Shown: one piece after another, positions 1 through 49,535 of the stretch
How positions within the stretch are numbered: the stretch's first letter is position 1
Layout of the letters: each line of letters starts with the position of its first letter
NCBI GenBank assembly: GCA_007376145.1
Contig: VMFP01000006.1
Span: 1-49,535, forward strand
Direction of reading: 5' to 3'
DNA from: Parcubacteria group bacterium Gr01-1014_38
Lineage (GTDB): Bacteria > Patescibacteriota > Andersenbacteria > UBA10190 > CAIZMI01
DNA length: 49,535 nucleotides
The notes under the pieces: generated by a model
Database searches by the model: none
Told to the model about the DNA's origin: nothing
Seen by the model: the letters and a program-made list of their open reading frames with translations, nothing else
Program-made: the position numbers and the translations under genes

Positions 1-2409
1 CTTTACGAGCAGCCCGGGCCCCTCGGCATAATACGACAGTGGCAGGCTTGACAAAGGAGTGACCGGCAAATCTTCATCGTAATAGAGAAACTCCCAGGCC
101 TTGTGATATTGATCCAAGGTCGATGGCGCTACTTGATCCAGCCAATACTTCGTCTGCTGGCGTAACGTCTGGTCGGTAATATTGGCGAAGACCGGCAGGG
201 CCCGCAGCCGGTCCAGGCTCCACAAGGGCGCCTCCGGATAACGCGACTGATCGCCGTAGTTGTAGGCGACGCCGTTATTCGGCGCCGTCGAATACATGCG
301 CCACTTGAGACTGTCTTTCAAGAAATTGAAGCCCGGCTCGTTGATGAGATCTTGGCCGGTGGCGCTTTTGTGGGCGTCGAGAATCAAGGCCATGTTGTAG
401 GTGGAGTCGTAGTTGGTGCCCTCGGCCCAGACGCCGCCCTTGCCCCAATTGTCGGTAAACGGTCGGACCAGGGTGCGCCATTTCGATAGAGCCAAATTGC
501 GGTGATATTGCGGCCGATTGGTGCCGGAGATGGGATGACTGCCCGTATCGAAGCCCTCGGCGGCCAGAGCCGCCGGCCACGACATCATGAAGCCCCAGAA
601 GTAGTTATTCGCCGGATTGCTCACCGCCCAGCCCGTGGAGCGGCTGGGCGTGGTCTCCGGCCAGACCGCGTCGGCACGGTCCATCAGCCAGCCGGCCACT
701 TGCGCCCGTTCCGCAGGGGTTAACTGGTCCTTGACCCAGTCAAAGCCGATCGCCATGTACCATAGCTCGGTGCGGTAATAATAGCCGTTGTGCTCACGAT
801 TGAAGATGGTGTTGGAGGCAACGGCATTGGTGCGCAAGATACTGGCGGCGCGGCTGGCATAAGTAGTATTGCCGGTCACGCGATAGGCCAAGCCCAGCAC
901 CGGCAGCATGTCGGTGCCCGAGGTCCCCGTGGCCGCGTCTGCCTGGGCACGCAACGCTTGCCAGCGGGCGGTATTGCGCTGCATGTAGGTTTGCAATTGG
1001 GCCAAGCGGCCTGGCGTCAGCAGCAGCCGCGGCGCCAAGGTTGGCGTGGCCGTCAGCGTGGTAAAAGTAAAGTCTCCCGAAGTTGCCAGATTGCCCGCCG
1101 CATCCCGTGACTTCACGCGATAGTGATAGAGGGTATTGGCCGTCAGGCCGCTGATCACTTGACTGTGGCTGGTGACCCGCGCCGGATCCAGGGTGGTCGA
1201 GCTGCCGTACGTGATCGTGGTACCGTACTCTACTTGCGAGTCGCTCGGCTCATCGGTCGTCCAGGTGATCGTCGCCGTGGTGTTGGTAATACTTCCCGCC
1301 GCCACAGTGGAAATCACCGGCGGCGTCGTATCCGTTATCGTAGTGCCCAACTCATCCGCGCCGACGTCGTAGGCCGGACCTTGCGGTCCTTCGTCCACAA
1401 TGGCTTGGTTGCTGACAATCAGATCGTTGAAGAGGACGTTGCCCCGGGCGCCAAGGCTCATCCGCACCCCCGCGATCCGGGGTTCGATAACGGTGTTGTT
1501 GACCACGACGTTATTGCTGCTGGGTAGGCCGCACCCCGGTTCGTCCACCAAATGGATTCCTCCGGCACCACCCACAATCCCGTTGTTGTAGATGAGGTTG
1601 TTCCGCACCACGGAATCAGACATGGAGATAAAACTGAATCCTTTCAAATTATTATCGTGGACGATGTTCCGTTCAATCAGCGCCCCAGAGATGATTCCAT
1701 CTCCCCCTGCAAAACAGTCCCCATTGACCTGGATCCCATTCCAGTTATTCCCATAGCTCTCGTTGCCGCGAATGATCAGATTGTCGTTGGCCACCTGGCT
1801 GTTGGAAACATAGATTCCGTGCTGTCCCACCGATCCAAAGGTCTTGTTGTTCTCCAGCACCAGCCCCGGAGTAAAGTCCGTGAAGATGCCCCACATGCCG
1901 TTGTTGCCGAAAACGGAGTTTCGCACGGTGATGTTCGAACTCAAGCTGACCCGGATCCCCGCCCGGTTGGCATTCGAGGCGCGCAGCCCGTCAATCACCA
2001 GGTAGGAGGAGGAAGTAATCAAGATCGTATCCCGGTTATCCGCGCGGTCCGTCGTGACCAGCATATTGGCCCCGGCACCTTGCGCCCGGATCGTGATGGG
2101 GGCGGCGGCGGTGCCGTTGATGCCGGAGGCCGTGAAGCCCAGATAGTCCCCATCGGCGACCACAATGGTATCCCCCGGCCCGACCGCCGTGAGGGCCCGG
2201 CGAACTTGGCGGCAGGGGGCAGCCGCCGTACATGCATTGGCATCCGATCCGGTCGGCGACACGAACAGGGTGGTGGCCTGACTGTGCGCCGAAGAGCCTG
2301 CGAGGAGGAGGACCCCCACCCCGAGCGCGAGGCCGACCCACACGCCACGCGGCGGATACCACCCTGCGGCCAGAGGAAACCGACGGAGGAGCCGCACCCA
2401 AGCGTTCAT
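1..2409 (-). CDS. Secreted beta-helix / FN3 / alpha-toroid (polysaccharide-lyase-like) protein, C-terminus cut off
   Basis: This open frame runs 803 codons from ATG at 2409 to the window edge with no stop, so the C-terminus is missing. The N-terminus has basic residues and a hydrophobic stretch (GVWVGLALGVGVLLLAGSSA), a signal peptide. Residues about 45-320 contain Asn-rich repeats (NNGIYVSNSQ, NNLIYNN, NNVVVNNTVI) typical of right-handed parallel beta-helix proteins. Residues about 335-425 form a fibronectin-III-like domain (PVISTVAAGS, LTANTLYHYRVKSRDAAGN). The rest, rich in Trp and Tyr (GYYYRTELWYMAIGFDW), resembles the alpha/alpha toroid of heparinase/alginate-lyase families. By analogy it would act outside the cell on a polysaccharide; the substrate is not evident. 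All plus-strand open frames here are shadows. Confidence 0.85.
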   Translation of the reverse strand, partial: MNAWVRLLRRFPLAAGWYPPRGVWVGLALGVGVLLLAGSSAHSQATTLFVSPTGSDANACTAAAPCRQVRRALTAVGPGDTIVVADGDYLGFTASGINGTAAAPITIRAQGAGANMLVTTDRADNRDTILITSSSYLVIDGLRASNANRAGIRVSLSSNITVRNSVFGNNGMWGIFTDFTPGLVLENNKTFGSVGQHGIYVSNSQVANDNLIIRGNESYGNNWNGIQVNGDCFAGGDGIISGALIERNIVHDNNLKGFSFISMSDSVVRNNLIYNNGIVGGAGGIHLVDEPGCGLPSSNNVVVNNTVIEPRIAGVRMSLGARGNVLFNDLIVSNQAIVDEGPQGPAYDVGADELGTTITDTTPPVISTVAAGSITNTTATITWTTDEPSDSQVEYGTTITYGSSTTLDPARVTSHSQVISGLTANTLYHYRVKSRDAAGNLATSGDFTFTTLTATPTLAPRLLLTPGRLAQLQTYMQRNTARWQALRAQADAATGTSGTDMLPVLGLAYRVTGNTTYASRAASILRTNAVASNTIFNREHNGYYYRTELWYMAIGFDWVKDQLTPAERAQVAGWLMDRADAVWPETTPSRSTGWAVSNPANNYFWGFMMSWPAALAAEGFDTGSHPISGTNRPQYHRNLALSKWRTLVRPFTDNWGKGGVWAEGTNYDSTYNMALILDAHKSATGQDLINEPGFNFLKDSLKWRMYSTAPNNGVAYNYGDQSRYPEAPLWSLDRLRALPVFANITDQTLRQQTKYWLDQVAPSTLDQYHKAWEFLYYDEDLPVTPLSSLPLSYYAEGPGLLVK

Positions 2410-2531
2410 GGCATTATGCCATGGACCACTCCCCGTGGCTCTCGGGGAAGAAGCGGCCCTCCTCTGGGGATCAGGAACGACGGCATGGTGCCGAACGCAT
2501 GAGGGAGTACGGGTGTGTGTATCTCTTCGTC

Positions 2532-2562
2532 ATCATACAATAGGTTATCACCCCCGCGTCAA
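2532..2562 (-). promoter_or_regulatory. Candidate sigma70 promoter for the beta-helix gene
   Basis: On the minus strand TTGACG (2557-2562) and TATGAT (2532-2537) are separated by 19 bases, a long but usable spacing. It would leave a leader of about 120 bases before the ATG at 2409. No other good hexamer pair lies between the tRNA and the gene. Confidence 0.4.
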
Positions 2563-2627
2563 GCTGGACATACGACCTGGCCTACGCAGAGGTTCGCTGC
2601 ACTGTTCCCACTCTGTTCTGGATCTGT

Positions 2628-2703
2628 TGGTACCCCTGGCAGGATTTGAACCTGCGACCTTCAGCTCCGCAAGCTGACGCTCTATCCGCTGAGCTACAGG
2701 GGC
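2628..2703 (-). tRNA. tRNA-Arg(GCG)
   Basis: A 76-base cloverleaf folds on the minus strand. The acceptor GCCCCTG pairs with CAGGGGT (one G-U), the D-stem is GCTC/GAGC, the anticodon stem is TCAGC/GCTGA with loop TTGCGGA, and the T-arm GCAGG-TTCGAAT-CCTGC is followed by an encoded CCA. The loop places U33 before anticodon GCG, reading Arg CGC (and CGU by wobble). The D-loop has A after GG, matching the A20 arginine identity element. Most bacteria use ACG, edited to ICG by TadA, so genomic GCG is unusual. A TACGCT hexamer at 2717-2722 may be its -10. Confidence 0.92.
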
Positions 2704-2833
2704 GCGAAGCAAAGCGTAGCGCCTCCTCATTGTTGTGTCCCCGGTGGGGGACACCGTAACCCCGCACCCTTCCCAGTGTCCCGCTGCAGGCGGGAAAAAG
2801 ATACAGGGGAATATTCGGGTGCGAACCGCTGGG

Positions 2834-2878
2834 GAAATTTATAAACGAGCGGTGAGAGTGTGCCACGGAACCGCTCGC
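2834..2878 (-). terminator. Probable terminator after the NUDIX gene
   Basis: On the minus strand CGAGCGGT (2870-2877) pairs with ACCGCTCG (2846-2853) around a 16-base loop and is followed by TTTATAAATTT. It sits just after the NUDIX stop at 2882. The long loop and mixed T tract make it a moderate call. Confidence 0.5.
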
Positions 2879-2881
2879 ACC

Positions 2882-3559
2882 TCAAGAGGTCTTTCGCGGT
2901 GACCGCACCCGCACTTTGGCGAGGATCGCGCGGTCGGTCGGATAGGCAAGCATGTGCATGGCCGTGGCGTACGGAACCCACCGGGCCTCGAGGAATCCCT
3001 CCGCCGCCTGGGGCTTGAGGCGATCGGTCAACCCCTCAAAGAGATAATGATGGACGGTTTTTACGACACGGACCTGCGCACCACGCTTCACGGGCCGACC
3101 AACGCGATCGGGTTTGAGGACGTCTCCCTTCCGCCGATCTTGTTCCCCAAAGAACTGCCAGCGAACGGTCCCGAGTTTCCGCAGGAGCCGAATCTTGGCG
3201 ATGCCAAGCTCCTCGCGCACTTCTCGCGCCGCCGCGGCGTCACGCGTTTCCCCGCGACCATGCTCAACATGCCCTTTCGGCAGCACCCACACCTCCCCCC
3301 GCGTATGGCGCGTTTTCAGGAGCGCGACACAGAGCTGACCATGCATGCGCCGGACCACCACCCCTCCAGCGGACGTCTCATACACGACGGGGAGCCGCCG
3401 GCGTACCACAGATGGTGCCGGGCTGCCCATCGAGAGCTTTCGGGGCCCAGAAGGTCCGCTCACCGGCTGCCCCGTATCCAGCGTGGCACCGGGGCGGCGC
3501 GCCGTGGCGCGAGAGGCCTTCGCGCCCGGAGAGACGCGCGTGCGGCGACTGCGGTTCAT
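2882..3559 (-). CDS. NUDIX hydrolase, MutT/Ap4A-hydrolase-like
   Basis: A 225-aa protein whose central region carries a NUDIX box: PKGHVEHGRGE followed by REVREELGI. The spacing between the first Gly and first Glu is slightly longer than the classical GX5EX7REUXEEXGU. Proteins of this shape hydrolyse nucleoside diphosphates linked to another moiety, such as diadenosine polyphosphates or oxidised nucleotides; the substrate is not determinable here. The first 60 residues are basic and Pro/Ser-rich and look like a disordered extension. The ATG at 3559 overlaps the TGA of the upstream VanW gene as ATGA, which supports this start and co-translation. The pairing with a cell-wall protein gives no obvious functional link. 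Confidence 0.8.
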   Translation of the reverse strand: MNRSRRTRVSPGAKASRATARRPGATLDTGQPVSGPSGPRKLSMGSPAPSVVRRRLPVVYETSAGGVVVRRMHGQLCVALLKTRHTRGEVWVLPKGHVEHGRGETRDAAAAREVREELGIAKIRLLRKLGTVRWQFFGEQDRRKGDVLKPDRVGRPVKRGAQVRVVKTVHHYLFEGLTDRLKPQAAEGFLEARWVPYATAMHMLAYPTDRAILAKVRVRSPRKTS

Positions 3560-5379
3560 GTTTCGGGCGCTGGCGTCGGAGTCGGCTTCGGCGCCGGTTT
3601 GGGGGTGGGACTCGGCACAGGCTCCGGCGGACCAACCGGCACCACTTCCTGCGGAGTCTTCGTGGACTGATCCCATCGCCGCTCGGCATTCGCCGCGAGG
3701 ACTTTCGGGAAGAGCTTCGGAGATTTGTAGCTCGACTGCCACTCGTCGCTCGTCGCCTGGCCTCCGCGCGTCACCGTCCGGACGAGTCGGGCTTTCACCG
3801 CTCCGTCTTTCCGGCGGTCGTACGGAAACGGTCCCTGCACCTCCACCTTCCGGCCGTCCGGCGTCCCCCAGAACTCAAACGCGAGCTTCGTCCCCTGAAG
3901 CTTCATCTGGATAAGAAGGTGTCCCGGCATATCGTTGAGAAAGCGGAGGTCGGGGTTCGGCGGGTAGATCGTCGCGTCAAAGCCGGGGATCCCATAGTAC
4001 GACACCGCGTAGGCATGGTTCCGCCGCGCCGTCACGGGAAATCCGGCGTGAACGGCCGAGCGGAACATGGTCGTCGACACTTGGCACAACCCGCCGCCAT
4101 ATTGGGGCGTCGTCACGTTATGCAGGATGACAAGCTCCGGAAGAAAGCCGTGTTTTCCGTCCACCGGACCGAGGTTTTGGTTGAAGGAGAATTCAGCGCC
4201 GGGGGAGACGAGCAACCCGTGGTACTTCTCTGCCCCGACCCGAATATTGTGGATGCGGTTCTTCGGACTCCTGGCAAAGTCTGATTCGCCGCGCGCGATG
4301 AGCGCGCGGATCCCATATTCTTCCATCAGCGGCGTCACAGTCACGGCTGGAGGAACCGCTCGCGTCATGAGTTTGACGCTCTCCGCTCCCGCAACGAGCC
4401 CACGCAGGATACCGGTCGCGCTTTCCGCAACGAGGAGTTCCCGTCCCGGCGTCGGTGGCGTGAACACGGTCGCGCGGTTCTCGGACACCTGGAACTGCGC
4501 GTTCACCGGCCCTTGGGCGACGGCGGTAGCGACCGTGGAGCGAAGGTACTGCTCAATCGCAGCCCGATGGAGGCGCGGCTCCCCGGCCGTACTCTCTGCC
4601 CCGAAGACCCAACTCGCGAGCACGTCGGACGGAACGACAATCTTCTGCTGCTCGACGATAAGCGTGAGTGGTCGGGCAACGGCCTGCGCCGCAGCGACGC
4701 CCGCCACTCGCGCGTCTTTGTCACTGGTCTGAACGGGGCGCACCACGACCCGCAGGAGGACGGGATCAGTGCGACGAAGCCCCAGCCGCTCCGTGACCGC
4801 CGCGACGGTCTCGTCGAGCGCGATCTCGGCTCCCGCTTCTCCGGGGTGGAAGGTGAACGTCCCGTCAGACGCGAGTTCCCACGAAGGCTCCTTCGGCTCG
4901 CGGAAGCCGTCCGGAAACCGCTGTTGGAGCGCGGTGCGGGCCACCTCGGGACGGACGCGCCACACAACGGGAATCTCTCCCCTGCCTTGGAGGAGCAGCA
5001 CGCGACCTTGGAGACTCCGCCACCCGCTCTCCCGCCCGATCGTGAGTGCCGCTTCTGCCGTCTGCTCCAGATCCGGTTCGGCGCCGAGGACCGACGCGGG
5101 AATCTCCCCCTCCAGACGCCGTGGAGAATCCTGCGCCTCTGTCTCTGTCGTCTGGACGAAGCGAACCCGCGGAGCCTCCGCAGCGAGGGCGGCGGCAAGC
5201 GCCTGCCGGACCTCCTCGCGCGTTTTCCCAGCGAGCGACATCTGCCACGCGAAGACGCCGGGGAGTACGCGCCCTTCAAAGAACCAAGGGACGGCCCACA
5301 GCCCGAGGGCAAGAATGCCAACACTCCCCCCGATCACACCGATACCGATGATGGCAGTCGCACGGTGCGGGACGTTCAT
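3556..5379 (-). CDS. VanW family cell-wall protein, membrane anchored
   Basis: A 607-aa protein with an N-terminal transmembrane anchor at about residues 8-35 (IIGIGVIGGSVGILALGLW). A long extracytoplasmic region resembles the YoaR-type peptidoglycan-binding modules that precede VanW domains. The VanW domain, about 375-510, has the hallmarks SPGAEFSFNQNLGPVDG, YGGGLCQVSTTMF and RRNHAYAVSYYG. The C-terminus is a Pro-rich tail (PSPTPKPAPKPTPTP), as in wall-associated proteins. VanW proteins occur in glycopeptide-resistance clusters and widely in Gram-positive and CPR bacteria; their biochemical role is unsettled. ATG at 5379 is chosen because the frame further upstream overlaps the divergent uppS promoter and lacks hydrophobic character. 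It is followed by NUDIX with a 4-base overlap. Confidence 0.88.
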   Translation of the reverse strand: MNVPHRATAIIGIGVIGGSVGILALGLWAVPWFFEGRVLPGVFAWQMSLAGKTREEVRQALAAALAAEAPRVRFVQTTETEAQDSPRRLEGEIPASVLGAEPDLEQTAEAALTIGRESGWRSLQGRVLLLQGRGEIPVVWRVRPEVARTALQQRFPDGFREPKEPSWELASDGTFTFHPGEAGAEIALDETVAAVTERLGLRRTDPVLLRVVVRPVQTSDKDARVAGVAAAQAVARPLTLIVEQQKIVVPSDVLASWVFGAESTAGEPRLHRAAIEQYLRSTVATAVAQGPVNAQFQVSENRATVFTPPTPGRELLVAESATGILRGLVAGAESVKLMTRAVPPAVTVTPLMEEYGIRALIARGESDFARSPKNRIHNIRVGAEKYHGLLVSPGAEFSFNQNLGPVDGKHGFLPELVILHNVTTPQYGGGLCQVSTTMFRSAVHAGFPVTARRNHAYAVSYYGIPGFDATIYPPNPDLRFLNDMPGHLLIQMKLQGTKLAFEFWGTPDGRKVEVQGPFPYDRRKDGAVKARLVRTVTRGGQATSDEWQSSYKSPKLFPKVLAANAERRWDQSTKTPQEVVPVGPPEPVPSPTPKPAPKPTPTPAPET

Positions 5380-5407
5380 ACCGCCATCATCGCAGAGGCG
5401 GAGGCCC

Positions 5408-5436
5408 TTGCACAACGTTCTCCCGCCTGGTACGCT
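5408..5436 (+). promoter_or_regulatory. uppS promoter
   Basis: TTGCAC (5408-5413), a 17-base spacer, then extended -10 TGG-TACGCT (-10 at 5431-5436). The expected transcription start is a few bases before the ATG at 5447, so the leader is very short or absent. Confidence 0.65.
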
Positions 5437-5446
5437 CCGCATTTGA

Positions 5447-6259
5447 ATGCCAGACGCTCTGCCCGTGGCGAGCACGGCTGCTCCTCCGTTGGCTCGTGCG
5501 CGCGAAGCGACTTCTCCTGTGTCTGCGCCGGAGAAGCACGAAGCGGCTCCCGCCACACTCCGACACATCGCCATCATTCCCGACGGGAATCGCCGGTGGG
5601 CTGCCGCACAAGGTCTTCCGCTCTGGGACGGCGTCCGGATGGGCGTGAAGACGGCGGAAGCGGTCTTTGAGGCGGTGCGTCGGCGACGGATCCCGTGGTG
5701 CACCTTCTGGGCAAGCTCCTATGACAACCTCCTGAAGCGACCGAGGGCGGAACGGATGGTCTTGAACGAACTGTTCGCGGCGTGGTTCTCCCGGCTCGCC
5801 GAAAACCCGACGGTGCACCGGGAACACGTGCGGGTCCGCGTCCTTGGCGAGTGGCGGGAGCTCCTCGCCGATGCTGCCGTACAAGCCATGATGCGCGTCC
5901 GAGAGGTAACGGCCGAGTACCAAGGTCCGGCGCTTACCTTCCTCGTCGGGTACGACGGTGACCGGGAGCTCGTCGCTGCGACGAACGTGCTCCTGCAGGC
6001 GCGGACGGGAACCCCCGCAGGACCGGTGGCGCTCGCCGACCTCCGCGCGCACGCGTGGACGAAGGAACTCCCGGACGTGGACTTCCTCATTCGGACCGGT
6101 TCGTGGGAAGACCCCCACCGGAGCGCGAACTTCCTCCCGTTCCTCACGAGCAACGTCCAGGAATCATATCCCCAACTCTACTGGCCGGATTTTTCAGAAG
6201 AAGAGTTGCAGCGCGTCATTGACGACTTCGCTGCCCGGGGACGGCGCTTGGGGGCATAA
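5447..6259 (+). CDS. uppS: Undecaprenyl diphosphate synthase-like cis-prenyltransferase
   Basis: A 270-aa cis-prenyltransferase. Residues about 40-52 (HIAIIPDGNRRWA) contain the DGNRRWA signature whose Asp binds Mg-diphosphate. Later motifs FWASSYDNLLKRP and LIRTGSWEDPHRSANFLPF match the conserved Trp/Ser and R-S-NFLP regions, and the C-terminus has YWPDFSEEEL, equivalent to the lWPDF motif. It would condense isopentenyl diphosphate into the C55 carrier lipid for peptidoglycan and surface glycans. The first 35 residues are Ala/Pro-rich and extra to the usual fold, so a later start is possible, but the promoter position favours ATG 5447. It is divergent from the VanW gene and 7 bases upstream of the RmlA-type gene, both fitting envelope synthesis. 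Confidence 0.9.
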   Translation: MPDALPVASTAAPPLARAREATSPVSAPEKHEAAPATLRHIAIIPDGNRRWAAAQGLPLWDGVRMGVKTAEAVFEAVRRRRIPWCTFWASSYDNLLKRPRAERMVLNELFAAWFSRLAENPTVHREHVRVRVLGEWRELLADAAVQAMMRVREVTAEYQGPALTFLVGYDGDRELVAATNVLLQARTGTPAGPVALADLRAHAWTKELPDVDFLIRTGSWEDPHRSANFLPFLTSNVQESYPQLYWPDFSEEELQRVIDDFAARGRRLGA

Positions 6260-6266
6260 TACTCGT

Positions 6267-7046
6267 ATGAAGGGTGTCATCCTCGCCGGCGGCCTGGGCA
6301 CGCGCCTCTACCCGCTGACCCATGCCACCAACAAGCATCTCCTGCCGATCTACGACCGGCCCATGGTGTTCTATCCGATCCAAACACTCGTGCAGGCAGA
6401 CATTCGTGAGGTCTTGATCGTGACGGGTGGGCCCCACGTCGGTCACTTCCTCGGCGTGCTCAAGAATGGAAAGGAACTGGGACTCCAGCACCTGGAGTAC
6501 GCCTATCAGGAGAAACCGAACGGGGGCATTGCGGACGCCCTTGCCCTCGCGGAAGACTTTGCCGATGGAGACCCGCTCACCGTCATCCTCGGCGACAATA
6601 CGACCGATGCCGATATTTCAGAGGCAGTCCGCCGGTTTGAGGGCGGTGCCGTCGTGTTCCTCAAACAGGTCCGCGATCCGCAGCGGTTCGGTGTGCCCGT
6701 GTTCGACCCAACGGATCCGAAGCGGATTATCGCGATCGAAGAAAAGCCCACGGAGCCGAAGTCGAACTACGCGGTGACTGGTCTCTACGTCTATGATTCC
6801 TCGCTCTTCCAGTACATTCGAGCGTGCGATCCGAATTATGCCGGCCGAGGGGAGTTGGAAATCACCGAGGTGAATAACGCGTACCTCCGCGACGGGAAAT
6901 TGCGGTGGGAAGAGCTCCACGGATTCTGGAGCGATTCCGGAACCTTCCAGTCGCTTCACGAAAGCAGCCGGTACTGGGCGGAGAAGGCACGAGCACAGAC
7001 GGTGAGGGAGCGCGAGCGCGTCCCCGTGGAAGCAACCAAGCAATAG
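6267..7046 (+). CDS. rfbA: Glucose-1-phosphate thymidylyltransferase (RmlA-type sugar nucleotidyltransferase)
   Basis: A 259-aa protein opening with the nucleotide-binding signature KGVILAGGLGTRLYPLT followed by NKHLLPIYDRPM. LGDNTTD supplies the metal-binding Asp and IAIEEKPTEPKSNYAVTGLYVYD is the RmlA substrate-binding region. Family function is dTTP plus glucose-1-phosphate to dTDP-glucose, the first step to dTDP-rhamnose; the exact sugar and nucleotide cannot be fixed by eye. ATG 6267 is chosen because the glycine-rich loop must be N-terminal. A CATAAT hexamer ends 6 bases before it, suggesting a leaderless transcript. It follows uppS directly, and both feed surface polysaccharide synthesis. 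Confidence 0.9.
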   Translation: MKGVILAGGLGTRLYPLTHATNKHLLPIYDRPMVFYPIQTLVQADIREVLIVTGGPHVGHFLGVLKNGKELGLQHLEYAYQEKPNGGIADALALAEDFADGDPLTVILGDNTTDADISEAVRRFEGGAVVFLKQVRDPQRFGVPVFDPTDPKRIIAIEEKPTEPKSNYAVTGLYVYDSSLFQYIRACDPNYAGRGELEITEVNNAYLRDGKLRWEELHGFWSDSGTFQSLHESSRYWAEKARAQTVRERERVPVEATKQ

Positions 7047-7077
7047 GAAGCGTGGATCGCACGCAGGCCGCGTGTCA

Positions 7078-7106
7078 TTGACATGCGCCGGAATGTTCGG
7101 TACCTT
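7078..7106 (+). promoter_or_regulatory. Sigma70 promoter of first secreted paralogue
   Basis: Perfect -35 TTGACA (7078-7083), 17-base spacer, -10 TACCTT (7101-7106). The promoter and the 50-base leader resemble those of the next paralogue (8901 onward), including a shared CTTTCCTTTTG-like stretch. Confidence 0.75.
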
Positions 7107-7159
7107 CGGCATGCGTTTGGTTTCTTTTGACAACTTTCCTTTTGTGAAGGGTTTTGACT

Positions 7160-8818
7160 ATGAACAACAACGGTGTCGCGTTGATGCAGAGATCTCGTAC
7201 CAAGGGCACCCCCCGGAGAACACCTCGAGCTCCGAGCTTGCGGTGGATGATAGTCCTCCTGTGTCTTCCTCTCGCCGTTACGGTCGGATCCGTGCTCATC
7301 CCTTGGTTGCTTGCGACGTCGGAAGAGTCCGGCGCACGCGAAGCCCCCGCACTCCCTGAACAGCGTCCGGCCAACGCCGCGCCACAAGAGCTTCCGAAGC
7401 TCCCGGCGCCGGAACCGGCCGCGAAGCAGCCGGAGGCACCCAAGCCCGAGGGCGCCAAAGAACAACCAGAACCGCTTCCTCCCCCCAAGGCGGAGAAAAA
7501 GCCGCCACCGAGGCCGCCTGCACCGGAAGGGTTCCGGGACTTCCAGCTGGGCATGATGCGAAGAGAGGTATGGAAGACTCTGGAACAGCTCAAAGCTAAA
7601 CTCCAAACGGACCGTACCGTCTACGTTCCGGGGTACAACCGCATCCAAGGAGTCCGCTTCTGGTTCACCGACGGGCTCGATCATGCAATGGAAGCCTATG
7701 GCCGATTCGACGAGGAGCTACACCAGAAGGCGGAACTCTACCGCGTTGACGCCGTCTACCAGCCAATCCAGCGACCCGCAAGACCCTTTGCTACGGAGTT
7801 CGTCAAAATCTACGGACCGCCCGTCTCCATCCGAGACCCACACCGCAACAGGTTGGAGGGAACTCTGGATGATCAGATCGTGGCCGACCGCCAACGATTT
7901 CTTGACAGTACCCTCGCCTGGAGGATCACGGACCTCTACCGCTGGGAGTGGGCAGAAGACGACCGGGTCGTGTTCCTCGAACTCCAAGTGGAACCTAACC
8001 GGGAGCGGGGCGTCGGTTACCAGCCTTTTTTTACGGCGACCTTTTCGGTGGAGAAGGATCTCCTGGAGCTCGAAAAGGAAGTCAAGAGCGAGCGAAACCG
8101 ACTTGCCCGTATCCGCGCCGAGGATCTACAAAACTTAGCCGCGCAGACCGCTGACAGAACAGAGACGCCGGAGAAACAACGTGCCGAATCCCCACCGCTC
8201 CGCTGCGGTTCGTTCTTTGGACAACCTGTCCTCGGTCGTCGTTTACTCCCTCTGACAGGAGCAAGTGTTTGGGCAGAACCGCTGAGACAGGACCAACCAC
8301 TGGACAAGCAGCTCAGCACAGTGGTGTGGCAGGAGTTTCGGGACTTCGTGGACCGCTTACCCCGTGCCGCGCGCATTCCCGTATCGAATTGGCAGCTTGG
8401 GAATTGGCGTGGAGTGGATGTTCTTTTCCTCCCACCGCTACCGAAAATGCGTGCTGATCTCCTTGGACGCCTCTACCGAGAAGGTGCGCATATTGAGACA
8501 CGCCCTGGCTCTGTTCTTCCCATGGAGTACGCTCCCAAAGCGGTTCTCGAGCGAGCAATCGATGTCGATCCGGATGTAGTTCTTCTTGTAGCTAGCCGGA
8601 AGGATATTCCCCTAGCAAGCGATGCTCTTGAAGAGCTCGTCAGGAACCGACTGAAGCTCCCGCGGTTCGACATTGTCGAAATCCACCCAGGGATACAGGG
8701 GGGCTCGGATACCGCGCCAATCTTCAAAACCCTTGCCGTTCGAACGAAAGGAAGCTACCGGATTTTGGGAGCCGACCGAAAGGCACTCCGGACGATTGTG
8801 CCGCCGCCGGATGAGTAA
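7160..8818 (+). CDS. Membrane-anchored/secreted protein of unknown function, paralogue A
   Basis: A 552-aa protein. The N-terminus is basic and then hydrophobic (WMIVLLCLPLAVTVGSVLIPWLL, about residues 29-51), a signal anchor. Residues 55-120 form a Pro/Ala/Glu/Lys-rich linker. A globular region begins at PEGFRDFQLGMMRREVWKTL, which matches PKGFHDFHLGLTRKEVHALV in the next gene, so the two share an exported domain. I do not recognise the family. ATG 7160 is preceded by GAAGGG at ribosome-binding distance. A strong promoter lies upstream and a good terminator downstream, so this is a single-gene transcription unit. The C-terminal half has no counterpart in paralogue B. Confidence 0.8.
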   Translation: MNNNGVALMQRSRTKGTPRRTPRAPSLRWMIVLLCLPLAVTVGSVLIPWLLATSEESGAREAPALPEQRPANAAPQELPKLPAPEPAAKQPEAPKPEGAKEQPEPLPPPKAEKKPPPRPPAPEGFRDFQLGMMRREVWKTLEQLKAKLQTDRTVYVPGYNRIQGVRFWFTDGLDHAMEAYGRFDEELHQKAELYRVDAVYQPIQRPARPFATEFVKIYGPPVSIRDPHRNRLEGTLDDQIVADRQRFLDSTLAWRITDLYRWEWAEDDRVVFLELQVEPNRERGVGYQPFFTATFSVEKDLLELEKEVKSERNRLARIRAEDLQNLAAQTADRTETPEKQRAESPPLRCGSFFGQPVLGRRLLPLTGASVWAEPLRQDQPLDKQLSTVVWQEFRDFVDRLPRAARIPVSNWQLGNWRGVDVLFLPPLPKMRADLLGRLYREGAHIETRPGSVLPMEYAPKAVLERAIDVDPDVVLLVASRKDIPLASDALEELVRNRLKLPRFDIVEIHPGIQGGSDTAPIFKTLAVRTKGSYRILGADRKALRTIVPPPDE

Positions 8819-8836
8819 ACAATGCCTCTTTTTCGT

Positions 8837-8870
8837 GCCACCGATCATCGCATCGGTGGCCTTTTTCTTT
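8837..8870 (+). terminator. Rho-independent terminator
   Basis: GCCACCGAT pairs with ATCGGTGGC across a 6-base loop, followed by CTTTTTCTTT, 18 bases after the paralogue A stop. Confidence 0.9.
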
Positions 8871-8900
8871 CCTTTGATGTGAAGAACGCCACAGACACCA

Positions 8901-8929
8901 TTGACAGACGCCGAATGTTTCGGTACACT
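8901..8929 (+). promoter_or_regulatory. Sigma70 promoter of second secreted paralogue
   Basis: TTGACA (8901-8906), 17 bases, TACACT (8924-8929). It and its leader look like a diverged duplicate of the 7078 promoter. Confidence 0.8.
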
Positions 8930-8992
8930 CGACGTGCACTTTGAGTTTCTTTGGACAATTTTCCTTTTGAAACACATTGGAGGTTTTTGATC

Positions 8993-9970
8993 ATGGGCAA
9001 CGACGTTCTGCAACGTCCCGCAACTGCACCGGATACGCAGGAGAGACCGTCCGTACCGCCCCGGGGGTGGTCAGGTACGGTCATCGTGTGTCTGTTCAGT
9101 ACCACACTCCTCGCAGGCTACGCGTTGTTCGCCTCACGGGGGACGGACACGGCAAAGAACTGGCAACCGGACGATAAGTTTGTGCAACCCACAAGGATTG
9201 CGCAGCCCACACGCCGCAACCCGAGACCGCCATCCAACGATCGGGTCACGCAAACCACAGTGAAACCGAAGCCGCCCGCCCCGAAAGGATTCCATGATTT
9301 CCACCTCGGCTTGACGCGGAAGGAAGTCCACGCGCTGGTGGAATCATGGGGTACTGATCTGTCACCACCGCACGGCGCGTACTCCTACGACCCGTACATC
9401 TACACACGTAGGTACGGAGAAGTAGAAAGCATTATCCTTCGCTTTGATGACAGCGACGGACTATCCACCCAACGTGAAAAAGCACACCCAGGCAACTGGT
9501 TCTATGTGAGAAGCACCGACTTAACCTCAGAGCAAGCGAGAGCACGGCTGACGTTCGTTTCCGTGAAGTTTCGGGAGCTCGAGGCGAAATCACCGGAGGA
9601 ATTACTGAAACCGCTACGGGAACGCTTCGGCTTCCCCGACCTTGGAGGACCGGCGCAAGCAGTCCAGCGGTTTGGCGTCGAACAGTCTCCCTTCTGGGTT
9701 CCGAACGGCGGAATAGGTCCGGTGAGATCAAAGCTGCTGGTTGGAATGTGGATTTGGGAAGACATGGACCGCGCCATAATTTCCGGGTTGTGGTTCAGAG
9801 AATCCGGAACAATCTCTTTGCAGCTCGTCTTCGCGGATGGGCTTCTCGCGCAAGAAGCGGCGCAGAAAGCCCTTGAGGAGCAGCGAAGAAACAAGGAACA
9901 GCAACGGATTGCCGATGCCGCAGAAACACTCCGGAAAGGACTTTCCGGAAACCAAAAAATCCCGAAGTAA
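8993..9970 (+). CDS. Membrane-anchored/secreted protein of unknown function, paralogue B
   Basis: A 325-aa protein starting MGNDVLQRP. A transmembrane anchor lies at about residues 29-48 (GTVIVCLFSTTLLAGYALFA), then a Thr/Pro/Arg-rich linker, then the domain beginning PKGFHDFHLGLTRKEVHAL shared with the preceding gene. The C-terminus is a charged helix (LEEQRRNKEQQRIADAAETL), probably coiled coil. ATG 8993 has GGAGG eight bases upstream. With its own promoter and terminator it is a separate unit, and it arose by tandem duplication with paralogue A. Function is unknown; the position after cell-envelope genes only hints at a surface role. Confidence 0.8.
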   Translation: MGNDVLQRPATAPDTQERPSVPPRGWSGTVIVCLFSTTLLAGYALFASRGTDTAKNWQPDDKFVQPTRIAQPTRRNPRPPSNDRVTQTTVKPKPPAPKGFHDFHLGLTRKEVHALVESWGTDLSPPHGAYSYDPYIYTRRYGEVESIILRFDDSDGLSTQREKAHPGNWFYVRSTDLTSEQARARLTFVSVKFRELEAKSPEELLKPLRERFGFPDLGGPAQAVQRFGVEQSPFWVPNGGIGPVRSKLLVGMWIWEDMDRAIISGLWFRESGTISLQLVFADGLLAQEAAQKALEEQRRNKEQQRIADAAETLRKGLSGNQKIPK

Positions 9971-10007
9971 CATGCGCCACGAGACGCTCTGTAGAGTAAC
10001 GACCACA

Positions 10008-10042
10008 GCCACCGATCACGAGGTCGGTGGCTTCTTTCTTTT
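10008..10042 (+). terminator. Rho-independent terminator
   Basis: GCCACCGA pairs with TCGGTGGC over an 8-base loop, followed by TTCTTTCTTTT, downstream of paralogue B. Confidence 0.88.
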
Positions 10043-10070
10043 GGGCTCGCGCAGCCGTACGACGGGCCGG

Positions 10071-10098
10071 TTGACGAACGCGGAAACTTTGGTACGCT
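10071..10098 (+). promoter_or_regulatory. Promoter of the 73-aa gene
   Basis: TTGACG (10071-10076), 16 bases, extended -10 TGG-TACGCT (10093-10098). Leader of about 35 bases with AAAGGAGAGG before the start. Confidence 0.78.
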
Positions 10099-10138
10099 CT
10101 GCCTTCCAGCCCTGTTCTTTCTTGAAAGGAGAGGCTCC

Positions 10139-10360
10139 ATGCACAATCCCCCAGCACGTTGCCCCACAGAGTCCGAGACGGGTCAGAGCGCCCCCGAAGT
10201 ATCCCGCTGCACGCTTGCGATTGTTCAGACCTACCTCCGTTTCGGGCTCTCCGGCATTTCGTTCCTTGCTTTCCATGACTACCTGGAACACTTGAACGCC
10301 GAAATGGCTAGTCAATCGCGGCCAACGCCGCAAGAGCCGTCGTTCGAGCGGCAGCGCTGA
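10139..10360 (+). CDS. Small protein of unknown function (73 aa)
   Basis: A short gene that is credible because every expression signal is present: a promoter at 10071-10098, a strong AAAGGAGAGG ribosome-binding site 6 bases before ATG 10139, and a terminator right after the stop. The protein (MHNPPARCPTESETG...) has a mid-length hydrophobic patch (CTLAIVQTYLRFGLSGISFLAFHDYL) that could be one amphipathic or membrane helix, then a polar Gln/Ser/Arg-rich tail. No family is recognised. It forms the third unit in a row of individually expressed small or exported proteins. Confidence 0.65.
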   Translation: MHNPPARCPTESETGQSAPEVSRCTLAIVQTYLRFGLSGISFLAFHDYLEHLNAEMASQSRPTPQEPSFERQR

Positions 10361-10368
10361 CCGCACAT

Positions 10369-10397
10369 CCCCACTGGGAACCCAGTGGGGATATTCT
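10369..10397 (+). terminator. Rho-independent terminator
   Basis: CCCCACTGGG, AA, CCCAGTGGGG is a perfect 10-bp stem followed by an A/T-rich run ATATTCTTG. It lies 9 bases after the 73-aa gene. Confidence 0.75.
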
Positions 10398-10480
10398 TGC
10401 TTGTCAGCGATGAAGGACAGCGGGACCTTGCCAGCCGTTCTCTCCCGGCGGTATACCGAGCACGTACAGCAACACACCCC

Positions 10481-11005
10481 ATGGACGTTGCTTCATCTCG
10501 CGTCGTTGCTCCCGACCGCGTCCGGGAAGAAACGGCGCTCGCCCCGCTGCTCCTCCAGACCCAAGGCCTCATCGTCGACCTCCTCAAAGAGCGCCTCGGC
10601 ATGCCCCTCTCCGTGAAGGTCCTCCGCCACGAAATAGCGCCGATTGGCCTCGTGCGCGAAGGGCTCATGTCTGCCGACGATATTCCCCTCTACCTCGCTA
10701 CGACCGTCATCTTCCGCCTCCGGGAAACGCAGAAGCTGATCCAGACTCTCAAGGTCAACCCCCAGATGTTCTTCGGCGACGCCTTAAAGAAGCACCACCT
10801 CTACCACCACAAGACGCCGCCAACGATCCGCCGCTCGGTGTACCTTCCCGCGTACCGGGCGCTCTTCGGTGCGAACGGGGAGACCAGCCACGTCTGGGAG
10901 CGGACATACGCCATCGTCACACCGAAGGGAAAGAAGATCGCCGGCGTCACCGAGATTTTCTCGCCGAAGCTCGAAGCGCTGCTCAAGGAACCGCAAAAGT
11001 CCTAG
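10481..11005 (+). CDS. Hypothetical protein, possibly chorismate-lyase-like fold
   Basis: A 174-aa protein from ATG 10481. Its central part has a charged region KVLRHEIAPIGLVREGLMSADD and later a run SHVWERTYAIVTPKGKKIAGVTEIFSP, whose pattern (W-x-R plus a strand and hydrophobic ending) loosely recalls UbiC/chorismate-lyase-like proteins. This is a weak resemblance and I would not assign the function. A promoter-like pair TTGCCA...TATACC (about 10427-10456) precedes it. The stop overlaps, tail to tail, the stop of the histidine-kinase tail remnant on the other strand. Confidence 0.6.
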   Translation: MDVASSRVVAPDRVREETALAPLLLQTQGLIVDLLKERLGMPLSVKVLRHEIAPIGLVREGLMSADDIPLYLATTVIFRLRETQKLIQTLKVNPQMFFGDALKKHHLYHHKTPPTIRRSVYLPAYRALFGANGETSHVWERTYAIVTPKGKKIAGVTEIFSPKLEALLKEPQKS

Positions 11006-11117
11006 CGTTTTCCCGCAGGAGAGGCGCGGTTTTTCGGTGGCTCTTTTGGTGGCGCGGAAGTCTCATCGGGTTTCTCCCCGGCCTCCGCGGCCTTAATGCC
11101 CACGGTGAGCTTCGTGC
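11002..11117 (-). pseudogene. Duplicated 3' tail of a histidine kinase gene
   Basis: Minus-strand frame ending TKLTVGIKAAEAGEKPDETS...AGKR closely matches the C-terminal tail of the complete histidine kinase at 12059-13645 (TKLTVGIKAAETGERPSEAL...). Nucleotide similarity is about 80% over the shared 48 bases. No kinase domain precedes it. The fragment and the full gene, in the same orientation, bracket the AbiEii-type toxin-antitoxin pair, so it is a flanking direct repeat left by insertion or recombination. Confidence 0.72.
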
Positions 11118-11151
11118 AGGCTGGATTTCGAACCTCCAGCGGCCGTATTCG

Positions 11152-11160
11152 TGGTATGCT
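11152..11160 (+). promoter_or_regulatory. Extended -10 of the AbiEii module (leaderless)
   Basis: TGG-TATGCT ends 6 bases before ATG 11167, which puts the transcription start at the start codon. There is no convincing -35. Confidence 0.6.
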
Positions 11161-11166
11161 GAACGC

Positions 11167-11436
11167 ATGCTGCGCCTCTCGCCCCGCGGGATCTGGGACA
11201 CCGACGCCCGCCGGCTGGACCTCCAAAACCCCCACGTCCTCCGTTGGTACGTACAACGGAAGATTCAGGCCGCCGACTGGGGCGCGCTTGACAGGACAAT
11301 GCTCGCGCGCGTCCTCCCCGACCTCCGCATTGATTCCTCCCTCAAACGCGTCCTCGCGGCGTTCCTCACCTCGCATGCCCAAGACTCTCGTACTCACCGC
11401 CGCCCAGCGCGCCGTCCTCGCCGCCGTCGCGCGTAG
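11167..11436 (+). CDS. Putative antitoxin of AbiEii pair (DUF6922-like)
   Basis: An 89-aa protein with the N-terminal pattern IWDTDARRLDLQNPHVLRWYVQRK, parallel to FWDTDPRKLNARTHATYIIERI in the small gene at 34587 that also precedes an AbiEii-like toxin gene. This W-D-x-D-x-R-K-L-D family, which I associate with DUF6922, is commonly found directly before AbiEii/AbiGii nucleotidyltransferases and presumed to be their antitoxin. The last 25 residues (SRTHRRPARRPRRRRA) are read out of frame through the toxin's start region and are low-complexity. The 62-base overlap with the toxin gene implies coupled translation. Confidence 0.68.
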   Translation: MLRLSPRGIWDTDARRLDLQNPHVLRWYVQRKIQAADWGALDRTMLARVLPDLRIDSSLKRVLAAFLTSHAQDSRTHRRPARRPRRRRA

Positions 11437-12058
11437 CGCGATCGGGCGCGCGGTGTACTGGACGGGCGGGACGCTGCTCGCCATCCGCTATCTCCACCAC
11501 CGACACTCGAAGGACCTCTACTTTTTCACCGAGAGCCTCCCGGACGACCTCGTGGTGGCAGCGGCGATGCGCGACATCGCGCGTGCCGCCAGCGCAACGA
11601 AGTCGCGCCACGTCCGTTTCCCGAACCGCTGGCAGTACTTTCTCGACGTTCCTCACGGCGAGGAGCTGAAGCTGGAGGTCGTCTACTTCCCCTTCCCCGC
11701 GTTGGGAACGCGCCCGCTCGACCCGCAGTATGGCGTGCGCATAGACAGCCTCCGCGACCTCGCGGCGAACAAAGCGCACGCCGCCTTTGAACGGGCAGAG
11801 CCACGGGATGCCTTCGACCTCTACGTCCTCCTGCGGAAGCGGGGGTGGACGCTCGCACGAACCGTCCGCGATGTCGAGCGGAAGTTCGGCGTCGCGCTCG
11901 ACCCCGTGCATCTCGTCGCGCGGCTCCAGGAAGCAGCCGAACGACTCCCTGACCTCCGTCCGCTTGCCGTCGGGAAGCTCCCGTCCCCGAAAGCCATCAG
12001 CGACTTCTTCCAGGCGCACGCGAACCGCGCGCTTCGCCGTTCCCTCGGGCACCGCTGA
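11375..12058 (+). CDS. AbiEii/AbiGii-type nucleotidyltransferase toxin
   Basis: A 227-aa protein beginning MPKTLVLTAAQRAVLAAVAR. The nucleotidyltransferase motif is YWTGGTLLAIRYLHHRHSKDLYFFTE: GGT followed by H-R-x-S-x-D-L-x-F. In the family this is normally S-x-D-x-D, and here the first acidic position is Lys (SKDLYFF), so catalytic competence is uncertain. RIDSLRDLAANKAHAAFERAEPRDAFDLYVLL is the typical downstream helix with the conserved R-D-x-x-D-L. AbiEii toxins transfer nucleotides to tRNA or other targets and mediate phage abortive infection or plasmid stability. Bounded by direct repeats of a histidine-kinase tail. Confidence 0.8.
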   Translation: MPKTLVLTAAQRAVLAAVARSAIGRAVYWTGGTLLAIRYLHHRHSKDLYFFTESLPDDLVVAAAMRDIARAASATKSRHVRFPNRWQYFLDVPHGEELKLEVVYFPFPALGTRPLDPQYGVRIDSLRDLAANKAHAAFERAEPRDAFDLYVLLRKRGWTLARTVRDVERKFGVALDPVHLVARLQEAAERLPDLRPLAVGKLPSPKAISDFFQAHANRALRRSLGHR

Positions 12059-13645
12059 TCAAGAAGCTTTCTTCCCCTTCTCCGCCAAGGCTTCGGAGGG
12101 CCGCTCCCCCGTCTCCGCCGCCTTGATCCCCACGGTGAGCTTCGTCCCCGCTTTCAGCGCCTGCGGGGAGCCTTCCGCGGGAAGCCGGACGAAGAACGTG
12201 GAGCCCTTTCCCTCGCCGGGGCTCTCCGCCCAGATGTCCCCGTGAATTTCCTGAACGATCTGCCGCGCCACGTAGAGTCCAAGCCCCATTCCTTCCACGC
12301 GGCGTCCGTTCTTCAGGTCGAGGCGGGTGAACTTCGCAAACAGGTGGCCGATGGCCTCCTTCGACATCCCGCGCCCGGTGTCCCGCACGCTGTAGACCAC
12401 ATCATCGCCCTTTTCCTCAACCCGGACCTCCACCGATCCCCGCTCGGTGTACTTCACGGCGTTGTCGAGCGTATTCAGGAGCACCTGGCGAATGCGCTGC
12501 GCATCGGCGACGACCGGCGAGAGTCCCCGCGCCGGCTCATGAAACGTCAGTGTGAGCTTCTTCTTCTCCGCGTTCGGCCGGAGCTCGGCCACAAGCTCGC
12601 GCGCCATCTTCACGAGATCCGCGGACTCCAGCGAGAGTTCGAGCCGCCCGCTTTCAATTCGAGAAACATCGAGGAGGTTTCGGATCAGTTCAATGAGCCG
12701 CTCGCTGCTCTCGCGGACGATCTTCAGTGTTCCCGCGAGCCTCTCCGGAACCTTCCCGAAGTCCCCCTCGTGGATCATCGCCAGGTACCCGCGGATCGCG
12801 GTGAGGGGCGTGTAGATCTGATGGGCTGCGATGCTCAAGAATTCGCTTTTGGCGCGGTCCAAATCCTTCAGCTGCTCGTTGGCCTGGGCGAGTTGGGTGG
12901 TGGCCGCTTCGAGATCAGTAAGGATCTTGGCCTTGTATATGGCCAAGCAGACCAAGGCCACAATACCGGTAATAGACTCTTGCTCGTAGCGGGAAGCTTG
13001 CTGAAACGGGCGGCTGCCGGAGAGCGTGAGCAAGCCTAACACTTGGTCACCAAAACGCAGGGGGAAAAGCACCGTGTGTCGTACTTCTTCAACCTGAGGA
13101 GTCTGGTCGGCTTCACGCAAACGTTGGATGAGGGAGACCGGGTACACGGTCTGAGGATCGTCAGCGTATTGCACGGCTTGGTCTTTAAGCGCAACCACTG
13201 AGGCCAGTCCACCTTGTAGCGGCAAACTCAGGGTGCCGGCCTCGATCAGCTTGAGGGCGGCAGAAATCCAAGGGACCGAAGAGGCCAGAGCTGCCCAGCG
13301 CAAGGTTGTCCCGCCTTTTTCCAGCATGGCGATGGACGCGACATCATAGCCGAGGCCGGTGGCGATGGCGGCCGTCATTCGCTTGGCCATTTCGGTCATG
13401 CTGATAGCGGCCAGCGAAATTTCGTCCAGTTGACGGAGAAGGGCCAGGGTTCGGTTGCGGGCGGCCAACTCAGCGTTGCGGCGATAGAGTTCCTGGTTGA
13501 CGCGCTGCATCAATTTACCAGGAGCAATCGTAACCGCTCGCAAGGTGCGGCGATAGAGGGGCCGGCGCTTGGCATGCTTGCCTTTGGAGACCTGACTGCC
13601 ACGGCGCGGCGGCAAAGGAAATTTCCGGTCGCTTTTACCGGCCAT
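12059..13645 (-). CDS. Soluble GAF-domain sensor histidine kinase
   Basis: A 528-aa kinase without transmembrane segments. Residues about 75-210 look like a GAF sensor (RHTVLFPLRFGDQVLGLLTL). A coiled-coil linker leads to the dimerisation domain with H-box SIAAHQIYTPLTAIRGYL, the phosphoacceptor His being in AAHQ. The ATP-binding part has the N-box (LDNAVKYTERG), G1 (DTGRGMSKE), F-box (FAKFTRLD) and G2 (GMGLGLYVAR). A charged 40-residue tail follows and recurs as a remnant at 11002. No response regulator gene is in the window. The gene is the last of a leftward run with a membrane protein upstream, which may supply the signal. By eye the codon style is more GC-rich in the 3' half than the 5' half. 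Confidence 0.9.
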   Translation of the reverse strand: MAGKSDRKFPLPPRRGSQVSKGKHAKRRPLYRRTLRAVTIAPGKLMQRVNQELYRRNAELAARNRTLALLRQLDEISLAAISMTEMAKRMTAAIATGLGYDVASIAMLEKGGTTLRWAALASSVPWISAALKLIEAGTLSLPLQGGLASVVALKDQAVQYADDPQTVYPVSLIQRLREADQTPQVEEVRHTVLFPLRFGDQVLGLLTLSGSRPFQQASRYEQESITGIVALVCLAIYKAKILTDLEAATTQLAQANEQLKDLDRAKSEFLSIAAHQIYTPLTAIRGYLAMIHEGDFGKVPERLAGTLKIVRESSERLIELIRNLLDVSRIESGRLELSLESADLVKMARELVAELRPNAEKKKLTLTFHEPARGLSPVVADAQRIRQVLLNTLDNAVKYTERGSVEVRVEEKGDDVVYSVRDTGRGMSKEAIGHLFAKFTRLDLKNGRRVEGMGLGLYVARQIVQEIHGDIWAESPGEGKGSTFFVRLPAEGSPQALKAGTKLTVGIKAAETGERPSEALAEKGKKAS

Positions 13646-13674
13646 GACTGTCAGTATATCAGGTTAGCCAGTAG

Positions 13675-13953
13675 CTAGCGCAGCACAGCGGGGATTTCGT
13701 CGGGGGCAACTTGCGAGAGTAAGGAACGAATAGCGTCACGACACACCTCGCGCGAGGCGGGGCCAAACAGGCGCCCATATTGAGCGACGAGTTTTTCCAG
13801 GACTTCTTTTGAGTTGCCCTCGACGTTGACGGTGTGAGCTTGGATGTCAACACGTAGGCCAGTCACCTTACTGGCTTGTTCCCAAGCGAGTGGGCCCATG
13901 ATGGACTCTTGTTCTTTGATGATATTGCTGGCGAATTGGTCGTAGATGCTCAT
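13675..13953 (-). CDS. Conserved hypothetical protein (92 aa)
   Basis: The protein MSIYDQFASNIIKEQESIMG... has the alternating pattern VTGLRVDIQAHTVNVEGNSKEVLEKLVAQYGRLFG, suggesting a small alpha/beta fold, and no transmembrane segment or catalytic motif. It lies 30 bases before the histidine kinase and 16 bases after the membrane protein on the same strand, so it is probably co-transcribed and could be an accessory of the signalling pair. I do not recognise a family. Confidence 0.65.
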   Translation of the reverse strand: MSIYDQFASNIIKEQESIMGPLAWEQASKVTGLRVDIQAHTVNVEGNSKEVLEKLVAQYGRLFGPASREVCRDAIRSLLSQVAPDEIPAVLR

Positions 13954-13968
13954 ATATATCAGACCAGG

Positions 13969-14790
13969 TTAGGAGGTTTCGAAATCCTTCAACTTGTAAA
14001 ACCCGACGACGCCGTAGGTAAGGAGGAACAATCCTGTGGTCAGGACGAGGTCGCCAAACTGCGCATTGTAAAACGTGCCGGTGGTGGTGGTATACGAGAA
14101 AATTGAATCACCAATGAACATAACAAAGAGTCCAAGCAGGATGGTGATAAAATCGAGCGCGTACCGTCCCCCCATGTACTTGAACGATAGGCCGGAAACA
14201 ACGGCGGCGATGGCGAAGGCGAGGAAGTCTCCCAGTGGATAGACAATGTCCAGGATGATTTTCAACGGCGTTTCACTTTCTGGCACCAGGACGCCTCCTC
14301 GCGCGACAGTCACCAAAATATAGTATGAGATGGCAAAAATCACGATCGGGGCTACAACAGCAAATGCCTTGGCGTACGGATTGCGTAAACCGTACTTAGC
14401 CCCGGTGGCTTTGGAGAGATAAATGGCTCCCAAGCCATAGAAAAAGATACTCGGGGCAAATCCGATGTCGGCCAGGGAGGGGTATGGGGCTGGCTCGTTC
14501 AAGAAGAAATTATAGTACGACCAGATCGTCTCGCCGCCGCCCCACAAAAAGAGTCCAAGACCAATGAAGAAGACGGCTTTGCCGATAGCCGATGCGAACC
14601 CTCCCCACCGTTTGGCGCTGAGCATGGCCAGTAGGCCGCCTACAAGGGGGATTAATCCAAACAGGAATGAGTAGAGATAGTTGTAGAAGCCCTCTTTGGT
14701 GCCCGTGACGAAGAGGACAAGCCAGAAAACTACCAGGAGGACGTAAAAACCAGTGGTAATCCTCTGCGGAGTGTTCAAATGCACACTCAT
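13969..14790 (-). CDS. Multi-pass membrane protein, possible sensor partner
   Basis: A 273-aa protein with about eight hydrophobic helices (for example VLLVVFWLVLFVTG, VFFIGLGLFLWGGG, VVAPIVIFAISYYILV, FITILLGLFVMFIGDSIF). ATG 14790 is chosen because AAAGGTGG stands at ribosome-binding distance. Such proteins are often seen beside histidine kinases in CPR bacteria, and the shape resembles membrane-embedded sensory domains, but no ligand-binding motif is visible. It overlaps nothing, and its neighbours are the PLP decarboxylase upstream and the 92-aa gene downstream. Confidence 0.75.
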   Translation of the reverse strand: MSVHLNTPQRITTGFYVLLVVFWLVLFVTGTKEGFYNYLYSFLFGLIPLVGGLLAMLSAKRWGGFASAIGKAVFFIGLGLFLWGGGETIWSYYNFFLNEPAPYPSLADIGFAPSIFFYGLGAIYLSKATGAKYGLRNPYAKAFAVVAPIVIFAISYYILVTVARGGVLVPESETPLKIILDIVYPLGDFLAFAIAAVVSGLSFKYMGGRYALDFITILLGLFVMFIGDSIFSYTTTTGTFYNAQFGDLVLTTGLFLLTYGVVGFYKLKDFETS

Positions 14791-14825
14791 ACCACCTTTT
14801 ATTATATTCCCTTCACCGTTGGGGG

Positions 14826-15965
14826 TCAAACAAAATAGACATCGGGTTTCGGGAAGCCATTAAAGCGGCTGGCGGTCACTAAGCTGTAAGCTCCCACATC
14901 GTGCAGGATAAGCTTATCCCCCACGGCTAAGTCCTGGGGGAGCAAGGCCTCGTGCGTGATGATATCGGGCGAATCACCAGTCGGGCCGGCCAGGGCAAAG
15001 AGCATTTCTCCCGCATCGTAGGACGGGCGCAGACTGGTGACTTTGTACCGAGTTGACCCTTGATAGGCCATGGTTTCAAACAGGGCGTTGTAGACACCGG
15101 CGTCAAGAAAGAGCCAGGTACCGCTCTTTCGTTCGACTCGGCTGATGACAGTGGTGACCACGATCGCAGTTGTGGCCGCAATGCCGCGACCCGGTTCTAA
15201 CAGGAGCTGGGGTTGGTAGGGAAGTTTTTGGTACTGATCCAGCGTATGGCGGGCGATTTCCTCTAGGCTTAATTCCTCTTCCGTGGAGGCGTAGGCACAG
15301 GGGTAGCCACCGCCGATATCAATGATGTCGAGTTTGATCTTCAGTTTTTTCAGATGCTCCAGGGCTGGCTGCAAGCTTTCTAAAGCAGCGGCCCAGGCCA
15401 GAGGGTTACTGGCTTGGGAGCCCACGTGGAAACTGATGCCGTACGGATGCAACTCCAAGGCCTTGGCTCGTTGGAGTAGCGGAACAATGTTTTCTCTATC
15501 CGTGCCAAATTTTTCGGAAAACCTAAAAACGCTGCCGGTATCATTGACGATCACCCGAACATAGACGCGCGATTTCGGCGCCACGGCCGCAATTTTTTCC
15601 AGTTCAGGCAGTGAGTCAAAAGCAAAGCGGTCTACCCCATAGTCAAAAAACTCCTTGATATGGGAGCTGGGCTTAACTGACGTGCCGTAAATCATCTTTT
15701 CGGGCGGAACACCGACCTCTTTCAACATGTTGAGTTCATGTATAGAGGCGACTTCAAATCCGCTGCCAGCGTCAAAGAGCGTCTGCAGCAGCCCCGACTC
15801 GGCGTTGGCCTTCATGGCGTAGTGAATCAGCGATCCGGGAAAGTATTTCTGAAATTCCTGGAATTTGCCGGTGACTCGCTTGCGCGAAAAGAGGAAAAAC
15901 GGCGTGGCGTACTCGAGTTTCTCGAGAAGGCTGCGGTCAAATTCGGCATGAAGAGCAGCGGACAT
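14826..15965 (-). CDS. Fold-III PLP decarboxylase (ornithine/diaminopimelate decarboxylase family)
   Basis: A 379-aa protein. HYAMKAN carries the PLP-binding Lys, GISFHVGSQ and IDIGGGYP follow, LLLEPGRG contacts the phosphate, and VYNALFE is near the C-terminus, in family order. In eukaryote-like ornithine decarboxylases the active-site loop is GP-x-CDS-x-D. Here it reads GPTGDSPD, so the catalytic Cys is Gly. This argues for a different substrate (lysine or carboxynorspermidine-type) or a changed mechanism. ATG 15965 gives the usual family N-terminus. It sits 4 bases after an EamA transporter, which may move the substrate or polyamine product. Confidence 0.85.
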   Translation of the reverse strand: MSAALHAEFDRSLLEKLEYATPFFLFSRKRVTGKFQEFQKYFPGSLIHYAMKANAESGLLQTLFDAGSGFEVASIHELNMLKEVGVPPEKMIYGTSVKPSSHIKEFFDYGVDRFAFDSLPELEKIAAVAPKSRVYVRVIVNDTGSVFRFSEKFGTDRENIVPLLQRAKALELHPYGISFHVGSQASNPLAWAAALESLQPALEHLKKLKIKLDIIDIGGGYPCAYASTEEELSLEEIARHTLDQYQKLPYQPQLLLEPGRGIAATTAIVVTTVISRVERKSGTWLFLDAGVYNALFETMAYQGSTRYKVTSLRPSYDAGEMLFALAGPTGDSPDIITHEALLPQDLAVGDKLILHDVGAYSLVTASRFNGFPKPDVYFV

Positions 15966-15969
15966 ACGG

Positions 15970-16866
15970 TTAGAGCACCGACAATAGCATAATGCCGGCA
16001 ATGATGATCAGGCTGCCGACGGTTTGGATAAGAGTGACCCTCTCTCGCAAAAACAGGCGAGCGAGAATGATGGTAGGAAGCGAAAAGGCCCCGGAGAGCA
16101 GCGCCACCACGCTGGTGCGGGAAGTAGCGCTATAGCCGATGCTGATGGCGATGTAGGCAGCCGTTTCACACAATCCAATGAGGAAAAGAAATTTCCAGAT
16201 CGGGCGGCTGACAACAAATAAATCCACGCGCTGGACTATGGCTACGAAAAGGATGGCCAAGGTCATCGCGGCATACATAAAGAACGTGTATGACAGCCAG
16301 TCTTGGCCCCCGACAAACCAATCCCACCCGAGCGTCCACAGTGTGGCCAGGATGGTGGCAAAGGCGACCTCGCGAAAACCGGGAATGCGGGTGAAGCTTA
16401 GCCGCCGGGACCGCAGTGCTCGCATATCGAGGTTGATGAGCACGATACCGACAAAGAGTGTGGCTAACCCAAGCAGTAAGTATCCGCCTACCATTTCTCC
16501 AAAGACGACAATCGAGACGAAGGCGGTTAGTCCGGAAAAAGACGCGAAGACAGGACTTAATAGGCCGACTTGCCCTTTGCCAAAACCTTTATAAACAAAC
16601 AAGTAGACGACGGCTTGGAGCACGCCAAACAGAAGCAGCAACCCCCACGTTTGCATATCATCCGGCATAGCCACCCGCTGCCCGCGGACTCCGAATTGAT
16701 AGAGGGCCATGACAAATAGAACACCAGTACCGAAGATATGCCCCCAGGCGAGGCTGGCGACATCACCGATGCGATCAATGGTTTTCTTGGCAAAAAAGTC
16801 GGCTAGCCCCCAGCCCAGCATGCCACCCAGGCCCGCCGAAATAGCAATCAATAACTCAGTTTGCAT
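15970..16866 (-). CDS. EamA/DMT family transporter
   Basis: A 298-aa protein with ten predicted transmembrane helices in two halves (first LLIAISAGLGGMLGWGLADFFAKK, last SLIIIAGIMLLSVL), the DMT superfamily arrangement. Each half ends in the typical G-x-x-LI-x-x-G pattern. Such proteins export or import small metabolites such as amino acids. A TACACT hexamer ends 7 bases before ATG 16866, so this is probably the leaderless first gene of the leftward run ending with the histidine kinase. Its promoter side marks the left border of the repeat-punctuated island. Confidence 0.85.
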   Translation of the reverse strand: MQTELLIAISAGLGGMLGWGLADFFAKKTIDRIGDVASLAWGHIFGTGVLFVMALYQFGVRGQRVAMPDDMQTWGLLLLFGVLQAVVYLFVYKGFGKGQVGLLSPVFASFSGLTAFVSIVVFGEMVGGYLLLGLATLFVGIVLINLDMRALRSRRLSFTRIPGFREVAFATILATLWTLGWDWFVGGQDWLSYTFFMYAAMTLAILFVAIVQRVDLFVVSRPIWKFLFLIGLCETAAYIAISIGYSATSRTSVVALLSGAFSLPTIILARLFLRERVTLIQTVGSLIIIAGIMLLSVL

Positions 16867-16880
16867 GCTACATAGTGTAC

Positions 16881-17159
16881 TTAAAACTTACGACTTCGTT
16901 TGTGAGATTTTCCAGAGATCTTCGTACGCCGGGAGTGTTCCGCTGCGGTATGAAAAATGCGCAGGGCGCGCTTTTCGCCCTCCCGCTCCCACACTTCGGG
17001 CGGCGTCGTCTCGAGAATCTTCCGTGACCGCTCAATGGGCCACGCGAAGAAGTCGGCGTACAGTTTCTGCGCGAGCTTCCGGTTCTGCGCAGCCGCGGTG
17101 AGGGGCGTAAACCTTGGCGGCACCACGGGCAGCGGGAACGGAAGTGGGCGCTCGGGCAT
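16881..17159 (-). CDS. Island repeat protein, copy 1 (complete)
   Basis: A 92-aa protein: start MPERPLPFPLPVVPP, core RFTPLTAAAQNRKLAQKLYA, then FFAWPIERSRKILETTPPEV and a charged end. This is the best-preserved member of a nine-copy family, all on the minus strand. Comparison with copy 5 shows differences chiefly at third codon positions, which means selection for the protein. The fold is probably a Pro-rich N-terminal arm plus two helices; no catalytic motif is visible and the function is unknown. The last 18 residues (SRRTKISGKSHKRSRKF) are not shared and probably read into local sequence. The copy separates the EamA transporter from the PP-loop fusion gene. Confidence 0.72.
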   Translation of the reverse strand: MPERPLPFPLPVVPPRFTPLTAAAQNRKLAQKLYADFFAWPIERSRKILETTPPEVWEREGEKRALRIFHTAAEHSRRTKISGKSHKRSRKF

Positions 17160-17235
17160 GGGAATGTATCAGCGATATCGTCGCATATAGTGAGCATGGA
17201 GAGCAACCGTGCTGACGCCCCCCGCAAAAATTAAA

Positions 17236-17267
17236 TTAAAAAAGGCGACATCGTTGTGACATCGCCC
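17236..17267 (-). terminator. Terminator after the PP-loop fusion gene
   Basis: On the minus strand GGCGATGTC-ACAAC-GATGTCGCC is followed by TTTTTTAATTTAATTTTT, just after the stop at 17300. Confidence 0.9.
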
Positions 17268-17299
17268 TTTGAAGAGCACGCGCTGAATGAAGATGCGAA

Positions 17300-18559
17300 T
17301 CAGATTCCTTTCGCCAGTTCCCCCACAGCGTCCAGCATCTCGCACAAATGGCAGAGGTCGTTCTTGTCCTGCTGGTTGTCTATTCTCTGTGCAACGTACA
17401 CTCCCTGACAGTTCCGGCAGGCTTGGTGCTGAACAGCAACCGCTGCCCGGGTAAAGAGCTTCTGATAACCTTCAAACGCGTGGTAGGAGAATCCGGGCCA
17501 GAGCGTTTGAAGAGAATCCGCGACGAGGTACTGCACATCCCTGTTGGGACCACCGCGGTCATAGGCTGTAGGACTTCCTTGTGAAGAGTGGCTCGGCGGA
17601 GCCACGACTTCTAGATAGAGTGTCAGTTCCTTCTTTGTAATTGCCCAGAGAGGATAAATCAGCTCGAAGGGGCCCCACGATTTGCGATAGAACGACTCGC
17701 CGAATGGAATTCCATTCACCAGACTGCGAATGAGGGATGCTAAAAGGTCTTCGTTGTGCAGCCCGAACGCAACGGTGCGAATCGCGTGATCGGCATAATA
17801 CCGTTCGACTGCAGTCCGCATGATCGCATGGACGCAATTAATGGTCTTTGCGCGACCAAACTTCCGCAGGATTGCTTCGAGAGCCTCTTCGACCGTACCC
17901 CGAAGACCGAATAGACCCGCGACACCCTCGCTTCGTACGAATTCGTGCGGAACACCAAGGTTCTCTGACGCCGTGCTCGCGACATCGAGATCCGGTAGTT
18001 TCGATAAGCCGCAGACGGTAATGCCGCGAAGCGTGAAGGAGGGAAGCTGGTTTCGCGTTCGGGCAAGAAGATAGAGCAAGCTCAAGCTATCTCGCCCGCC
18101 CGAGAGCGCTAAGCCAATGTTGCTTCCCTCTTTGATGAGCTGTCTCTCTTGCACGCTCTGAACGAAATATCTTTCGAGGAATTCTGGAAATTCCTGGAAT
18201 GGAATTTGTTCCTCGGCAAGATCCGCGTACCCGCTCGCGTCGAACCACAGAACCCTCTTGGTGTACGAGTGAGGATCTGCTGATTCCGCGTGTTGCTTGT
18301 CGGCGCTCGTCCATGCCCCTAACTCTCGGAGAAAGTCCGGAAGAAGATACGCACGCACCATCTCGAAAACAAATTCATCTCCTCCTTCCATACGCACATG
18401 CTCGTTGACGATTTTCCCATTGCGCCGAACGATCACCGCGTCAAGTGGAATGTGATGCGAAAACAGAAAAGACTCGACAGACTGCCCCGCTTCTGCATGA
18501 AGGGAATGCTTGCGGTCCAGTCTATCCGTAAGAACAACAGAAACCATCTGACTCGCCAT
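17300..18559 (-). CDS. ThiS/MoaD-like sulfur carrier domain fused to a TtcA/Ncs6-type PP-loop ATPase
   Basis: A 419-aa protein. Residues about 5-68 have the beta-grasp pattern of ThiS/MoaD sulfur carriers (HIPLDAVIVRRNGKIVNEHV, then GGDEFVFEMV) but no C-terminal GG, because the chain continues. From about 130 it is an ATP pyrophosphatase: GLALSGGRDSLSLLYLL is the SGGxDS PP-loop. The C-terminus has paired CxxC motifs (CRNCQG and CHLCEML) like the zinc site of TtcA/TtuA/Ncs6 enzymes, which 2-thiolate tRNA. In the TtuA system sulfur arrives on a separate ubiquitin-like TtuB, so a fused carrier domain is plausible but unusual. ATG 18559 follows GAGGAG. The gene belongs to the HisRS block. Confidence 0.75.
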   Translation of the reverse strand: MASQMVSVVLTDRLDRKHSLHAEAGQSVESFLFSHHIPLDAVIVRRNGKIVNEHVRMEGGDEFVFEMVRAYLLPDFLRELGAWTSADKQHAESADPHSYTKRVLWFDASGYADLAEEQIPFQEFPEFLERYFVQSVQERQLIKEGSNIGLALSGGRDSLSLLYLLARTRNQLPSFTLRGITVCGLSKLPDLDVASTASENLGVPHEFVRSEGVAGLFGLRGTVEEALEAILRKFGRAKTINCVHAIMRTAVERYYADHAIRTVAFGLHNEDLLASLIRSLVNGIPFGESFYRKSWGPFELIYPLWAITKKELTLYLEVVAPPSHSSQGSPTAYDRGGPNRDVQYLVADSLQTLWPGFSYHAFEGYQKLFTRAAVAVQHQACRNCQGVYVAQRIDNQQDKNDLCHLCEMLDAVGELAKGI

Positions 18560-18670
18560 GGAGTTACTCCTCAAGAACTACCCGGGACGCTTGAAAAATG
18601 GGCTGGGTGAACTCGACAACCTTTGCCGTCGCGGTCCCCCAGCCCCTCTCGCACAGTCTCCAAGAGCACG

Positions 18671-18859
18671 TTAGATGTGACTCATGAGGTCACAAGTAAT
18701 GCTCAAGGCCGCTTCTTCGCTTTTCTGCTTCTGGCGCACCATGCCCAACACCGACGGAAAATCGATTTTGGGCGCTTGCACTTCACCTGAAGGTTCGCTC
18801 AAATCCTGAAGTGTGGGTGCTCTCAGGTCGACGTCCCTATCTACCATCACTGTGTCCAT
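18671..18859 (-). CDS. 62-aa peptide of unknown function
   Basis: The peptide starts MDTVMVDRDVDLRAPTLQDL and ends LSITCDLMSHI. GGGAGA lies 6 bases before ATG 18859, and the gene overlaps the hisS 3' end by 23 bases, suggesting coupled expression. The composition (acidic leader-like first part, a single Cys near the C-terminus) is compatible with a precursor peptide or a small accessory protein, but no family is recognised and no dedicated modification enzyme adjoins it. It lies 111 bases before the sulfur-carrier/PP-loop gene on the same strand. Confidence 0.6.
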   Translation of the reverse strand: MDTVMVDRDVDLRAPTLQDLSEPSGEVQAPKIDFPSVLGMVRQKQKSEEAALSITCDLMSHI

Positions 18860-20192
18860 GGGAACTCTCCCTTTCGTTGTTGACGGATCGTAACAGAAAC
18901 GACACAAATTCTTCTTCACGGACGCTCCTTTGTTCACGCGCCCGCAAATTCTTCATTGTCACCTCCTTTCGGGATTTCTCGTCCGGACCGAACAGAATAG
19001 CATAGGAAGCTCCTTTGTCGGAAGCCATGCGCAGCTGATGGCCAATCGGCGCCTCATCGAGAAAAACTTCACAGCGCATACCGCTTTTTCGGAGTTCCGC
19101 GGCAAGCCGCAGCGAGTCCTGCCGAAACTCCTTCGCCCAAACCGTAACAAACACCTGAATCCACGGAAACTCTCGACTCGATCCTTGCTGTTCACGCAGG
19201 AGCATGAAAATGCGCTCGATACCGAGTGATCCTCCGCATGCGGCAATCGATCGCTTACTGAACATGCCGATCAGGTTATCGTATCTTCCTCCCGACGCGA
19301 TACTGAGCGGTGTTCCTTTTACGTACATTTCAAAAACCGGTCCCGTGTAGTACTCAAGACCGCGTGCGAGAAACGGCGAGAACGTAACCTTACCGCGTAT
19401 CAACGGCGTTACAAGCTCCAAAATCTCTTCAACCTCGCCGAGTCCAACACGACCGATCGCCGAAGAGGCAAGACGTTCTCTTACGCGCGTCGCAGCTGCG
19501 GGGTCCCCGAGATCTCCCGCAAGTGTTTCCGACATCTCTCTCGACAACCCATGCGCCCGCAAATCCTCTTTGATCTCCTCGATCTCAACTCTGTCTATTT
19601 TGTCAATGGCTATCACAGTACCCTTCCGAAGCGCCGCTGGCACACCATAGAGATCTAAGAGCGCTGTGAGAACTTTTCGAGAATTGAGACGCACCTCAAA
19701 CGCATCAATACGCAATGCGGCCAGTGCCTGTGACAGCGCAAGAATGATTTCGGCATCTGCCATGATCGAGGATACGCCGACCGTATCAATATCGCATTGA
19801 TAGAATTCCCGAAACCGACCCTTTCCTGGACGATCCGCCCGCCAGACCGGTCCGATCTGATACCGCTTAAAAATCGACGGTAGGCTATGCTGATACTCTG
19901 CGACGACGCGAGCTAAGGGGATCGTTAAATCATACCGGAGAGCCAAGTCAGCCTCACCGATCACCCCCTTTTCTCCTCTCTTCAGAATCTTGTAGATGAG
20001 CCTCTCGCCTTCGCCTCCATACTTGCCCATAAGGATTTCCAAGCGTTCAAACGCGGGAGTCTCCATCGGCAGAAAACCGTAACTCTCAAACACTCGCTTT
20101 ACCGAAGCGAATGCTTCCTCGCGCAATTTCACATCACCAGGAAGGAAATCACGCGTTCCGGCGGGGGGTTTCGTTGTATTGACTTCTGACAC
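18837..20192 (-). CDS. hisS: Histidyl-tRNA synthetase
   Basis: A 451-aa class II synthetase. PPAGTRDFLP is the family N-terminus. Motif 2 is FKRYQIGPVWRADRPGKGRFREFYQCD, the histidine-specific LARGLEYYTGPVFE follows, and motif 3 includes GGRYDNLIG and GGSLGIERI. A C-terminal anticodon-binding domain (VFVTVWAKEF to the end) is present, so this is a complete enzyme and not a HisZ or HisRS-like fragment. The start is GTG 20192 with AAGGAG ten bases upstream. It lies inside the accessory island and its 3' end overlaps a 62-aa peptide gene. It could be the sole HisRS of the cell or a second copy dedicated to the block; the window cannot tell. Confidence 0.92.
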   Translation of the reverse strand: MSEVNTTKPPAGTRDFLPGDVKLREEAFASVKRVFESYGFLPMETPAFERLEILMGKYGGEGERLIYKILKRGEKGVIGEADLALRYDLTIPLARVVAEYQHSLPSIFKRYQIGPVWRADRPGKGRFREFYQCDIDTVGVSSIMADAEIILALSQALAALRIDAFEVRLNSRKVLTALLDLYGVPAALRKGTVIAIDKIDRVEIEEIKEDLRAHGLSREMSETLAGDLGDPAAATRVRERLASSAIGRVGLGEVEEILELVTPLIRGKVTFSPFLARGLEYYTGPVFEMYVKGTPLSIASGGRYDNLIGMFSKRSIAACGGSLGIERIFMLLREQQGSSREFPWIQVFVTVWAKEFRQDSLRLAAELRKSGMRCEVFLDEAPIGHQLRMASDKGASYAILFGPDEKSRKEVTMKNLRAREQRSVREEEFVSFLLRSVNNERESSHGHSDGR

Positions 20193-20368
20193 AGCTAAGG
20201 CTCCTTCATAAGATTAAATTGTTAAGTTTCAATCCATACGAGCGAGAATTCGATACGTCACTACGTCACTTCGATGTCCGACGACTGTCAAGAACCTTTA
20301 CAACCCGACGAGTCATAGTGCCGATCGAACCTGCAGCCAGTCAAGTGTCTTGCGCCAGGCTTGTCAGC

Positions 20369-20587
20369 TCACATTGACGCCTCTGATACGCCGCTCCGAC
20401 TGAGTCCTTCTCGTTCCCACACGTCCGGCGGCGTCGTCTCGAGAATCTTCCGCGACCGCTCAATGGGCCAGGAGAAAAACTGCGCGTAGAGTTGCTGGGC
20501 GAGCTTCCGGTTCTGCGCCGCTGCCGTCTGGGGCGTGAACCGAGGCGGAACCACGGGCAGCGGGAACGGGAGTGGCCGGTCGGGCAT
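20369..20587 (-). CDS. Island repeat protein, copy 2 (complete)
   Basis: A 72-aa member with MPDRPLPFPLPVVPP, RFTPQTAAAQNRKLAQQLYA, FFSWPIERSRKILETTPPDV and a short tail. ATG 20587 is chosen by alignment to the other copies; an in-frame upstream start would add 29 unrelated residues. A TATTCT hexamer abuts the ATG. The copy lies between the hisS start and the promoter of the first GRDP-like gene. The about 175 bases between hisS and this copy hold no gene and presumably the hisS promoter. Confidence 0.72.
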   Translation of the reverse strand: MPDRPLPFPLPVVPPRFTPQTAAAQNRKLAQQLYAQFFSWPIERSRKILETTPPDVWEREGLSRSGVSEASM

Positions 20588-20674
20588 AGAATACATGCAA
20601 AGTGTGGCACGATATTGCATTCGCGACAACTCGAAGAGAGCCTCTTCAATCGTGCGGTCTTGGCCTATGGCCAC

Positions 20675-20704
20675 TTGACATTCGCACCGCGCTCAGGGTA
20701 TCCT
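20675..20704 (+). promoter_or_regulatory. Promoter of the first GRDP-like gene
   Basis: TTGACA (20675-20680), 18 bases, TATCCT (20699-20704), with a leader of about 50 bases. Confidence 0.75.
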
Positions 20705-20759
20705 CGCTTTTGGTGTTTCTTAAACAACCTGGTGACTGACGCAGAAAGTGAGGTATGAG

Positions 20760-21386
20760 ATGAGTATGGTGGCGACTGCAAAGACTAGCCGTGCGCGAGA
20801 CCTGCATCAGCCCGTGCTGTGGGAAGAGATTTCCGCGTATGAGAATCCCTATGTCGTGCGGCACTTCGCGGAAAAGCACAACGTGAGCGTGGCGAATGCC
20901 GAGACGCTCTTTCAGGAGATGAAACGGTTTCTGTACCTCGGCTACGTGCTGGGCATGCCGTGTTCTCCCTCGAAAGCCGTGGATGAGATGTGGCACGAGT
21001 TCATTACGCATACCGCTGCGTACATGGACTTCTGTGGCGACCACTTCGGCGAGTACATCGACCACTTCCCCTCTGATCAACCGGAGCTCACGGTGTACAC
21101 CCTCACCCGCGATGCGGCACTCGAGATCTTCGGACCGCTTGACGAGGAATGCTGGCCCATCCCAACGCCTCTTCGGGCCAGCGGCTGCTCGTGCTCGAAC
21201 AAGGGTTGTTCGTGCAACTGCAGCAACAATGTCCGCCCGACGCGCCGCTGGAGACTGGTGAGGGCCGATGATATGGCACGGCGGTCCGACCAAGAAGCGG
21301 TTCTTGCGGGATCCTTCGGATCGGTTCCCACGCCCGAACCGTTTCACGGAGCGTTTGCTCTGGACATCGCTGAAGGGATGAACTAA
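20760..21386 (+). CDS. GRDP-like protein with Cys-rich tail, paralogue 1
   Basis: A 208-aa cytosolic-looking protein. Residues about 80-115 (VDEMWHEFITHTAAYMDFC, then HFGEYIDHFP) match the W-H-x-x-x-x-x-T-x-x-Y-x-x-F-C pattern of glycine-rich-domain-containing proteins (PF07173-like), a family of unknown biochemical function. Near residue 140 is the Cys cluster SGCSCSNKGCSCNCSNN, which could bind metal or be modified; a 50-residue tail follows. The start ATG 20760 is preceded by AGTGAGG. The gene has its own promoter and a strong terminator. A second, diverged paralogue lies at 32836, also with its own signals and also beside a repeat copy. Confidence 0.72.
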   Translation: MSMVATAKTSRARDLHQPVLWEEISAYENPYVVRHFAEKHNVSVANAETLFQEMKRFLYLGYVLGMPCSPSKAVDEMWHEFITHTAAYMDFCGDHFGEYIDHFPSDQPELTVYTLTRDAALEIFGPLDEECWPIPTPLRASGCSCSNKGCSCNCSNNVRPTRRWRLVRADDMARRSDQEAVLAGSFGSVPTPEPFHGAFALDIAEGMN

Positions 21387-21428
21387 GTACGTTCGGCCCA
21401 CCTGCGTACAAGACAACCGCAAACGCCC

Positions 21429-21472
21429 GAGCTATGCTAAGGAGAACTCCCTTGGCATAGCTCACTTTTTTA
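21429..21472 (+). terminator. Rho-independent terminator
   Basis: GAGCTATGCTAAGG pairs with CCTTGGCATAGCTC around a short loop and is followed by ACTTTTTTA. It lies between the GRDP-like gene and the methyltransferase, so the latter depends on readthrough or a cryptic promoter. Confidence 0.9.
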
Positions 21473-21486
21473 TCCAGAACAACCGT

Positions 21487-21993
21487 ATGCGAAAGCTCTT
21501 GTACCCCTTTGAAATACATCCGGAGGCAAAAACGATGCTGGATTTGGGGTGTGGCAAGGGCATTGTCTCCCTCTATGCCGCGGCAAGAGGCCTGACCGTT
21601 GATGCGGTGGATAAGACACCTGAACCTCCGCCACTCTTTCGGGATGTTCCGAATATCCGTTTTGTGGCCGCCGATCTCGAACAGTGGACGCCAACACGAA
21701 CGTACGACATTATTCTTTGCCATTATGTCTTGCACTTCTTGGATCGGACGTATGTTGTCAGAGATTTTTTACCAACACTCATTCACCATCTGAATCCGCG
21801 CGGAGTGTTGCAGCTCTTTGTCTTCACGCCACAAGATTTTACGAGCGTGCCAACAAAGTTTTCTCCCGAAGAACTGCTCCCGATCTTCCGAAACCTCGAC
21901 ATCTCGAAAAATGAGATGTTCATAGAAAAAGAAGACCACCCGCCGATCGGAAAACATGAACATCACACACTCTGGTTGGCTGCGCGTAGGTAA
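21487..21993 (+). CDS. Class I SAM-dependent methyltransferase (short)
   Basis: A 168-aa protein with motif I TMLDLGCGKGIVSLYAA, an acidic residue after strand 2 (VDAVDKT) and ADLEQW and YDIILCHYVLHFL for motifs III-IV. It is shorter than typical members at the N-terminus, so the substrate-binding cap is minimal. The substrate is unknown. It starts only 15 bases after a terminator and lacks an obvious ribosome-binding site. It is followed, convergently, by repeat copy 3. Confidence 0.8.
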   Translation: MRKLLYPFEIHPEAKTMLDLGCGKGIVSLYAAARGLTVDAVDKTPEPPPLFRDVPNIRFVAADLEQWTPTRTYDIILCHYVLHFLDRTYVVRDFLPTLIHHLNPRGVLQLFVFTPQDFTSVPTKFSPEELLPIFRNLDISKNEMFIEKEDHPPIGKHEHHTLWLAARR

Positions 21994-22021
21994 CGCAAAG
22001 ACGTTCAAGCCGAGCTGACCG

Positions 22022-22188
22022 AGAGCATCTTCCGCGACCGCTCAATCCCGTAGAGCGGGACCGGTGGGCCAGGCGAAGAACTGGGCGTACAGCTTCTGCG
22101 CGAGCTTCCGATTCTGCGCGGCGGCGGTCAGGGGCATGAACCGCGGGGGGATGTACGGCAGCGGGAATGGGAGCGCCTGCTCGGGCAT
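22022..22188 (-). pseudogene. Island repeat protein, copy 3 (interrupted)
   Basis: From ATG 22188 the frame reads MPEQALPFPLPYIPPRFMPL, TAAAQNRKLAQKLYA and FFAWP. It is then broken by a 19-base insertion at 22047-22065 containing CCCG-TAGAG-CGGG, which ends the protein at TGPALRD. Sequence beyond the insertion (encoding ERSRK) continues to about 22022 and then diverges. It is a decayed copy with a small hairpin insertion. Confidence 0.75.
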
Positions 22189-22237
22189 AAGCGTGCTGGC
22201 AGTATCCCACATCGGAGGCTGGAAACCAAAAACCCGG

Positions 22238-22267
22238 TTGATGAGAGAGTTTATCTCCATGTACTGT
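22238..22267 (+). promoter_or_regulatory. Promoter of NUDIX gene, leaderless
   Basis: TTGATG (22238-22243), 18 bases, TACTGT (22262-22267), ending 6 bases before ATG 22274. Confidence 0.55.
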
Positions 22268-22273
22268 AATTCC

Positions 22274-22804
22274 ATGGGAACCTGGCGTACCAAAAGCCAG
22301 CGCACGGTGTACCAGAACCCCTGGATCACCGTTCGGGAGGACGCCATCGTGTTTCCGAATGGGAAAGAAGGTATCTACGGCGTTGTGAGCATGCCGGATA
22401 CCGTTGCAGTGATCGCACGCCGTGGAGAGACGATCTGCCTCGTCCGTCAGCACCGTTATACGGTGGGCAAAGATTCCTGGGAGTTACCGTCAGGACACAT
22501 CCAGTCAGGAGAAATCCCCTTGGATGCAGCCAAGCGAGAGCTTCGGGAAGAAGCGGGCCTGACAGCGGCACGCTGGGAGGATCTCGGCTTTACCCACCCT
22601 GCGCTCGGGATCCTCAACTCACGACGCCACATCTTTCTGGCTGAAGATGTGCAGGAAGTCGCCACTGGACACGAGGACAGCGAACATGATATGCTTGTTC
22701 GCTGGTTCTCTGTTCTGGAGATCAACTCTATGGTCCGGGAAAACAAGCTTTTCGACGACTATCTCCTGGCTGCACTTTACAAACTGAATATCGAGCGCAC
22801 CTAG
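22274..22804 (+). CDS. NUDIX hydrolase, ADP-ribose pyrophosphatase-like
   Basis: A 176-aa protein with a textbook NUDIX box GHIQSGEIPLDAAKRELREEAGL. The upstream segment ETICLVRQHRYTVGKDSWELPSG is typical of ADP-ribose or sugar-nucleotide pyrophosphatases. Start codons further upstream exist, but the promoter spacing and the family N-terminus (VYQNPWITVRED) favour ATG 22274. It opens a run of same-strand genes reaching 28098. In a biosynthetic setting it may clear nucleotide-sugar by-products; that is inference. Confidence 0.85.
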   Translation: MGTWRTKSQRTVYQNPWITVREDAIVFPNGKEGIYGVVSMPDTVAVIARRGETICLVRQHRYTVGKDSWELPSGHIQSGEIPLDAAKRELREEAGLTAARWEDLGFTHPALGILNSRRHIFLAEDVQEVATGHEDSEHDMLVRWFSVLEINSMVRENKLFDDYLLAALYKLNIERT

Positions 22805-22846
22805 CGAATCACTGCTGGCTTCACAATCAAGAAAGGGGGTGAACTG

Positions 22847-22972
22847 ATGATTCTCATAACAGGAGGATCGGGCATTTTGGGTACTGCGATCACCGAGGCA
22901 GCTCAAAGGGAGCAGTATCACACTCTTGCTCCCACTCACGCCAAGTTTAACATTGAGAGGAGGCTGCCATGA
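22847..22972 (+). pseudogene. N-terminal fragment of an RmlD-like NAD(P)-dependent reductase
   Basis: A 41-codon frame: MILITGGSGILGTAITEAAQ, then YHTLAPTHAKFNIERRLP and stop. The Rossmann motif GGSGILG and the following NIE, resembling the DIT/NIT of dTDP-4-dehydrorhamnose reductases, suggest the start of an RmlD-type gene whose remainder is gone. A very strong AAAGGGGGTGA ribosome-binding site precedes it and its TGA overlaps the next ATG (ATGA), so it may still be translated as a leader peptide that couples the methyltransferase. Confidence 0.6.
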
Positions 22973-23592
22973 ATAAGTTGGCGCATTGGAACTTCTTCTA
23001 CGCGTCTCGTCATGCAAAAAACGAGGGGCTCGCCTGGGGTGACCTTCCTGATGAAATCTTGTGGAAACACCTCGGAAATATTCCTAAAGGACAGGCGCTG
23101 GATCTCGGCTGCGGCGACGGCAGGAACTCTCTCTTTCTTGCGTCCAATGGATTTAGCGTTACAGCTGTTGATCACTCGAGCGCGGCCATCCGACGCCTTC
23201 GGTTGGTGTCAAGGAAAAGAAAGTTGCCTGTCGAGACCCGCCGTTGCAACGTCTGCGAGCTTACCTTCCCCACGCGACATTACTCGCTGATCGTCCTCGC
23301 CAATCTGGTACACTTCCTCGGGCAGCGGAGACGGTTACGCCTGTATGCTGCCGTGAGAAACGCTGTCCGCCCCGGTGGTTTCGTCCTCGTCTCCGCCCGC
23401 CTGGGCTCCCAATGGATGTGGGACCGACGGTGGACACCCGTCACGAAACGGGAAATTGAGCAGGCGTTTGCTCGTTTTGTGATCCATCGCTTCGCGACGG
23501 AGAAACGGCGTGAGTGCGCAGGCGCCGATGGACCAGCGGAGATGGCATCCTACGTTCGACTACTCGCCGCTAAGCAGACCGATGGCGCGTGA
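22969..23592 (+). CDS. Class I SAM-dependent methyltransferase, TehB-like
   Basis: A 207-aa protein. QALDLGCGDGRNSLFLASNGF is motif I, VTAVDHSSAAI the acidic second strand, and YSLIVLANLVHFL motif IV. The N-terminal W-x-x-F-Y-x-x-R (HWNFFYASR) resembles TehB/thiopurine-type small-molecule methyltransferases. Substrate unknown. GAGAGGAGG precedes ATG 22969, which overlaps the RmlD fragment by 4 bases. It is followed after 29 bases by the kinase gene. Confidence 0.83.
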   Translation: MNKLAHWNFFYASRHAKNEGLAWGDLPDEILWKHLGNIPKGQALDLGCGDGRNSLFLASNGFSVTAVDHSSAAIRRLRLVSRKRKLPVETRRCNVCELTFPTRHYSLIVLANLVHFLGQRRRLRLYAAVRNAVRPGGFVLVSARLGSQWMWDRRWTPVTKREIEQAFARFVIHRFATEKRRECAGADGPAEMASYVRLLAAKQTDGA

Positions 23593-23621
23593 GACTTCCG
23601 TCCGAAGAAAGGAGAACACGC

Positions 23622-24455
23622 GTGAACCTCGATCACCTCTACAAACGCATCGAGAAGATGCGACCGTGGCGAAGAGGCGCCAATTGTGAAATCTTCAGAG
23701 TTCGGCACGAAGGACGACTCCTCTGCTGCAAGAGAACACTGCGAGAGGACCCCGCCCATCGTCTTCGAAAAGAACTGCGCGCTCTGAAGCTCCTCGAGCG
23801 ACACGGCCTCTTCCCCGGGCCGGCGGAGGGAAACGAGAGAATCCTCGTATACTCCCACATCGCGGGGCGGATCCTAAAATTTCCTGTCCGGCATATTCCG
23901 TTGGTCGCGAGATACATGCGAGCCTACCATTCGATCACGAAATCTCGAACGGTCTCACTACGCACGTACCTCGAGTCACAATACGCGATGATCGAGTGCG
24001 GCCTGAGGCGCGCGGGAGGGGTCATCGGAGGAGGCTTGTTAGCTTCCTCCTTGTGGAATCTCTACGCGCAAGCACGCGAGACGGAGCAGGTGCTCGGCGA
24101 CACCCAGGCGATAAGGCTCACGCCGTGTCTCATTCACTTTGATCCGCACCCGCGCAATATCATCTTGTGCCGGGAGCGCGGCGGCATCCTATTTGTGGAC
24201 TGGGCGTTCGCTTCGTTCGGGGACCCGGCTCTAGACGTCGCGCAGTTCTTCGAGAAAGCAAAGGTTAGCGCGCTTCAGACTCGAAGTTTCCATCGCGTAT
24301 ACGATTCCGATCGTGCTTTCCGGACGAAAGCGGCCTTCTACGCTCCATTCGTGAAGTTAAATGGCCTCTGTTGGAAGGCGGCAGCCGATCGAATCACCGA
24401 AGCCGCCCTCAGTAGATCCATTCGGCAACTGTATAGGATGATGGATGCAGTGTAG
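23622..24455 (+). CDS. Aminoglycoside-phosphotransferase/choline-kinase-like small-molecule kinase
   Basis: A 277-aa protein. CLIHFDPHPRNIILC gives the H-x-D-x-x-x-x-N catalytic loop and ILFVDWAFASFGDPALDVAQF the metal-binding D-W segment of the APH/choline kinase fold. The N-lobe has RRGANCEIFRVRHEGRLLCCKR, with a Lys at the expected position. It would phosphorylate a hydroxyl of a sugar, choline-like or antibiotic substrate. GTG 23622 is chosen because AGGAGA lies 9 bases upstream. A terminator follows. Context with a glycosyltransferase and nucleotidyltransferase favours a biosynthetic rather than resistance role. Confidence 0.8.
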   Translation: MNLDHLYKRIEKMRPWRRGANCEIFRVRHEGRLLCCKRTLREDPAHRLRKELRALKLLERHGLFPGPAEGNERILVYSHIAGRILKFPVRHIPLVARYMRAYHSITKSRTVSLRTYLESQYAMIECGLRRAGGVIGGGLLASSLWNLYAQARETEQVLGDTQAIRLTPCLIHFDPHPRNIILCRERGGILFVDWAFASFGDPALDVAQFFEKAKVSALQTRSFHRVYDSDRAFRTKAAFYAPFVKLNGLCWKAAADRITEAALSRSIRQLYRMMDAV

Positions 24456-24458
24456 CGC

Positions 24459-24492
24459 AGACGGTGCACGCAATAGTGCACCGTCTTTTCTT
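24459..24492 (+). terminator. Rho-independent terminator
   Basis: AGACGGTGCAC pairs perfectly with GTGCACCGTCT around a 6-base loop and is followed by TTTCTTTG. Confidence 0.9.
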
Positions 24493-24543
24493 TGTGGACT
24501 ACCTGTGGTAACTATATGCGGTTGATAAACTTTATGTTCGCCC

Positions 24544-25407
24544 ATGATTGACCTCCATTTCCACTCGACGCGCTCCGACGGAAAGCTTTCGCCTCAGCTA
24601 CTCGCAAAACGCATAGAGAGCGGCGGGATCACTCACTGCGCGCTCACGGATCACGACGGAGTTGGAGGGATCGACGAGATGCGAAGGTGCCTTGAACGCC
24701 GTCAGGTCACTCTTATTCCTGGCGTGGAGTTGACAGCACTCTACCAGTGGCACGAAGTTCATATCTTAGCCTTCGACTTTGTCCCCACGGCGATGCACGA
24801 GATTCTCAAAAAACGTGAACACATCGTGGCGCTCGCCAAGCGGCGTGAGATGAATACGGCGCGTCGCCTCTTTGCGCGCGCAGGCTTTGTGGTCGACGAC
24901 CGACTCCAACCTCTTCCCAATGAACCCGTGGGGCTTACGATCGCCCGCAACGTGTACGTCAACCAACAAAATCAGGCGTACCTACGCGCAAGGCACGGCC
25001 GCAGACTAAGCCCGACGGAGTTCTTCACGGAGTATCAAGCCTTCGACAAACCATGCTATACCCGCCGCAGCGGGGTCAGCGTTCAGTGGATCATCCGTCA
25101 CCTCCGCGGAACCGCAGCGGATCTTATCATCGCCCATCCATTCGTGGCAGTGAGCGTGTTTGTTCCCCGGTTGGGTTGGCAGGATCTCGAAAGACTCATC
25201 GATATGGGTCTAACCGGAGTAGAGGTCTTCCACAACAAGACACCGGCAGGGACCGTCCGCTCGCTACTGAAAATGGCAAGGCAACGCCGAATCCATTACA
25301 CGGGTGGTTCTGATTTCCATGGCCGACGAGGAGATGTCCCCTTGGGCTTTTACGGCCGCTCCCGGGTACCATCGTATAAGCTAACAAACTTTTCTCACGC
25401 GCTTTAG
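24544..25407 (+). CDS. PHP-domain phosphoesterase (TrpH-like)
   Basis: A 287-aa protein with the PHP metal motifs in order: DLHFHSTRSDG (H-x-H), ALTDHDGVGGIDE (D-H-D), IPGVELTAL (Glu), then IIAHPFV and, near the C-terminus, GGSDFHGRRGD. These bind a trinuclear metal centre that hydrolyses phosphate monoesters or nucleotide 3'-5' phosphates. TrpH-type enzymes act on 3',5'-bisphosphates or short RNA. It begins a new unit after the terminator, and TTATGTT just before the ATG may be its -10. Eleven bases separate it from the next gene. Confidence 0.87.
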   Translation: MIDLHFHSTRSDGKLSPQLLAKRIESGGITHCALTDHDGVGGIDEMRRCLERRQVTLIPGVELTALYQWHEVHILAFDFVPTAMHEILKKREHIVALAKRREMNTARRLFARAGFVVDDRLQPLPNEPVGLTIARNVYVNQQNQAYLRARHGRRLSPTEFFTEYQAFDKPCYTRRSGVSVQWIIRHLRGTAADLIIAHPFVAVSVFVPRLGWQDLERLIDMGLTGVEVFHNKTPAGTVRSLLKMARQRRIHYTGGSDFHGRRGDVPLGFYGRSRVPSYKLTNFSHAL

Positions 25408-25418
25408 CCTCCGCCACC

Positions 25419-26225
25419 ATGAACGCGAAAGTGCTCAAAACGGTCCGCGGGACGATCAAGAAAGCCATCTACTACTTGGGTTCCCTCGCTCCCTATGAGC
25501 TCACCGAAGAACTCCTCTATCCACCACGGACCGATCTCTCGCGTGTCGGTACGACGTTTCCGGCTCTCGCCTCGCTCTTGAAGGTTGGAGAGACAATTAG
25601 GAAGACTGACGACCTGATCGACGAGGTCCTGCTGAAGAAAAACCCCATTCCCGTGCGCAAAATCAAAGAAACAATTGGACAACTCCGGAAGTCAGCGAGG
25701 CACTTTGGCGAGATCGCCGATCTCTTTGACGCTGAACTGGAGCTACAGACAAAAGAACTGAAGCAGGGAGCAGCCGCCGAACGGATACGCGACCTCATCG
25801 AGATCCGGCCGAGTGACTATTTCCTCCTCACGAAAATCCTGCTCCGTGAATACCCCTCTGCGCTTGCCCGGAGCGATCGGCGACACGCGTGGGTCTTCTT
25901 TTCCCAGTTCCAGCGACTCAGGGACCTCCTCGACGACATCATGTCAATCGAAGAGGATCTGATAAAGGGCGCGTACAACAGCATCGTGATCGGAAAACGA
26001 TATGGGTTGCGTCCAGACTTTTTTGAGGATGTGGTCGAGGGAAAATTCGAGGCTCTCGAGGACGCCCTCGTAAGAATTCGCGAGCACCCCTACCGACAAT
26101 TGTTGAGATACACGATACGTTTTTGGCGGGACGAATATCAGATTCTCTTTCGGCCGCTTCTCCAGAATGACTTCGTGGACCTCGGAGAATTCAAGAAAAT
26201 CTACTTCATGTTCAAGCAGATATGA
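25419..26225 (+). CDS. All-helical protein resembling class I isoprenoid synthases
   Basis: A 268-aa alpha-helical protein. Near residues 65-70 is TDDLIDE, matching a DDxxD first aspartate-rich motif, and about 100 residues later LRDLLDDIMSIEEDL resembles the second Asp-rich motif of trans-prenyltransferases and squalene/phytoene synthases. The spacing fits that fold, but overall similarity to a known enzyme is not obvious and the conserved Arg/Lys diphosphate-binding residues are not clear. If real, it would handle an isoprenoid diphosphate, consistent with the neighbouring glycosyltransferase. Its TGA overlaps the next ATG as ATGA. Confidence 0.6.
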   Translation: MNAKVLKTVRGTIKKAIYYLGSLAPYELTEELLYPPRTDLSRVGTTFPALASLLKVGETIRKTDDLIDEVLLKKNPIPVRKIKETIGQLRKSARHFGEIADLFDAELELQTKELKQGAAAERIRDLIEIRPSDYFLLTKILLREYPSALARSDRRHAWVFFSQFQRLRDLLDDIMSIEEDLIKGAYNSIVIGKRYGLRPDFFEDVVEGKFEALEDALVRIREHPYRQLLRYTIRFWRDEYQILFRPLLQNDFVDLGEFKKIYFMFKQI

Positions 26226-26599
26226 AACGTCGAGAAGTGGTCGTGACGAATGCCGTGCGTCGCTATTTCCAAGATTTCCATGAGATCCTCGCGGCCTACT
26301 TGTACGGCAGCATTCTAACAGATACGTTCTCCGCCCGCAGCGACATTGACGTGCTTTTTATCGCGAAGGAGATACCGTACCCTCACAAGTTCATTCAAAA
26401 GCTCAAACGTCGGAGGCAGCGCTGTAGAAAACTGAAGCTGGATCTCAACGTGGTTTTCCTCGATGAATTCCGCCGGCGGTGGCACATCTACCGTCCACCG
26501 GCGTTCTTTGTGGGTATCAAGATGCGACATCTCCACCTCTGGGGTCGTGATGTGCTGCGTGAAGTTCGGAAGAACGAAGTAAGCGACCTCGATGTGTAA
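26222..26599 (+). CDS. MNT-type nucleotidyltransferase, N-terminal part before an in-frame stop
   Basis: A 125-aa product. AAYLYGSILTDTFSARSDIDVLFI is the Pol-beta-like nucleotidyltransferase motif GS-x(9-10)-D-x-D, and LDLNVVFLDEF may supply the third acidic residue. The frame ends with TAA at 26597-26599 but continues in the same frame for another 103 codons, rich in charged helices, to a TGA that overlaps the glycosyltransferase start. The original gene was probably about 228 aa. ATG 26222 overlaps the previous gene by 4 bases. Confidence 0.78.
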   Translation: MKRREVVVTNAVRRYFQDFHEILAAYLYGSILTDTFSARSDIDVLFIAKEIPYPHKFIQKLKRRRQRCRKLKLDLNVVFLDEFRRRWHIYRPPAFFVGIKMRHLHLWGRDVLREVRKNEVSDLDV

Positions 26600-26908
26600 A
26601 AACGGTGCGTAGACCTCGCCCAGGGAAGCCGGGCGATATACCTCAACGACAAGGATACCGCCTTCTGGTCGGGAAAATACCTCAAGTGGCTCCGCGCGGC
26701 CGTCCTCGAGTTCCTGTTTGTCCACGGTATCCGAACGCTCGACTTTCGAGAAGCAGCAGAAATCGTCAAACGTGACTACCCCGCGCTGACCAAAACGAGT
26801 CTCCTCTTGGAAGAGGAGCTGCCAATGCAAATCCTCCACGAAATTGCGGAAGAACTGCGCGCGCTCGCCCGTCGGGAACTGCCGCCCTCCACCAGGAAGC
26901 ACGCATGA
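26600..26908 (+). pseudogene. In-frame C-terminal half of the nucleotidyltransferase
   Basis: Directly after the TAA the same frame reads KRCVDLAQGSRAIYLNDKDT, FWSGKYLKWLRAAVLEFL, GIRTLDFREAAEIVKRDYP and ends STRKHA. It has no stop and codon use like its neighbours. This looks like the helical partner domain of a two-domain nucleotidyltransferase, now separated by one nonsense codon (a TTA or CAA codon would restore it). Its TGA overlaps ATG 26905, which shows that the coupling in the operon was built around the full-length frame. Confidence 0.72.
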
Positions 26909-28098
26909 ACATATTGATGTTCACCTCGCGGTACGGCGAGGGGTACGGCATGGGGTATTCCGCGTACAAGGAGGCGGAAGCGTTGCGCAAAGGAGGCCAT
27001 AGTGTGAGCGTTGTTCACTGCGACCACAGAGCGACGCGCTATAACTATCCCGGGATTCAATTCCACTACCTACCATTGCCCACTCCGCCAGGCTTGGGAA
27101 TACTTATTTTCTCTCTGCGGCTGTGGCGCATGTGTAAACTCATAGATGTCGACAACTTCGACGTTCTCTACCTCCAATCACTGGAATTCGGGCTGTTACG
27201 CTTACGGCCTCACCGGCATAAGATATTTTACTTTGCGCGCAGCACGATTAAGGGCACACGCGCTGCGCAGCGACGTGCCGGAGCGCATTCGCTTATGCAA
27301 TTCGTGAACGACGCACTGCTAATTTTCTTAGAGAACAGGTGTCTCCAATGCGCTTCGAAAATTTTCGTGAAGTCTTCGGTCATGAAGGGGGAACTACAGA
27401 AATACTACGGGGTTCAGAGCGACAAAGTCCGTACCATCTCCGGCGGAATCGACAGCCGCGAATTCTATCGAATGTCGCCTGATGAGGTTCGTAAACGCAG
27501 AGTTCGATGGAGCGTGCCGCGGGATTCCTTCGTCGTTCTTTACGCCGGAAGAATCGTCCCGCAAAAAGGCCTTCGCGACCTCGTGGTGGCTTCCTCATTT
27601 TTGCGCCTCTCCATCAACCGCTACCTCCTGCTCATCGCTGGAGAAGTTACCGACAGGACATACAAGAAGCAACTCGACCGGATCATTGCTTCGCACGGAC
27701 TTCAGAAGTCCGTGCGATTCCTCGGGCATGTTGACCAGCGGGAAATTGCGGGATTGATCAATATCGCCTCGTGTCTCGCGAGCCCCTCGCTGTACGAGCC
27801 GTTCGGGATGATCAACCTCCAGGCGGCGCTGATTGGCAAGCCTGTTATCTTGACCGGAGCCACGGGCGCGCTTGACATTCTCTCGGGTCTCGAGCACGTG
27901 TACGTGGTCCGCCCGCAGGCACCACAAGAGATAGAGAGCGCGATATTACGAGTGGCGAATTCCCCGCGCGAGACTACAACTCCACTTACCACTGGACAGT
28001 TATCGTGGGACCACGTAGCGACGAAAATCGCTGAGGAATTTAAAGCTGCTCGGTCGGCGCCAGATGGCCGTGGTTCCTTACCTCATGAAACACGGTGA
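26905..28098 (+). CDS. GT4-family glycosyltransferase (GT-B fold)
   Basis: A 397-aa protein with an N-terminal Rossmann half (MNILMFTSRYGEGYGMGYSA, where glycine-rich GYGMGYSAYKEAEAL binds the acceptor side) and a C-terminal donor half: VVLYAGRIVPQKGLRDLV, SVRFLGHVDQREIAGLIN, and SPSLYEPFGMINLQAALIGKPVI with the E-x7-E-like sugar-nucleotide motif. It transfers a sugar from an NDP-sugar to an unknown acceptor. ATG overlaps the upstream frame by 4 bases. The last 20 residues are read through the antisense 3' end of repeat copy 4, suggesting the natural C-terminus was altered by that insertion. Confidence 0.88.
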   Translation: MNILMFTSRYGEGYGMGYSAYKEAEALRKGGHSVSVVHCDHRATRYNYPGIQFHYLPLPTPPGLGILIFSLRLWRMCKLIDVDNFDVLYLQSLEFGLLRLRPHRHKIFYFARSTIKGTRAAQRRAGAHSLMQFVNDALLIFLENRCLQCASKIFVKSSVMKGELQKYYGVQSDKVRTISGGIDSREFYRMSPDEVRKRRVRWSVPRDSFVVLYAGRIVPQKGLRDLVVASSFLRLSINRYLLLIAGEVTDRTYKKQLDRIIASHGLQKSVRFLGHVDQREIAGLINIASCLASPSLYEPFGMINLQAALIGKPVILTGATGALDILSGLEHVYVVRPQAPQEIESAILRVANSPRETTTPLTTGQLSWDHVATKIAEEFKAARSAPDGRGSLPHETR

Positions 28099-28303
28099 GG
28101 GCGCGTTTTTGGCCCTCCCGCTCCCAGACCTCTGGGGGCGTCGTCTCAAGAATTTTCCGCGACCGCTCTATTGGCCACGCAAAAAACTGTGCGTAGAGTT
28201 TCTGCGCGAGCTTCCGATTCTGCGCGGCCGCCGTGAGCGGCGTGAACTTCGGCGGAACAACGGGCAGCGGGAACGGGAGCGCAGAATACGCCATGGACGG
28301 CAT
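28040..28303 (-). CDS. Island repeat protein, copy 4 (complete)
   Basis: An 87-aa member: MPSMAYSALPFPLPVVPP, KFTPLTAAAQNRKLAQKLYA, FFAWPIERSRKILETTPPEV, then a unique tail HEVRNHGHLAPTEQL. ATG 28294 is an alternative start. Its 3' end overlaps the glycosyltransferase 3' end by 59 bases on the opposite strand. It divides the glycosyltransferase run from the TPP-decarboxylase run. Confidence 0.72.
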   Translation of the reverse strand: MPSMAYSALPFPLPVVPPKFTPLTAAAQNRKLAQKLYAQFFAWPIERSRKILETTPPEVWEREGQKRALTVFHEVRNHGHLAPTEQL

Positions 28304-28360
28304 GAGCCAACGCTTGCAAGTATCGCACACTGACACGCTTCTCTCAACTTGGCGCATACG

Positions 28361-28389
28361 TTGACAAGCGGGTTGGTGTCGCTCATGCT
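28361..28389 (+). promoter_or_regulatory. Promoter of the TPP-decarboxylase operon
   Basis: TTGACA (28361-28366), 17 bases, CATGCT (28384-28389); leader of about 50 bases with AAGGAGGAAAG before ATG 28446. Confidence 0.7.
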
Positions 28390-28445
28390 GTGATTTCGTT
28401 CTGGTACGGCTCGAACATTCGACAATTTAAGGAGGAAAGCAGATC

Positions 28446-28985
28446 ATGAACGCGGGTGATAAAACCGTCTTCAACATCTTCGCTGGTGAACGCAGCGAGA
28501 AAGCGGATCGCATGCACCAACTCTTCCTTGAGTTGGGCGTGGATTTTGCGTCAGGGGTACCATGCGGAGTATTGAGGCACATCATCAAGAATTTTGATGA
28601 TGACAGCAAAGTACTCCATGTACCTGCTAACCGTGAATCAGAGGCCATTGGCTTGGCCGCCGGCGCGTACTTCGGCGGGAAAACTCCGGTGGTCTACATG
28701 CAGAACTCCGGTCTTTTCTCCGCTTCAAACGACGTTGCGTCTCTCGTCGTTCCCTACAAGATCCCGATTCTTTTCGTGGTATCTTTTCGCGGATGTGAGG
28801 GTGAGGATGCGGTACAGCATCTGACAACAGGTCGGGCGACCGAGGCATTACTTCAATCGTTCGGCGTGCCGTTTGTGGTTTTCGGAGAACAGAATCTGGA
28901 AACCCTCATCAGGTCGATGTTTGAGACGATGCGCACAGCAGAACTCCCTACGTTTCTTCTACTCAAGAGAGGATGGCACAGATGA
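28446..28985 (+). CDS. Sulfopyruvate/phosphonopyruvate decarboxylase, PYR-domain (alpha) subunit
   Basis: A 179-aa thiamine-diphosphate enzyme subunit. DFASGVPCGVL and VPANRESEAIGLAAGAYFGG contain the conserved Glu that activates TPP, and TPVVYMQNSGLFSASNDVASL is the diagnostic stretch of phosphonopyruvate and sulfopyruvate decarboxylases. These convert 3-phosphono- or sulfopyruvate to the aldehyde. The split into two genes matches ComD/ComE of coenzyme M synthesis and some phosphonate clusters. No PEP mutase or sulfolactate dehydrogenase is in the window, so the substrate stays open. The next gene starts within its stop codon. Confidence 0.82.
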   Translation: MNAGDKTVFNIFAGERSEKADRMHQLFLELGVDFASGVPCGVLRHIIKNFDDDSKVLHVPANRESEAIGLAAGAYFGGKTPVVYMQNSGLFSASNDVASLVVPYKIPILFVVSFRGCEGEDAVQHLTTGRATEALLQSFGVPFVVFGEQNLETLIRSMFETMRTAELPTFLLLKRGWHR

Positions 28986-29557
28986 ACAGACAAGAAGCGA
29001 TCGAGGTTATCATGACGACAATCAATCCTCAAGACGCGGTTGTTTCCACTACCGGACTAATCTCTCGGGAGATTTTCGAGAGATTTCATTCGGACAGAAA
29101 CATCTATGTCCCGGGCTCCATGGGACTGGCGTCTTCGATAGGATTGGGACTCGCCATGGCCTGTCCGAACAGGAGGGTGGTGGTGATTGACGGAGACGCA
29201 AGCTTGCTCATGAATCTTGGCTCTATCGTAACGATTGGCAACAAGCAGTCGACAAACCTGCTTCACATCGTTATTGATAACGGCGCCTATGGTTCGTGCA
29301 ATGAGGAGCGATCAATGTCAGACACCGCTCACCTTGATACACTGGCACTCCACGTTGGCTATCAATATGTGCGAACGGTCGGTAGTCGAGAGGACCTGAA
29401 GCGTGCTACCATAGAATTCGGGCGTGGGCCGGGGTTCATTCTGGCGAAGATTGAACTCGGCGGGCGACGTGATTTCCGGCGTCCACTGGAACTCACCGCG
29501 ATCAAGAGCAGATTTATGCGGTTCCTGGCACACTCAACCAAAGGAGAGCGACCATAA
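28982..29557 (+). CDS. Sulfopyruvate/phosphonopyruvate decarboxylase, TPP-binding (beta) subunit
   Basis: A 191-aa partner. VVVIDGDASLLMNLGSIVTIG followed by LLHIVIDNGAYGS is the GD-x(24-27)-N motif that binds Mg-TPP. VPGSMGLASSIGLGLAMA is the typical upstream helix. ATG 28982 overlaps the alpha-subunit TGA (ATGA) with AGAGAGG upstream; an alternative ATG at 28973 adds three residues. It is necessarily co-translated with the alpha subunit to form the heteromeric enzyme. A methyltransferase follows with a one-base overlap. Confidence 0.85.
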   Translation: MNRQEAIEVIMTTINPQDAVVSTTGLISREIFERFHSDRNIYVPGSMGLASSIGLGLAMACPNRRVVVIDGDASLLMNLGSIVTIGNKQSTNLLHIVIDNGAYGSCNEERSMSDTAHLDTLALHVGYQYVRTVGSREDLKRATIEFGRGPGFILAKIELGGRRDFRRPLELTAIKSRFMRFLAHSTKGERP

Positions 29558-30405
29558 TGTCTAAAGGCAAAAACATCTTCAACACGTCGTTCGACGTGTC
29601 CGCCGAAACCTACCACTCCGCCCGTCCCGGATATCCAGCTCAACTCTATGTGGATATCAAGGAGTTGTGCGGGATCGGTAGTACTTCGCAACTGTTGGAG
29701 ATCGGCGCTGGCAGTGGAATTGCCACCGTCGAGCTGGCGAAATTCGGCTGCCGGGTTCTCGCCATTGAGCCCGGCGCACACCTGGCGACAATCGCCAGAA
29801 AACAGACCGAAGATTTCAAGAACGTCGAAGTTCTCGAGGGAACGTTCGAGAGCTTTGAGTCTTCCGAACGGTTCGATGCCATTCTGGCGTTCACGGCCTA
29901 CCACTGGATTGACGAGGGAATCAAGTACCGGAAAGTGCTTGACCTACTCGAGGAAGCCGGAAGCCTCGTGCTCGTCTGGAACAGCTTCTTTCTTTCTGAT
30001 GCAGAGGTTGTGGCCGAGGTGAACAGAGCGCACCACCAATATCTTCCCGACGCCTTCCCACGCGAGTCGAGCGTGGCCGAGGTGAATGAGGAAGTATTAT
30101 CGAAACTCCATCGTCGGGAGCAGGAGGTGATCCAAAACCTTCTGTTCTATACCATCACCCTGAGGAAGTACCCTACGGTACACCACTACAACGCCGAGAC
30201 ATACCCCAAGCTCCTCAGCACCTTCCCGAAGGTTGCTAAGGTTGAGGAGCAAAAACGAACAAAGTTCCTTGAGGCGGTTGCAGAGATTGTGAGAAAGCAC
30301 GGTACGGTCGCCGTGCCGGTGCTCACCACGCTGATCGTCTGCAGGAAGAGAAGCGGTTTTCTCCACGCCATTTCACGCCTAGCACGCACAGAAGGAGGAT
30401 CATAA
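29557..30405 (+). CDS. Class I SAM-dependent methyltransferase
   Basis: A 282-aa protein. SQLLEIGAGSGIATVELAKFG is motif I, VLAIEPGAHLA the acidic strand-2 end, and FDAILAFTAYHWID motif IV, an arrangement common in the Methyltransf_11 group. An extra C-terminal helical part (HHRREQEVIQ and similar) may recognise the substrate. ATG overlaps the preceding TAA by one base with AAAGGAGAG before it. Located between the TPP enzyme and a radical SAM protein, it probably tailors the same product; the product is unknown. Confidence 0.85.
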   Translation: MSKGKNIFNTSFDVSAETYHSARPGYPAQLYVDIKELCGIGSTSQLLEIGAGSGIATVELAKFGCRVLAIEPGAHLATIARKQTEDFKNVEVLEGTFESFESSERFDAILAFTAYHWIDEGIKYRKVLDLLEEAGSLVLVWNSFFLSDAEVVAEVNRAHHQYLPDAFPRESSVAEVNEEVLSKLHRREQEVIQNLLFYTITLRKYPTVHHYNAETYPKLLSTFPKVAKVEEQKRTKFLEAVAEIVRKHGTVAVPVLTTLIVCRKRSGFLHAISRLARTEGGS

Positions 30406-30406
30406 T

Positions 30407-31501
30407 TTGCTCGACATCGACAGGATCGCTCGTCTTTCAGAGCAGTACCAAACGCCTCTGGAAGACGTCCTGTTCATCGCCTTGAATGTCCACGGCATCA
30501 AGCTCGACTGCGAGTACGGCAGAATCCGAATAGACTTCCGCCTGGCCAACAGCAAACTGTTTGGCCGCGCCAAGGAGCGGGGAGAGCTTGACTACTTCTT
30601 CGCTCTGCCAGTGAACCCAGAGAGCGAGTTTACTTTGGTAGACGACGTTCTGTCGCTCGACGGCATGCCGATCGGTCGGGCGATCAATCCGGAGGAAGAT
30701 ACCAGCGACCTGTACTACTTCCGCAGGAAAAAGACCGCGCTGAACTTCAATCCGAACTCCCGGTCGTCGTGCGCCGGTTGCCGCTTCTGCTATACGTCTC
30801 GCCTCACTCCTCATGATGAGCAGAAGGTCGAAACCGGTGCTGATTTGAAGATCTCCCTCGAGAGCTGGATGAGCAAGCATGGTTTCGCCGACTTGTCTCG
30901 TCTGGTTCGAATCGCCGTGGTCACTGGGAACTACAAAAACAGTGATGATCTCTGCCAATTCCTGGTTGAATGCAAGCGGATTCTGCGAGAGTATCGCTTT
31001 GACGGAGAGATCTTTTATCTTGGCTCCCAAATCACGACGCCGGAGCAGTTCATGCGGCTGTCCGAAGTTCAGCCGTTCTGCATCTGCTTCTCCCTGGAGA
31101 CGTTCGAACGTCGCGACCTGCTACGGCCGGACAAGAAGGCGCTCGGCCTGGATGATGCTCGTAAGGCCATGGATTGTGCCCTCGGTTTGGGATATGAAGT
31201 GAACCTCTCCTACATTGTGGGGTTGGAGCCACTTCGGGTGATGGATCGGAACATGTGTCGCTTCAAGGAACACATCAATAGGTTTCCGATCGTCAATACC
31301 TTCCAAAAGCACAAGTTCCAAGGGCCGACCCTCGCGGATCCAGCCGCAGATCACCTGGAGTACTATCTGGACGCACGGCGGATTCTTGAACGACTCTTCG
31401 GCTCAACAAACATGAGGCCGCTTCCGTGGGAGAATTACCGAAGTCTGTGGTTCCTAACGTTCGATAGAGAACCACTTCACGGAATTCGGACCCCTTACTA
31501 G
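30407..31501 (+). CDS. Radical SAM protein with a CX2CX2C cluster motif
   Basis: A 364-aa protein starting at TTG 30407 (GGAGGATC upstream). Near residue 120 is SSCAGCRFCYTSR. Radical SAM enzymes usually show CX3CX2C, so the spacing is one residue short, although the following aromatic residue and the barrel-like pattern fit (IAVVTGNYKN for the GGE-like strand, IFYLGSQITTPEQF, CICFSLETFERRDLLRPDKK, VNLSYIVGLEPLRVMD). It would use a 4Fe-4S cluster to cleave SAM; the reaction is unknown. No SPASM-type C-terminal Cys cluster is present. It ends the operon and a strong terminator follows. Confidence 0.78.
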   Translation: MLDIDRIARLSEQYQTPLEDVLFIALNVHGIKLDCEYGRIRIDFRLANSKLFGRAKERGELDYFFALPVNPESEFTLVDDVLSLDGMPIGRAINPEEDTSDLYYFRRKKTALNFNPNSRSSCAGCRFCYTSRLTPHDEQKVETGADLKISLESWMSKHGFADLSRLVRIAVVTGNYKNSDDLCQFLVECKRILREYRFDGEIFYLGSQITTPEQFMRLSEVQPFCICFSLETFERRDLLRPDKKALGLDDARKAMDCALGLGYEVNLSYIVGLEPLRVMDRNMCRFKEHINRFPIVNTFQKHKFQGPTLADPAADHLEYYLDARRILERLFGSTNMRPLPWENYRSLWFLTFDREPLHGIRTPY

Positions 31502-31516
31502 ATTCTTTTTCGATAG

Positions 31517-31550
31517 GGTTGCGTTGGCAGGAGCTGACGCAACCTTTTTT
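31517..31550 (+). terminator. Rho-independent terminator
   Basis: GGTTGCGT pairs with ACGCAACC across a 12-base loop and is followed by TTTTTTG. Confidence 0.9.
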
Positions 31551-31603
31551 GTTTCTCAGGAATTTTGCAATTGAAACGTGCAAACGGCCAACATGACTTC
31601 CCC

Positions 31604-31849
31604 TCAATCTTCAAACGCCGACAGACGCTCCGCGACCGCATGAAACACCTGGAGGGCGCGTTTCTCGCCCTCCCATTCCCAGACCTCTGGGGGCGTCGTC
31701 TCAAGAATTTTCCGCGACCGCTCAATGGGCCACGCGAAGAAGTCGGCGTACAGTTTCTGCGCAAGCTTCCGATTCTGCGCGGCAGCGGTGAGCGGCGTGA
31801 ACTTCGGCGGAACAACGGGCAGCGGGAACGAAAGGGCCCTGTCCGGCAT
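31604..31849 (-). CDS. Island repeat protein, copy 5 (complete)
   Basis: An 81-aa member: MPDRALSFPLPVVPP, KFTPLTAAAQNRKLAQKLYA, FFAWPIERSRKILETTPPEV, ending HAVAERLSAFED. Against copy 1 the changes are overwhelmingly third-position (for example GTG to GTT, CTC to CTT, AAG to AAA), with R-to-K and R-to-W the few replacements. A TACACT hexamer ends 3 bases before the ATG. It sits downstream of hicA on the same strand. Confidence 0.74.
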   Translation of the reverse strand: MPDRALSFPLPVVPPKFTPLTAAAQNRKLAQKLYADFFAWPIERSRKILETTPPEVWEWEGEKRALQVFHAVAERLSAFED

Positions 31850-31986
31850 GGGAGTGTATCGGTTGCATCGTGGCATAGACGGATACGAGGAGCAACCGCG
31901 CACACACCGCAGCCTGTAGGAGGGACGCGACACAGAACCTCGCGCAGCATCGCGGAGACTTCCTCCCGCGAAAATCAGGAGCGTAG

Positions 31987-32214
31987 CTAGACCCCCCGCC
32001 AGATGCTCGGCGGAATTCCCGACTGCCGAATGATACTCCGGAGTGTCCCCGGTTTCAGCGTGCCGGGATGAAACGGAACGGTCACCTGCTTTCCCGACTG
32101 GGGATGGATGAAGCGCCGGTGGCTTCCCTCCTGCCGCCGGAAAAGAAATCCCTGCGCCCGCAGAAATTGCTCAACCTCGCGCGGTCGCCAATTCTGGAGC
32201 GCGCGGGGTGACAT
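31987..32214 (-). CDS. hicA: HicA family mRNA interferase toxin
   Basis: A 75-aa protein: WRPREVEQFLRAQGFLFRRQ, then GSHRRFIHPQSGKQVTVPFH with the catalytic His of the HicA dsRBD-like fold, and LKPGTLRSIIRQSGI. HicA cleaves mRNA and is neutralised by HicB. ATG 32214 matches the family length and overlaps the hicB 3' end by 44 bases; a longer frame upstream adds unrelated residues. Order hicB-hicA is the reverse of the classical E. coli order but common elsewhere. Confidence 0.85.
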   Translation of the reverse strand: MSPRALQNWRPREVEQFLRAQGFLFRRQEGSHRRFIHPQSGKQVTVPFHPGTLKPGTLRSIIRQSGIPPSIWRGV

Positions 32215-32572
32215 GCGCAGGCTGCTTTGCGGCAACGAGGGCGGGAAGCGCGATCGTAAAGACAAAATACACCGGACGGAGTGAGCGCGGAACACGCCCA
32301 GCGCGGAGCGCCTCGTGCACGCGCCAGTAGGAAGCGGGAGCCCAGCGATTCAAGAGGCCGTGAGAGAGCCGATCCACCACCACTCCCCGCACATGAAGCC
32401 AGACGGCTTCCGTGAGGCTCTGGAGGAGCGCGAGAGGATCCTCCATCTCCTCCACAATATCGAGTTCGAGCGCGACCCCCGTAAACCACCGATCCTTCTT
32501 TCGGCGAAAGACGACCAGGGTAACCTGTCCTCCCTCGAGGGTGTTCCGGCGCATTGCCTCCGGTTTCATCAT
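32171..32572 (-). CDS. hicB: HicB-like antitoxin
   Basis: A 133-aa protein. TLVVFRRKKDRWFTGVALELDIVEE resembles the HicB partial RNase H fold (a short strand pair, then the peptide normally reading CP-x-L-x-G), followed by helices DPLALLQSLTEAVWLHVRG. The C-terminus is basic and Pro-rich rather than a clear helix-turn-helix. ATG 32572 overlaps the TGA of the truncated repeat copy 6 as TGATG, so hicB may be translated by coupling from that remnant. Assignment relies partly on the neighbouring hicA. Confidence 0.7.
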   Translation of the reverse strand: MMKPEAMRRNTLEGGQVTLVVFRRKKDRWFTGVALELDIVEEMEDPLALLQSLTEAVWLHVRGVVVDRLSHGLLNRWAPASYWRVHEALRAGRVPRSLRPVYFVFTIALPALVAAKQPAHVTPRAPELATARG

Positions 32573-32700
32573 CACCGAAGATACTGCGGCTGCGCGATCC
32601 CGTCAACGCGCGCGAGCTTCCGGTTTTGCGCGGCCGCAGTTTGGGGAGTAAACCAGGGCGGCACCACGGGCAGCGGGAACGGCAACGGCTGTTCGGACAT
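32572..32700 (-). pseudogene. Island repeat protein, copy 6 (5' fragment)
   Basis: From ATG 32700 it reads MSEQPLPFPLPVVPPWFTPQ, TAAAQNRKLA, and then unrelated RVDGIAQPQYLR and stop. Homology to the family ends exactly after KLA (about 32612). The fragment remains open and its TGA is merged with the hicB start, making it an upstream leader frame for the toxin-antitoxin operon. Confidence 0.75.
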
Positions 32701-32756
32701 AGAGCCTGCTTGCTCGATATCGTCTCACATATTCTCCGCCCAGTGAAGTGCCCCCC

Positions 32757-32785
32757 TTGACACGGGCTTTGATCGCCTGTAGTTT
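32757..32785 (+). promoter_or_regulatory. Promoter of the second GRDP-like gene
   Basis: TTGACA (32757-32762), 17 bases, TAGTTT (32780-32785); leader of about 45 bases with AAAGGAGG before ATG 32836. Confidence 0.72.
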
Positions 32786-32835
32786 AGCCCTGGGTAGTAT
32801 CTGTTCTGGTCTTTTTTCAAAGGAGGCTCTTAATT

Positions 32836-33348
32836 ATGTTCTCTGCGGTGATTGATGCTCCGACAGCGGAAGAAGAGAAACTGCAGCGACTCGCGGGCCT
32901 GGATTTCAGCCTCGTCAAGCGGAAGCTCATGCTCCCGGAGCCCGAAGGAAAGAATTGGTCGCAGGAGCAGGCAGATGAAGCGGAGGAATGGTATCGCCGC
33001 TTCCTCCACGTCATCATTAAGTATCCTGATGCCTGCCAGCACGTGCCGAACGGACCCATTGACGCGTTCTGGCATCAACACATCCTCGACACGGAAGCGT
33101 ATGCCCGCGACTGTGAGTACGTCCTCGGATCTTTCCTCCACCATTACCCGTACTTCGGCCTGAACGGGGACGCCGCCGAACGGGATGAGGCGTTCGACAT
33201 CACGAACCGGCTTTACCGACAAGAGTTCGGAGAAGACTGCACACAGATGCGCCGCCACCGACGGGAAATGTCGGCACAGGGGTTCACGTGTAACTCCGGC
33301 GGCGGAACAGGTTGCGGCCAGCGAGGCTGCGGTGGGGGCAGCAGATAG
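32836..33348 (+). CDS. GRDP-like protein with Gly/Cys tail, paralogue 2
   Basis: A 170-aa protein. Residues about 70-110 (IDAFWHQHILDTEAYARDC, then GSFLHHYPYFGLNG) carry the same W-H-x-H...Y-x-x-D-C signature as the gene at 20760, closer to the plant and bacterial GRDP-like family consensus. The C-terminus is FTCNSGGGTGCGQRGCGGGS, a short Gly/Cys tail, while paralogue 1 has a Cys/Ser/Asn cluster. The function of the family is unknown; the tails could bind metal, anchor to partners, or be post-translationally modified. The gene is a single-gene unit with promoter, strong ribosome-binding site and terminator. Confidence 0.75.
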   Translation: MFSAVIDAPTAEEEKLQRLAGLDFSLVKRKLMLPEPEGKNWSQEQADEAEEWYRRFLHVIIKYPDACQHVPNGPIDAFWHQHILDTEAYARDCEYVLGSFLHHYPYFGLNGDAAERDEAFDITNRLYRQEFGEDCTQMRRHRREMSAQGFTCNSGGGTGCGQRGCGGGSR

Positions 33349-33374
33349 GCTCTGACGCGTACAAGCGCTCTTCG

Positions 33375-33403
33375 GGGTTCCGATTCCGTCGGAACCCTTT
33401 TTC
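33375..33403 (+). terminator. Rho-independent terminator
   Basis: GGGTTCCGA-TTCCG-TCGGAACCC followed by TTTTT. It lies between convergent genes; the minus side has a weak A/T run, so it mainly serves the GRDP-like gene. Confidence 0.9.
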
Positions 33404-33405
33404 TG

Positions 33406-34257
33406 TTATGGTCCGTGCGGCCGCAGATTCGGCAAAGTTCTCTGACCCTTCACATACCGATCCAGCCATTCTTTGGTAAGGCGATTCTCCTCCTTTCGAA
33501 ATCCGGATAAACCGTGGTCTGCTCCCTCTAGAACCACTAAACGAAACGGAATGCGATGACGATACAACTGTTCCCCGAGCCGCATGGATTGCAGAGGGCT
33601 CACACGCCAATCCGCGGTGCCGTGAATAAGAAGAAGGGGCGCCGTTCTCGAAAAACTTCGAACCTGCCGTATTGCTGACCGCTGCGCGACGGAGCGCGGC
33701 GTGTGACGGAACATGCGACGCAGCCGGCGAGCCATTTCGGGACGATCCGACTCGAGCGCCGCAACGTCAGCGACACCCGCAACAGACACCGCCGCCCGGA
33801 TCCAGCGAACCTTCGCCAGCGCGAGATAGGTCATGAGACCCCCGCGGCTCCAACCGATCATCCCGATTCTCCTCACATCCGCACGCGGATGTCGCTTGAG
33901 CACACGGCGCAGATTCAAAACATCAAGCAGATCTTGGCCTCCAAACTCATCCTTCCCCTCGCTGCCTCCACAACCAGAATACTGCGATGCGATGACGAGG
34001 TAGCCCCATTGCGCAATACGCTCGAACATTCTCAATGTCTTCGGCGTAATCTTGCCGAAGTCCATTGATCCGCCGCGGTTCCAGACGATGCACGGAAGAC
34101 GCCCTGTCCCCTTCGGCTCCGCAAGAAACCCCACAACAGAATGATCGCCGGAGCGGTATGTAAAACGAAATAGACGGACCGACCCTTTGCTCTTTATGCG
34201 TTCGGAACTCTGAACTGGGCCGCCCAGTCTTTCGGAAAAAGGGGAAAGCGCGCGCAT
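33406..34257 (-). CDS. Alpha/beta hydrolase, prolyl-oligopeptidase (S9)-like
   Basis: A 283-aa protein. RIGMIGWSRGGLMTYLAL contains the nucleophile elbow G-W-S-R-G-G, LLLIHGTADWRVSP the catalytic Asp, and LEGADHGLSG the catalytic His. YLVIASQYSGCGGSEGKDEFGG is the oxyanion-side loop typical of S9 or dipeptidyl-peptidase-like hydrolases. There is no signal peptide, so it is likely cytosolic; the substrate (peptide or ester) is unknown. It starts at ATG 34257 with TTTACT close before it. It lies between a GRDP-like gene and repeat copy 7. Confidence 0.85.
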   Translation of the reverse strand: MRALSPFSERLGGPVQSSERIKSKGSVRLFRFTYRSGDHSVVGFLAEPKGTGRLPCIVWNRGGSMDFGKITPKTLRMFERIAQWGYLVIASQYSGCGGSEGKDEFGGQDLLDVLNLRRVLKRHPRADVRRIGMIGWSRGGLMTYLALAKVRWIRAAVSVAGVADVAALESDRPEMARRLRRMFRHTPRSVAQRSAIRQVRSFSRTAPLLLIHGTADWRVSPLQSMRLGEQLYRHRIPFRLVVLEGADHGLSGFRKEENRLTKEWLDRYVKGQRTLPNLRPHGP

Positions 34258-34345
34258 GGAGTAAAGTGTGCTCTCTTACATCCCGTTTTGCCAAGAAATC
34301 TCCTTGCCATATTTCTTAATGTTACGCTTCGGGTAAACAACCTTG

Positions 34346-34537
34346 CTACGCGGATACGCGCTCGGCGGCGGCATGAAAGACTTGCAGGGCGCGTTTTTGA
34401 CCTTCACGTTCCCACACCTCCGGCGGGATCGTCTCGAGAATCTTCCGCGACCGCTCGATGGGCCACGAAAAAAACTGCTGATAGAGTTCGCTCGCGAGCT
34501 TCCGGTTCTGCGCGGCCGCCGTGAGCGGGGTGAACCT
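34346..34537 (-). pseudogene. Island repeat protein, copy 7 (3' part without start)
   Basis: Minus-strand frame RFTPLTAAAQNRKLASELYQ, FFSWPIERSRKILETIPPEV, ending HAAAERVSA and TAG. The start codon and the Pro-rich MPERPLPFPLPVVPP segment are missing, replaced abruptly at about 34537 by the promoter region of an AbiEii-type module. No in-frame start exists before the upstream stop. Copy 8 on the far side of the module has the missing start-proximal part. Confidence 0.75.
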
Positions 34538-34571
34538 CGCACCACGCGCACTTCACGCTTCCGAAGCGGCG

Positions 34572-34580
34572 TGGTATAAT
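34572..34580 (+). promoter_or_regulatory. Extended -10 of second AbiEii module (leaderless)
   Basis: TGG-TATAAT is a consensus extended -10 and ends 6 bases before ATG 34587. Confidence 0.75.
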
Positions 34581-34586
34581 TCTCTC

Positions 34587-34817
34587 ATGAAGTTCCGGCG
34601 CGCGCTTTTTTGGGACACGGACCCTCGGAAGCTGAACGCGCGCACGCACGCCACGTACATCATCGAACGCATTGCGGACTTCGGGACCGCCGCGGAGATT
34701 CGCTGGGCGATCCGGCAGTACGGGCTCCGAAAGTTCCGAGAGGTCGTGCGGACGTCCCGCGCCGTTGACCCCATGACCCGAAACTTGTGGCACCGCGTTC
34801 TCTCCCGCAAAAGCTAG
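34587..34817 (+). CDS. Putative antitoxin of AbiEii pair (DUF6922-like)
   Basis: A 76-aa protein MKFRRALFWDTDPRKLNART..., with YIIERIADFGTAAEIRWAIR and YGLRKFREVVRTSRAVDPMT. This W-D-x-D-x-R-K-L-D...I-I-E-R-I pattern characterises small proteins encoded just before AbiEii-type nucleotidyltransferases and presumed to be antitoxins. It is homologous to the gene at 11167. The gene overlaps the toxin start by 31 bases. The promoter is a perfect extended -10 with no leader. Confidence 0.75.
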   Translation: MKFRRALFWDTDPRKLNARTHATYIIERIADFGTAAEIRWAIRQYGLRKFREVVRTSRAVDPMTRNLWHRVLSRKS

Positions 34818-35461
34818 AGCGGTACCAACTCGCGACTATCCCGCTGCCGACTCTTCGCCTCCTGGAGCAGCTGGCGGAAGCCTCCTGGATACGCACCTGG
34901 TACCTTGCCGGAGGGACCGCGCTCGCTCTCCACTACGCCCACCGGTCATCCGAGGATCTCGACTTCTTCACGGAACAACGGAGCTTCCGTGGACAGCTCC
35001 TCGCGGAGCGTCTTCCGTCCGTCGCGCCGTGGCAAGCGACGCTGCAACGAAAAGGCACACTGTACGGGAGGCTCGGCGGCGTGAAAATCTCCTTCATCGC
35101 CTACCCCTGGTTCCGGCCTGCGCACGTGGAGCGTGCGGGGTACCTCCGCATCCTTGGGCCTGATGACATCGCCGTCATGAAGATGATCGCCGTTGCCCAA
35201 CGCGGCCGGCGCCGCGATTTCGTGGACCTCTACACGTACTGCCGGCGCGGACACGCGCTCGGCACGCTGCTCGAGCGGGTGCGGAGGCAGTACCCCGACC
35301 GCACGCCGGATATCGCCCATCTCCTGCGGAGCCACGTCTTCTTCGACGACGCGGAGAAGGATCCACCGGTACGTCTCGTGGAACCCGTTGCGTGGCGCAC
35401 GATCACCGCGTTCTTCGAGCGCGAAGTGTCCGCGCTCGGAAAAAAATACTTCGGTCTCTAA
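34787..35461 (+). CDS. AbiEii/AbiGii-type nucleotidyltransferase toxin
   Basis: A 224-aa protein from GTG 34787. TWYLAGGTALALHYAHRSSEDLDFFTE is the complete family motif: GGTALAL...H-R-x-S-x-D-L-D-F. ILGPDDIAVMKMIAVAQRGRRRDFVDLYTYC provides the conserved K-x-x-A-x-x-x-R-x-x-x-D-x-x-D segment. Unlike the copy at 11375 it keeps the D-L-D acidic pair. It is expected to inactivate a cellular target by nucleotide transfer when its antitoxin is lost, acting in abortive infection or element maintenance. The module sits precisely between two parts of a split island repeat (copies 7 and 8). Confidence 0.88.
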   Translation: MAPRSLPQKLERYQLATIPLPTLRLLEQLAEASWIRTWYLAGGTALALHYAHRSSEDLDFFTEQRSFRGQLLAERLPSVAPWQATLQRKGTLYGRLGGVKISFIAYPWFRPAHVERAGYLRILGPDDIAVMKMIAVAQRGRRRDFVDLYTYCRRGHALGTLLERVRRQYPDRTPDIAHLLRSHVFFDDAEKDPPVRLVEPVAWRTITAFFEREVSALGKKYFGL

Positions 35462-35541
35462 CGGAAACTCCCCCGCTTCGCCGCTTCCTGGCGATCGTGG
35501 CGGAGGCACGGCGGCGGCTGGTCGGTTGAGACTATCGTTGC

Positions 35542-35640
35542 GCGAGCTTCCGGTTCTGCGCGGCAGCGGTCAGAGGAGTAAACCGCGGCGGCACCACAGG
35601 CAGCGGGAACGGAGGACAAACGCCCTGCGCGTTCTGGCAT
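35542..35640 (-). pseudogene. Island repeat protein, copy 8 (5' fragment)
   Basis: A start-proximal fragment: ATG 35640 (MPERA) is followed, after a frameshift, by PPFPLPVVPPRFTPLTAAAQ and NRKLA, then QR and a stop at 35532. Homology ends just after KLA, as in copies 6 and 9. With copy 7 it shares about 46 bases of core in direct orientation on either side of the AbiEii module. Confidence 0.75.
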
Positions 35641-35691
35641 GACCAGAGACGGTGGCGGCGGTGCCTGGGAGACGCTTCACATGCTCACCGC

Positions 35692-35973
35692 CTAGCGGTA
35701 GACCCGGTGATCGCCGACGTCGAACAACAGGGCGGCATCCGACCGGAGAAAGCGAAACAGGACGCGGTGCCGACGCGTGAGCGAGAATGACCAGTACCCT
35801 TCGAGCGACCCGTGGAGCTTGTGGGTTCGCAAGCGCGGATCAAAGGCATTCCGCTTAAACCAGCCGAGTCGCTCTTCCGCACTGCGCCGGAGGTCCAAAG
35901 GCAGGCGTGCAGACGCACGCGCAAAGTGGCTCGTGAAGCGAACCTCACGGATCGGACGCGGCGCCGCAGCCAT
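35692..35973 (-). CDS. RelE/ParE-superfamily toxin (YafQ/mRNA-interferase-like)
   Basis: A 93-aa protein: VRFTSHFARASARLPLDLRR, NAFDPRLRTHKLHGSLEGYW, SFSLTRRHRVLFRFLRSDAA and LLFDVGDHRVYR. The order helix - R-T-H-K-L-x-G - W-S - R-H-R-V-x-F - D-x-G-x-H-x-x-Y is that of RelE/YoeB/YafQ ribosome-associated mRNA interferases. It lies 5 bases after the antitoxin gene with AAGGCGG before ATG 35973. Confidence 0.85.
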   Translation of the reverse strand: MAAAPRPIREVRFTSHFARASARLPLDLRRSAEERLGWFKRNAFDPRLRTHKLHGSLEGYWSFSLTRRHRVLFRFLRSDAALLFDVGDHRVYR

Positions 35974-35978
35974 CTGCG

Positions 35979-36227
35979 CTACGCCGCCTTCTTGCCCCGC
36001 CAGGGCCGGAGCGACCGAAGCCGTTTTGTTCGTCCCGCGCGGTGCTCGGCCTCTCCCTCGCGGATGATGCGCTGCACCTCGAGAAGCTCTAACATCCGCT
36101 TCGCCTCGTCGGTCCCGTACGGGAGAACGGTCTCGAGGTACGACCGGACATACCGTTCCAGATTAGCCGTCAGTTGCGCGACCTTGCGTGGGTCGAGTCG
36201 TACGGTCTTCGCCCTGCCATCCGCCAT
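35979..36227 (-). CDS. Antitoxin of the RelE-type module
   Basis: An 82-aa protein MADGRAKTVRLDPRKVAQLT..., with ANLERYVRSYLETVLPYGTD and EAKRMLELLEVQRIIREGEA. The N-terminal short beta strand (AKTVRLDP) plus helices fits a ribbon-helix-helix-like DNA-binding antitoxin; the basic C-terminus (GRTKRLRSLRPWRGKKAA) would wrap the toxin. A promoter TTGCGC - 17 bases - TAGAGT lies just upstream on the minus strand. The module is bounded by repeat copies 8 and 9. Confidence 0.75.
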   Translation of the reverse strand: MADGRAKTVRLDPRKVAQLTANLERYVRSYLETVLPYGTDEAKRMLELLEVQRIIREGEAEHRAGRTKRLRSLRPWRGKKAA

Positions 36228-36385
36228 GGTACGTGCACTCTACCTCGTGAGTGCCCGCCGCGCAATGCCCGCGCCCGTACCAAGCGCTCACAGCTCCGAA
36301 CGGTCGCCCATCCTCGGTGGACGTTTTGGGACGGCCTCTGCCGGCGCACTCCTTCCAGCAGAAAAAGCCATGCAGAGAACTGCTC

Positions 36386-36506
36386 GCGAGCTTCCGATTC
36401 TGCGCGGCGGCGGTAAGGGACGTGACCCCCGTTAGAAGCCGAGCTTCTAACGGGGGAACCGCGGCGGCACCACGGGCAGCGGGAACGGGAGAGCTTTCTC
36501 GGGCAT
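36386..36506 (-). pseudogene. Island repeat protein, copy 9 (interrupted 5' fragment)
   Basis: From ATG 36506: MPEKALPFPLPVVPPRF, then a 31-base palindrome, then TSLTAAAQNRKLAS and a degenerate continuation. Apart from the insertion the core is well conserved; homology fades after KLA. It borders the RelE-type module and is the last copy of the series on the right. Confidence 0.75.
36426..36456. repeat. Perfect palindrome inserted in repeat copy 9
   Basis: CCCCCGTTAGAAG - CCGAG - CTTCTAACGGGGG, a perfect 13-bp stem with a 5-base loop, interrupts the coding core. It resembles REP-type hairpins mobilised by single-strand (Y1/RAYT) transposases, but no such transposase is in the window. Confidence 0.85.
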
Positions 36507-36597
36507 CTTTAGTTTCCCTCATTGTCCACCGGGTGAGCGGGAGAGGGCAAGTACGCCCGAACACGCGAAGTGTTCAGGAATGCGGTACGATGATCGC

Positions 36598-37749
36598 GTG
36601 GAGCGGCGCCTGCGGACGAAGGAAGTCCTCACGATCCCCACCGGCCGCAGCATGGCGGATGAGGCGGTGCGCCGCGGCGCGATTGATCTCGCGCAAGGAG
36701 TGCTCCATGCCGAACCACCGCCTGTGCTCCTCGAGCTTCTTGCGGAAGTCAGCCGCCAGCCGCACGCGCACGTGTACGCGTCTCCCCGGGGCGTGCCGGA
36801 ATACCTCGAAGCGCTCGCGGACCTTCTCCGCAGGGAAGGCGTCTCGGCCGCACCGGCGAACATTCTCGGAAGCTCGGGGAACACCGGCGGCCTCATGGCC
36901 GCGCTGCTCGCGCACTGCAACGCGGGCGACCGCGTGCTCCTTCCCGAACCGTTCTACCCCGCCCACCTGTGGGCGATTCGCGCCGCGCGCTGCGAGCCAG
37001 TCTTTCTGGAGTGTACCAAAGAATTCTCTCCGGAAGAGGACAACCTGCGGCACCATCTCCAGAACGTCCGTGCTGCCATCATCTGCAATCCCGCGAACCC
37101 CTCCGGCGCCGTGTGGCCGCGTGCGCTCCTCGAATCCGCGATTGACATCGCTCGTGGCAAAGATGTTCTTCTCATCGTGGATGAAACGTACAAGGATTAC
37201 GTCTGGGAAGGATCATTCATCAGTCCGCTTACTCTCACGGACGACTGGCGCGGGCTCGTCGTGCTCCGAAGCTTCTCGAAAACGCTCGCGATCGCCGGAT
37301 GGCGGGCGGGGTACACGATCTCTGCACCGGAACGCATCGCCGCGATGACGCACCAGATTCACGACGCGCTCTACGTCGGCGCGCCGTCCCTCCCCCAGCT
37401 TGTCCTCACCCGTGCCCTCCGCACACACCGCGCGGAGCTCGACCGCTTCGTCACGGAAAACGTCGCGCGCTATCGCGAGAGCCGCACCCAGCTCGCGGAT
37501 GTCTTTCACTCCGTCGGCATGGAGCCCGTCCTCCCCCAGGGCACGTTCTACATGCTCGTGAAGCACAATCGAGAGAGCGATATCGCGGCGACGACAGAAC
37601 TCCTCGACGCCGGCGTCGCCGTCGCGCCGGGCCAAGCCTTTTTTCAGGATCCCACAAAACCGAGCGGCACCATCCGCATCCACTTTGCGGTGAGCCCGGA
37701 GACGGTGGAGGAGGTGCGGAAGCGGCTGGCGCCGCTGCGGGTCGGTTGA
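36598..37749 (+). CDS. Fold-I PLP aminotransferase (class I/II)
   Basis: A 383-aa protein. NILGSSGNTGGLMAALLA is the cofactor-phosphate loop, IICNPANPSGAVWPR the substrate-side N-P-x-N-P-x-G motif, VDETYKDYVW the PLP-ring Asp/Tyr region, and VLRSFSKTLAIAGWRAGY the Schiff-base Lys with phosphate-binding Arg. It exchanges amino groups between an amino acid and an oxo acid; specificity is open (aspartate/aromatic/alanine type). TACGAT ends 6 bases before GTG 36598; an in-frame ATG at 36580 lies upstream of the predicted transcription start and is less likely. Its 3' end is partly duplicated at 38320. Confidence 0.88.
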   Translation: MERRLRTKEVLTIPTGRSMADEAVRRGAIDLAQGVLHAEPPPVLLELLAEVSRQPHAHVYASPRGVPEYLEALADLLRREGVSAAPANILGSSGNTGGLMAALLAHCNAGDRVLLPEPFYPAHLWAIRAARCEPVFLECTKEFSPEEDNLRHHLQNVRAAIICNPANPSGAVWPRALLESAIDIARGKDVLLIVDETYKDYVWEGSFISPLTLTDDWRGLVVLRSFSKTLAIAGWRAGYTISAPERIAAMTHQIHDALYVGAPSLPQLVLTRALRTHRAELDRFVTENVARYRESRTQLADVFHSVGMEPVLPQGTFYMLVKHNRESDIAATTELLDAGVAVAPGQAFFQDPTKPSGTIRIHFAVSPETVEEVRKRLAPLRVG

Positions 37750-37768
37750 TCAGGATGCCCGGAAACCG

Positions 37769-37774
37769 TACGAT
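37769..37774 (+). promoter_or_regulatory. -10 element of RelBE-like module (leaderless)
   Basis: TACGAT ends 6 bases before ATG 37781, the same geometry as several other genes in the window; no clear -35. Confidence 0.55.
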
Positions 37775-37780
37775 ACTCGC

Positions 37781-38023
37781 ATGACCACGCAGCTTCGGAC
37801 CCCGATCCACGTCTCGCATCACCGCCTCCTCCGCAAGATGGAGGCGTCCAGCGGGCTGCCGAAGCGCACCCTCGTGGAGCGCGCTTTGGAACTTCTCGCC
37901 GAGAATGTCCTTCGTGACCCGAAAGCCCGAGCGCTCCTGAATGACATCCAGCAGGCCGAGAGCGACCTCCGGGCCGGGCGGACCCTGAGCCTCCCACACT
38001 ACGAGCGTTCCCGCGGCCGGTGA
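37781..38023 (+). CDS. RelB-like antitoxin
   Basis: An 80-aa protein MTTQLRTPIHVSHHRLLRKM..., with EASSGLPKRTLVERALELLA and LLNDIQQAESDLRAGRTLSL. The pattern beta-strand, then a helix beginning GLPKRTLVERALELL, is typical of ribbon-helix-helix repressors. The AG-x-T-L-S-L ending is a toxin-binding tail common in RelE-pair antitoxins. It lies 4 bases before the toxin gene. Confidence 0.8.
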   Translation: MTTQLRTPIHVSHHRLLRKMEASSGLPKRTLVERALELLAENVLRDPKARALLNDIQQAESDLRAGRTLSLPHYERSRGR

Positions 38024-38027
38024 GTCC

Positions 38028-38288
38028 ATGGAGATCGTCCTCTCGGCCAAAGCGCAGGACGATCTCGACCGGCTGGCACGGTCCAATCCGAAGATCGAGC
38101 AGAACGTTCGTGCGCACCTCCGGCGGCTCCCGGCGGCCTACCGAAGCGATCCGATGCTGAGAGGAATCTTCCGAGGATACCGACGTCACCGCGTCGGAGC
38201 CTATCGGGTCATCTACCGGACCGATCCGGAAACCGATACGCTCCTGATTGTCAGAATCGGCCATTGTCGGGAGATCTACGACCGCTGA
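38028..38288 (+). CDS. RelE/ParE-type toxin
   Basis: An 86-aa protein MEIVLSAKAQDDLDRLARSN..., with MLRGIFRGYRRHRVGAYRVI and TDTLLIVRIGHCREIYDR. The R-x-x-R-x-G-x-Y-R-V-I-Y strand pair and final V-x-x-I-G-H-R-x-x-I-Y-D are the RelE/ParE hallmarks; the basic RRHRVGAYR contributes the active surface. Whether it cleaves mRNA at the ribosome or targets gyrase cannot be told. The pair lies between the aminotransferase 3' end and its partial duplicate. Confidence 0.88.
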   Translation: MEIVLSAKAQDDLDRLARSNPKIEQNVRAHLRRLPAAYRSDPMLRGIFRGYRRHRVGAYRVIYRTDPETDTLLIVRIGHCREIYDR

Positions 38289-38310
38289 CCCCGCGCTTGT
38301 TGCCGCCATC

Positions 38311-38368
38311 ACTCCGCGTTGAGCCCGGAGACGGTGGCGGAGGTGCGGAGGCGGCTTGTTGGGTAACG
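38311..38368 (+). repeat. Partial duplicate of the aminotransferase 3' end
   Basis: The stretch encodes ALSPETVAEVRRRL and a TAA, matching AVSPETVEEVRKRL near the end of the aminotransferase. Bases 38320-38356 match 37691-37727 with 2 mismatches in 37. The two lie in direct orientation on either side of the RelBE-like module. Confidence 0.85.
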
Positions 38369-38389
38369 CCCCCAGCGAACGAAGGTTGT

Positions 38390-39631
38390 TTATTGCCCGC
38401 GGACTCGCCGGAGTGCTCCGTGGAACTGCGTGATGAATGCCTCGGTCTGCTTTCGACGTGCTTCGACGCGCTCTGGACTGTCGTAGTTGGGGATGAGTAC
38501 AGAGGCAAGCGAGAGAATGGCTCGCTGGTCAGTGACCGGCTGGCCGGTGAGGATCTTGCGGACGGCGACGGCAACGGCGACGCCATTGAGTAGGGCCGCG
38601 CCGCCGAGCTGCGGCCATGTGGGGATCGTCTTCCCGATTTCAAGAAGCGATGCCTGCATGCGAGGCTCGACAATCTCCCAGCCGACGAGATGTTCGCCGA
38701 TCGTTTGTCCGACCACGGGCAGGGGAAGCTTTTCCCCGGCCCGAATGCGTGCCGCGATCTCCTCGGGCAACCGCCCGTGGAACGGTTTTGTGCTTGGATC
38801 GAGGTCGTACCGCTCAATGTCAATGAGTCCGCTGTCGCCGTTGTCCGTGGCCATCACGACGGGGATGCGGCGCTTTTTGGCTTCTTCCCGGATCCGCAGC
38901 TTCATACCAAGGTTATCAATCTCGTCAATCACCACGTTCAGTTGTGGGGGACCGTCAAAGAATCGCTCGATATTCTCTGCGGTCAGGCCATCCGTGAAGA
39001 GCGTGAGGTTAGCATAGGGATCAAGTTCATAGATCTGCTGCGCGGTCATGGAGACCTTCGGCTTGGTGAGGTCCGCAATGCTCCCGCGAATGCGGTTCAG
39101 GTTGGTGAGCTCGAGCGTATCGTGATCGGCCAGTCGGAGCCGTTTGGCGCCTCCCATGAGCACAAGCGCAAGCGCGACGCTGTTCCCCACGGACAGCCCC
39201 GCGATGCCGACGGTGCTGTGGTAGTACTTTTCCTGCTCGTCGGGAGGAATGAGATTGCGGTTCCGCGCGGTGCGGACATGCTGGAACTCCTCGTCCGGCA
39301 GGAGATGGAGGAGCGTATCGCGCCAGGGAAGATACGTCCACAGCCCCGCCCGCCACGGCTCTTTGCCGCCATCGTGCGCTTCCCGGTACGGCGCGAACTC
39401 CGTTTCGAGACGCACCTTGTCCTGATAGAGAGAGGGGTACTGGAGGATGAAGAGCTCCTTCAACTGCTGCTCGTACCGGTCAATAACCATCAGATGCGGA
39501 TTCTCGTCCAGCAGCTGGGAAAGCCGGGTTTGGTCGTCGTCGCGGGAGAGGTTGAAGAACTGCGGTTTGGGTTCCCGCGGCGCTTCGGCGGACGGCCGCA
39601 ACCGCGATACAAGGTCAGAAGAATACTTCAT
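38390..39631 (-). CDS. ThiF/E1-like adenylyltransferase family protein
   Basis: A 413-aa protein. STVGIAGLSVGNSVALALVL is the nucleotide-binding Gly motif (normally GxGxxG, here GLSVG), and LRLADHDTLELTNLNRI is the D-x-D/N-L-N-R ATP-binding signature of the ThiF/MoeB/E1 fold. The remainder has no clear catalytic Cys or CxxC zinc pairs, so a sulfur-carrier or ubiquitin-like role is uncertain. Its start overlaps the nitroreductase stop (ATGA). ThiF-nitroreductase pairs or fusions occur in actinobacteria and elsewhere, implying that the two act together. Confidence 0.82.
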   Translation of the reverse strand: MKYSSDLVSRLRPSAEAPREPKPQFFNLSRDDDQTRLSQLLDENPHLMVIDRYEQQLKELFILQYPSLYQDKVRLETEFAPYREAHDGGKEPWRAGLWTYLPWRDTLLHLLPDEEFQHVRTARNRNLIPPDEQEKYYHSTVGIAGLSVGNSVALALVLMGGAKRLRLADHDTLELTNLNRIRGSIADLTKPKVSMTAQQIYELDPYANLTLFTDGLTAENIERFFDGPPQLNVVIDEIDNLGMKLRIREEAKKRRIPVVMATDNGDSGLIDIERYDLDPSTKPFHGRLPEEIAARIRAGEKLPLPVVGQTIGEHLVGWEIVEPRMQASLLEIGKTIPTWPQLGGAALLNGVAVAVAVRKILTGQPVTDQRAILSLASVLIPNYDSPERVEARRKQTEAFITQFHGALRRVRGQ

Positions 39632-40659
39632 GCGCGAAGCACATCCTCCGCTGAACGCCGCGGCGTCGGATGCGGATCGTCCGGCCCATAGCCGATCCGC
39701 AGGAGCGTTTGCGCGCGCAAGCCGGTGATGCCAAGAAGCCGCTCGACCTGTTCGTGGAGCACCCCGGCCTCAAACGGCCCGGCGTACGGCGCGGCGCGCA
39801 GCCCATGCGCCACCGCGGCAAGCCAGACGCGCTCAAGAGCGACACCCACTTTCACCCATCCGCGCGGAGCGTCCTCCTTCGCACTGAATATGGCAACGAG
39901 TGGACTGCCAACGATGCGCAGTTGTGCTTTTTTGGCTTCTGCTTTCGCCATCGGCGGTAGGCGCACCATGACGCGGGCGAGAAGCGATGGTGCGTCAGAA
40001 ACACCAACCGCAAAGCCGGGCATACCGTCGGGCTGCTTGGTGAAATTATTCCGCACCCATCGGGAGAGTTCGGCGCGGAAGTCCGCGCGGCCGAGGGTTT
40101 CGAGCGTCGCCTGCGCCGTCAACTCTGCGAGTTGAAGAATCTGTTCTTTCTGCGTGACCAGATCGAGACGCACCTCCGGATCGCTCACCTGACCGCGGAG
40201 CCGCTGGAGGGTGTCAACAGGAACCGGACGCTGCTCGTAGGGAGCGCGATTCGTATGGCGCCGCGTGATTGCGGCAAAGAGCGCGTCGTTCCCCGGCGGT
40301 TCCGTCCCGCCGGAAACGAATGAGAACCGCGCAACGGGCAGGCCGCTGCCGCCGGAAAAATCTTCCTCGGCAACCCGAAAACCAAAATGCTCCGCCGCGA
40401 TGCGCAGGTTCGCCAGCGCGCACCCGAGGCTCACGTAGAGCTCGCGGTGCGTGGGATCCGACACGGAAAGCGCCCGAGAGAACTCGGGGAAGATGGTGAG
40501 GTGATTTCCCTCCACACGGAACACCCATGGCTGCGTGTTGTGCGCTGACGGCGCCAGCACGGCGTAGCGAAGGAGGAAGCGAAGTTTCTCCTCGAGTGCG
40601 CCATCCCGAGGGAGATCCGCTTCCCGGACAGTCCATGCTGCATAGGACCCAGCGCGCAT
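39628..40659 (-). CDS. Nitroreductase-family flavoprotein
   Basis: A 343-aa protein. The N-terminus FLLRYAVLAPSAHNTQPWVF is the FMN-binding A-P-S-x-x-N-x-Q-P-W motif; AAITRRHTNRAPYEQRPVP follows, and VALERVWLAAVAHGLRAAPY is the C-terminal L-x-A-x-x-x-G motif. It uses FMN and NAD(P)H to reduce an unknown substrate, or acts as a dehydrogenase or flavin-destructase-like enzyme as in the BluB/ThcOx relatives. ATG 40659 is preferred over the longer frame because a TATGGT hexamer lies 9 bases upstream. Coupled to the ThiF-like gene. Confidence 0.85.
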   Translation of the reverse strand: MRAGSYAAWTVREADLPRDGALEEKLRFLLRYAVLAPSAHNTQPWVFRVEGNHLTIFPEFSRALSVSDPTHRELYVSLGCALANLRIAAEHFGFRVAEEDFSGGSGLPVARFSFVSGGTEPPGNDALFAAITRRHTNRAPYEQRPVPVDTLQRLRGQVSDPEVRLDLVTQKEQILQLAELTAQATLETLGRADFRAELSRWVRNNFTKQPDGMPGFAVGVSDAPSLLARVMVRLPPMAKAEAKKAQLRIVGSPLVAIFSAKEDAPRGWVKVGVALERVWLAAVAHGLRAAPYAGPFEAGVLHEQVERLLGITGLRAQTLLRIGYGPDDPHPTPRRSAEDVLRA

Positions 40660-40689
40660 CGTGCGATCACCATACGCTGATTCCGTCGA

Positions 40690-40721
40690 GAAGAAAAAGC
40701 CCCTGATCACGTGATCAGGGG
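40690..40721 (-). terminator. Rho-independent terminator of the 72-aa membrane gene
   Basis: On the minus strand CCCCTGATCACGTGATCAGGGG is followed by CTTTTTCTTC. The perfect 22-base palindrome includes the TGATCA boxes. Confidence 0.88.
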
Positions 40722-40771
40722 TGTTGGTAGAGGGGAGAAAAAGCCATGAACCCTTGCCAACAAACCATAAA

Positions 40772-40990
40772 TTACAAGAATTTCTTCAGAAGCCAGACCA
40801 GGAGTTTGAACGGGAAGACAATCACACTGGTCAGAGCTTCGAGAAGAGTACCCACCAGTCGTTTCACCGATTTCTCGCCCATTCCCGTGACCTTCGCCAT
40901 CAGGTGCAGTGCAAAGAGGAGAAAACCGATGGACAGGAGCAGGGAGAACAGTTGGTTCAGGAGCTCGTGAGCGAGCGTCGTTTTGGTCAT
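40772..40990 (-). CDS. Small membrane protein (72 aa)
   Basis: The protein MTKTTLAHELLNQLFSLLLS... has a first transmembrane helix FSLLLSIGFLLFALHLMA, a short polar loop with Lys/Arg, then a second hydrophobic stretch LLEALTSVIVFPFKLLVWLL ending KKFL. Strong GGAGGAAATC before ATG 40990, a promoter at 41103-41130 and a terminator make it a real single-gene unit. No family recognised. The about 110-base leader holds no frame. Confidence 0.72.
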   Translation of the reverse strand: MTKTTLAHELLNQLFSLLLSIGFLLFALHLMAKVTGMGEKSVKRLVGTLLEALTSVIVFPFKLLVWLLKKFL

Positions 40991-41102
40991 GAGATTTCCT
41001 CCGTCTGACCATCTTGGAGTGCATCCGCCTCACACGCGTGAGACGCGATACTCCTTCTTCGCCCGCCGCAGCTTGTGGAATGAACCTGTCCCTTCCACTC
41101 CC

Positions 41103-41130
41103 AGCATACGCGCTGCGCGGAATGCGTCAA
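41103..41130 (-). promoter_or_regulatory. Promoter of the 72-aa membrane gene
   Basis: Minus-strand TTGACG (41125-41130), 16 bases, TATGCT (41103-41108). Confidence 0.75.
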
Positions 41131-41137
41131 GATACGT

Positions 41138-41170
41138 TCAAAAAAGACCACCGACGTCGTGTCGGTGGTG
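41138..41170 (-). terminator. Terminator of the protease gene
   Basis: Minus-strand ACCACCGAC-ACGAC-GTCGGTGGT followed by CTTTTTTG. It lies 25 bases after the distal TGA at 41195, not after the early TGA at 41372, which supports the longer ancestral frame. Confidence 0.9.
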
Positions 41171-41194
41171 TTGCGTTGGCGAGAAACAGCAATG

Positions 41195-41371
41195 TCAGTC
41201 GAGTTTGAGGCGCTGGTACTCTTGCCAGTCTTTCTGCGCGAGGCTGCGGCGACCAGCTTCCTGATGAATGATGGCTCGCGTCCGGTAGAAGTCCGCCTCA
41301 TGCGGGTCGAGGGTAATGGCGCTTTCGATCGAGGTGAGCGCTGCGGCCAACTGGCCGAGGTCTTTCGATGC
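41195..41371 (-). pseudogene. In-frame C-terminal extension of the protease beyond a TGA
   Basis: Directly after the TGA at 41372-41374 the same frame continues for 58 codons: ASKDLGQLAAALTSIESAIT, LDPHEADFYRTRAIIHQEAG, then AQKDWQEYQRLKLD and TGA. This has the TPR-like helix pattern (A-x-x-x-x-x-A-I-x-L-D-P) that the preceding C-terminus lacks to complete. It is probably the natural end of the protein cut off by one nonsense mutation, or expressed by readthrough. Confidence 0.75.
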
Positions 41372-42736
41372 TCAAGCTTCCAGCGCGAAGAATTTTGCCT
41401 TGATCTTCTCGGGCGGATCCCCCCGGAGCCAGTTATTCCGCACCCAGTGCAGTACCATGTACGCGCAGGTTCGGTCACCCGTGGCGTACCCCATCCAGCA
41501 GAGCTTATACCCAACGTCTATGTGACGGCGAGGACACGCGGGATCGAGCTGCATGGCCATGACGGAATCAGCATGGGCAGCCCGCACAATGCGGAGCTGC
41601 TCCGCTTTTGAGAGCTTCGCGTTCTCCAGAAACGGCTGCCCAATCACCGCGGCGCGTTCTGTATAGAGGTCGGCCCATCGCGGGTACTTCTCGATGAGTC
41701 GGTCAAGAAGCTTCCGTGCTTCACCCAACGTGCCGTCTTTGCGGAGCCGTCGCGCCCAGTGGTACTGGTTCACGTCGTCCGCGGGAATCTCTGCTGCGCG
41801 CTGCTGCCTGCAATCTCGCGCCGGATCTTCGGAAAGGCGGATGCCGTCACGCTCTGGGGTGAGACAGTCGCCGAGGCCGTCGGCCACCGCCAGGAGTTTC
41901 CAGAGCTCGTCGGTAAGGCACGTATCAGAGAGCATGACGCAACCGTCCCGGCTGCCCTTACAGAGCTGTACGCCAGCCCATGTGCAGACCCCGATGACCG
42001 TTCCGTCTCTTAGGAACACGGGTGCTCCACTGGCTCCCATCCATTCCGCTCCCGTGTATTGCGCGCGTTCAACTGTTCTGAACCGCGCGTAGGTGTGCAC
42101 AATCACTCCCGACTGAATGGCGGGCAGAGGAAGAGCATTCTGCCGCGGCCATCCCGGCATACGATGCACGGGAAAACCCAGCGTTGCGACAGATCGTCGT
42201 TGAACCTCCCTCTGCTGACCGGGACAGGCCAGACGGAATGCTTCCGGAAGTTCCGGACCGCTTTCCTCAAGCTGGAGAATCGCGACATCGGCACTCGAGC
42301 CGTCGATGATGCCGAGCAGTGTTCCCTCTTCCGCCTCCTGTCGGCGAATATCGGGGTGCAGCCAGACGTGCTTCACTTTGTGGACGCCCGCTCCTCCCAC
42401 CGCCCAGAGTCCTTGCCGCATCCGCTCGGGATCCGCTGTGTGGGCGGCAGTCGCGAGAAGTCGGTGCTTCCGGGAGATGAGAAAAGCCGTTCCGGCTCTT
42501 GCGCGGGGGGTCCCGAGGACGAAGACGGCGTCAGACAGACGCTTTCCGGACGCACAGAGTTCTTTGAATTCTTCATCCGTTGGTAGCCACTCCCACCACG
42601 GTCGGGGACCCCCCGGATCCTCCTTCGGCGGTGGGCCATCGAAAACGATCCGACCTTGTGCCCGCACGGGAGGAGAAATTACACAGAGAAGGGCAATCGT
42701 CGTGATGCCCCAGACACGTACGCACGAGCTGGACAT
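41372..42736 (-). CDS. Secreted trypsin-like serine protease with C-terminal TPR-like region
   Basis: A 454-aa protein. The signal peptide is VWGITTIALLCVISPPVRAQG. The catalytic triad is visible: LATAAHTAD (His), SADVAILQLE (Asp) and TGAEWMGASGAPVFLRDG (Ser in G-A-S-G). GFP and VIGVCTW complete the chymotrypsin fold. From about residue 330 helices such as LGEARKLLDRLIEKYPRWAD resemble TPR repeats for protein binding. It ends at TGA 41372, but the frame continues another 58 codons. GAAAGGG precedes ATG 42736 and a good promoter lies upstream. It acts outside the membrane, perhaps on surface or host-cell proteins. Confidence 0.86.
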   Translation of the reverse strand: MSSSCVRVWGITTIALLCVISPPVRAQGRIVFDGPPPKEDPGGPRPWWEWLPTDEEFKELCASGKRLSDAVFVLGTPRARAGTAFLISRKHRLLATAAHTADPERMRQGLWAVGGAGVHKVKHVWLHPDIRRQEAEEGTLLGIIDGSSADVAILQLEESGPELPEAFRLACPGQQREVQRRSVATLGFPVHRMPGWPRQNALPLPAIQSGVIVHTYARFRTVERAQYTGAEWMGASGAPVFLRDGTVIGVCTWAGVQLCKGSRDGCVMLSDTCLTDELWKLLAVADGLGDCLTPERDGIRLSEDPARDCRQQRAAEIPADDVNQYHWARRLRKDGTLGEARKLLDRLIEKYPRWADLYTERAAVIGQPFLENAKLSKAEQLRIVRAAHADSVMAMQLDPACPRRHIDVGYKLCWMGYATGDRTCAYMVLHWVRNNWLRGDPPEKIKAKFFALEA

Positions 42737-42788
42737 GATGGTCCCTTTCTCTTGAAAAAGGTTGTGAAGAGGACGTTCCGCAATTTCA

Positions 42789-42817
42789 GCTGTAGCAAAA
42801 AACTAACGGTGTGTCAA
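42789..42817 (-). promoter_or_regulatory. Promoter of the protease gene
   Basis: Minus-strand TTGACA (42812-42817), 17 bases, TACAGC (42789-42794). Confidence 0.68.
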
Positions 42818-42830
42818 TGGGACGTCGCGC

Positions 42831-42866
42831 AAAAAAAGATCGCCACTGGCGGATGCCAGCGGCGAT
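42831..42866 (-). terminator. Terminator of the PDZ gene
   Basis: Minus-strand ATCGCCGCTGGC-ATCC-GCCAGTGGCGAT (one G-U) then CTTTTTTT. Confidence 0.92.
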
Positions 42867-42890
42867 GGTGAACAGAGACTGCCAGAAAGG

Positions 42891-43331
42891 TCAGGGTTTG
42901 TCTTTCCTTCGCGAGGTCGGATTCTTGAGCGTCACCGTATGGGAAGCTGTGGTTCCGGTGCGGTGGCTTTTGATCGTGAGGAGAAGAGGTCCCGACTTGC
43001 GCATTTCCTGATTCCAGTTCTGAACAGTTCGGATCCGCCGCTTGTTGACGGAAACGATGAAGTCGGACATCTCGAGACCAACCCCTGCTGCCGGGCTTCT
43101 CTCTTCAACGTCCGTGATCCAGACGCCGGATTCCTGGATCTGGCCGCTGATGCCGAGCCCATGATCACTCGCCGTTCGAAGCTCGGGGACAGCTACGGTC
43201 CGCCCGTCCGGCAGACGGACTTCTTTTGTGGGCGGCTTGTAGTAGATCTCCCCCGCCGAACCAAGATTGCCCGACGTCAGAGCGAGGAAACCGAAAAGCA
43301 TCACAGTCAGAATACTCTCGCGCATACGCAT
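42891..43331 (-). CDS. Secreted single PDZ-domain protein
   Basis: A 146-aa protein. Signal peptide ILTVMLFGFLALTSGNLGSA, then a short Pro/Lys linker and one PDZ domain: LRTASDHGLGISGQIQESGV, VERSPAAGVGLEMSDFIVSV, NKRRIRTVQNWNQEMRK, and LLLTIKSHRTG. PDZ domains bind C-terminal peptides, so it may be an adaptor or regulator of the trypsin-like protease encoded next to it, as the PDZ parts of DegP-type proteases are. ATG 43331 follows GAGGGG. It has its own promoter and terminator. Confidence 0.85.
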   Translation of the reverse strand: MRMRESILTVMLFGFLALTSGNLGSAGEIYYKPPTKEVRLPDGRTVAVPELRTASDHGLGISGQIQESGVWITDVEERSPAAGVGLEMSDFIVSVNKRRIRTVQNWNQEMRKSGPLLLTIKSHRTGTTASHTVTLKNPTSRRKDKP

Positions 43332-43387
43332 TGTGCCCCTCGTGTGGAAAGAAGAAGGTTCGTAAAGAGCAGCGAAACTCTGCCAGA

Positions 43388-43415
43388 AGGATAGCTCAAA
43401 CCCCGCTTTTGTCAA
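43388..43415 (-). promoter_or_regulatory. Promoter of the PDZ gene
   Basis: Minus-strand TTGACA (43410-43415), 16 bases, TATCCT (43388-43393). Confidence 0.75.
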
Positions 43416-43440
43416 GGAACAACGGACGATACCTGCACCA

Positions 43441-43471
43441 AAAGAAGAGAGGGGTTTCACGCGGAAACCCC
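43441..43471 (-). terminator. Terminator of the lysozyme-like gene
   Basis: Minus-strand GGGGTTTC-CGCGT-GAAACCCC followed by TCTCTTCTTT, 24 bases after the stop at 43495. Confidence 0.85.
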
Positions 43472-43494
43472 TCGGAGAACATCCAAAAAATGAG

Positions 43495-44667
43495 CTACTT
43501 ACTCCCTCGAACTTTCAAACTACGAAGGACGACTGCTGCGGCCCTCGTGGCCCTCTCTCCGCCAGCGATCCCAGAGAAGTACACACTCTTGTCGTAGTCG
43601 AAGGCAATAATACCGAAGTGACCGCCTTCTCTAGCCCAGGTGGCTGGCAACCGCTCCTCGCCGATAGTAGTCTTCCCAATCTGCACGCCGGGGCGGTAGG
43701 TAATGATACCCTTCCGCCCACCGTTCGCGAGCGGACTCCGGACAAGTCCGGCCTTCATCGAGCGGACGATCGCATCCGCGGTGTAGTCCACCGTCGGTCC
43801 CATCCCCGGATGTCGGATGAGCGTCATGTAGATGGACGGATCAGCGCCGCGTTCTGTGATGATGACCCCATCAGAATCCCGCCGATCAATTTTCCATTCT
43901 TTCGGGAGTGTGAACTGGAACGGGCCGAAGGTCTCGGTTTCCCCGAGCACAGGCTGGTCGGAATCGCTGGCGGAAAATCCTACAAAGGGATCTGCCGGAG
44001 AATCTCGCGGTAGCGTTGGCTGCAGTGCAGGGGGTACCCTGCTCCCGACGTCAATGCGCGGGGCACGGCGGGGTTGCTCGGTTCTTTCACCCTGACGGGC
44101 AACTCCTGGTTTACCCCCGAACGTCTCGGAGACTTTCTGCGAGACATCTTCGATAAGTTCCCGCTGGTCAGGCGAGATCCCACGCGGCGGCTTATAGCCC
44201 CCGGCGTAGAATCCTTCGCGGTGGGCCATGGCATCAGTGAGTCGGTCGAGCTCAGGATCGGTGAGTCGTCCGATCCGTGTTCCTTTGAGGTCGGGAATAA
44301 TGTCGGCCCCGTAGCCACGGCCACTCCACTTCCGTAATGCTGCTTCCAGATCAAGATCCCGATACGCGCCCGAACGAAGGAGGTCACGAGCGGCACGGAA
44401 CCCCGTGTCCACGTCCCGAAACTTCAGGAACTTTCCCCCGTCCGTCGCCGACACCGGATCAATCGTGGCGAGTCCCTGCTCCACCCAATGCTTGGTTGCA
44501 CCGCCGTACTTGATGTTCAGCGGGTTGTTATTCCGCTGCGGGCGGTTGAGGGGGTTCTGCGGCTTGTCCCCAGCGCTCTGTGCGAAGGCAGCGCTCGCGA
44601 AGCCAAGGAAGAGGTGAAACCAGAACGCAGACCCAGACCAAAAGAAACGAACCTCGCGTGGGCTCAT
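43495..44667 (-). CDS. Secreted protein with P5/lysozyme-like domain
   Basis: A 390-aa protein. The N-terminus FWFHLFLGFASAAFAQSAGD is a signal peptide. QRNNNPLNIKYGGATKHWVE, FLKFRDVDTGFRAARDLLRS and KWSGRGYGADIIPDL match the R-N-N-N-P-x-N-I-x-x-G...F...G-x-x-A motif of phage P5-type and related murein-hydrolase-like domains. Residues 230-390 form a separate domain (FGPFQFTLPKEWKIDRRDSD, SIYMTLIRHPGMG) resembling PsbP/lipoprotein-type surface domains. Likely role: cell-wall binding or cleavage outside the cell. AAAGGGGG before ATG 44667; terminator at its end. Confidence 0.78.
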   Translation of the reverse strand: MSPREVRFFWSGSAFWFHLFLGFASAAFAQSAGDKPQNPLNRPQRNNNPLNIKYGGATKHWVEQGLATIDPVSATDGGKFLKFRDVDTGFRAARDLLRSGAYRDLDLEAALRKWSGRGYGADIIPDLKGTRIGRLTDPELDRLTDAMAHREGFYAGGYKPPRGISPDQRELIEDVSQKVSETFGGKPGVARQGERTEQPRRAPRIDVGSRVPPALQPTLPRDSPADPFVGFSASDSDQPVLGETETFGPFQFTLPKEWKIDRRDSDGVIITERGADPSIYMTLIRHPGMGPTVDYTADAIVRSMKAGLVRSPLANGGRKGIITYRPGVQIGKTTIGEERLPATWAREGGHFGIIAFDYDKSVYFSGIAGGERATRAAAVVLRSLKVRGSK

Positions 44668-44789
44668 ACGATTCCCCCTTTCATGATGGCCGTATGGATT
44701 CCTGTGAGTTTTCGAACGAACTGACCAAATTCAGTCCGCAGGACCGGTATACCGCGCGGGGAGCCGCGGGTCAACCCACGAGATCCTTC

Positions 44790-44806
44790 TCCCGCCTGCG
44801 GCGGGA
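44790..44806. repeat. Hairpin TCCCGC-CTGCG-GCGGGA
   Basis: A GC-rich palindrome lying 20 bases after the murA stop. It lacks a T tract, so it is a weak terminator or a REP-like element. Confidence 0.5.
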
Positions 44807-44826
44807 TCAGGATGACACCCAAAAAG

Positions 44827-46167
44827 TTATCCCTCTTCGACGATAATGTCGGCTCCGAGACCGCGTAATTTCTCCACGAGATTCTCGTACCCCCGCTCGA
44901 TCTTCTCGACCCCGCGAACGCGCGAGGTTCCCTCGGCGATGAGTGCTGCGATGAGATAACTGAACCCAGCTCGGAGATCCGGAACCTCCATATCGTGCGC
45001 GGTGAGCGGCGTGGGGCCGCGCACGACCGCACTGTGCGGAAAGTCCCGATCCCGGAAGCGGCACTCCCGCCCCCCGAGACACCGGGGGAAGAGGTCCATG
45101 TTCGCTCCCATCTGCTGGAGGGTCTCGGCATAGTCGAGCCGACGCTCGTGCACGGTGTCGTGAACGACGGACGTGCCTTCCGCCTGGGTCAGGAGAATCG
45201 TGAACGGCGGCTGCCAATCGGTCATGAAGCCCGGGTGGACGCCGGTCTCGAAAGCAAGGGACTTGAGCGGGTTGGTGTGGGAGAAGCGGATGCCGTTCTC
45301 CCGCACTTCGAACCCGGCACCGATCTTCCGGAGCGCGTTGAGGAACGTCCGGAGGTCCGCCTGCTGCGCTCCCTCGATGAAGATACTCCCCTTGGTCGCG
45401 ATCGCCGCGGCGGCAAAGGAAACCGCTTCGTTCCGATCGGGAATCACCGCGTGTTCCGCACCCTGGAGCCAAGAGGAAAACCCCTTGATGATGGGGGAAA
45501 CGCCCTCGATGATGTACGTGCGATCCGTCTCGTGGGAGATAATCGCGCCCATCTTCTGGAGCAAGTCTATGAGATCGAGAATTTCCGGTTCCACTGCCGC
45601 ATTCTTCAACACCGTCGTCCCTTCTGCGAAGACGCTCCCAAGGAGAAGACTTTCCGTGGCCATGACGCTCGGGAACGGGAGGGTGATGACCGTGCCGCGC
45701 AATTTCTTCTGCGTAAGGGTAAAGACGAGGATATTCCCTTTCTCCACCACCTCGGCGCCGAGCGCGCGGTACCCCGCGATGTGGAAATCAACTGGGCGCT
45801 TTCCGACATCGTCTCCGCCGAGGAGGGGGACTTCCGCGTGCCCTAAACGCGCAAGGAGAGGCCCCACGAGGAGAATCGGAACCCGATTGCGTCCGGAGAA
45901 GGTCTCCGAGACGTGCGCGTTCTCCACCTGCTTCGTGAGGAGATGGACGCTATGCTCGCCGGACCAGGTCACGGAAGTACCGAGACTCTCCACCATCTTG
46001 AGCGTAATGTCCACGTCCCCGATGCGGGGAATATTCGACAAGTGGACCGACTCCGACGAGAGGAGACTCGCCACAATGAGTTTCGTCGCTGCGTTCTTCC
46101 CCCCGCTGACCCGCACGGTGCCGTGGAGCGGAACACCACCCTGGACGACATAGGAGCGTTCAGCCAT
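44827..46167 (-). CDS. murA: UDP-N-acetylglucosamine 1-carboxyvinyltransferase
   Basis: A 446-aa enolpyruvyl transferase catalysing the first committed peptidoglycan step (PEP + UDP-GlcNAc). VRVSGGKNAATKLIVASLL is the N-terminal K-N-A motif; VPLLGGDDVGKRPVDFH is the catalytic loop, where the usual Cys (GGCAIGARPVDLH) is Asp. This Cys-to-Asp change is known from fosfomycin-insensitive MurA enzymes of mycobacteria and chlamydiae. MEVPDLRAGFSYLIAALIAEG closes the family. ATG 46167 gives the usual N-terminus; TATACC lies 10 bases upstream. It overlaps the methyltransferase gene end by 8 bases. Confidence 0.93.
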   Translation of the reverse strand: MAERSYVVQGGVPLHGTVRVSGGKNAATKLIVASLLSSESVHLSNIPRIGDVDITLKMVESLGTSVTWSGEHSVHLLTKQVENAHVSETFSGRNRVPILLVGPLLARLGHAEVPLLGGDDVGKRPVDFHIAGYRALGAEVVEKGNILVFTLTQKKLRGTVITLPFPSVMATESLLLGSVFAEGTTVLKNAAVEPEILDLIDLLQKMGAIISHETDRTYIIEGVSPIIKGFSSWLQGAEHAVIPDRNEAVSFAAAAIATKGSIFIEGAQQADLRTFLNALRKIGAGFEVRENGIRFSHTNPLKSLAFETGVHPGFMTDWQPPFTILLTQAEGTSVVHDTVHERRLDYAETLQQMGANMDLFPRCLGGRECRFRDRDFPHSAVVRGPTPLTAHDMEVPDLRAGFSYLIAALIAEGTSRVRGVEKIERGYENLVEKLRGLGADIIVEEG

Positions 46168-46669
46168 GGGAAGAAACGGTATACCGGTAGAGTGGCGCAC
46201 ACCCGGGAAGACGCAAGACCTCCGCGGCGGGCGTCCCGGGCAGCGGGAAGGCATAGGAGAGCACGCGAACCGGATGCTGCGTCCGCCGGTGGGCAAGCGC
46301 GGCGGCGAGCAGGGGCATCGTCGCAGGTCGGAGAAACGCAAAAATCACCGTGGCAGCAGAGAGGTCCGCGCGGAAGCCGTCGGCGAGCCTGACGGTGACG
46401 CGCGCTCGGTTCCGCCGGGTGCGGAACCACGCAAAGACCCAGAGAAACGGCGACAGTTCGTAGCCCACCGCCGTCGCGCCACGCCGAGCCGCGGCAACGA
46501 GAACCCGACCGTCACCGGCACCGATATCCACGACGACATCACCCGGCTGAACGGAGGCCGCGGCTAAGCCCGCGCCCACGGCACGGCGCGGCGTCGGCAG
46601 CCAGGGAGCACCGCGCCATGCCGCGTAGGCGGTGAGCGCCAGCGCACCGAAGAAAAGGGACAGTACCAC
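46160..46669 (-). CDS. Membrane-anchored SAM-dependent methyltransferase
   Basis: A 169-aa protein from GTG 46669 (GGAGGTG upstream). An N-terminal transmembrane helix VVLSLFFGALALTAYAAW is followed by motif I GDVVVDIGAGDGRVLVAAAR and the acidic strand end TAVGYELSP. A short C-terminal part (FAFLRPATMPLLAAALAHRR) lacks further motifs. The class is small membrane-tethered methyltransferases, possibly acting on lipids or membrane proteins. It immediately precedes murA and may be co-transcribed with it. Confidence 0.8.
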   Translation of the reverse strand: MVLSLFFGALALTAYAAWRGAPWLPTPRRAVGAGLAAASVQPGDVVVDIGAGDGRVLVAAARRGATAVGYELSPFLWVFAWFRTRRNRARVTVRLADGFRADLSAATVIFAFLRPATMPLLAAALAHRRTQHPVRVLSYAFPLPGTPAAEVLRLPGCAPLYRYTVSSHG

Positions 46670-46785
46670 TGCCGTCACCTCCGTATAGAGTAGCGAGTTT
46701 CTGGAGGAGGGCGACGTGACAAGACCGCAGCACCGCGATGAGATGCGCCGTACGAAAGTCTCTTCAGAATGACCGCGAGCGAAAC

Positions 46786-47256
46786 CTAAAAGCCACGCAC
46801 CTTCACCCGTTTGGTCACCAGCGCCTCGGCCTTGGGGATGCGAATCGTGAGAATGCCGTCCTTCAAGCTCGCGTCTGCCTTCTCCGCCATGATATCCACT
46901 GGCAGGATGATGGAGCGTGAGAAGCTCCCCCAGTAGCACTCGCGGTAGAAGTAGTCTTCTTCCCGCACCTCTTCGTCGTGCCGGCGCGTGCCGCGGATGG
47001 TCACCATATCGCTCGTGATCGACACGTCGAGATCCTCCGGCCTCACCCCGGCGATGGTGGATTTGACGACAATAGACTCGGGGGTTTGGTAGACGTCCAC
47101 CGTCAACTGGCCTTCTTGCTCTTCGGTCGGAATCGGCACAGACGCCGGCTGTTCCCCTTCGTGAACAGGGATCTCCGCGGGAGGCGTCTCGGCCACCTCC
47201 TCGGCGACCCGGGAGGTCCCCGTCAAGCGCTCGAAGAAGGATCGCCGATCCGCCAT
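46786..47256 (-). CDS. Hsp20/alpha-crystallin small heat shock protein
   Basis: A 156-aa protein. The alpha-crystallin domain spans about residues 50-150: QLTVDVYQTPESIVVKSTIA, VRPEDLDVSITSDMVTIRGT, YFYRECYWGSFSRSIILPVD, and the G-I-L-x-I-x-I-P motif as KDGILTIRIPKAEA. It holds unfolding proteins in an ATP-independent way. The acidic N-terminal 45 residues are typical of a variable arm. TGATACACT about 30 bases upstream is a likely extended -10. Confidence 0.93.
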   Translation of the reverse strand: MADRRSFFERLTGTSRVAEEVAETPPAEIPVHEGEQPASVPIPTEEQEGQLTVDVYQTPESIVVKSTIAGVRPEDLDVSITSDMVTIRGTRRHDEEVREEDYFYRECYWGSFSRSIILPVDIMAEKADASLKDGILTIRIPKAEALVTKRVKVRGF

Positions 47257-47302
47257 ACAGAGGAGACGCGTTACCGCTGTCCACAGTGTATCACAGGACC
47301 AA

Positions 47303-47324
47303 GGAGCACCAGCAATGGTGCTCC
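47303..47324 (-). terminator. Terminator-like hairpin after valS
   Basis: GGAGCACC-ATTGCT-GGTGCTCC on the minus strand, followed by TTGGTCC rather than a clean T run. It lies 12 bases after the valS stop. Confidence 0.55.
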
Positions 47325-47336
47325 CCGGGAGTGCAA

Positions 47337-49535
47337 CTAGCGGTTGCGGGACGACGGCGGCCGACCGGCGAGCGAGTGGAGCGTCGTCAGGGACTGTTCG
47401 TGCTCTGCCAGCTCTGCGCGGCGGGAGACGAGCAGGGCTTCGGTCTCCGCAATCGCCGGAATCGGTGCACGACCGCGCATGGCGTTCACCCGCCGCTCGA
47501 GCTCTTGCACCTGCTGACGAAGCGCTGCGGCGCGCTGTTCCACCGCGGAACGACGCGCAGCCACGTCCACCCCGGCAAGATCCTCTCGGAGAACCTCGAG
47601 CGTACAGGAACCGCTGGCGAGCGCGTGCACCCAGTCCCCATTTCCACCGTCAATCCGGCAGTGGGCGAGAAACTCGATCGCGGGGAAGAGTTCGAGAGGG
47701 ACACCCGCACCGCGGATCCGGATCCGCGGTGCGCGGGACGCCGGGAGACCGAGCAGGGTGCGGGCGGAGCGGAAACCACGAACGATCTGCTGGAAACGCC
47801 GGACCTGTGTCGCGGCAGCGGCTGACGCCCGCGACGACGTTCCCCGCCGTGCCGCCGACGGCCATGTGGCCGCGATGAGCATTCCCTCATCACCGAACGT
47901 TTTCCAGCGCTCCTCGGTCACGAACGGAAGGAAAGGGTGAAGAAGCTTCAGCGCGTCGCGGAGGACATCGTGGAGAACGCGGGGCGTCGTCATCCCCGGC
48001 ACTTTTGACACTTCGACGTACCAGTCCGCGAGATCATCCCAGAGAAAATCGTGGAGGAGACGCAAGGCGTCGCCGAAGCGGAATGTCTCGAGGGCGTCGG
48101 TCACGGCCCGGATCGTTTCCTGACGCCGCCGGAGAATCCAGAGGTCGAACAACCGCGGTCCGTGACCTCCCACCGCTCGCTTCCGCTGCGCCGTCTGGGC
48201 GAATCGGGTGATATTCCAGAGTTTGTTCACGAAGTTCCGCCCCGTGCGGACGGCGTTCGGGTCAAAGCGGAGCGCCTGCTGGTCGTCTTGCGACTGGAGA
48301 AGAAGCCCGAAACGCGTGGCGTCGGCACCGAACTCCCGGATGAGCTCCATGGGATCCACGCCGGTCCCGAGGGATTTACTCATCCGCTGCCCTTTAAGGT
48401 TCAGAACGGTAGGGTGGACGATGACCGTGTGGAAGGGAATCTGTTTCGTTGGCGAGCGAGACCCAAAGACCCGCGCGGGGAGGAATTTCGCGGGATTCAT
48501 GAACTCGAGTCCGGAGAAGATCATCCGCGCCACCCAGAGGTTCAGAATGCCCTTGTCCGTCACCAGGACCGAGGTGGGGTAGAACCGACGAAGGTCTGCG
48601 GTGGCTTCCGGCCATCCGAAGACGGCGAACGGCCAGAGGGCCGAGGAAAACCACGTGTCGAGGACATCGGGATCTTGAAGAAACTTTGTCCTCTCGCACT
48701 TTCGACACTTTTTTGGTTCCGAAAGAGAAAAAACAAACTCATCATCACTCGCGGCAACTTCACCATCGTCGCTGCAGTACCACACAGGCATCCGGTGTCC
48801 CCACCATAACTGCCGTGAGATGCACCAGTCTCTCACGCGGTGAAGCCAGTCCACAGACGCGTTCTTCCACCGCGGCGGATGAAACGCGATTAACGCTCTC
48901 TCCACCACTTCGAGAGCCGGTTTCGCAAGCGGCGCCATGCTCACAAACCATTGCTTGCTGACGAGCGGCTGAATGACCGTCCCGCAGCGATCGCAAAGGG
49001 GAACGCTGTGATCAATAGGGGCCTCCTTATCGAGAAACCCTTGCGAGCGAAGATCGGCAACGACTTTCTGTCGCGCCTGCTCAACTGTGAGACCGCGATA
49101 CGGAGCAGGCACCTGTTCGGTCAGCCTTCCATCCTCTCCAATCACATTTTTGACGGGAAGATGATGTCGTTCCGCAATGGCAGCATCGGTGTGATCGTGC
49201 GCAGGTGTGACTTTAAGGGCACCTGTGAAAAGTCCCCCACGAGCCGCTGCATCAGCAATAACCGGAACAGTACGCCCCGCAAGGGGCACGACAACTGACG
49301 CTCCCAGAAGGTCTCGGTGATCCTCGGCTGGCTTAGGTGGATGAGGATCCACAGCCACAGCAGTATCCCCAAATATCGTTTCTGGCCTCGCAGTCGCGAC
49401 GGTGATGTGCCGTTGGCTTTCTGCAATCGGATACTTAATGAAATATACTGTCTCTTCTCGGTCTTCGTGTCTCACCTCCAGATCGGAAATGGACGATGCG
49501 CACCGCGGGCACCAGTTGATAATCCGCTCGCCGCG
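47337..49535 (-). CDS. valS: Valyl-tRNA synthetase, N-terminal part cut off
   Basis: The frame is open through the right edge, 732 codons before the stop, so the N-terminus (including the HIGH motif) is outside the window. The editing (CP1) domain contains HITVATARPETIFGDTAVAV. A zinc-binding-like WCPRC lies at the cut edge and LCDRCG further on. VRDWCISRQLWWGHRMPVW and NLKGQRMSKSLGTGVDP (KMSKS loop) identify the class Ia valine enzyme. The anticodon-binding region and a C-terminal coiled coil (LEVLREDLAGVDVAARR onward) complete it. It attaches valine to tRNA-Val. Confidence 0.95.
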   Translation of the reverse strand, partial: RGERIINWCPRCASSISDLEVRHEDREETVYFIKYPIAESQRHITVATARPETIFGDTAVAVDPHPPKPAEDHRDLLGASVVVPLAGRTVPVIADAAARGGLFTGALKVTPAHDHTDAAIAERHHLPVKNVIGEDGRLTEQVPAPYRGLTVEQARQKVVADLRSQGFLDKEAPIDHSVPLCDRCGTVIQPLVSKQWFVSMAPLAKPALEVVERALIAFHPPRWKNASVDWLHRVRDWCISRQLWWGHRMPVWYCSDDGEVAASDDEFVFSLSEPKKCRKCERTKFLQDPDVLDTWFSSALWPFAVFGWPEATADLRRFYPTSVLVTDKGILNLWVARMIFSGLEFMNPAKFLPARVFGSRSPTKQIPFHTVIVHPTVLNLKGQRMSKSLGTGVDPMELIREFGADATRFGLLLQSQDDQQALRFDPNAVRTGRNFVNKLWNITRFAQTAQRKRAVGGHGPRLFDLWILRRRQETIRAVTDALETFRFGDALRLLHDFLWDDLADWYVEVSKVPGMTTPRVLHDVLRDALKLLHPFLPFVTEERWKTFGDEGMLIAATWPSAARRGTSSRASAAAATQVRRFQQIVRGFRSARTLLGLPASRAPRIRIRGAGVPLELFPAIEFLAHCRIDGGNGDWVHALASGSCTLEVLREDLAGVDVAARRSAVEQRAAALRQQVQELERRVNAMRGRAPIPAIAETEALLVSRRAELAEHEQSLTTLHSLAGRPPSSRNR

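Follow-up and report, generated by a model that had tools for sequence, protein, structure and literature searches.

The window, i.e., the complete 49,535-bp contig C8 analyzed here, carries nine direct copies of the 5′ end of a PaaK-like ligase gene, with toxin-antitoxin pairs and other genes lying between them. The copies are spread over 16.9 to 36.5 kb, all nine on the minus strand and all intergenic, and are 63 to 90% identical, a similarity far above chance (pairwise E values down to 1e-74). The contig is metagenome assembled (genome G000; 1.03 Mb, 25 contigs, 95% complete), and the array is known from the assembly alone. We are inclined to regard the locus as a module-acquisition hotspot at the 5′ end of the ligase gene, run by ordinary homologous recombination.

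The repeats are displaced 5′ ends of a ligase gene

The repeat corresponds to the first ~75 codons of a gene for a 535- to 545-aa PaaK-like ligase that is intact in G003, G009, G010, and G012 (“Ca. Andersenbacteria” RIFCSPHIGHO2_02_FULL_46_16), four genomes of the same order as the window genome. Rather than a separate gene family, the repeat represents the displaced beginning of a far longer ligase gene. The name PaaK-like is to be read loosely, as matches to the phenylacetate-CoA ligase family TIGR02155 reached 28.8 to 60.9 bits against a cutoff of 646 and the full-length relatives resemble PDB entry 4r1l at the superfamily level only (E 2e-8). The comparison set comprised 13 genomes of the same class, and the E. 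coli control covered 50 kb only.

The original prediction had proposed looking for an intact version of the repeat gene in relatives, and such a gene is indeed present: in G009 and G003 an uninterrupted ligase gene adjoins, as a divergent neighbor, the same aminotransferase gene that is found in the window, where copy 9 occupies the place of the ligase start. The window aminotransferase is also encoded in the other genomes with a full-length ligase, and G005 gave a weak match. Neither the repeat nor the ligase is present in two genomes of the same family. The window genome yielded no part of the ligase body, although the gene may sit in the missing 5%; the intact end of the array therefore cannot be seen. 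The 81-aa repeat used alone as a query against the genome contigs returned no matches. A weak match on contig C16 (40%) proved to be a noncoding frame adjoining an rpoB-like gene, and one in G006 lay inside ribosomal-protein genes; both were discarded.

Local repetition is concentrated in the array, with 28 direct-repeat pairs (not independent of each other) in the 22-kb array region versus 2 in 268 kb from other contigs of the same genome. No inverted copies occur within this region, nor were inverted repeats of the copies found. The left part of the window has two more local direct repeats, at 7076-7144/8899-8969 and 11074-11122/12104-12152.

Copy boundaries and the modules between them

The copies retain different stretches of the ligase start. 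Copies 1 (16935..17187; tblastn against the G009 ligase, E 1e-11) and 5 (31607..31877) reach codons ~76 and ~74, respectively, and each contains a complete short ORF. Copy 4 (28084..28285) covers codons ~4 to 71, copy 2 (20406..20587) codons 1 to 61, and copy 3 (22023..22188) codons 1 to ~42, the match resuming for 24 bp after an 18-bp insertion (22047-22064). Copies 6 (32610..32700; codons 1 to 31) and 8 (35539..35612; codons 7 to 31) both end directly after the residues KLA. Copy 7 (34346..34539; codons ~15 to 74) lacks the start side, and copy 9 (36385..36506) consists of a core (36385-36431) and a start half (36456-36506) separated by a perfect-arm 31-bp hairpin at 36426-36456 (CGTTAGAAGC..GCTTCTAACG). 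The arms of this hairpin, with other loops, recur at four more places in the genome (C14, C18, and twice in C24), forming a small dispersed palindrome family.

The original prediction had described copy 7 as lacking the start-proximal part and copy 8 the distal part, with some 46 bases of core in common in direct orientation; we found the same truncations and an overlap of ~48 bp (FTPLTAAAQNRKLA). Its proposal that copies 6, 8, and 9 all stop just after KLA stands for the first two, whereas in copy 9 similarity is strong as far as codon 31 and continues, more weakly, for another ~30 bp (36355-36384). With the remaining ends at codons 71 to 76 (copies 1, 4, 5, and 7), 61 (copy 2), and ~42 (copy 3), breakpoints differ from copy to copy, and the idea that recombination in the core prefers one point found no support. 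Neither can copies 7 and 8 be the halves of one copy split by the AbiEii genes, or a simple target duplication, since the best core match of copy 7 is copy 4 (91%) and that of copy 8 is copy 3 (87%), compared to 83% between copies 7 and 8.

The module between copies 7 and 8 consists, as had been predicted, of an AbiEii pair on the plus strand. A small DUF6922 protein (34587..34817; PF21956, E 2e-17), the probable antitoxin partner, is encoded upstream of and overlapping the gene for the AbiEii-type nucleotidyltransferase toxin (34787..35461; PF08843, E 8e-18). The toxin domain scores over the cutoff and the overlapping arrangement is that of a type IV AbiE system, with DUF6922 in place of a classical AbiEi. 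The pair is followed by a likely remnant of an aminotransferase 3′ end (35482..35529, plus strand; ..VAEARRRLVG and stop), which scored 39 against 26 for the next unrelated sequence (blastn E 3e-4). Between copies 8 and 9, also in agreement with the prediction, lies a minus-strand RelE-type module (35692..36227) made up of a RelE/YoeB-like toxin gene (35692-35973; PF06769, E 0.005, below the cutoff) and an upstream ORF in antitoxin position without a match (35979-36227).

Further modules bounded in this manner include a minus-strand HicAB-type pair between copies 5 and 6 (31987..32575), with a HicA toxin (PF07927, E 2e-20) and an upstream ORF in HicB position without a Pfam match, as well as nontoxin genes. 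The remaining intervals contain ordinary genes, e.g., those for histidyl-tRNA synthetase, a glycosyltransferase, and a methyltransferase. Each of the AbiE, RelE, and HicA ORFs begins at a start of its own, they occur on either strand, and none is fused in frame to a displaced fragment. Promoter-like sites accompany several modules: TTGACG-17-TATCTT begins a few bp past the end of copy 6, ahead of the HicA pair, TTCACG-17-TATAAT lies between the edge of copy 7 and the start of the DUF6922 ORF, and another site overlaps the stop codon of the aminotransferase gene, ahead of a ParE pair; this promoter rule was noticed post hoc, and the spacing of the −10 box fitted it in some cases only.

The class I/II aminotransferase gene itself (36580..37749, plus strand; PF00155, E 1e-55) diverges from copy 9, the pairing seen in G009 and G003. 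Inserted after it, on the same strand, are a ParE-family toxin gene and its upstream partner ORF (37781..38288; PF05016, E 5e-14), followed by a second aminotransferase 3′ end (38303..38366, plus strand; LSPETVAEVRRRLVG and stop; 85% over 54 bp, score 77). The region 37781-38366 shows the same sort of insertion with flanking duplication, at a gene end and not a gene start. The ThiF-like and Acg-like genes that come next (38390-40710) resemble the ThiF/nitroreductase genes adjoining the ligase gene in Wolfebacteria, which points to one recurring gene neighborhood.

Comparable arrays in related genomes

One more Andersenbacteria genome and three species of Wolfebacteria show the same succession of promoter and ligase start, complete transcription unit, and next ligase start, always in one direction. 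G012 has three additional ligase starts with their promoter, in line with and upstream of the ligase gene at a contig end, and between them genes for radical-SAM proteins, methyltransferases, and an LD-carboxypeptidase; the start of its ligase gene shares a frameshift with one of the fragments. Several radical-SAM/SPASM proteins, methyltransferases, and the LD-carboxypeptidase surround the ligase at 9467-18468 of the G012 locus L028, suggesting a peptide-modification gene cluster. Two of the cargo units there (L028:8994-9100 and 12309-12400) share an initial palindrome, TTTGTCAATAATTATTGACAAA, which may be a common operator.

At the Wolfebacteria locus L092, a sharply bounded segment of 122 bp, made up of the promoter TTGCAC-17-TATACT and 28 codons, is present six times in one direction at 94 to 100% identity and is restricted, within its genome, to the ligase locus. 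By eye, terminator-like hairpins stand just ahead of several of these promoter-bearing copies, and the G012 repeat carries a promoter too. Junctions in Wolfebacteria cluster within ~12 bp, each cargo has a TTGACA/TTGACT box 10 to 25 bp past the junction, and the displaced fragments, like those of G012, meet stop codons soon after it. A cargo of ~790 bp is found downstream of the ligase gene in L092 and directly upstream of it in L077, and a hydrolase cargo lies between copies 2 and 3 in L092 and directly before the ligase gene in L090. These same modules at different positions, and their being bounded by segments of one gene, support the part of the original prediction that saw modules inserted into, or exchanged through, the repeat gene; the simple split by AbiEii and a specificity for toxin-antitoxin modules found no support.

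What is duplicated of the ligase gene is always its 5′ region; the body and 3′ end contribute nothing, self-palindromes excepted. Response-regulator 3′ ends are also duplicated beside the Wolfebacteria insertions. Ligase starts were duplicated in 6 of 66 cases versus 32 of 712 for other gene starts, a modest excess, and against this control the case for a unique tendency of ligase starts to be duplicated is weak. Local direct repeats are common throughout the Wolfebacteria genomes G013 and G014, with 56 and 54 pairs per 200 kb; these repeats of 40 to 400 bp (L154 to L173) are direct rather than inverted by 56 to 12 and 54 to 4, respectively. In L091, from a CPR genome, a different small gene has a displaced promoter and ~29 codons (3434-3531 and 4466-4563) followed directly by the TTGACA promoter of a cargo. 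With repeats common elsewhere and this gene showing the same anatomy, the ligase appears as one site among others, perhaps among many. What looked like a duplicated promoter in L081 proved to be a case of tandem paralogues.

Divergence among the copies and routes of module gain

Differences between the window copies are mostly silent (omega 0.06 to 0.20, dS 0.3 to 1.4), with 30 of the 37 variable columns at third codon positions. Substitutions private to single copies gave an omega of 0.14 in the longer copies and 0.26 in the truncated ones; in the latter (copies 3, 6, 7, 8, and 9), 24 private changes are synonymous and 17 nonsynonymous (P 1.5e-5), although the counts are small and the method is simple. 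A signal of constraint is missing only from copy 9, which occupies the ancestral site; this copy, however, has just four private changes. Broken fragments could not be so constrained, and most of the divergence therefore arose within working ligases. The private changes fit starts imported from different donors, or captured from a resident gene that was itself changing, better than duplication in place with subsequent decay. The window copies accordingly do not look like decayed local duplicates but like starts of distinct functional ligases that arrived together with modules.

The low omega and third-position variation, together with the complete short ORFs of copies 1 and 5, could also speak for stand-alone genes encoding a ~75-aa protein, a freed N-terminal domain that was selected and locally duplicated with the modules merely in between. 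We consider this distinctly unlikely, as truncated, startless, and stop-interrupted copies have nearly the same signature, which they could not have gained as broken genes, and the fragments in Wolfebacteria and G012 run into stops right after the junction. It is also unlikely that the resident ligase-aminotransferase region was amplified in tandem and then eroded by deletions and interrupted by later gene insertions. Duplication of aminotransferase 3′ ends (35482-35529, 38303-38366) and of response-regulator 3′ ends by the Wolfebacteria insertions would fit such a history; yet 9/9 window fragments are 5′ ends, no remnant of the ligase body was found in the genome, the copies have diverged to a dS of 0.3 to 1.4 with constrained private changes, and the Wolfebacteria fragments travel with their cargo.

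Uniform orientation (9/9), as in an integron, discrete modules of which several are toxin-antitoxin pairs, Wolfebacteria junctions within ~12 bp, and the common end of copies 6 and 8 are, in turn, what suggests a site-specific cassette system, integron-like or Xer-module-like, with its site inside the ligase start and a recombinase acting from elsewhere in the genome. This we deem very improbable. No integrase was found at the array locus, and G000, G013, and G015 each encode a sole Xer-type tyrosine recombinase, off the locus in every case (in G000 the single PF00589 match is on contig C1, not C8). Serine recombinases are absent from G013 and G015, while G000 has one, on contig C24. The repeats show no attC-like fold (z −0.1 to −1.7; individual DNA folding values −0.06 to −1.67, the copy 9 hairpin alone standing out), and breakpoints vary both between and within genomes. 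A transposon or MITE is likewise not indicated, as neither inverted copies in the 22-kb region nor inverted repeats of the copies were found.

Under the hotspot model that we favor, complete transcription units, i.e., toxin-antitoxin pairs and other genes, would arrive linked to the promoter and start of a donor ligase gene, and the donor start would recombine homologously with that of the resident ligase gene or with one of its earlier copies. After every event, the cargo would be flanked on one side by a direct copy of the gene start. Repeated events would build a one-direction array, later exchange between copies would reshuffle the modules, and unused starts would decay; in the window genome, the ligase body would have been lost and the starts alone would remain. 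We infer the donor origin of the starts, RecA-type recombination, and DNA uptake alike. A ComEC-type competence protein is encoded in 5/5 genomes tested, and with no Xer-type gene at the locus and no serine recombinases in G013 and G015, homologous recombination, perhaps after uptake, would be the simplest mechanism. Against the model, no donor with a matching module and ligase start was found for the window. Moreover, two of the six L092 copies lie downstream of the ligase gene, so that insertion at the ligase start alone is insufficient.

Partial parallels exist in known systems. In T4-type phages, PeSL promoter/stem-loop cassettes between genes are thought to mediate shuffling among related phages, according to the outline in PMC4503421 (citing Arbiol 2010 and Comeau 2014). 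The likeness lies in repeated segments between genes and, judged by eye in Wolfebacteria, in a repeat that is a promoter with terminator-like hairpins before several copies; the difference is that the arrays described here are in a bacterial chromosome and their repeat adds tens of codons of one enzyme gene, the window repeat being longer and protein coding in character. At rhs loci, orphan modules are displaced fragments of the main gene with toxin cargo, kept and reused via homologous recombination with the main gene (PMC3967940). Both cases have toxin cargo alongside fragments displaced from a single main gene, but in rhs loci the toxin and the displaced C-terminal part are fused, whereas here the 5′ end is displaced and the cargo forms separate transcription units. 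The Acinetobacter dif/pdif modules (PMC12907356, PMC13141974) are likewise discrete, shuffled, and inclusive of toxin-antitoxin genes; they are bounded by short Xer sites, while the edges here are 75- to 250-bp copies of a gene start with varying ends, in a genome where an Xer-type gene is present. Chromosomal integrons share the small modules and the one-direction repeats between them but differ in that the present locus has no integrase and no attC-like fold and its repeats contain coding sequence of a known gene. No arrays of this kind in CPR bacteria were found described in the open-licence papers searched.

Little is understood of how CPR bacteria, whose genomes are very small, come by their variable genes. 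To judge from the arrays of related lineages, such bacteria may accumulate and rearrange genes at duplicated gene starts, with no recombinase gene nearby. It is possible, if rather doubtful, that several CPR (Patescibacteria) lineages share a general, unrecognized intake of whole transcription units at a resident promoter and start, with displaced starts as both record and next landing sites and no dedicated recombinase, and that this is perhaps a main route for gaining toxin-antitoxin and peptide-modification genes. Displaced starts of one recognizable gene are a searchable marker that shows the joins between modules and preserves some record of the donors. Were the model to hold, gene gain without integrases in CPR lineages would be directly testable in long-read metagenomes.
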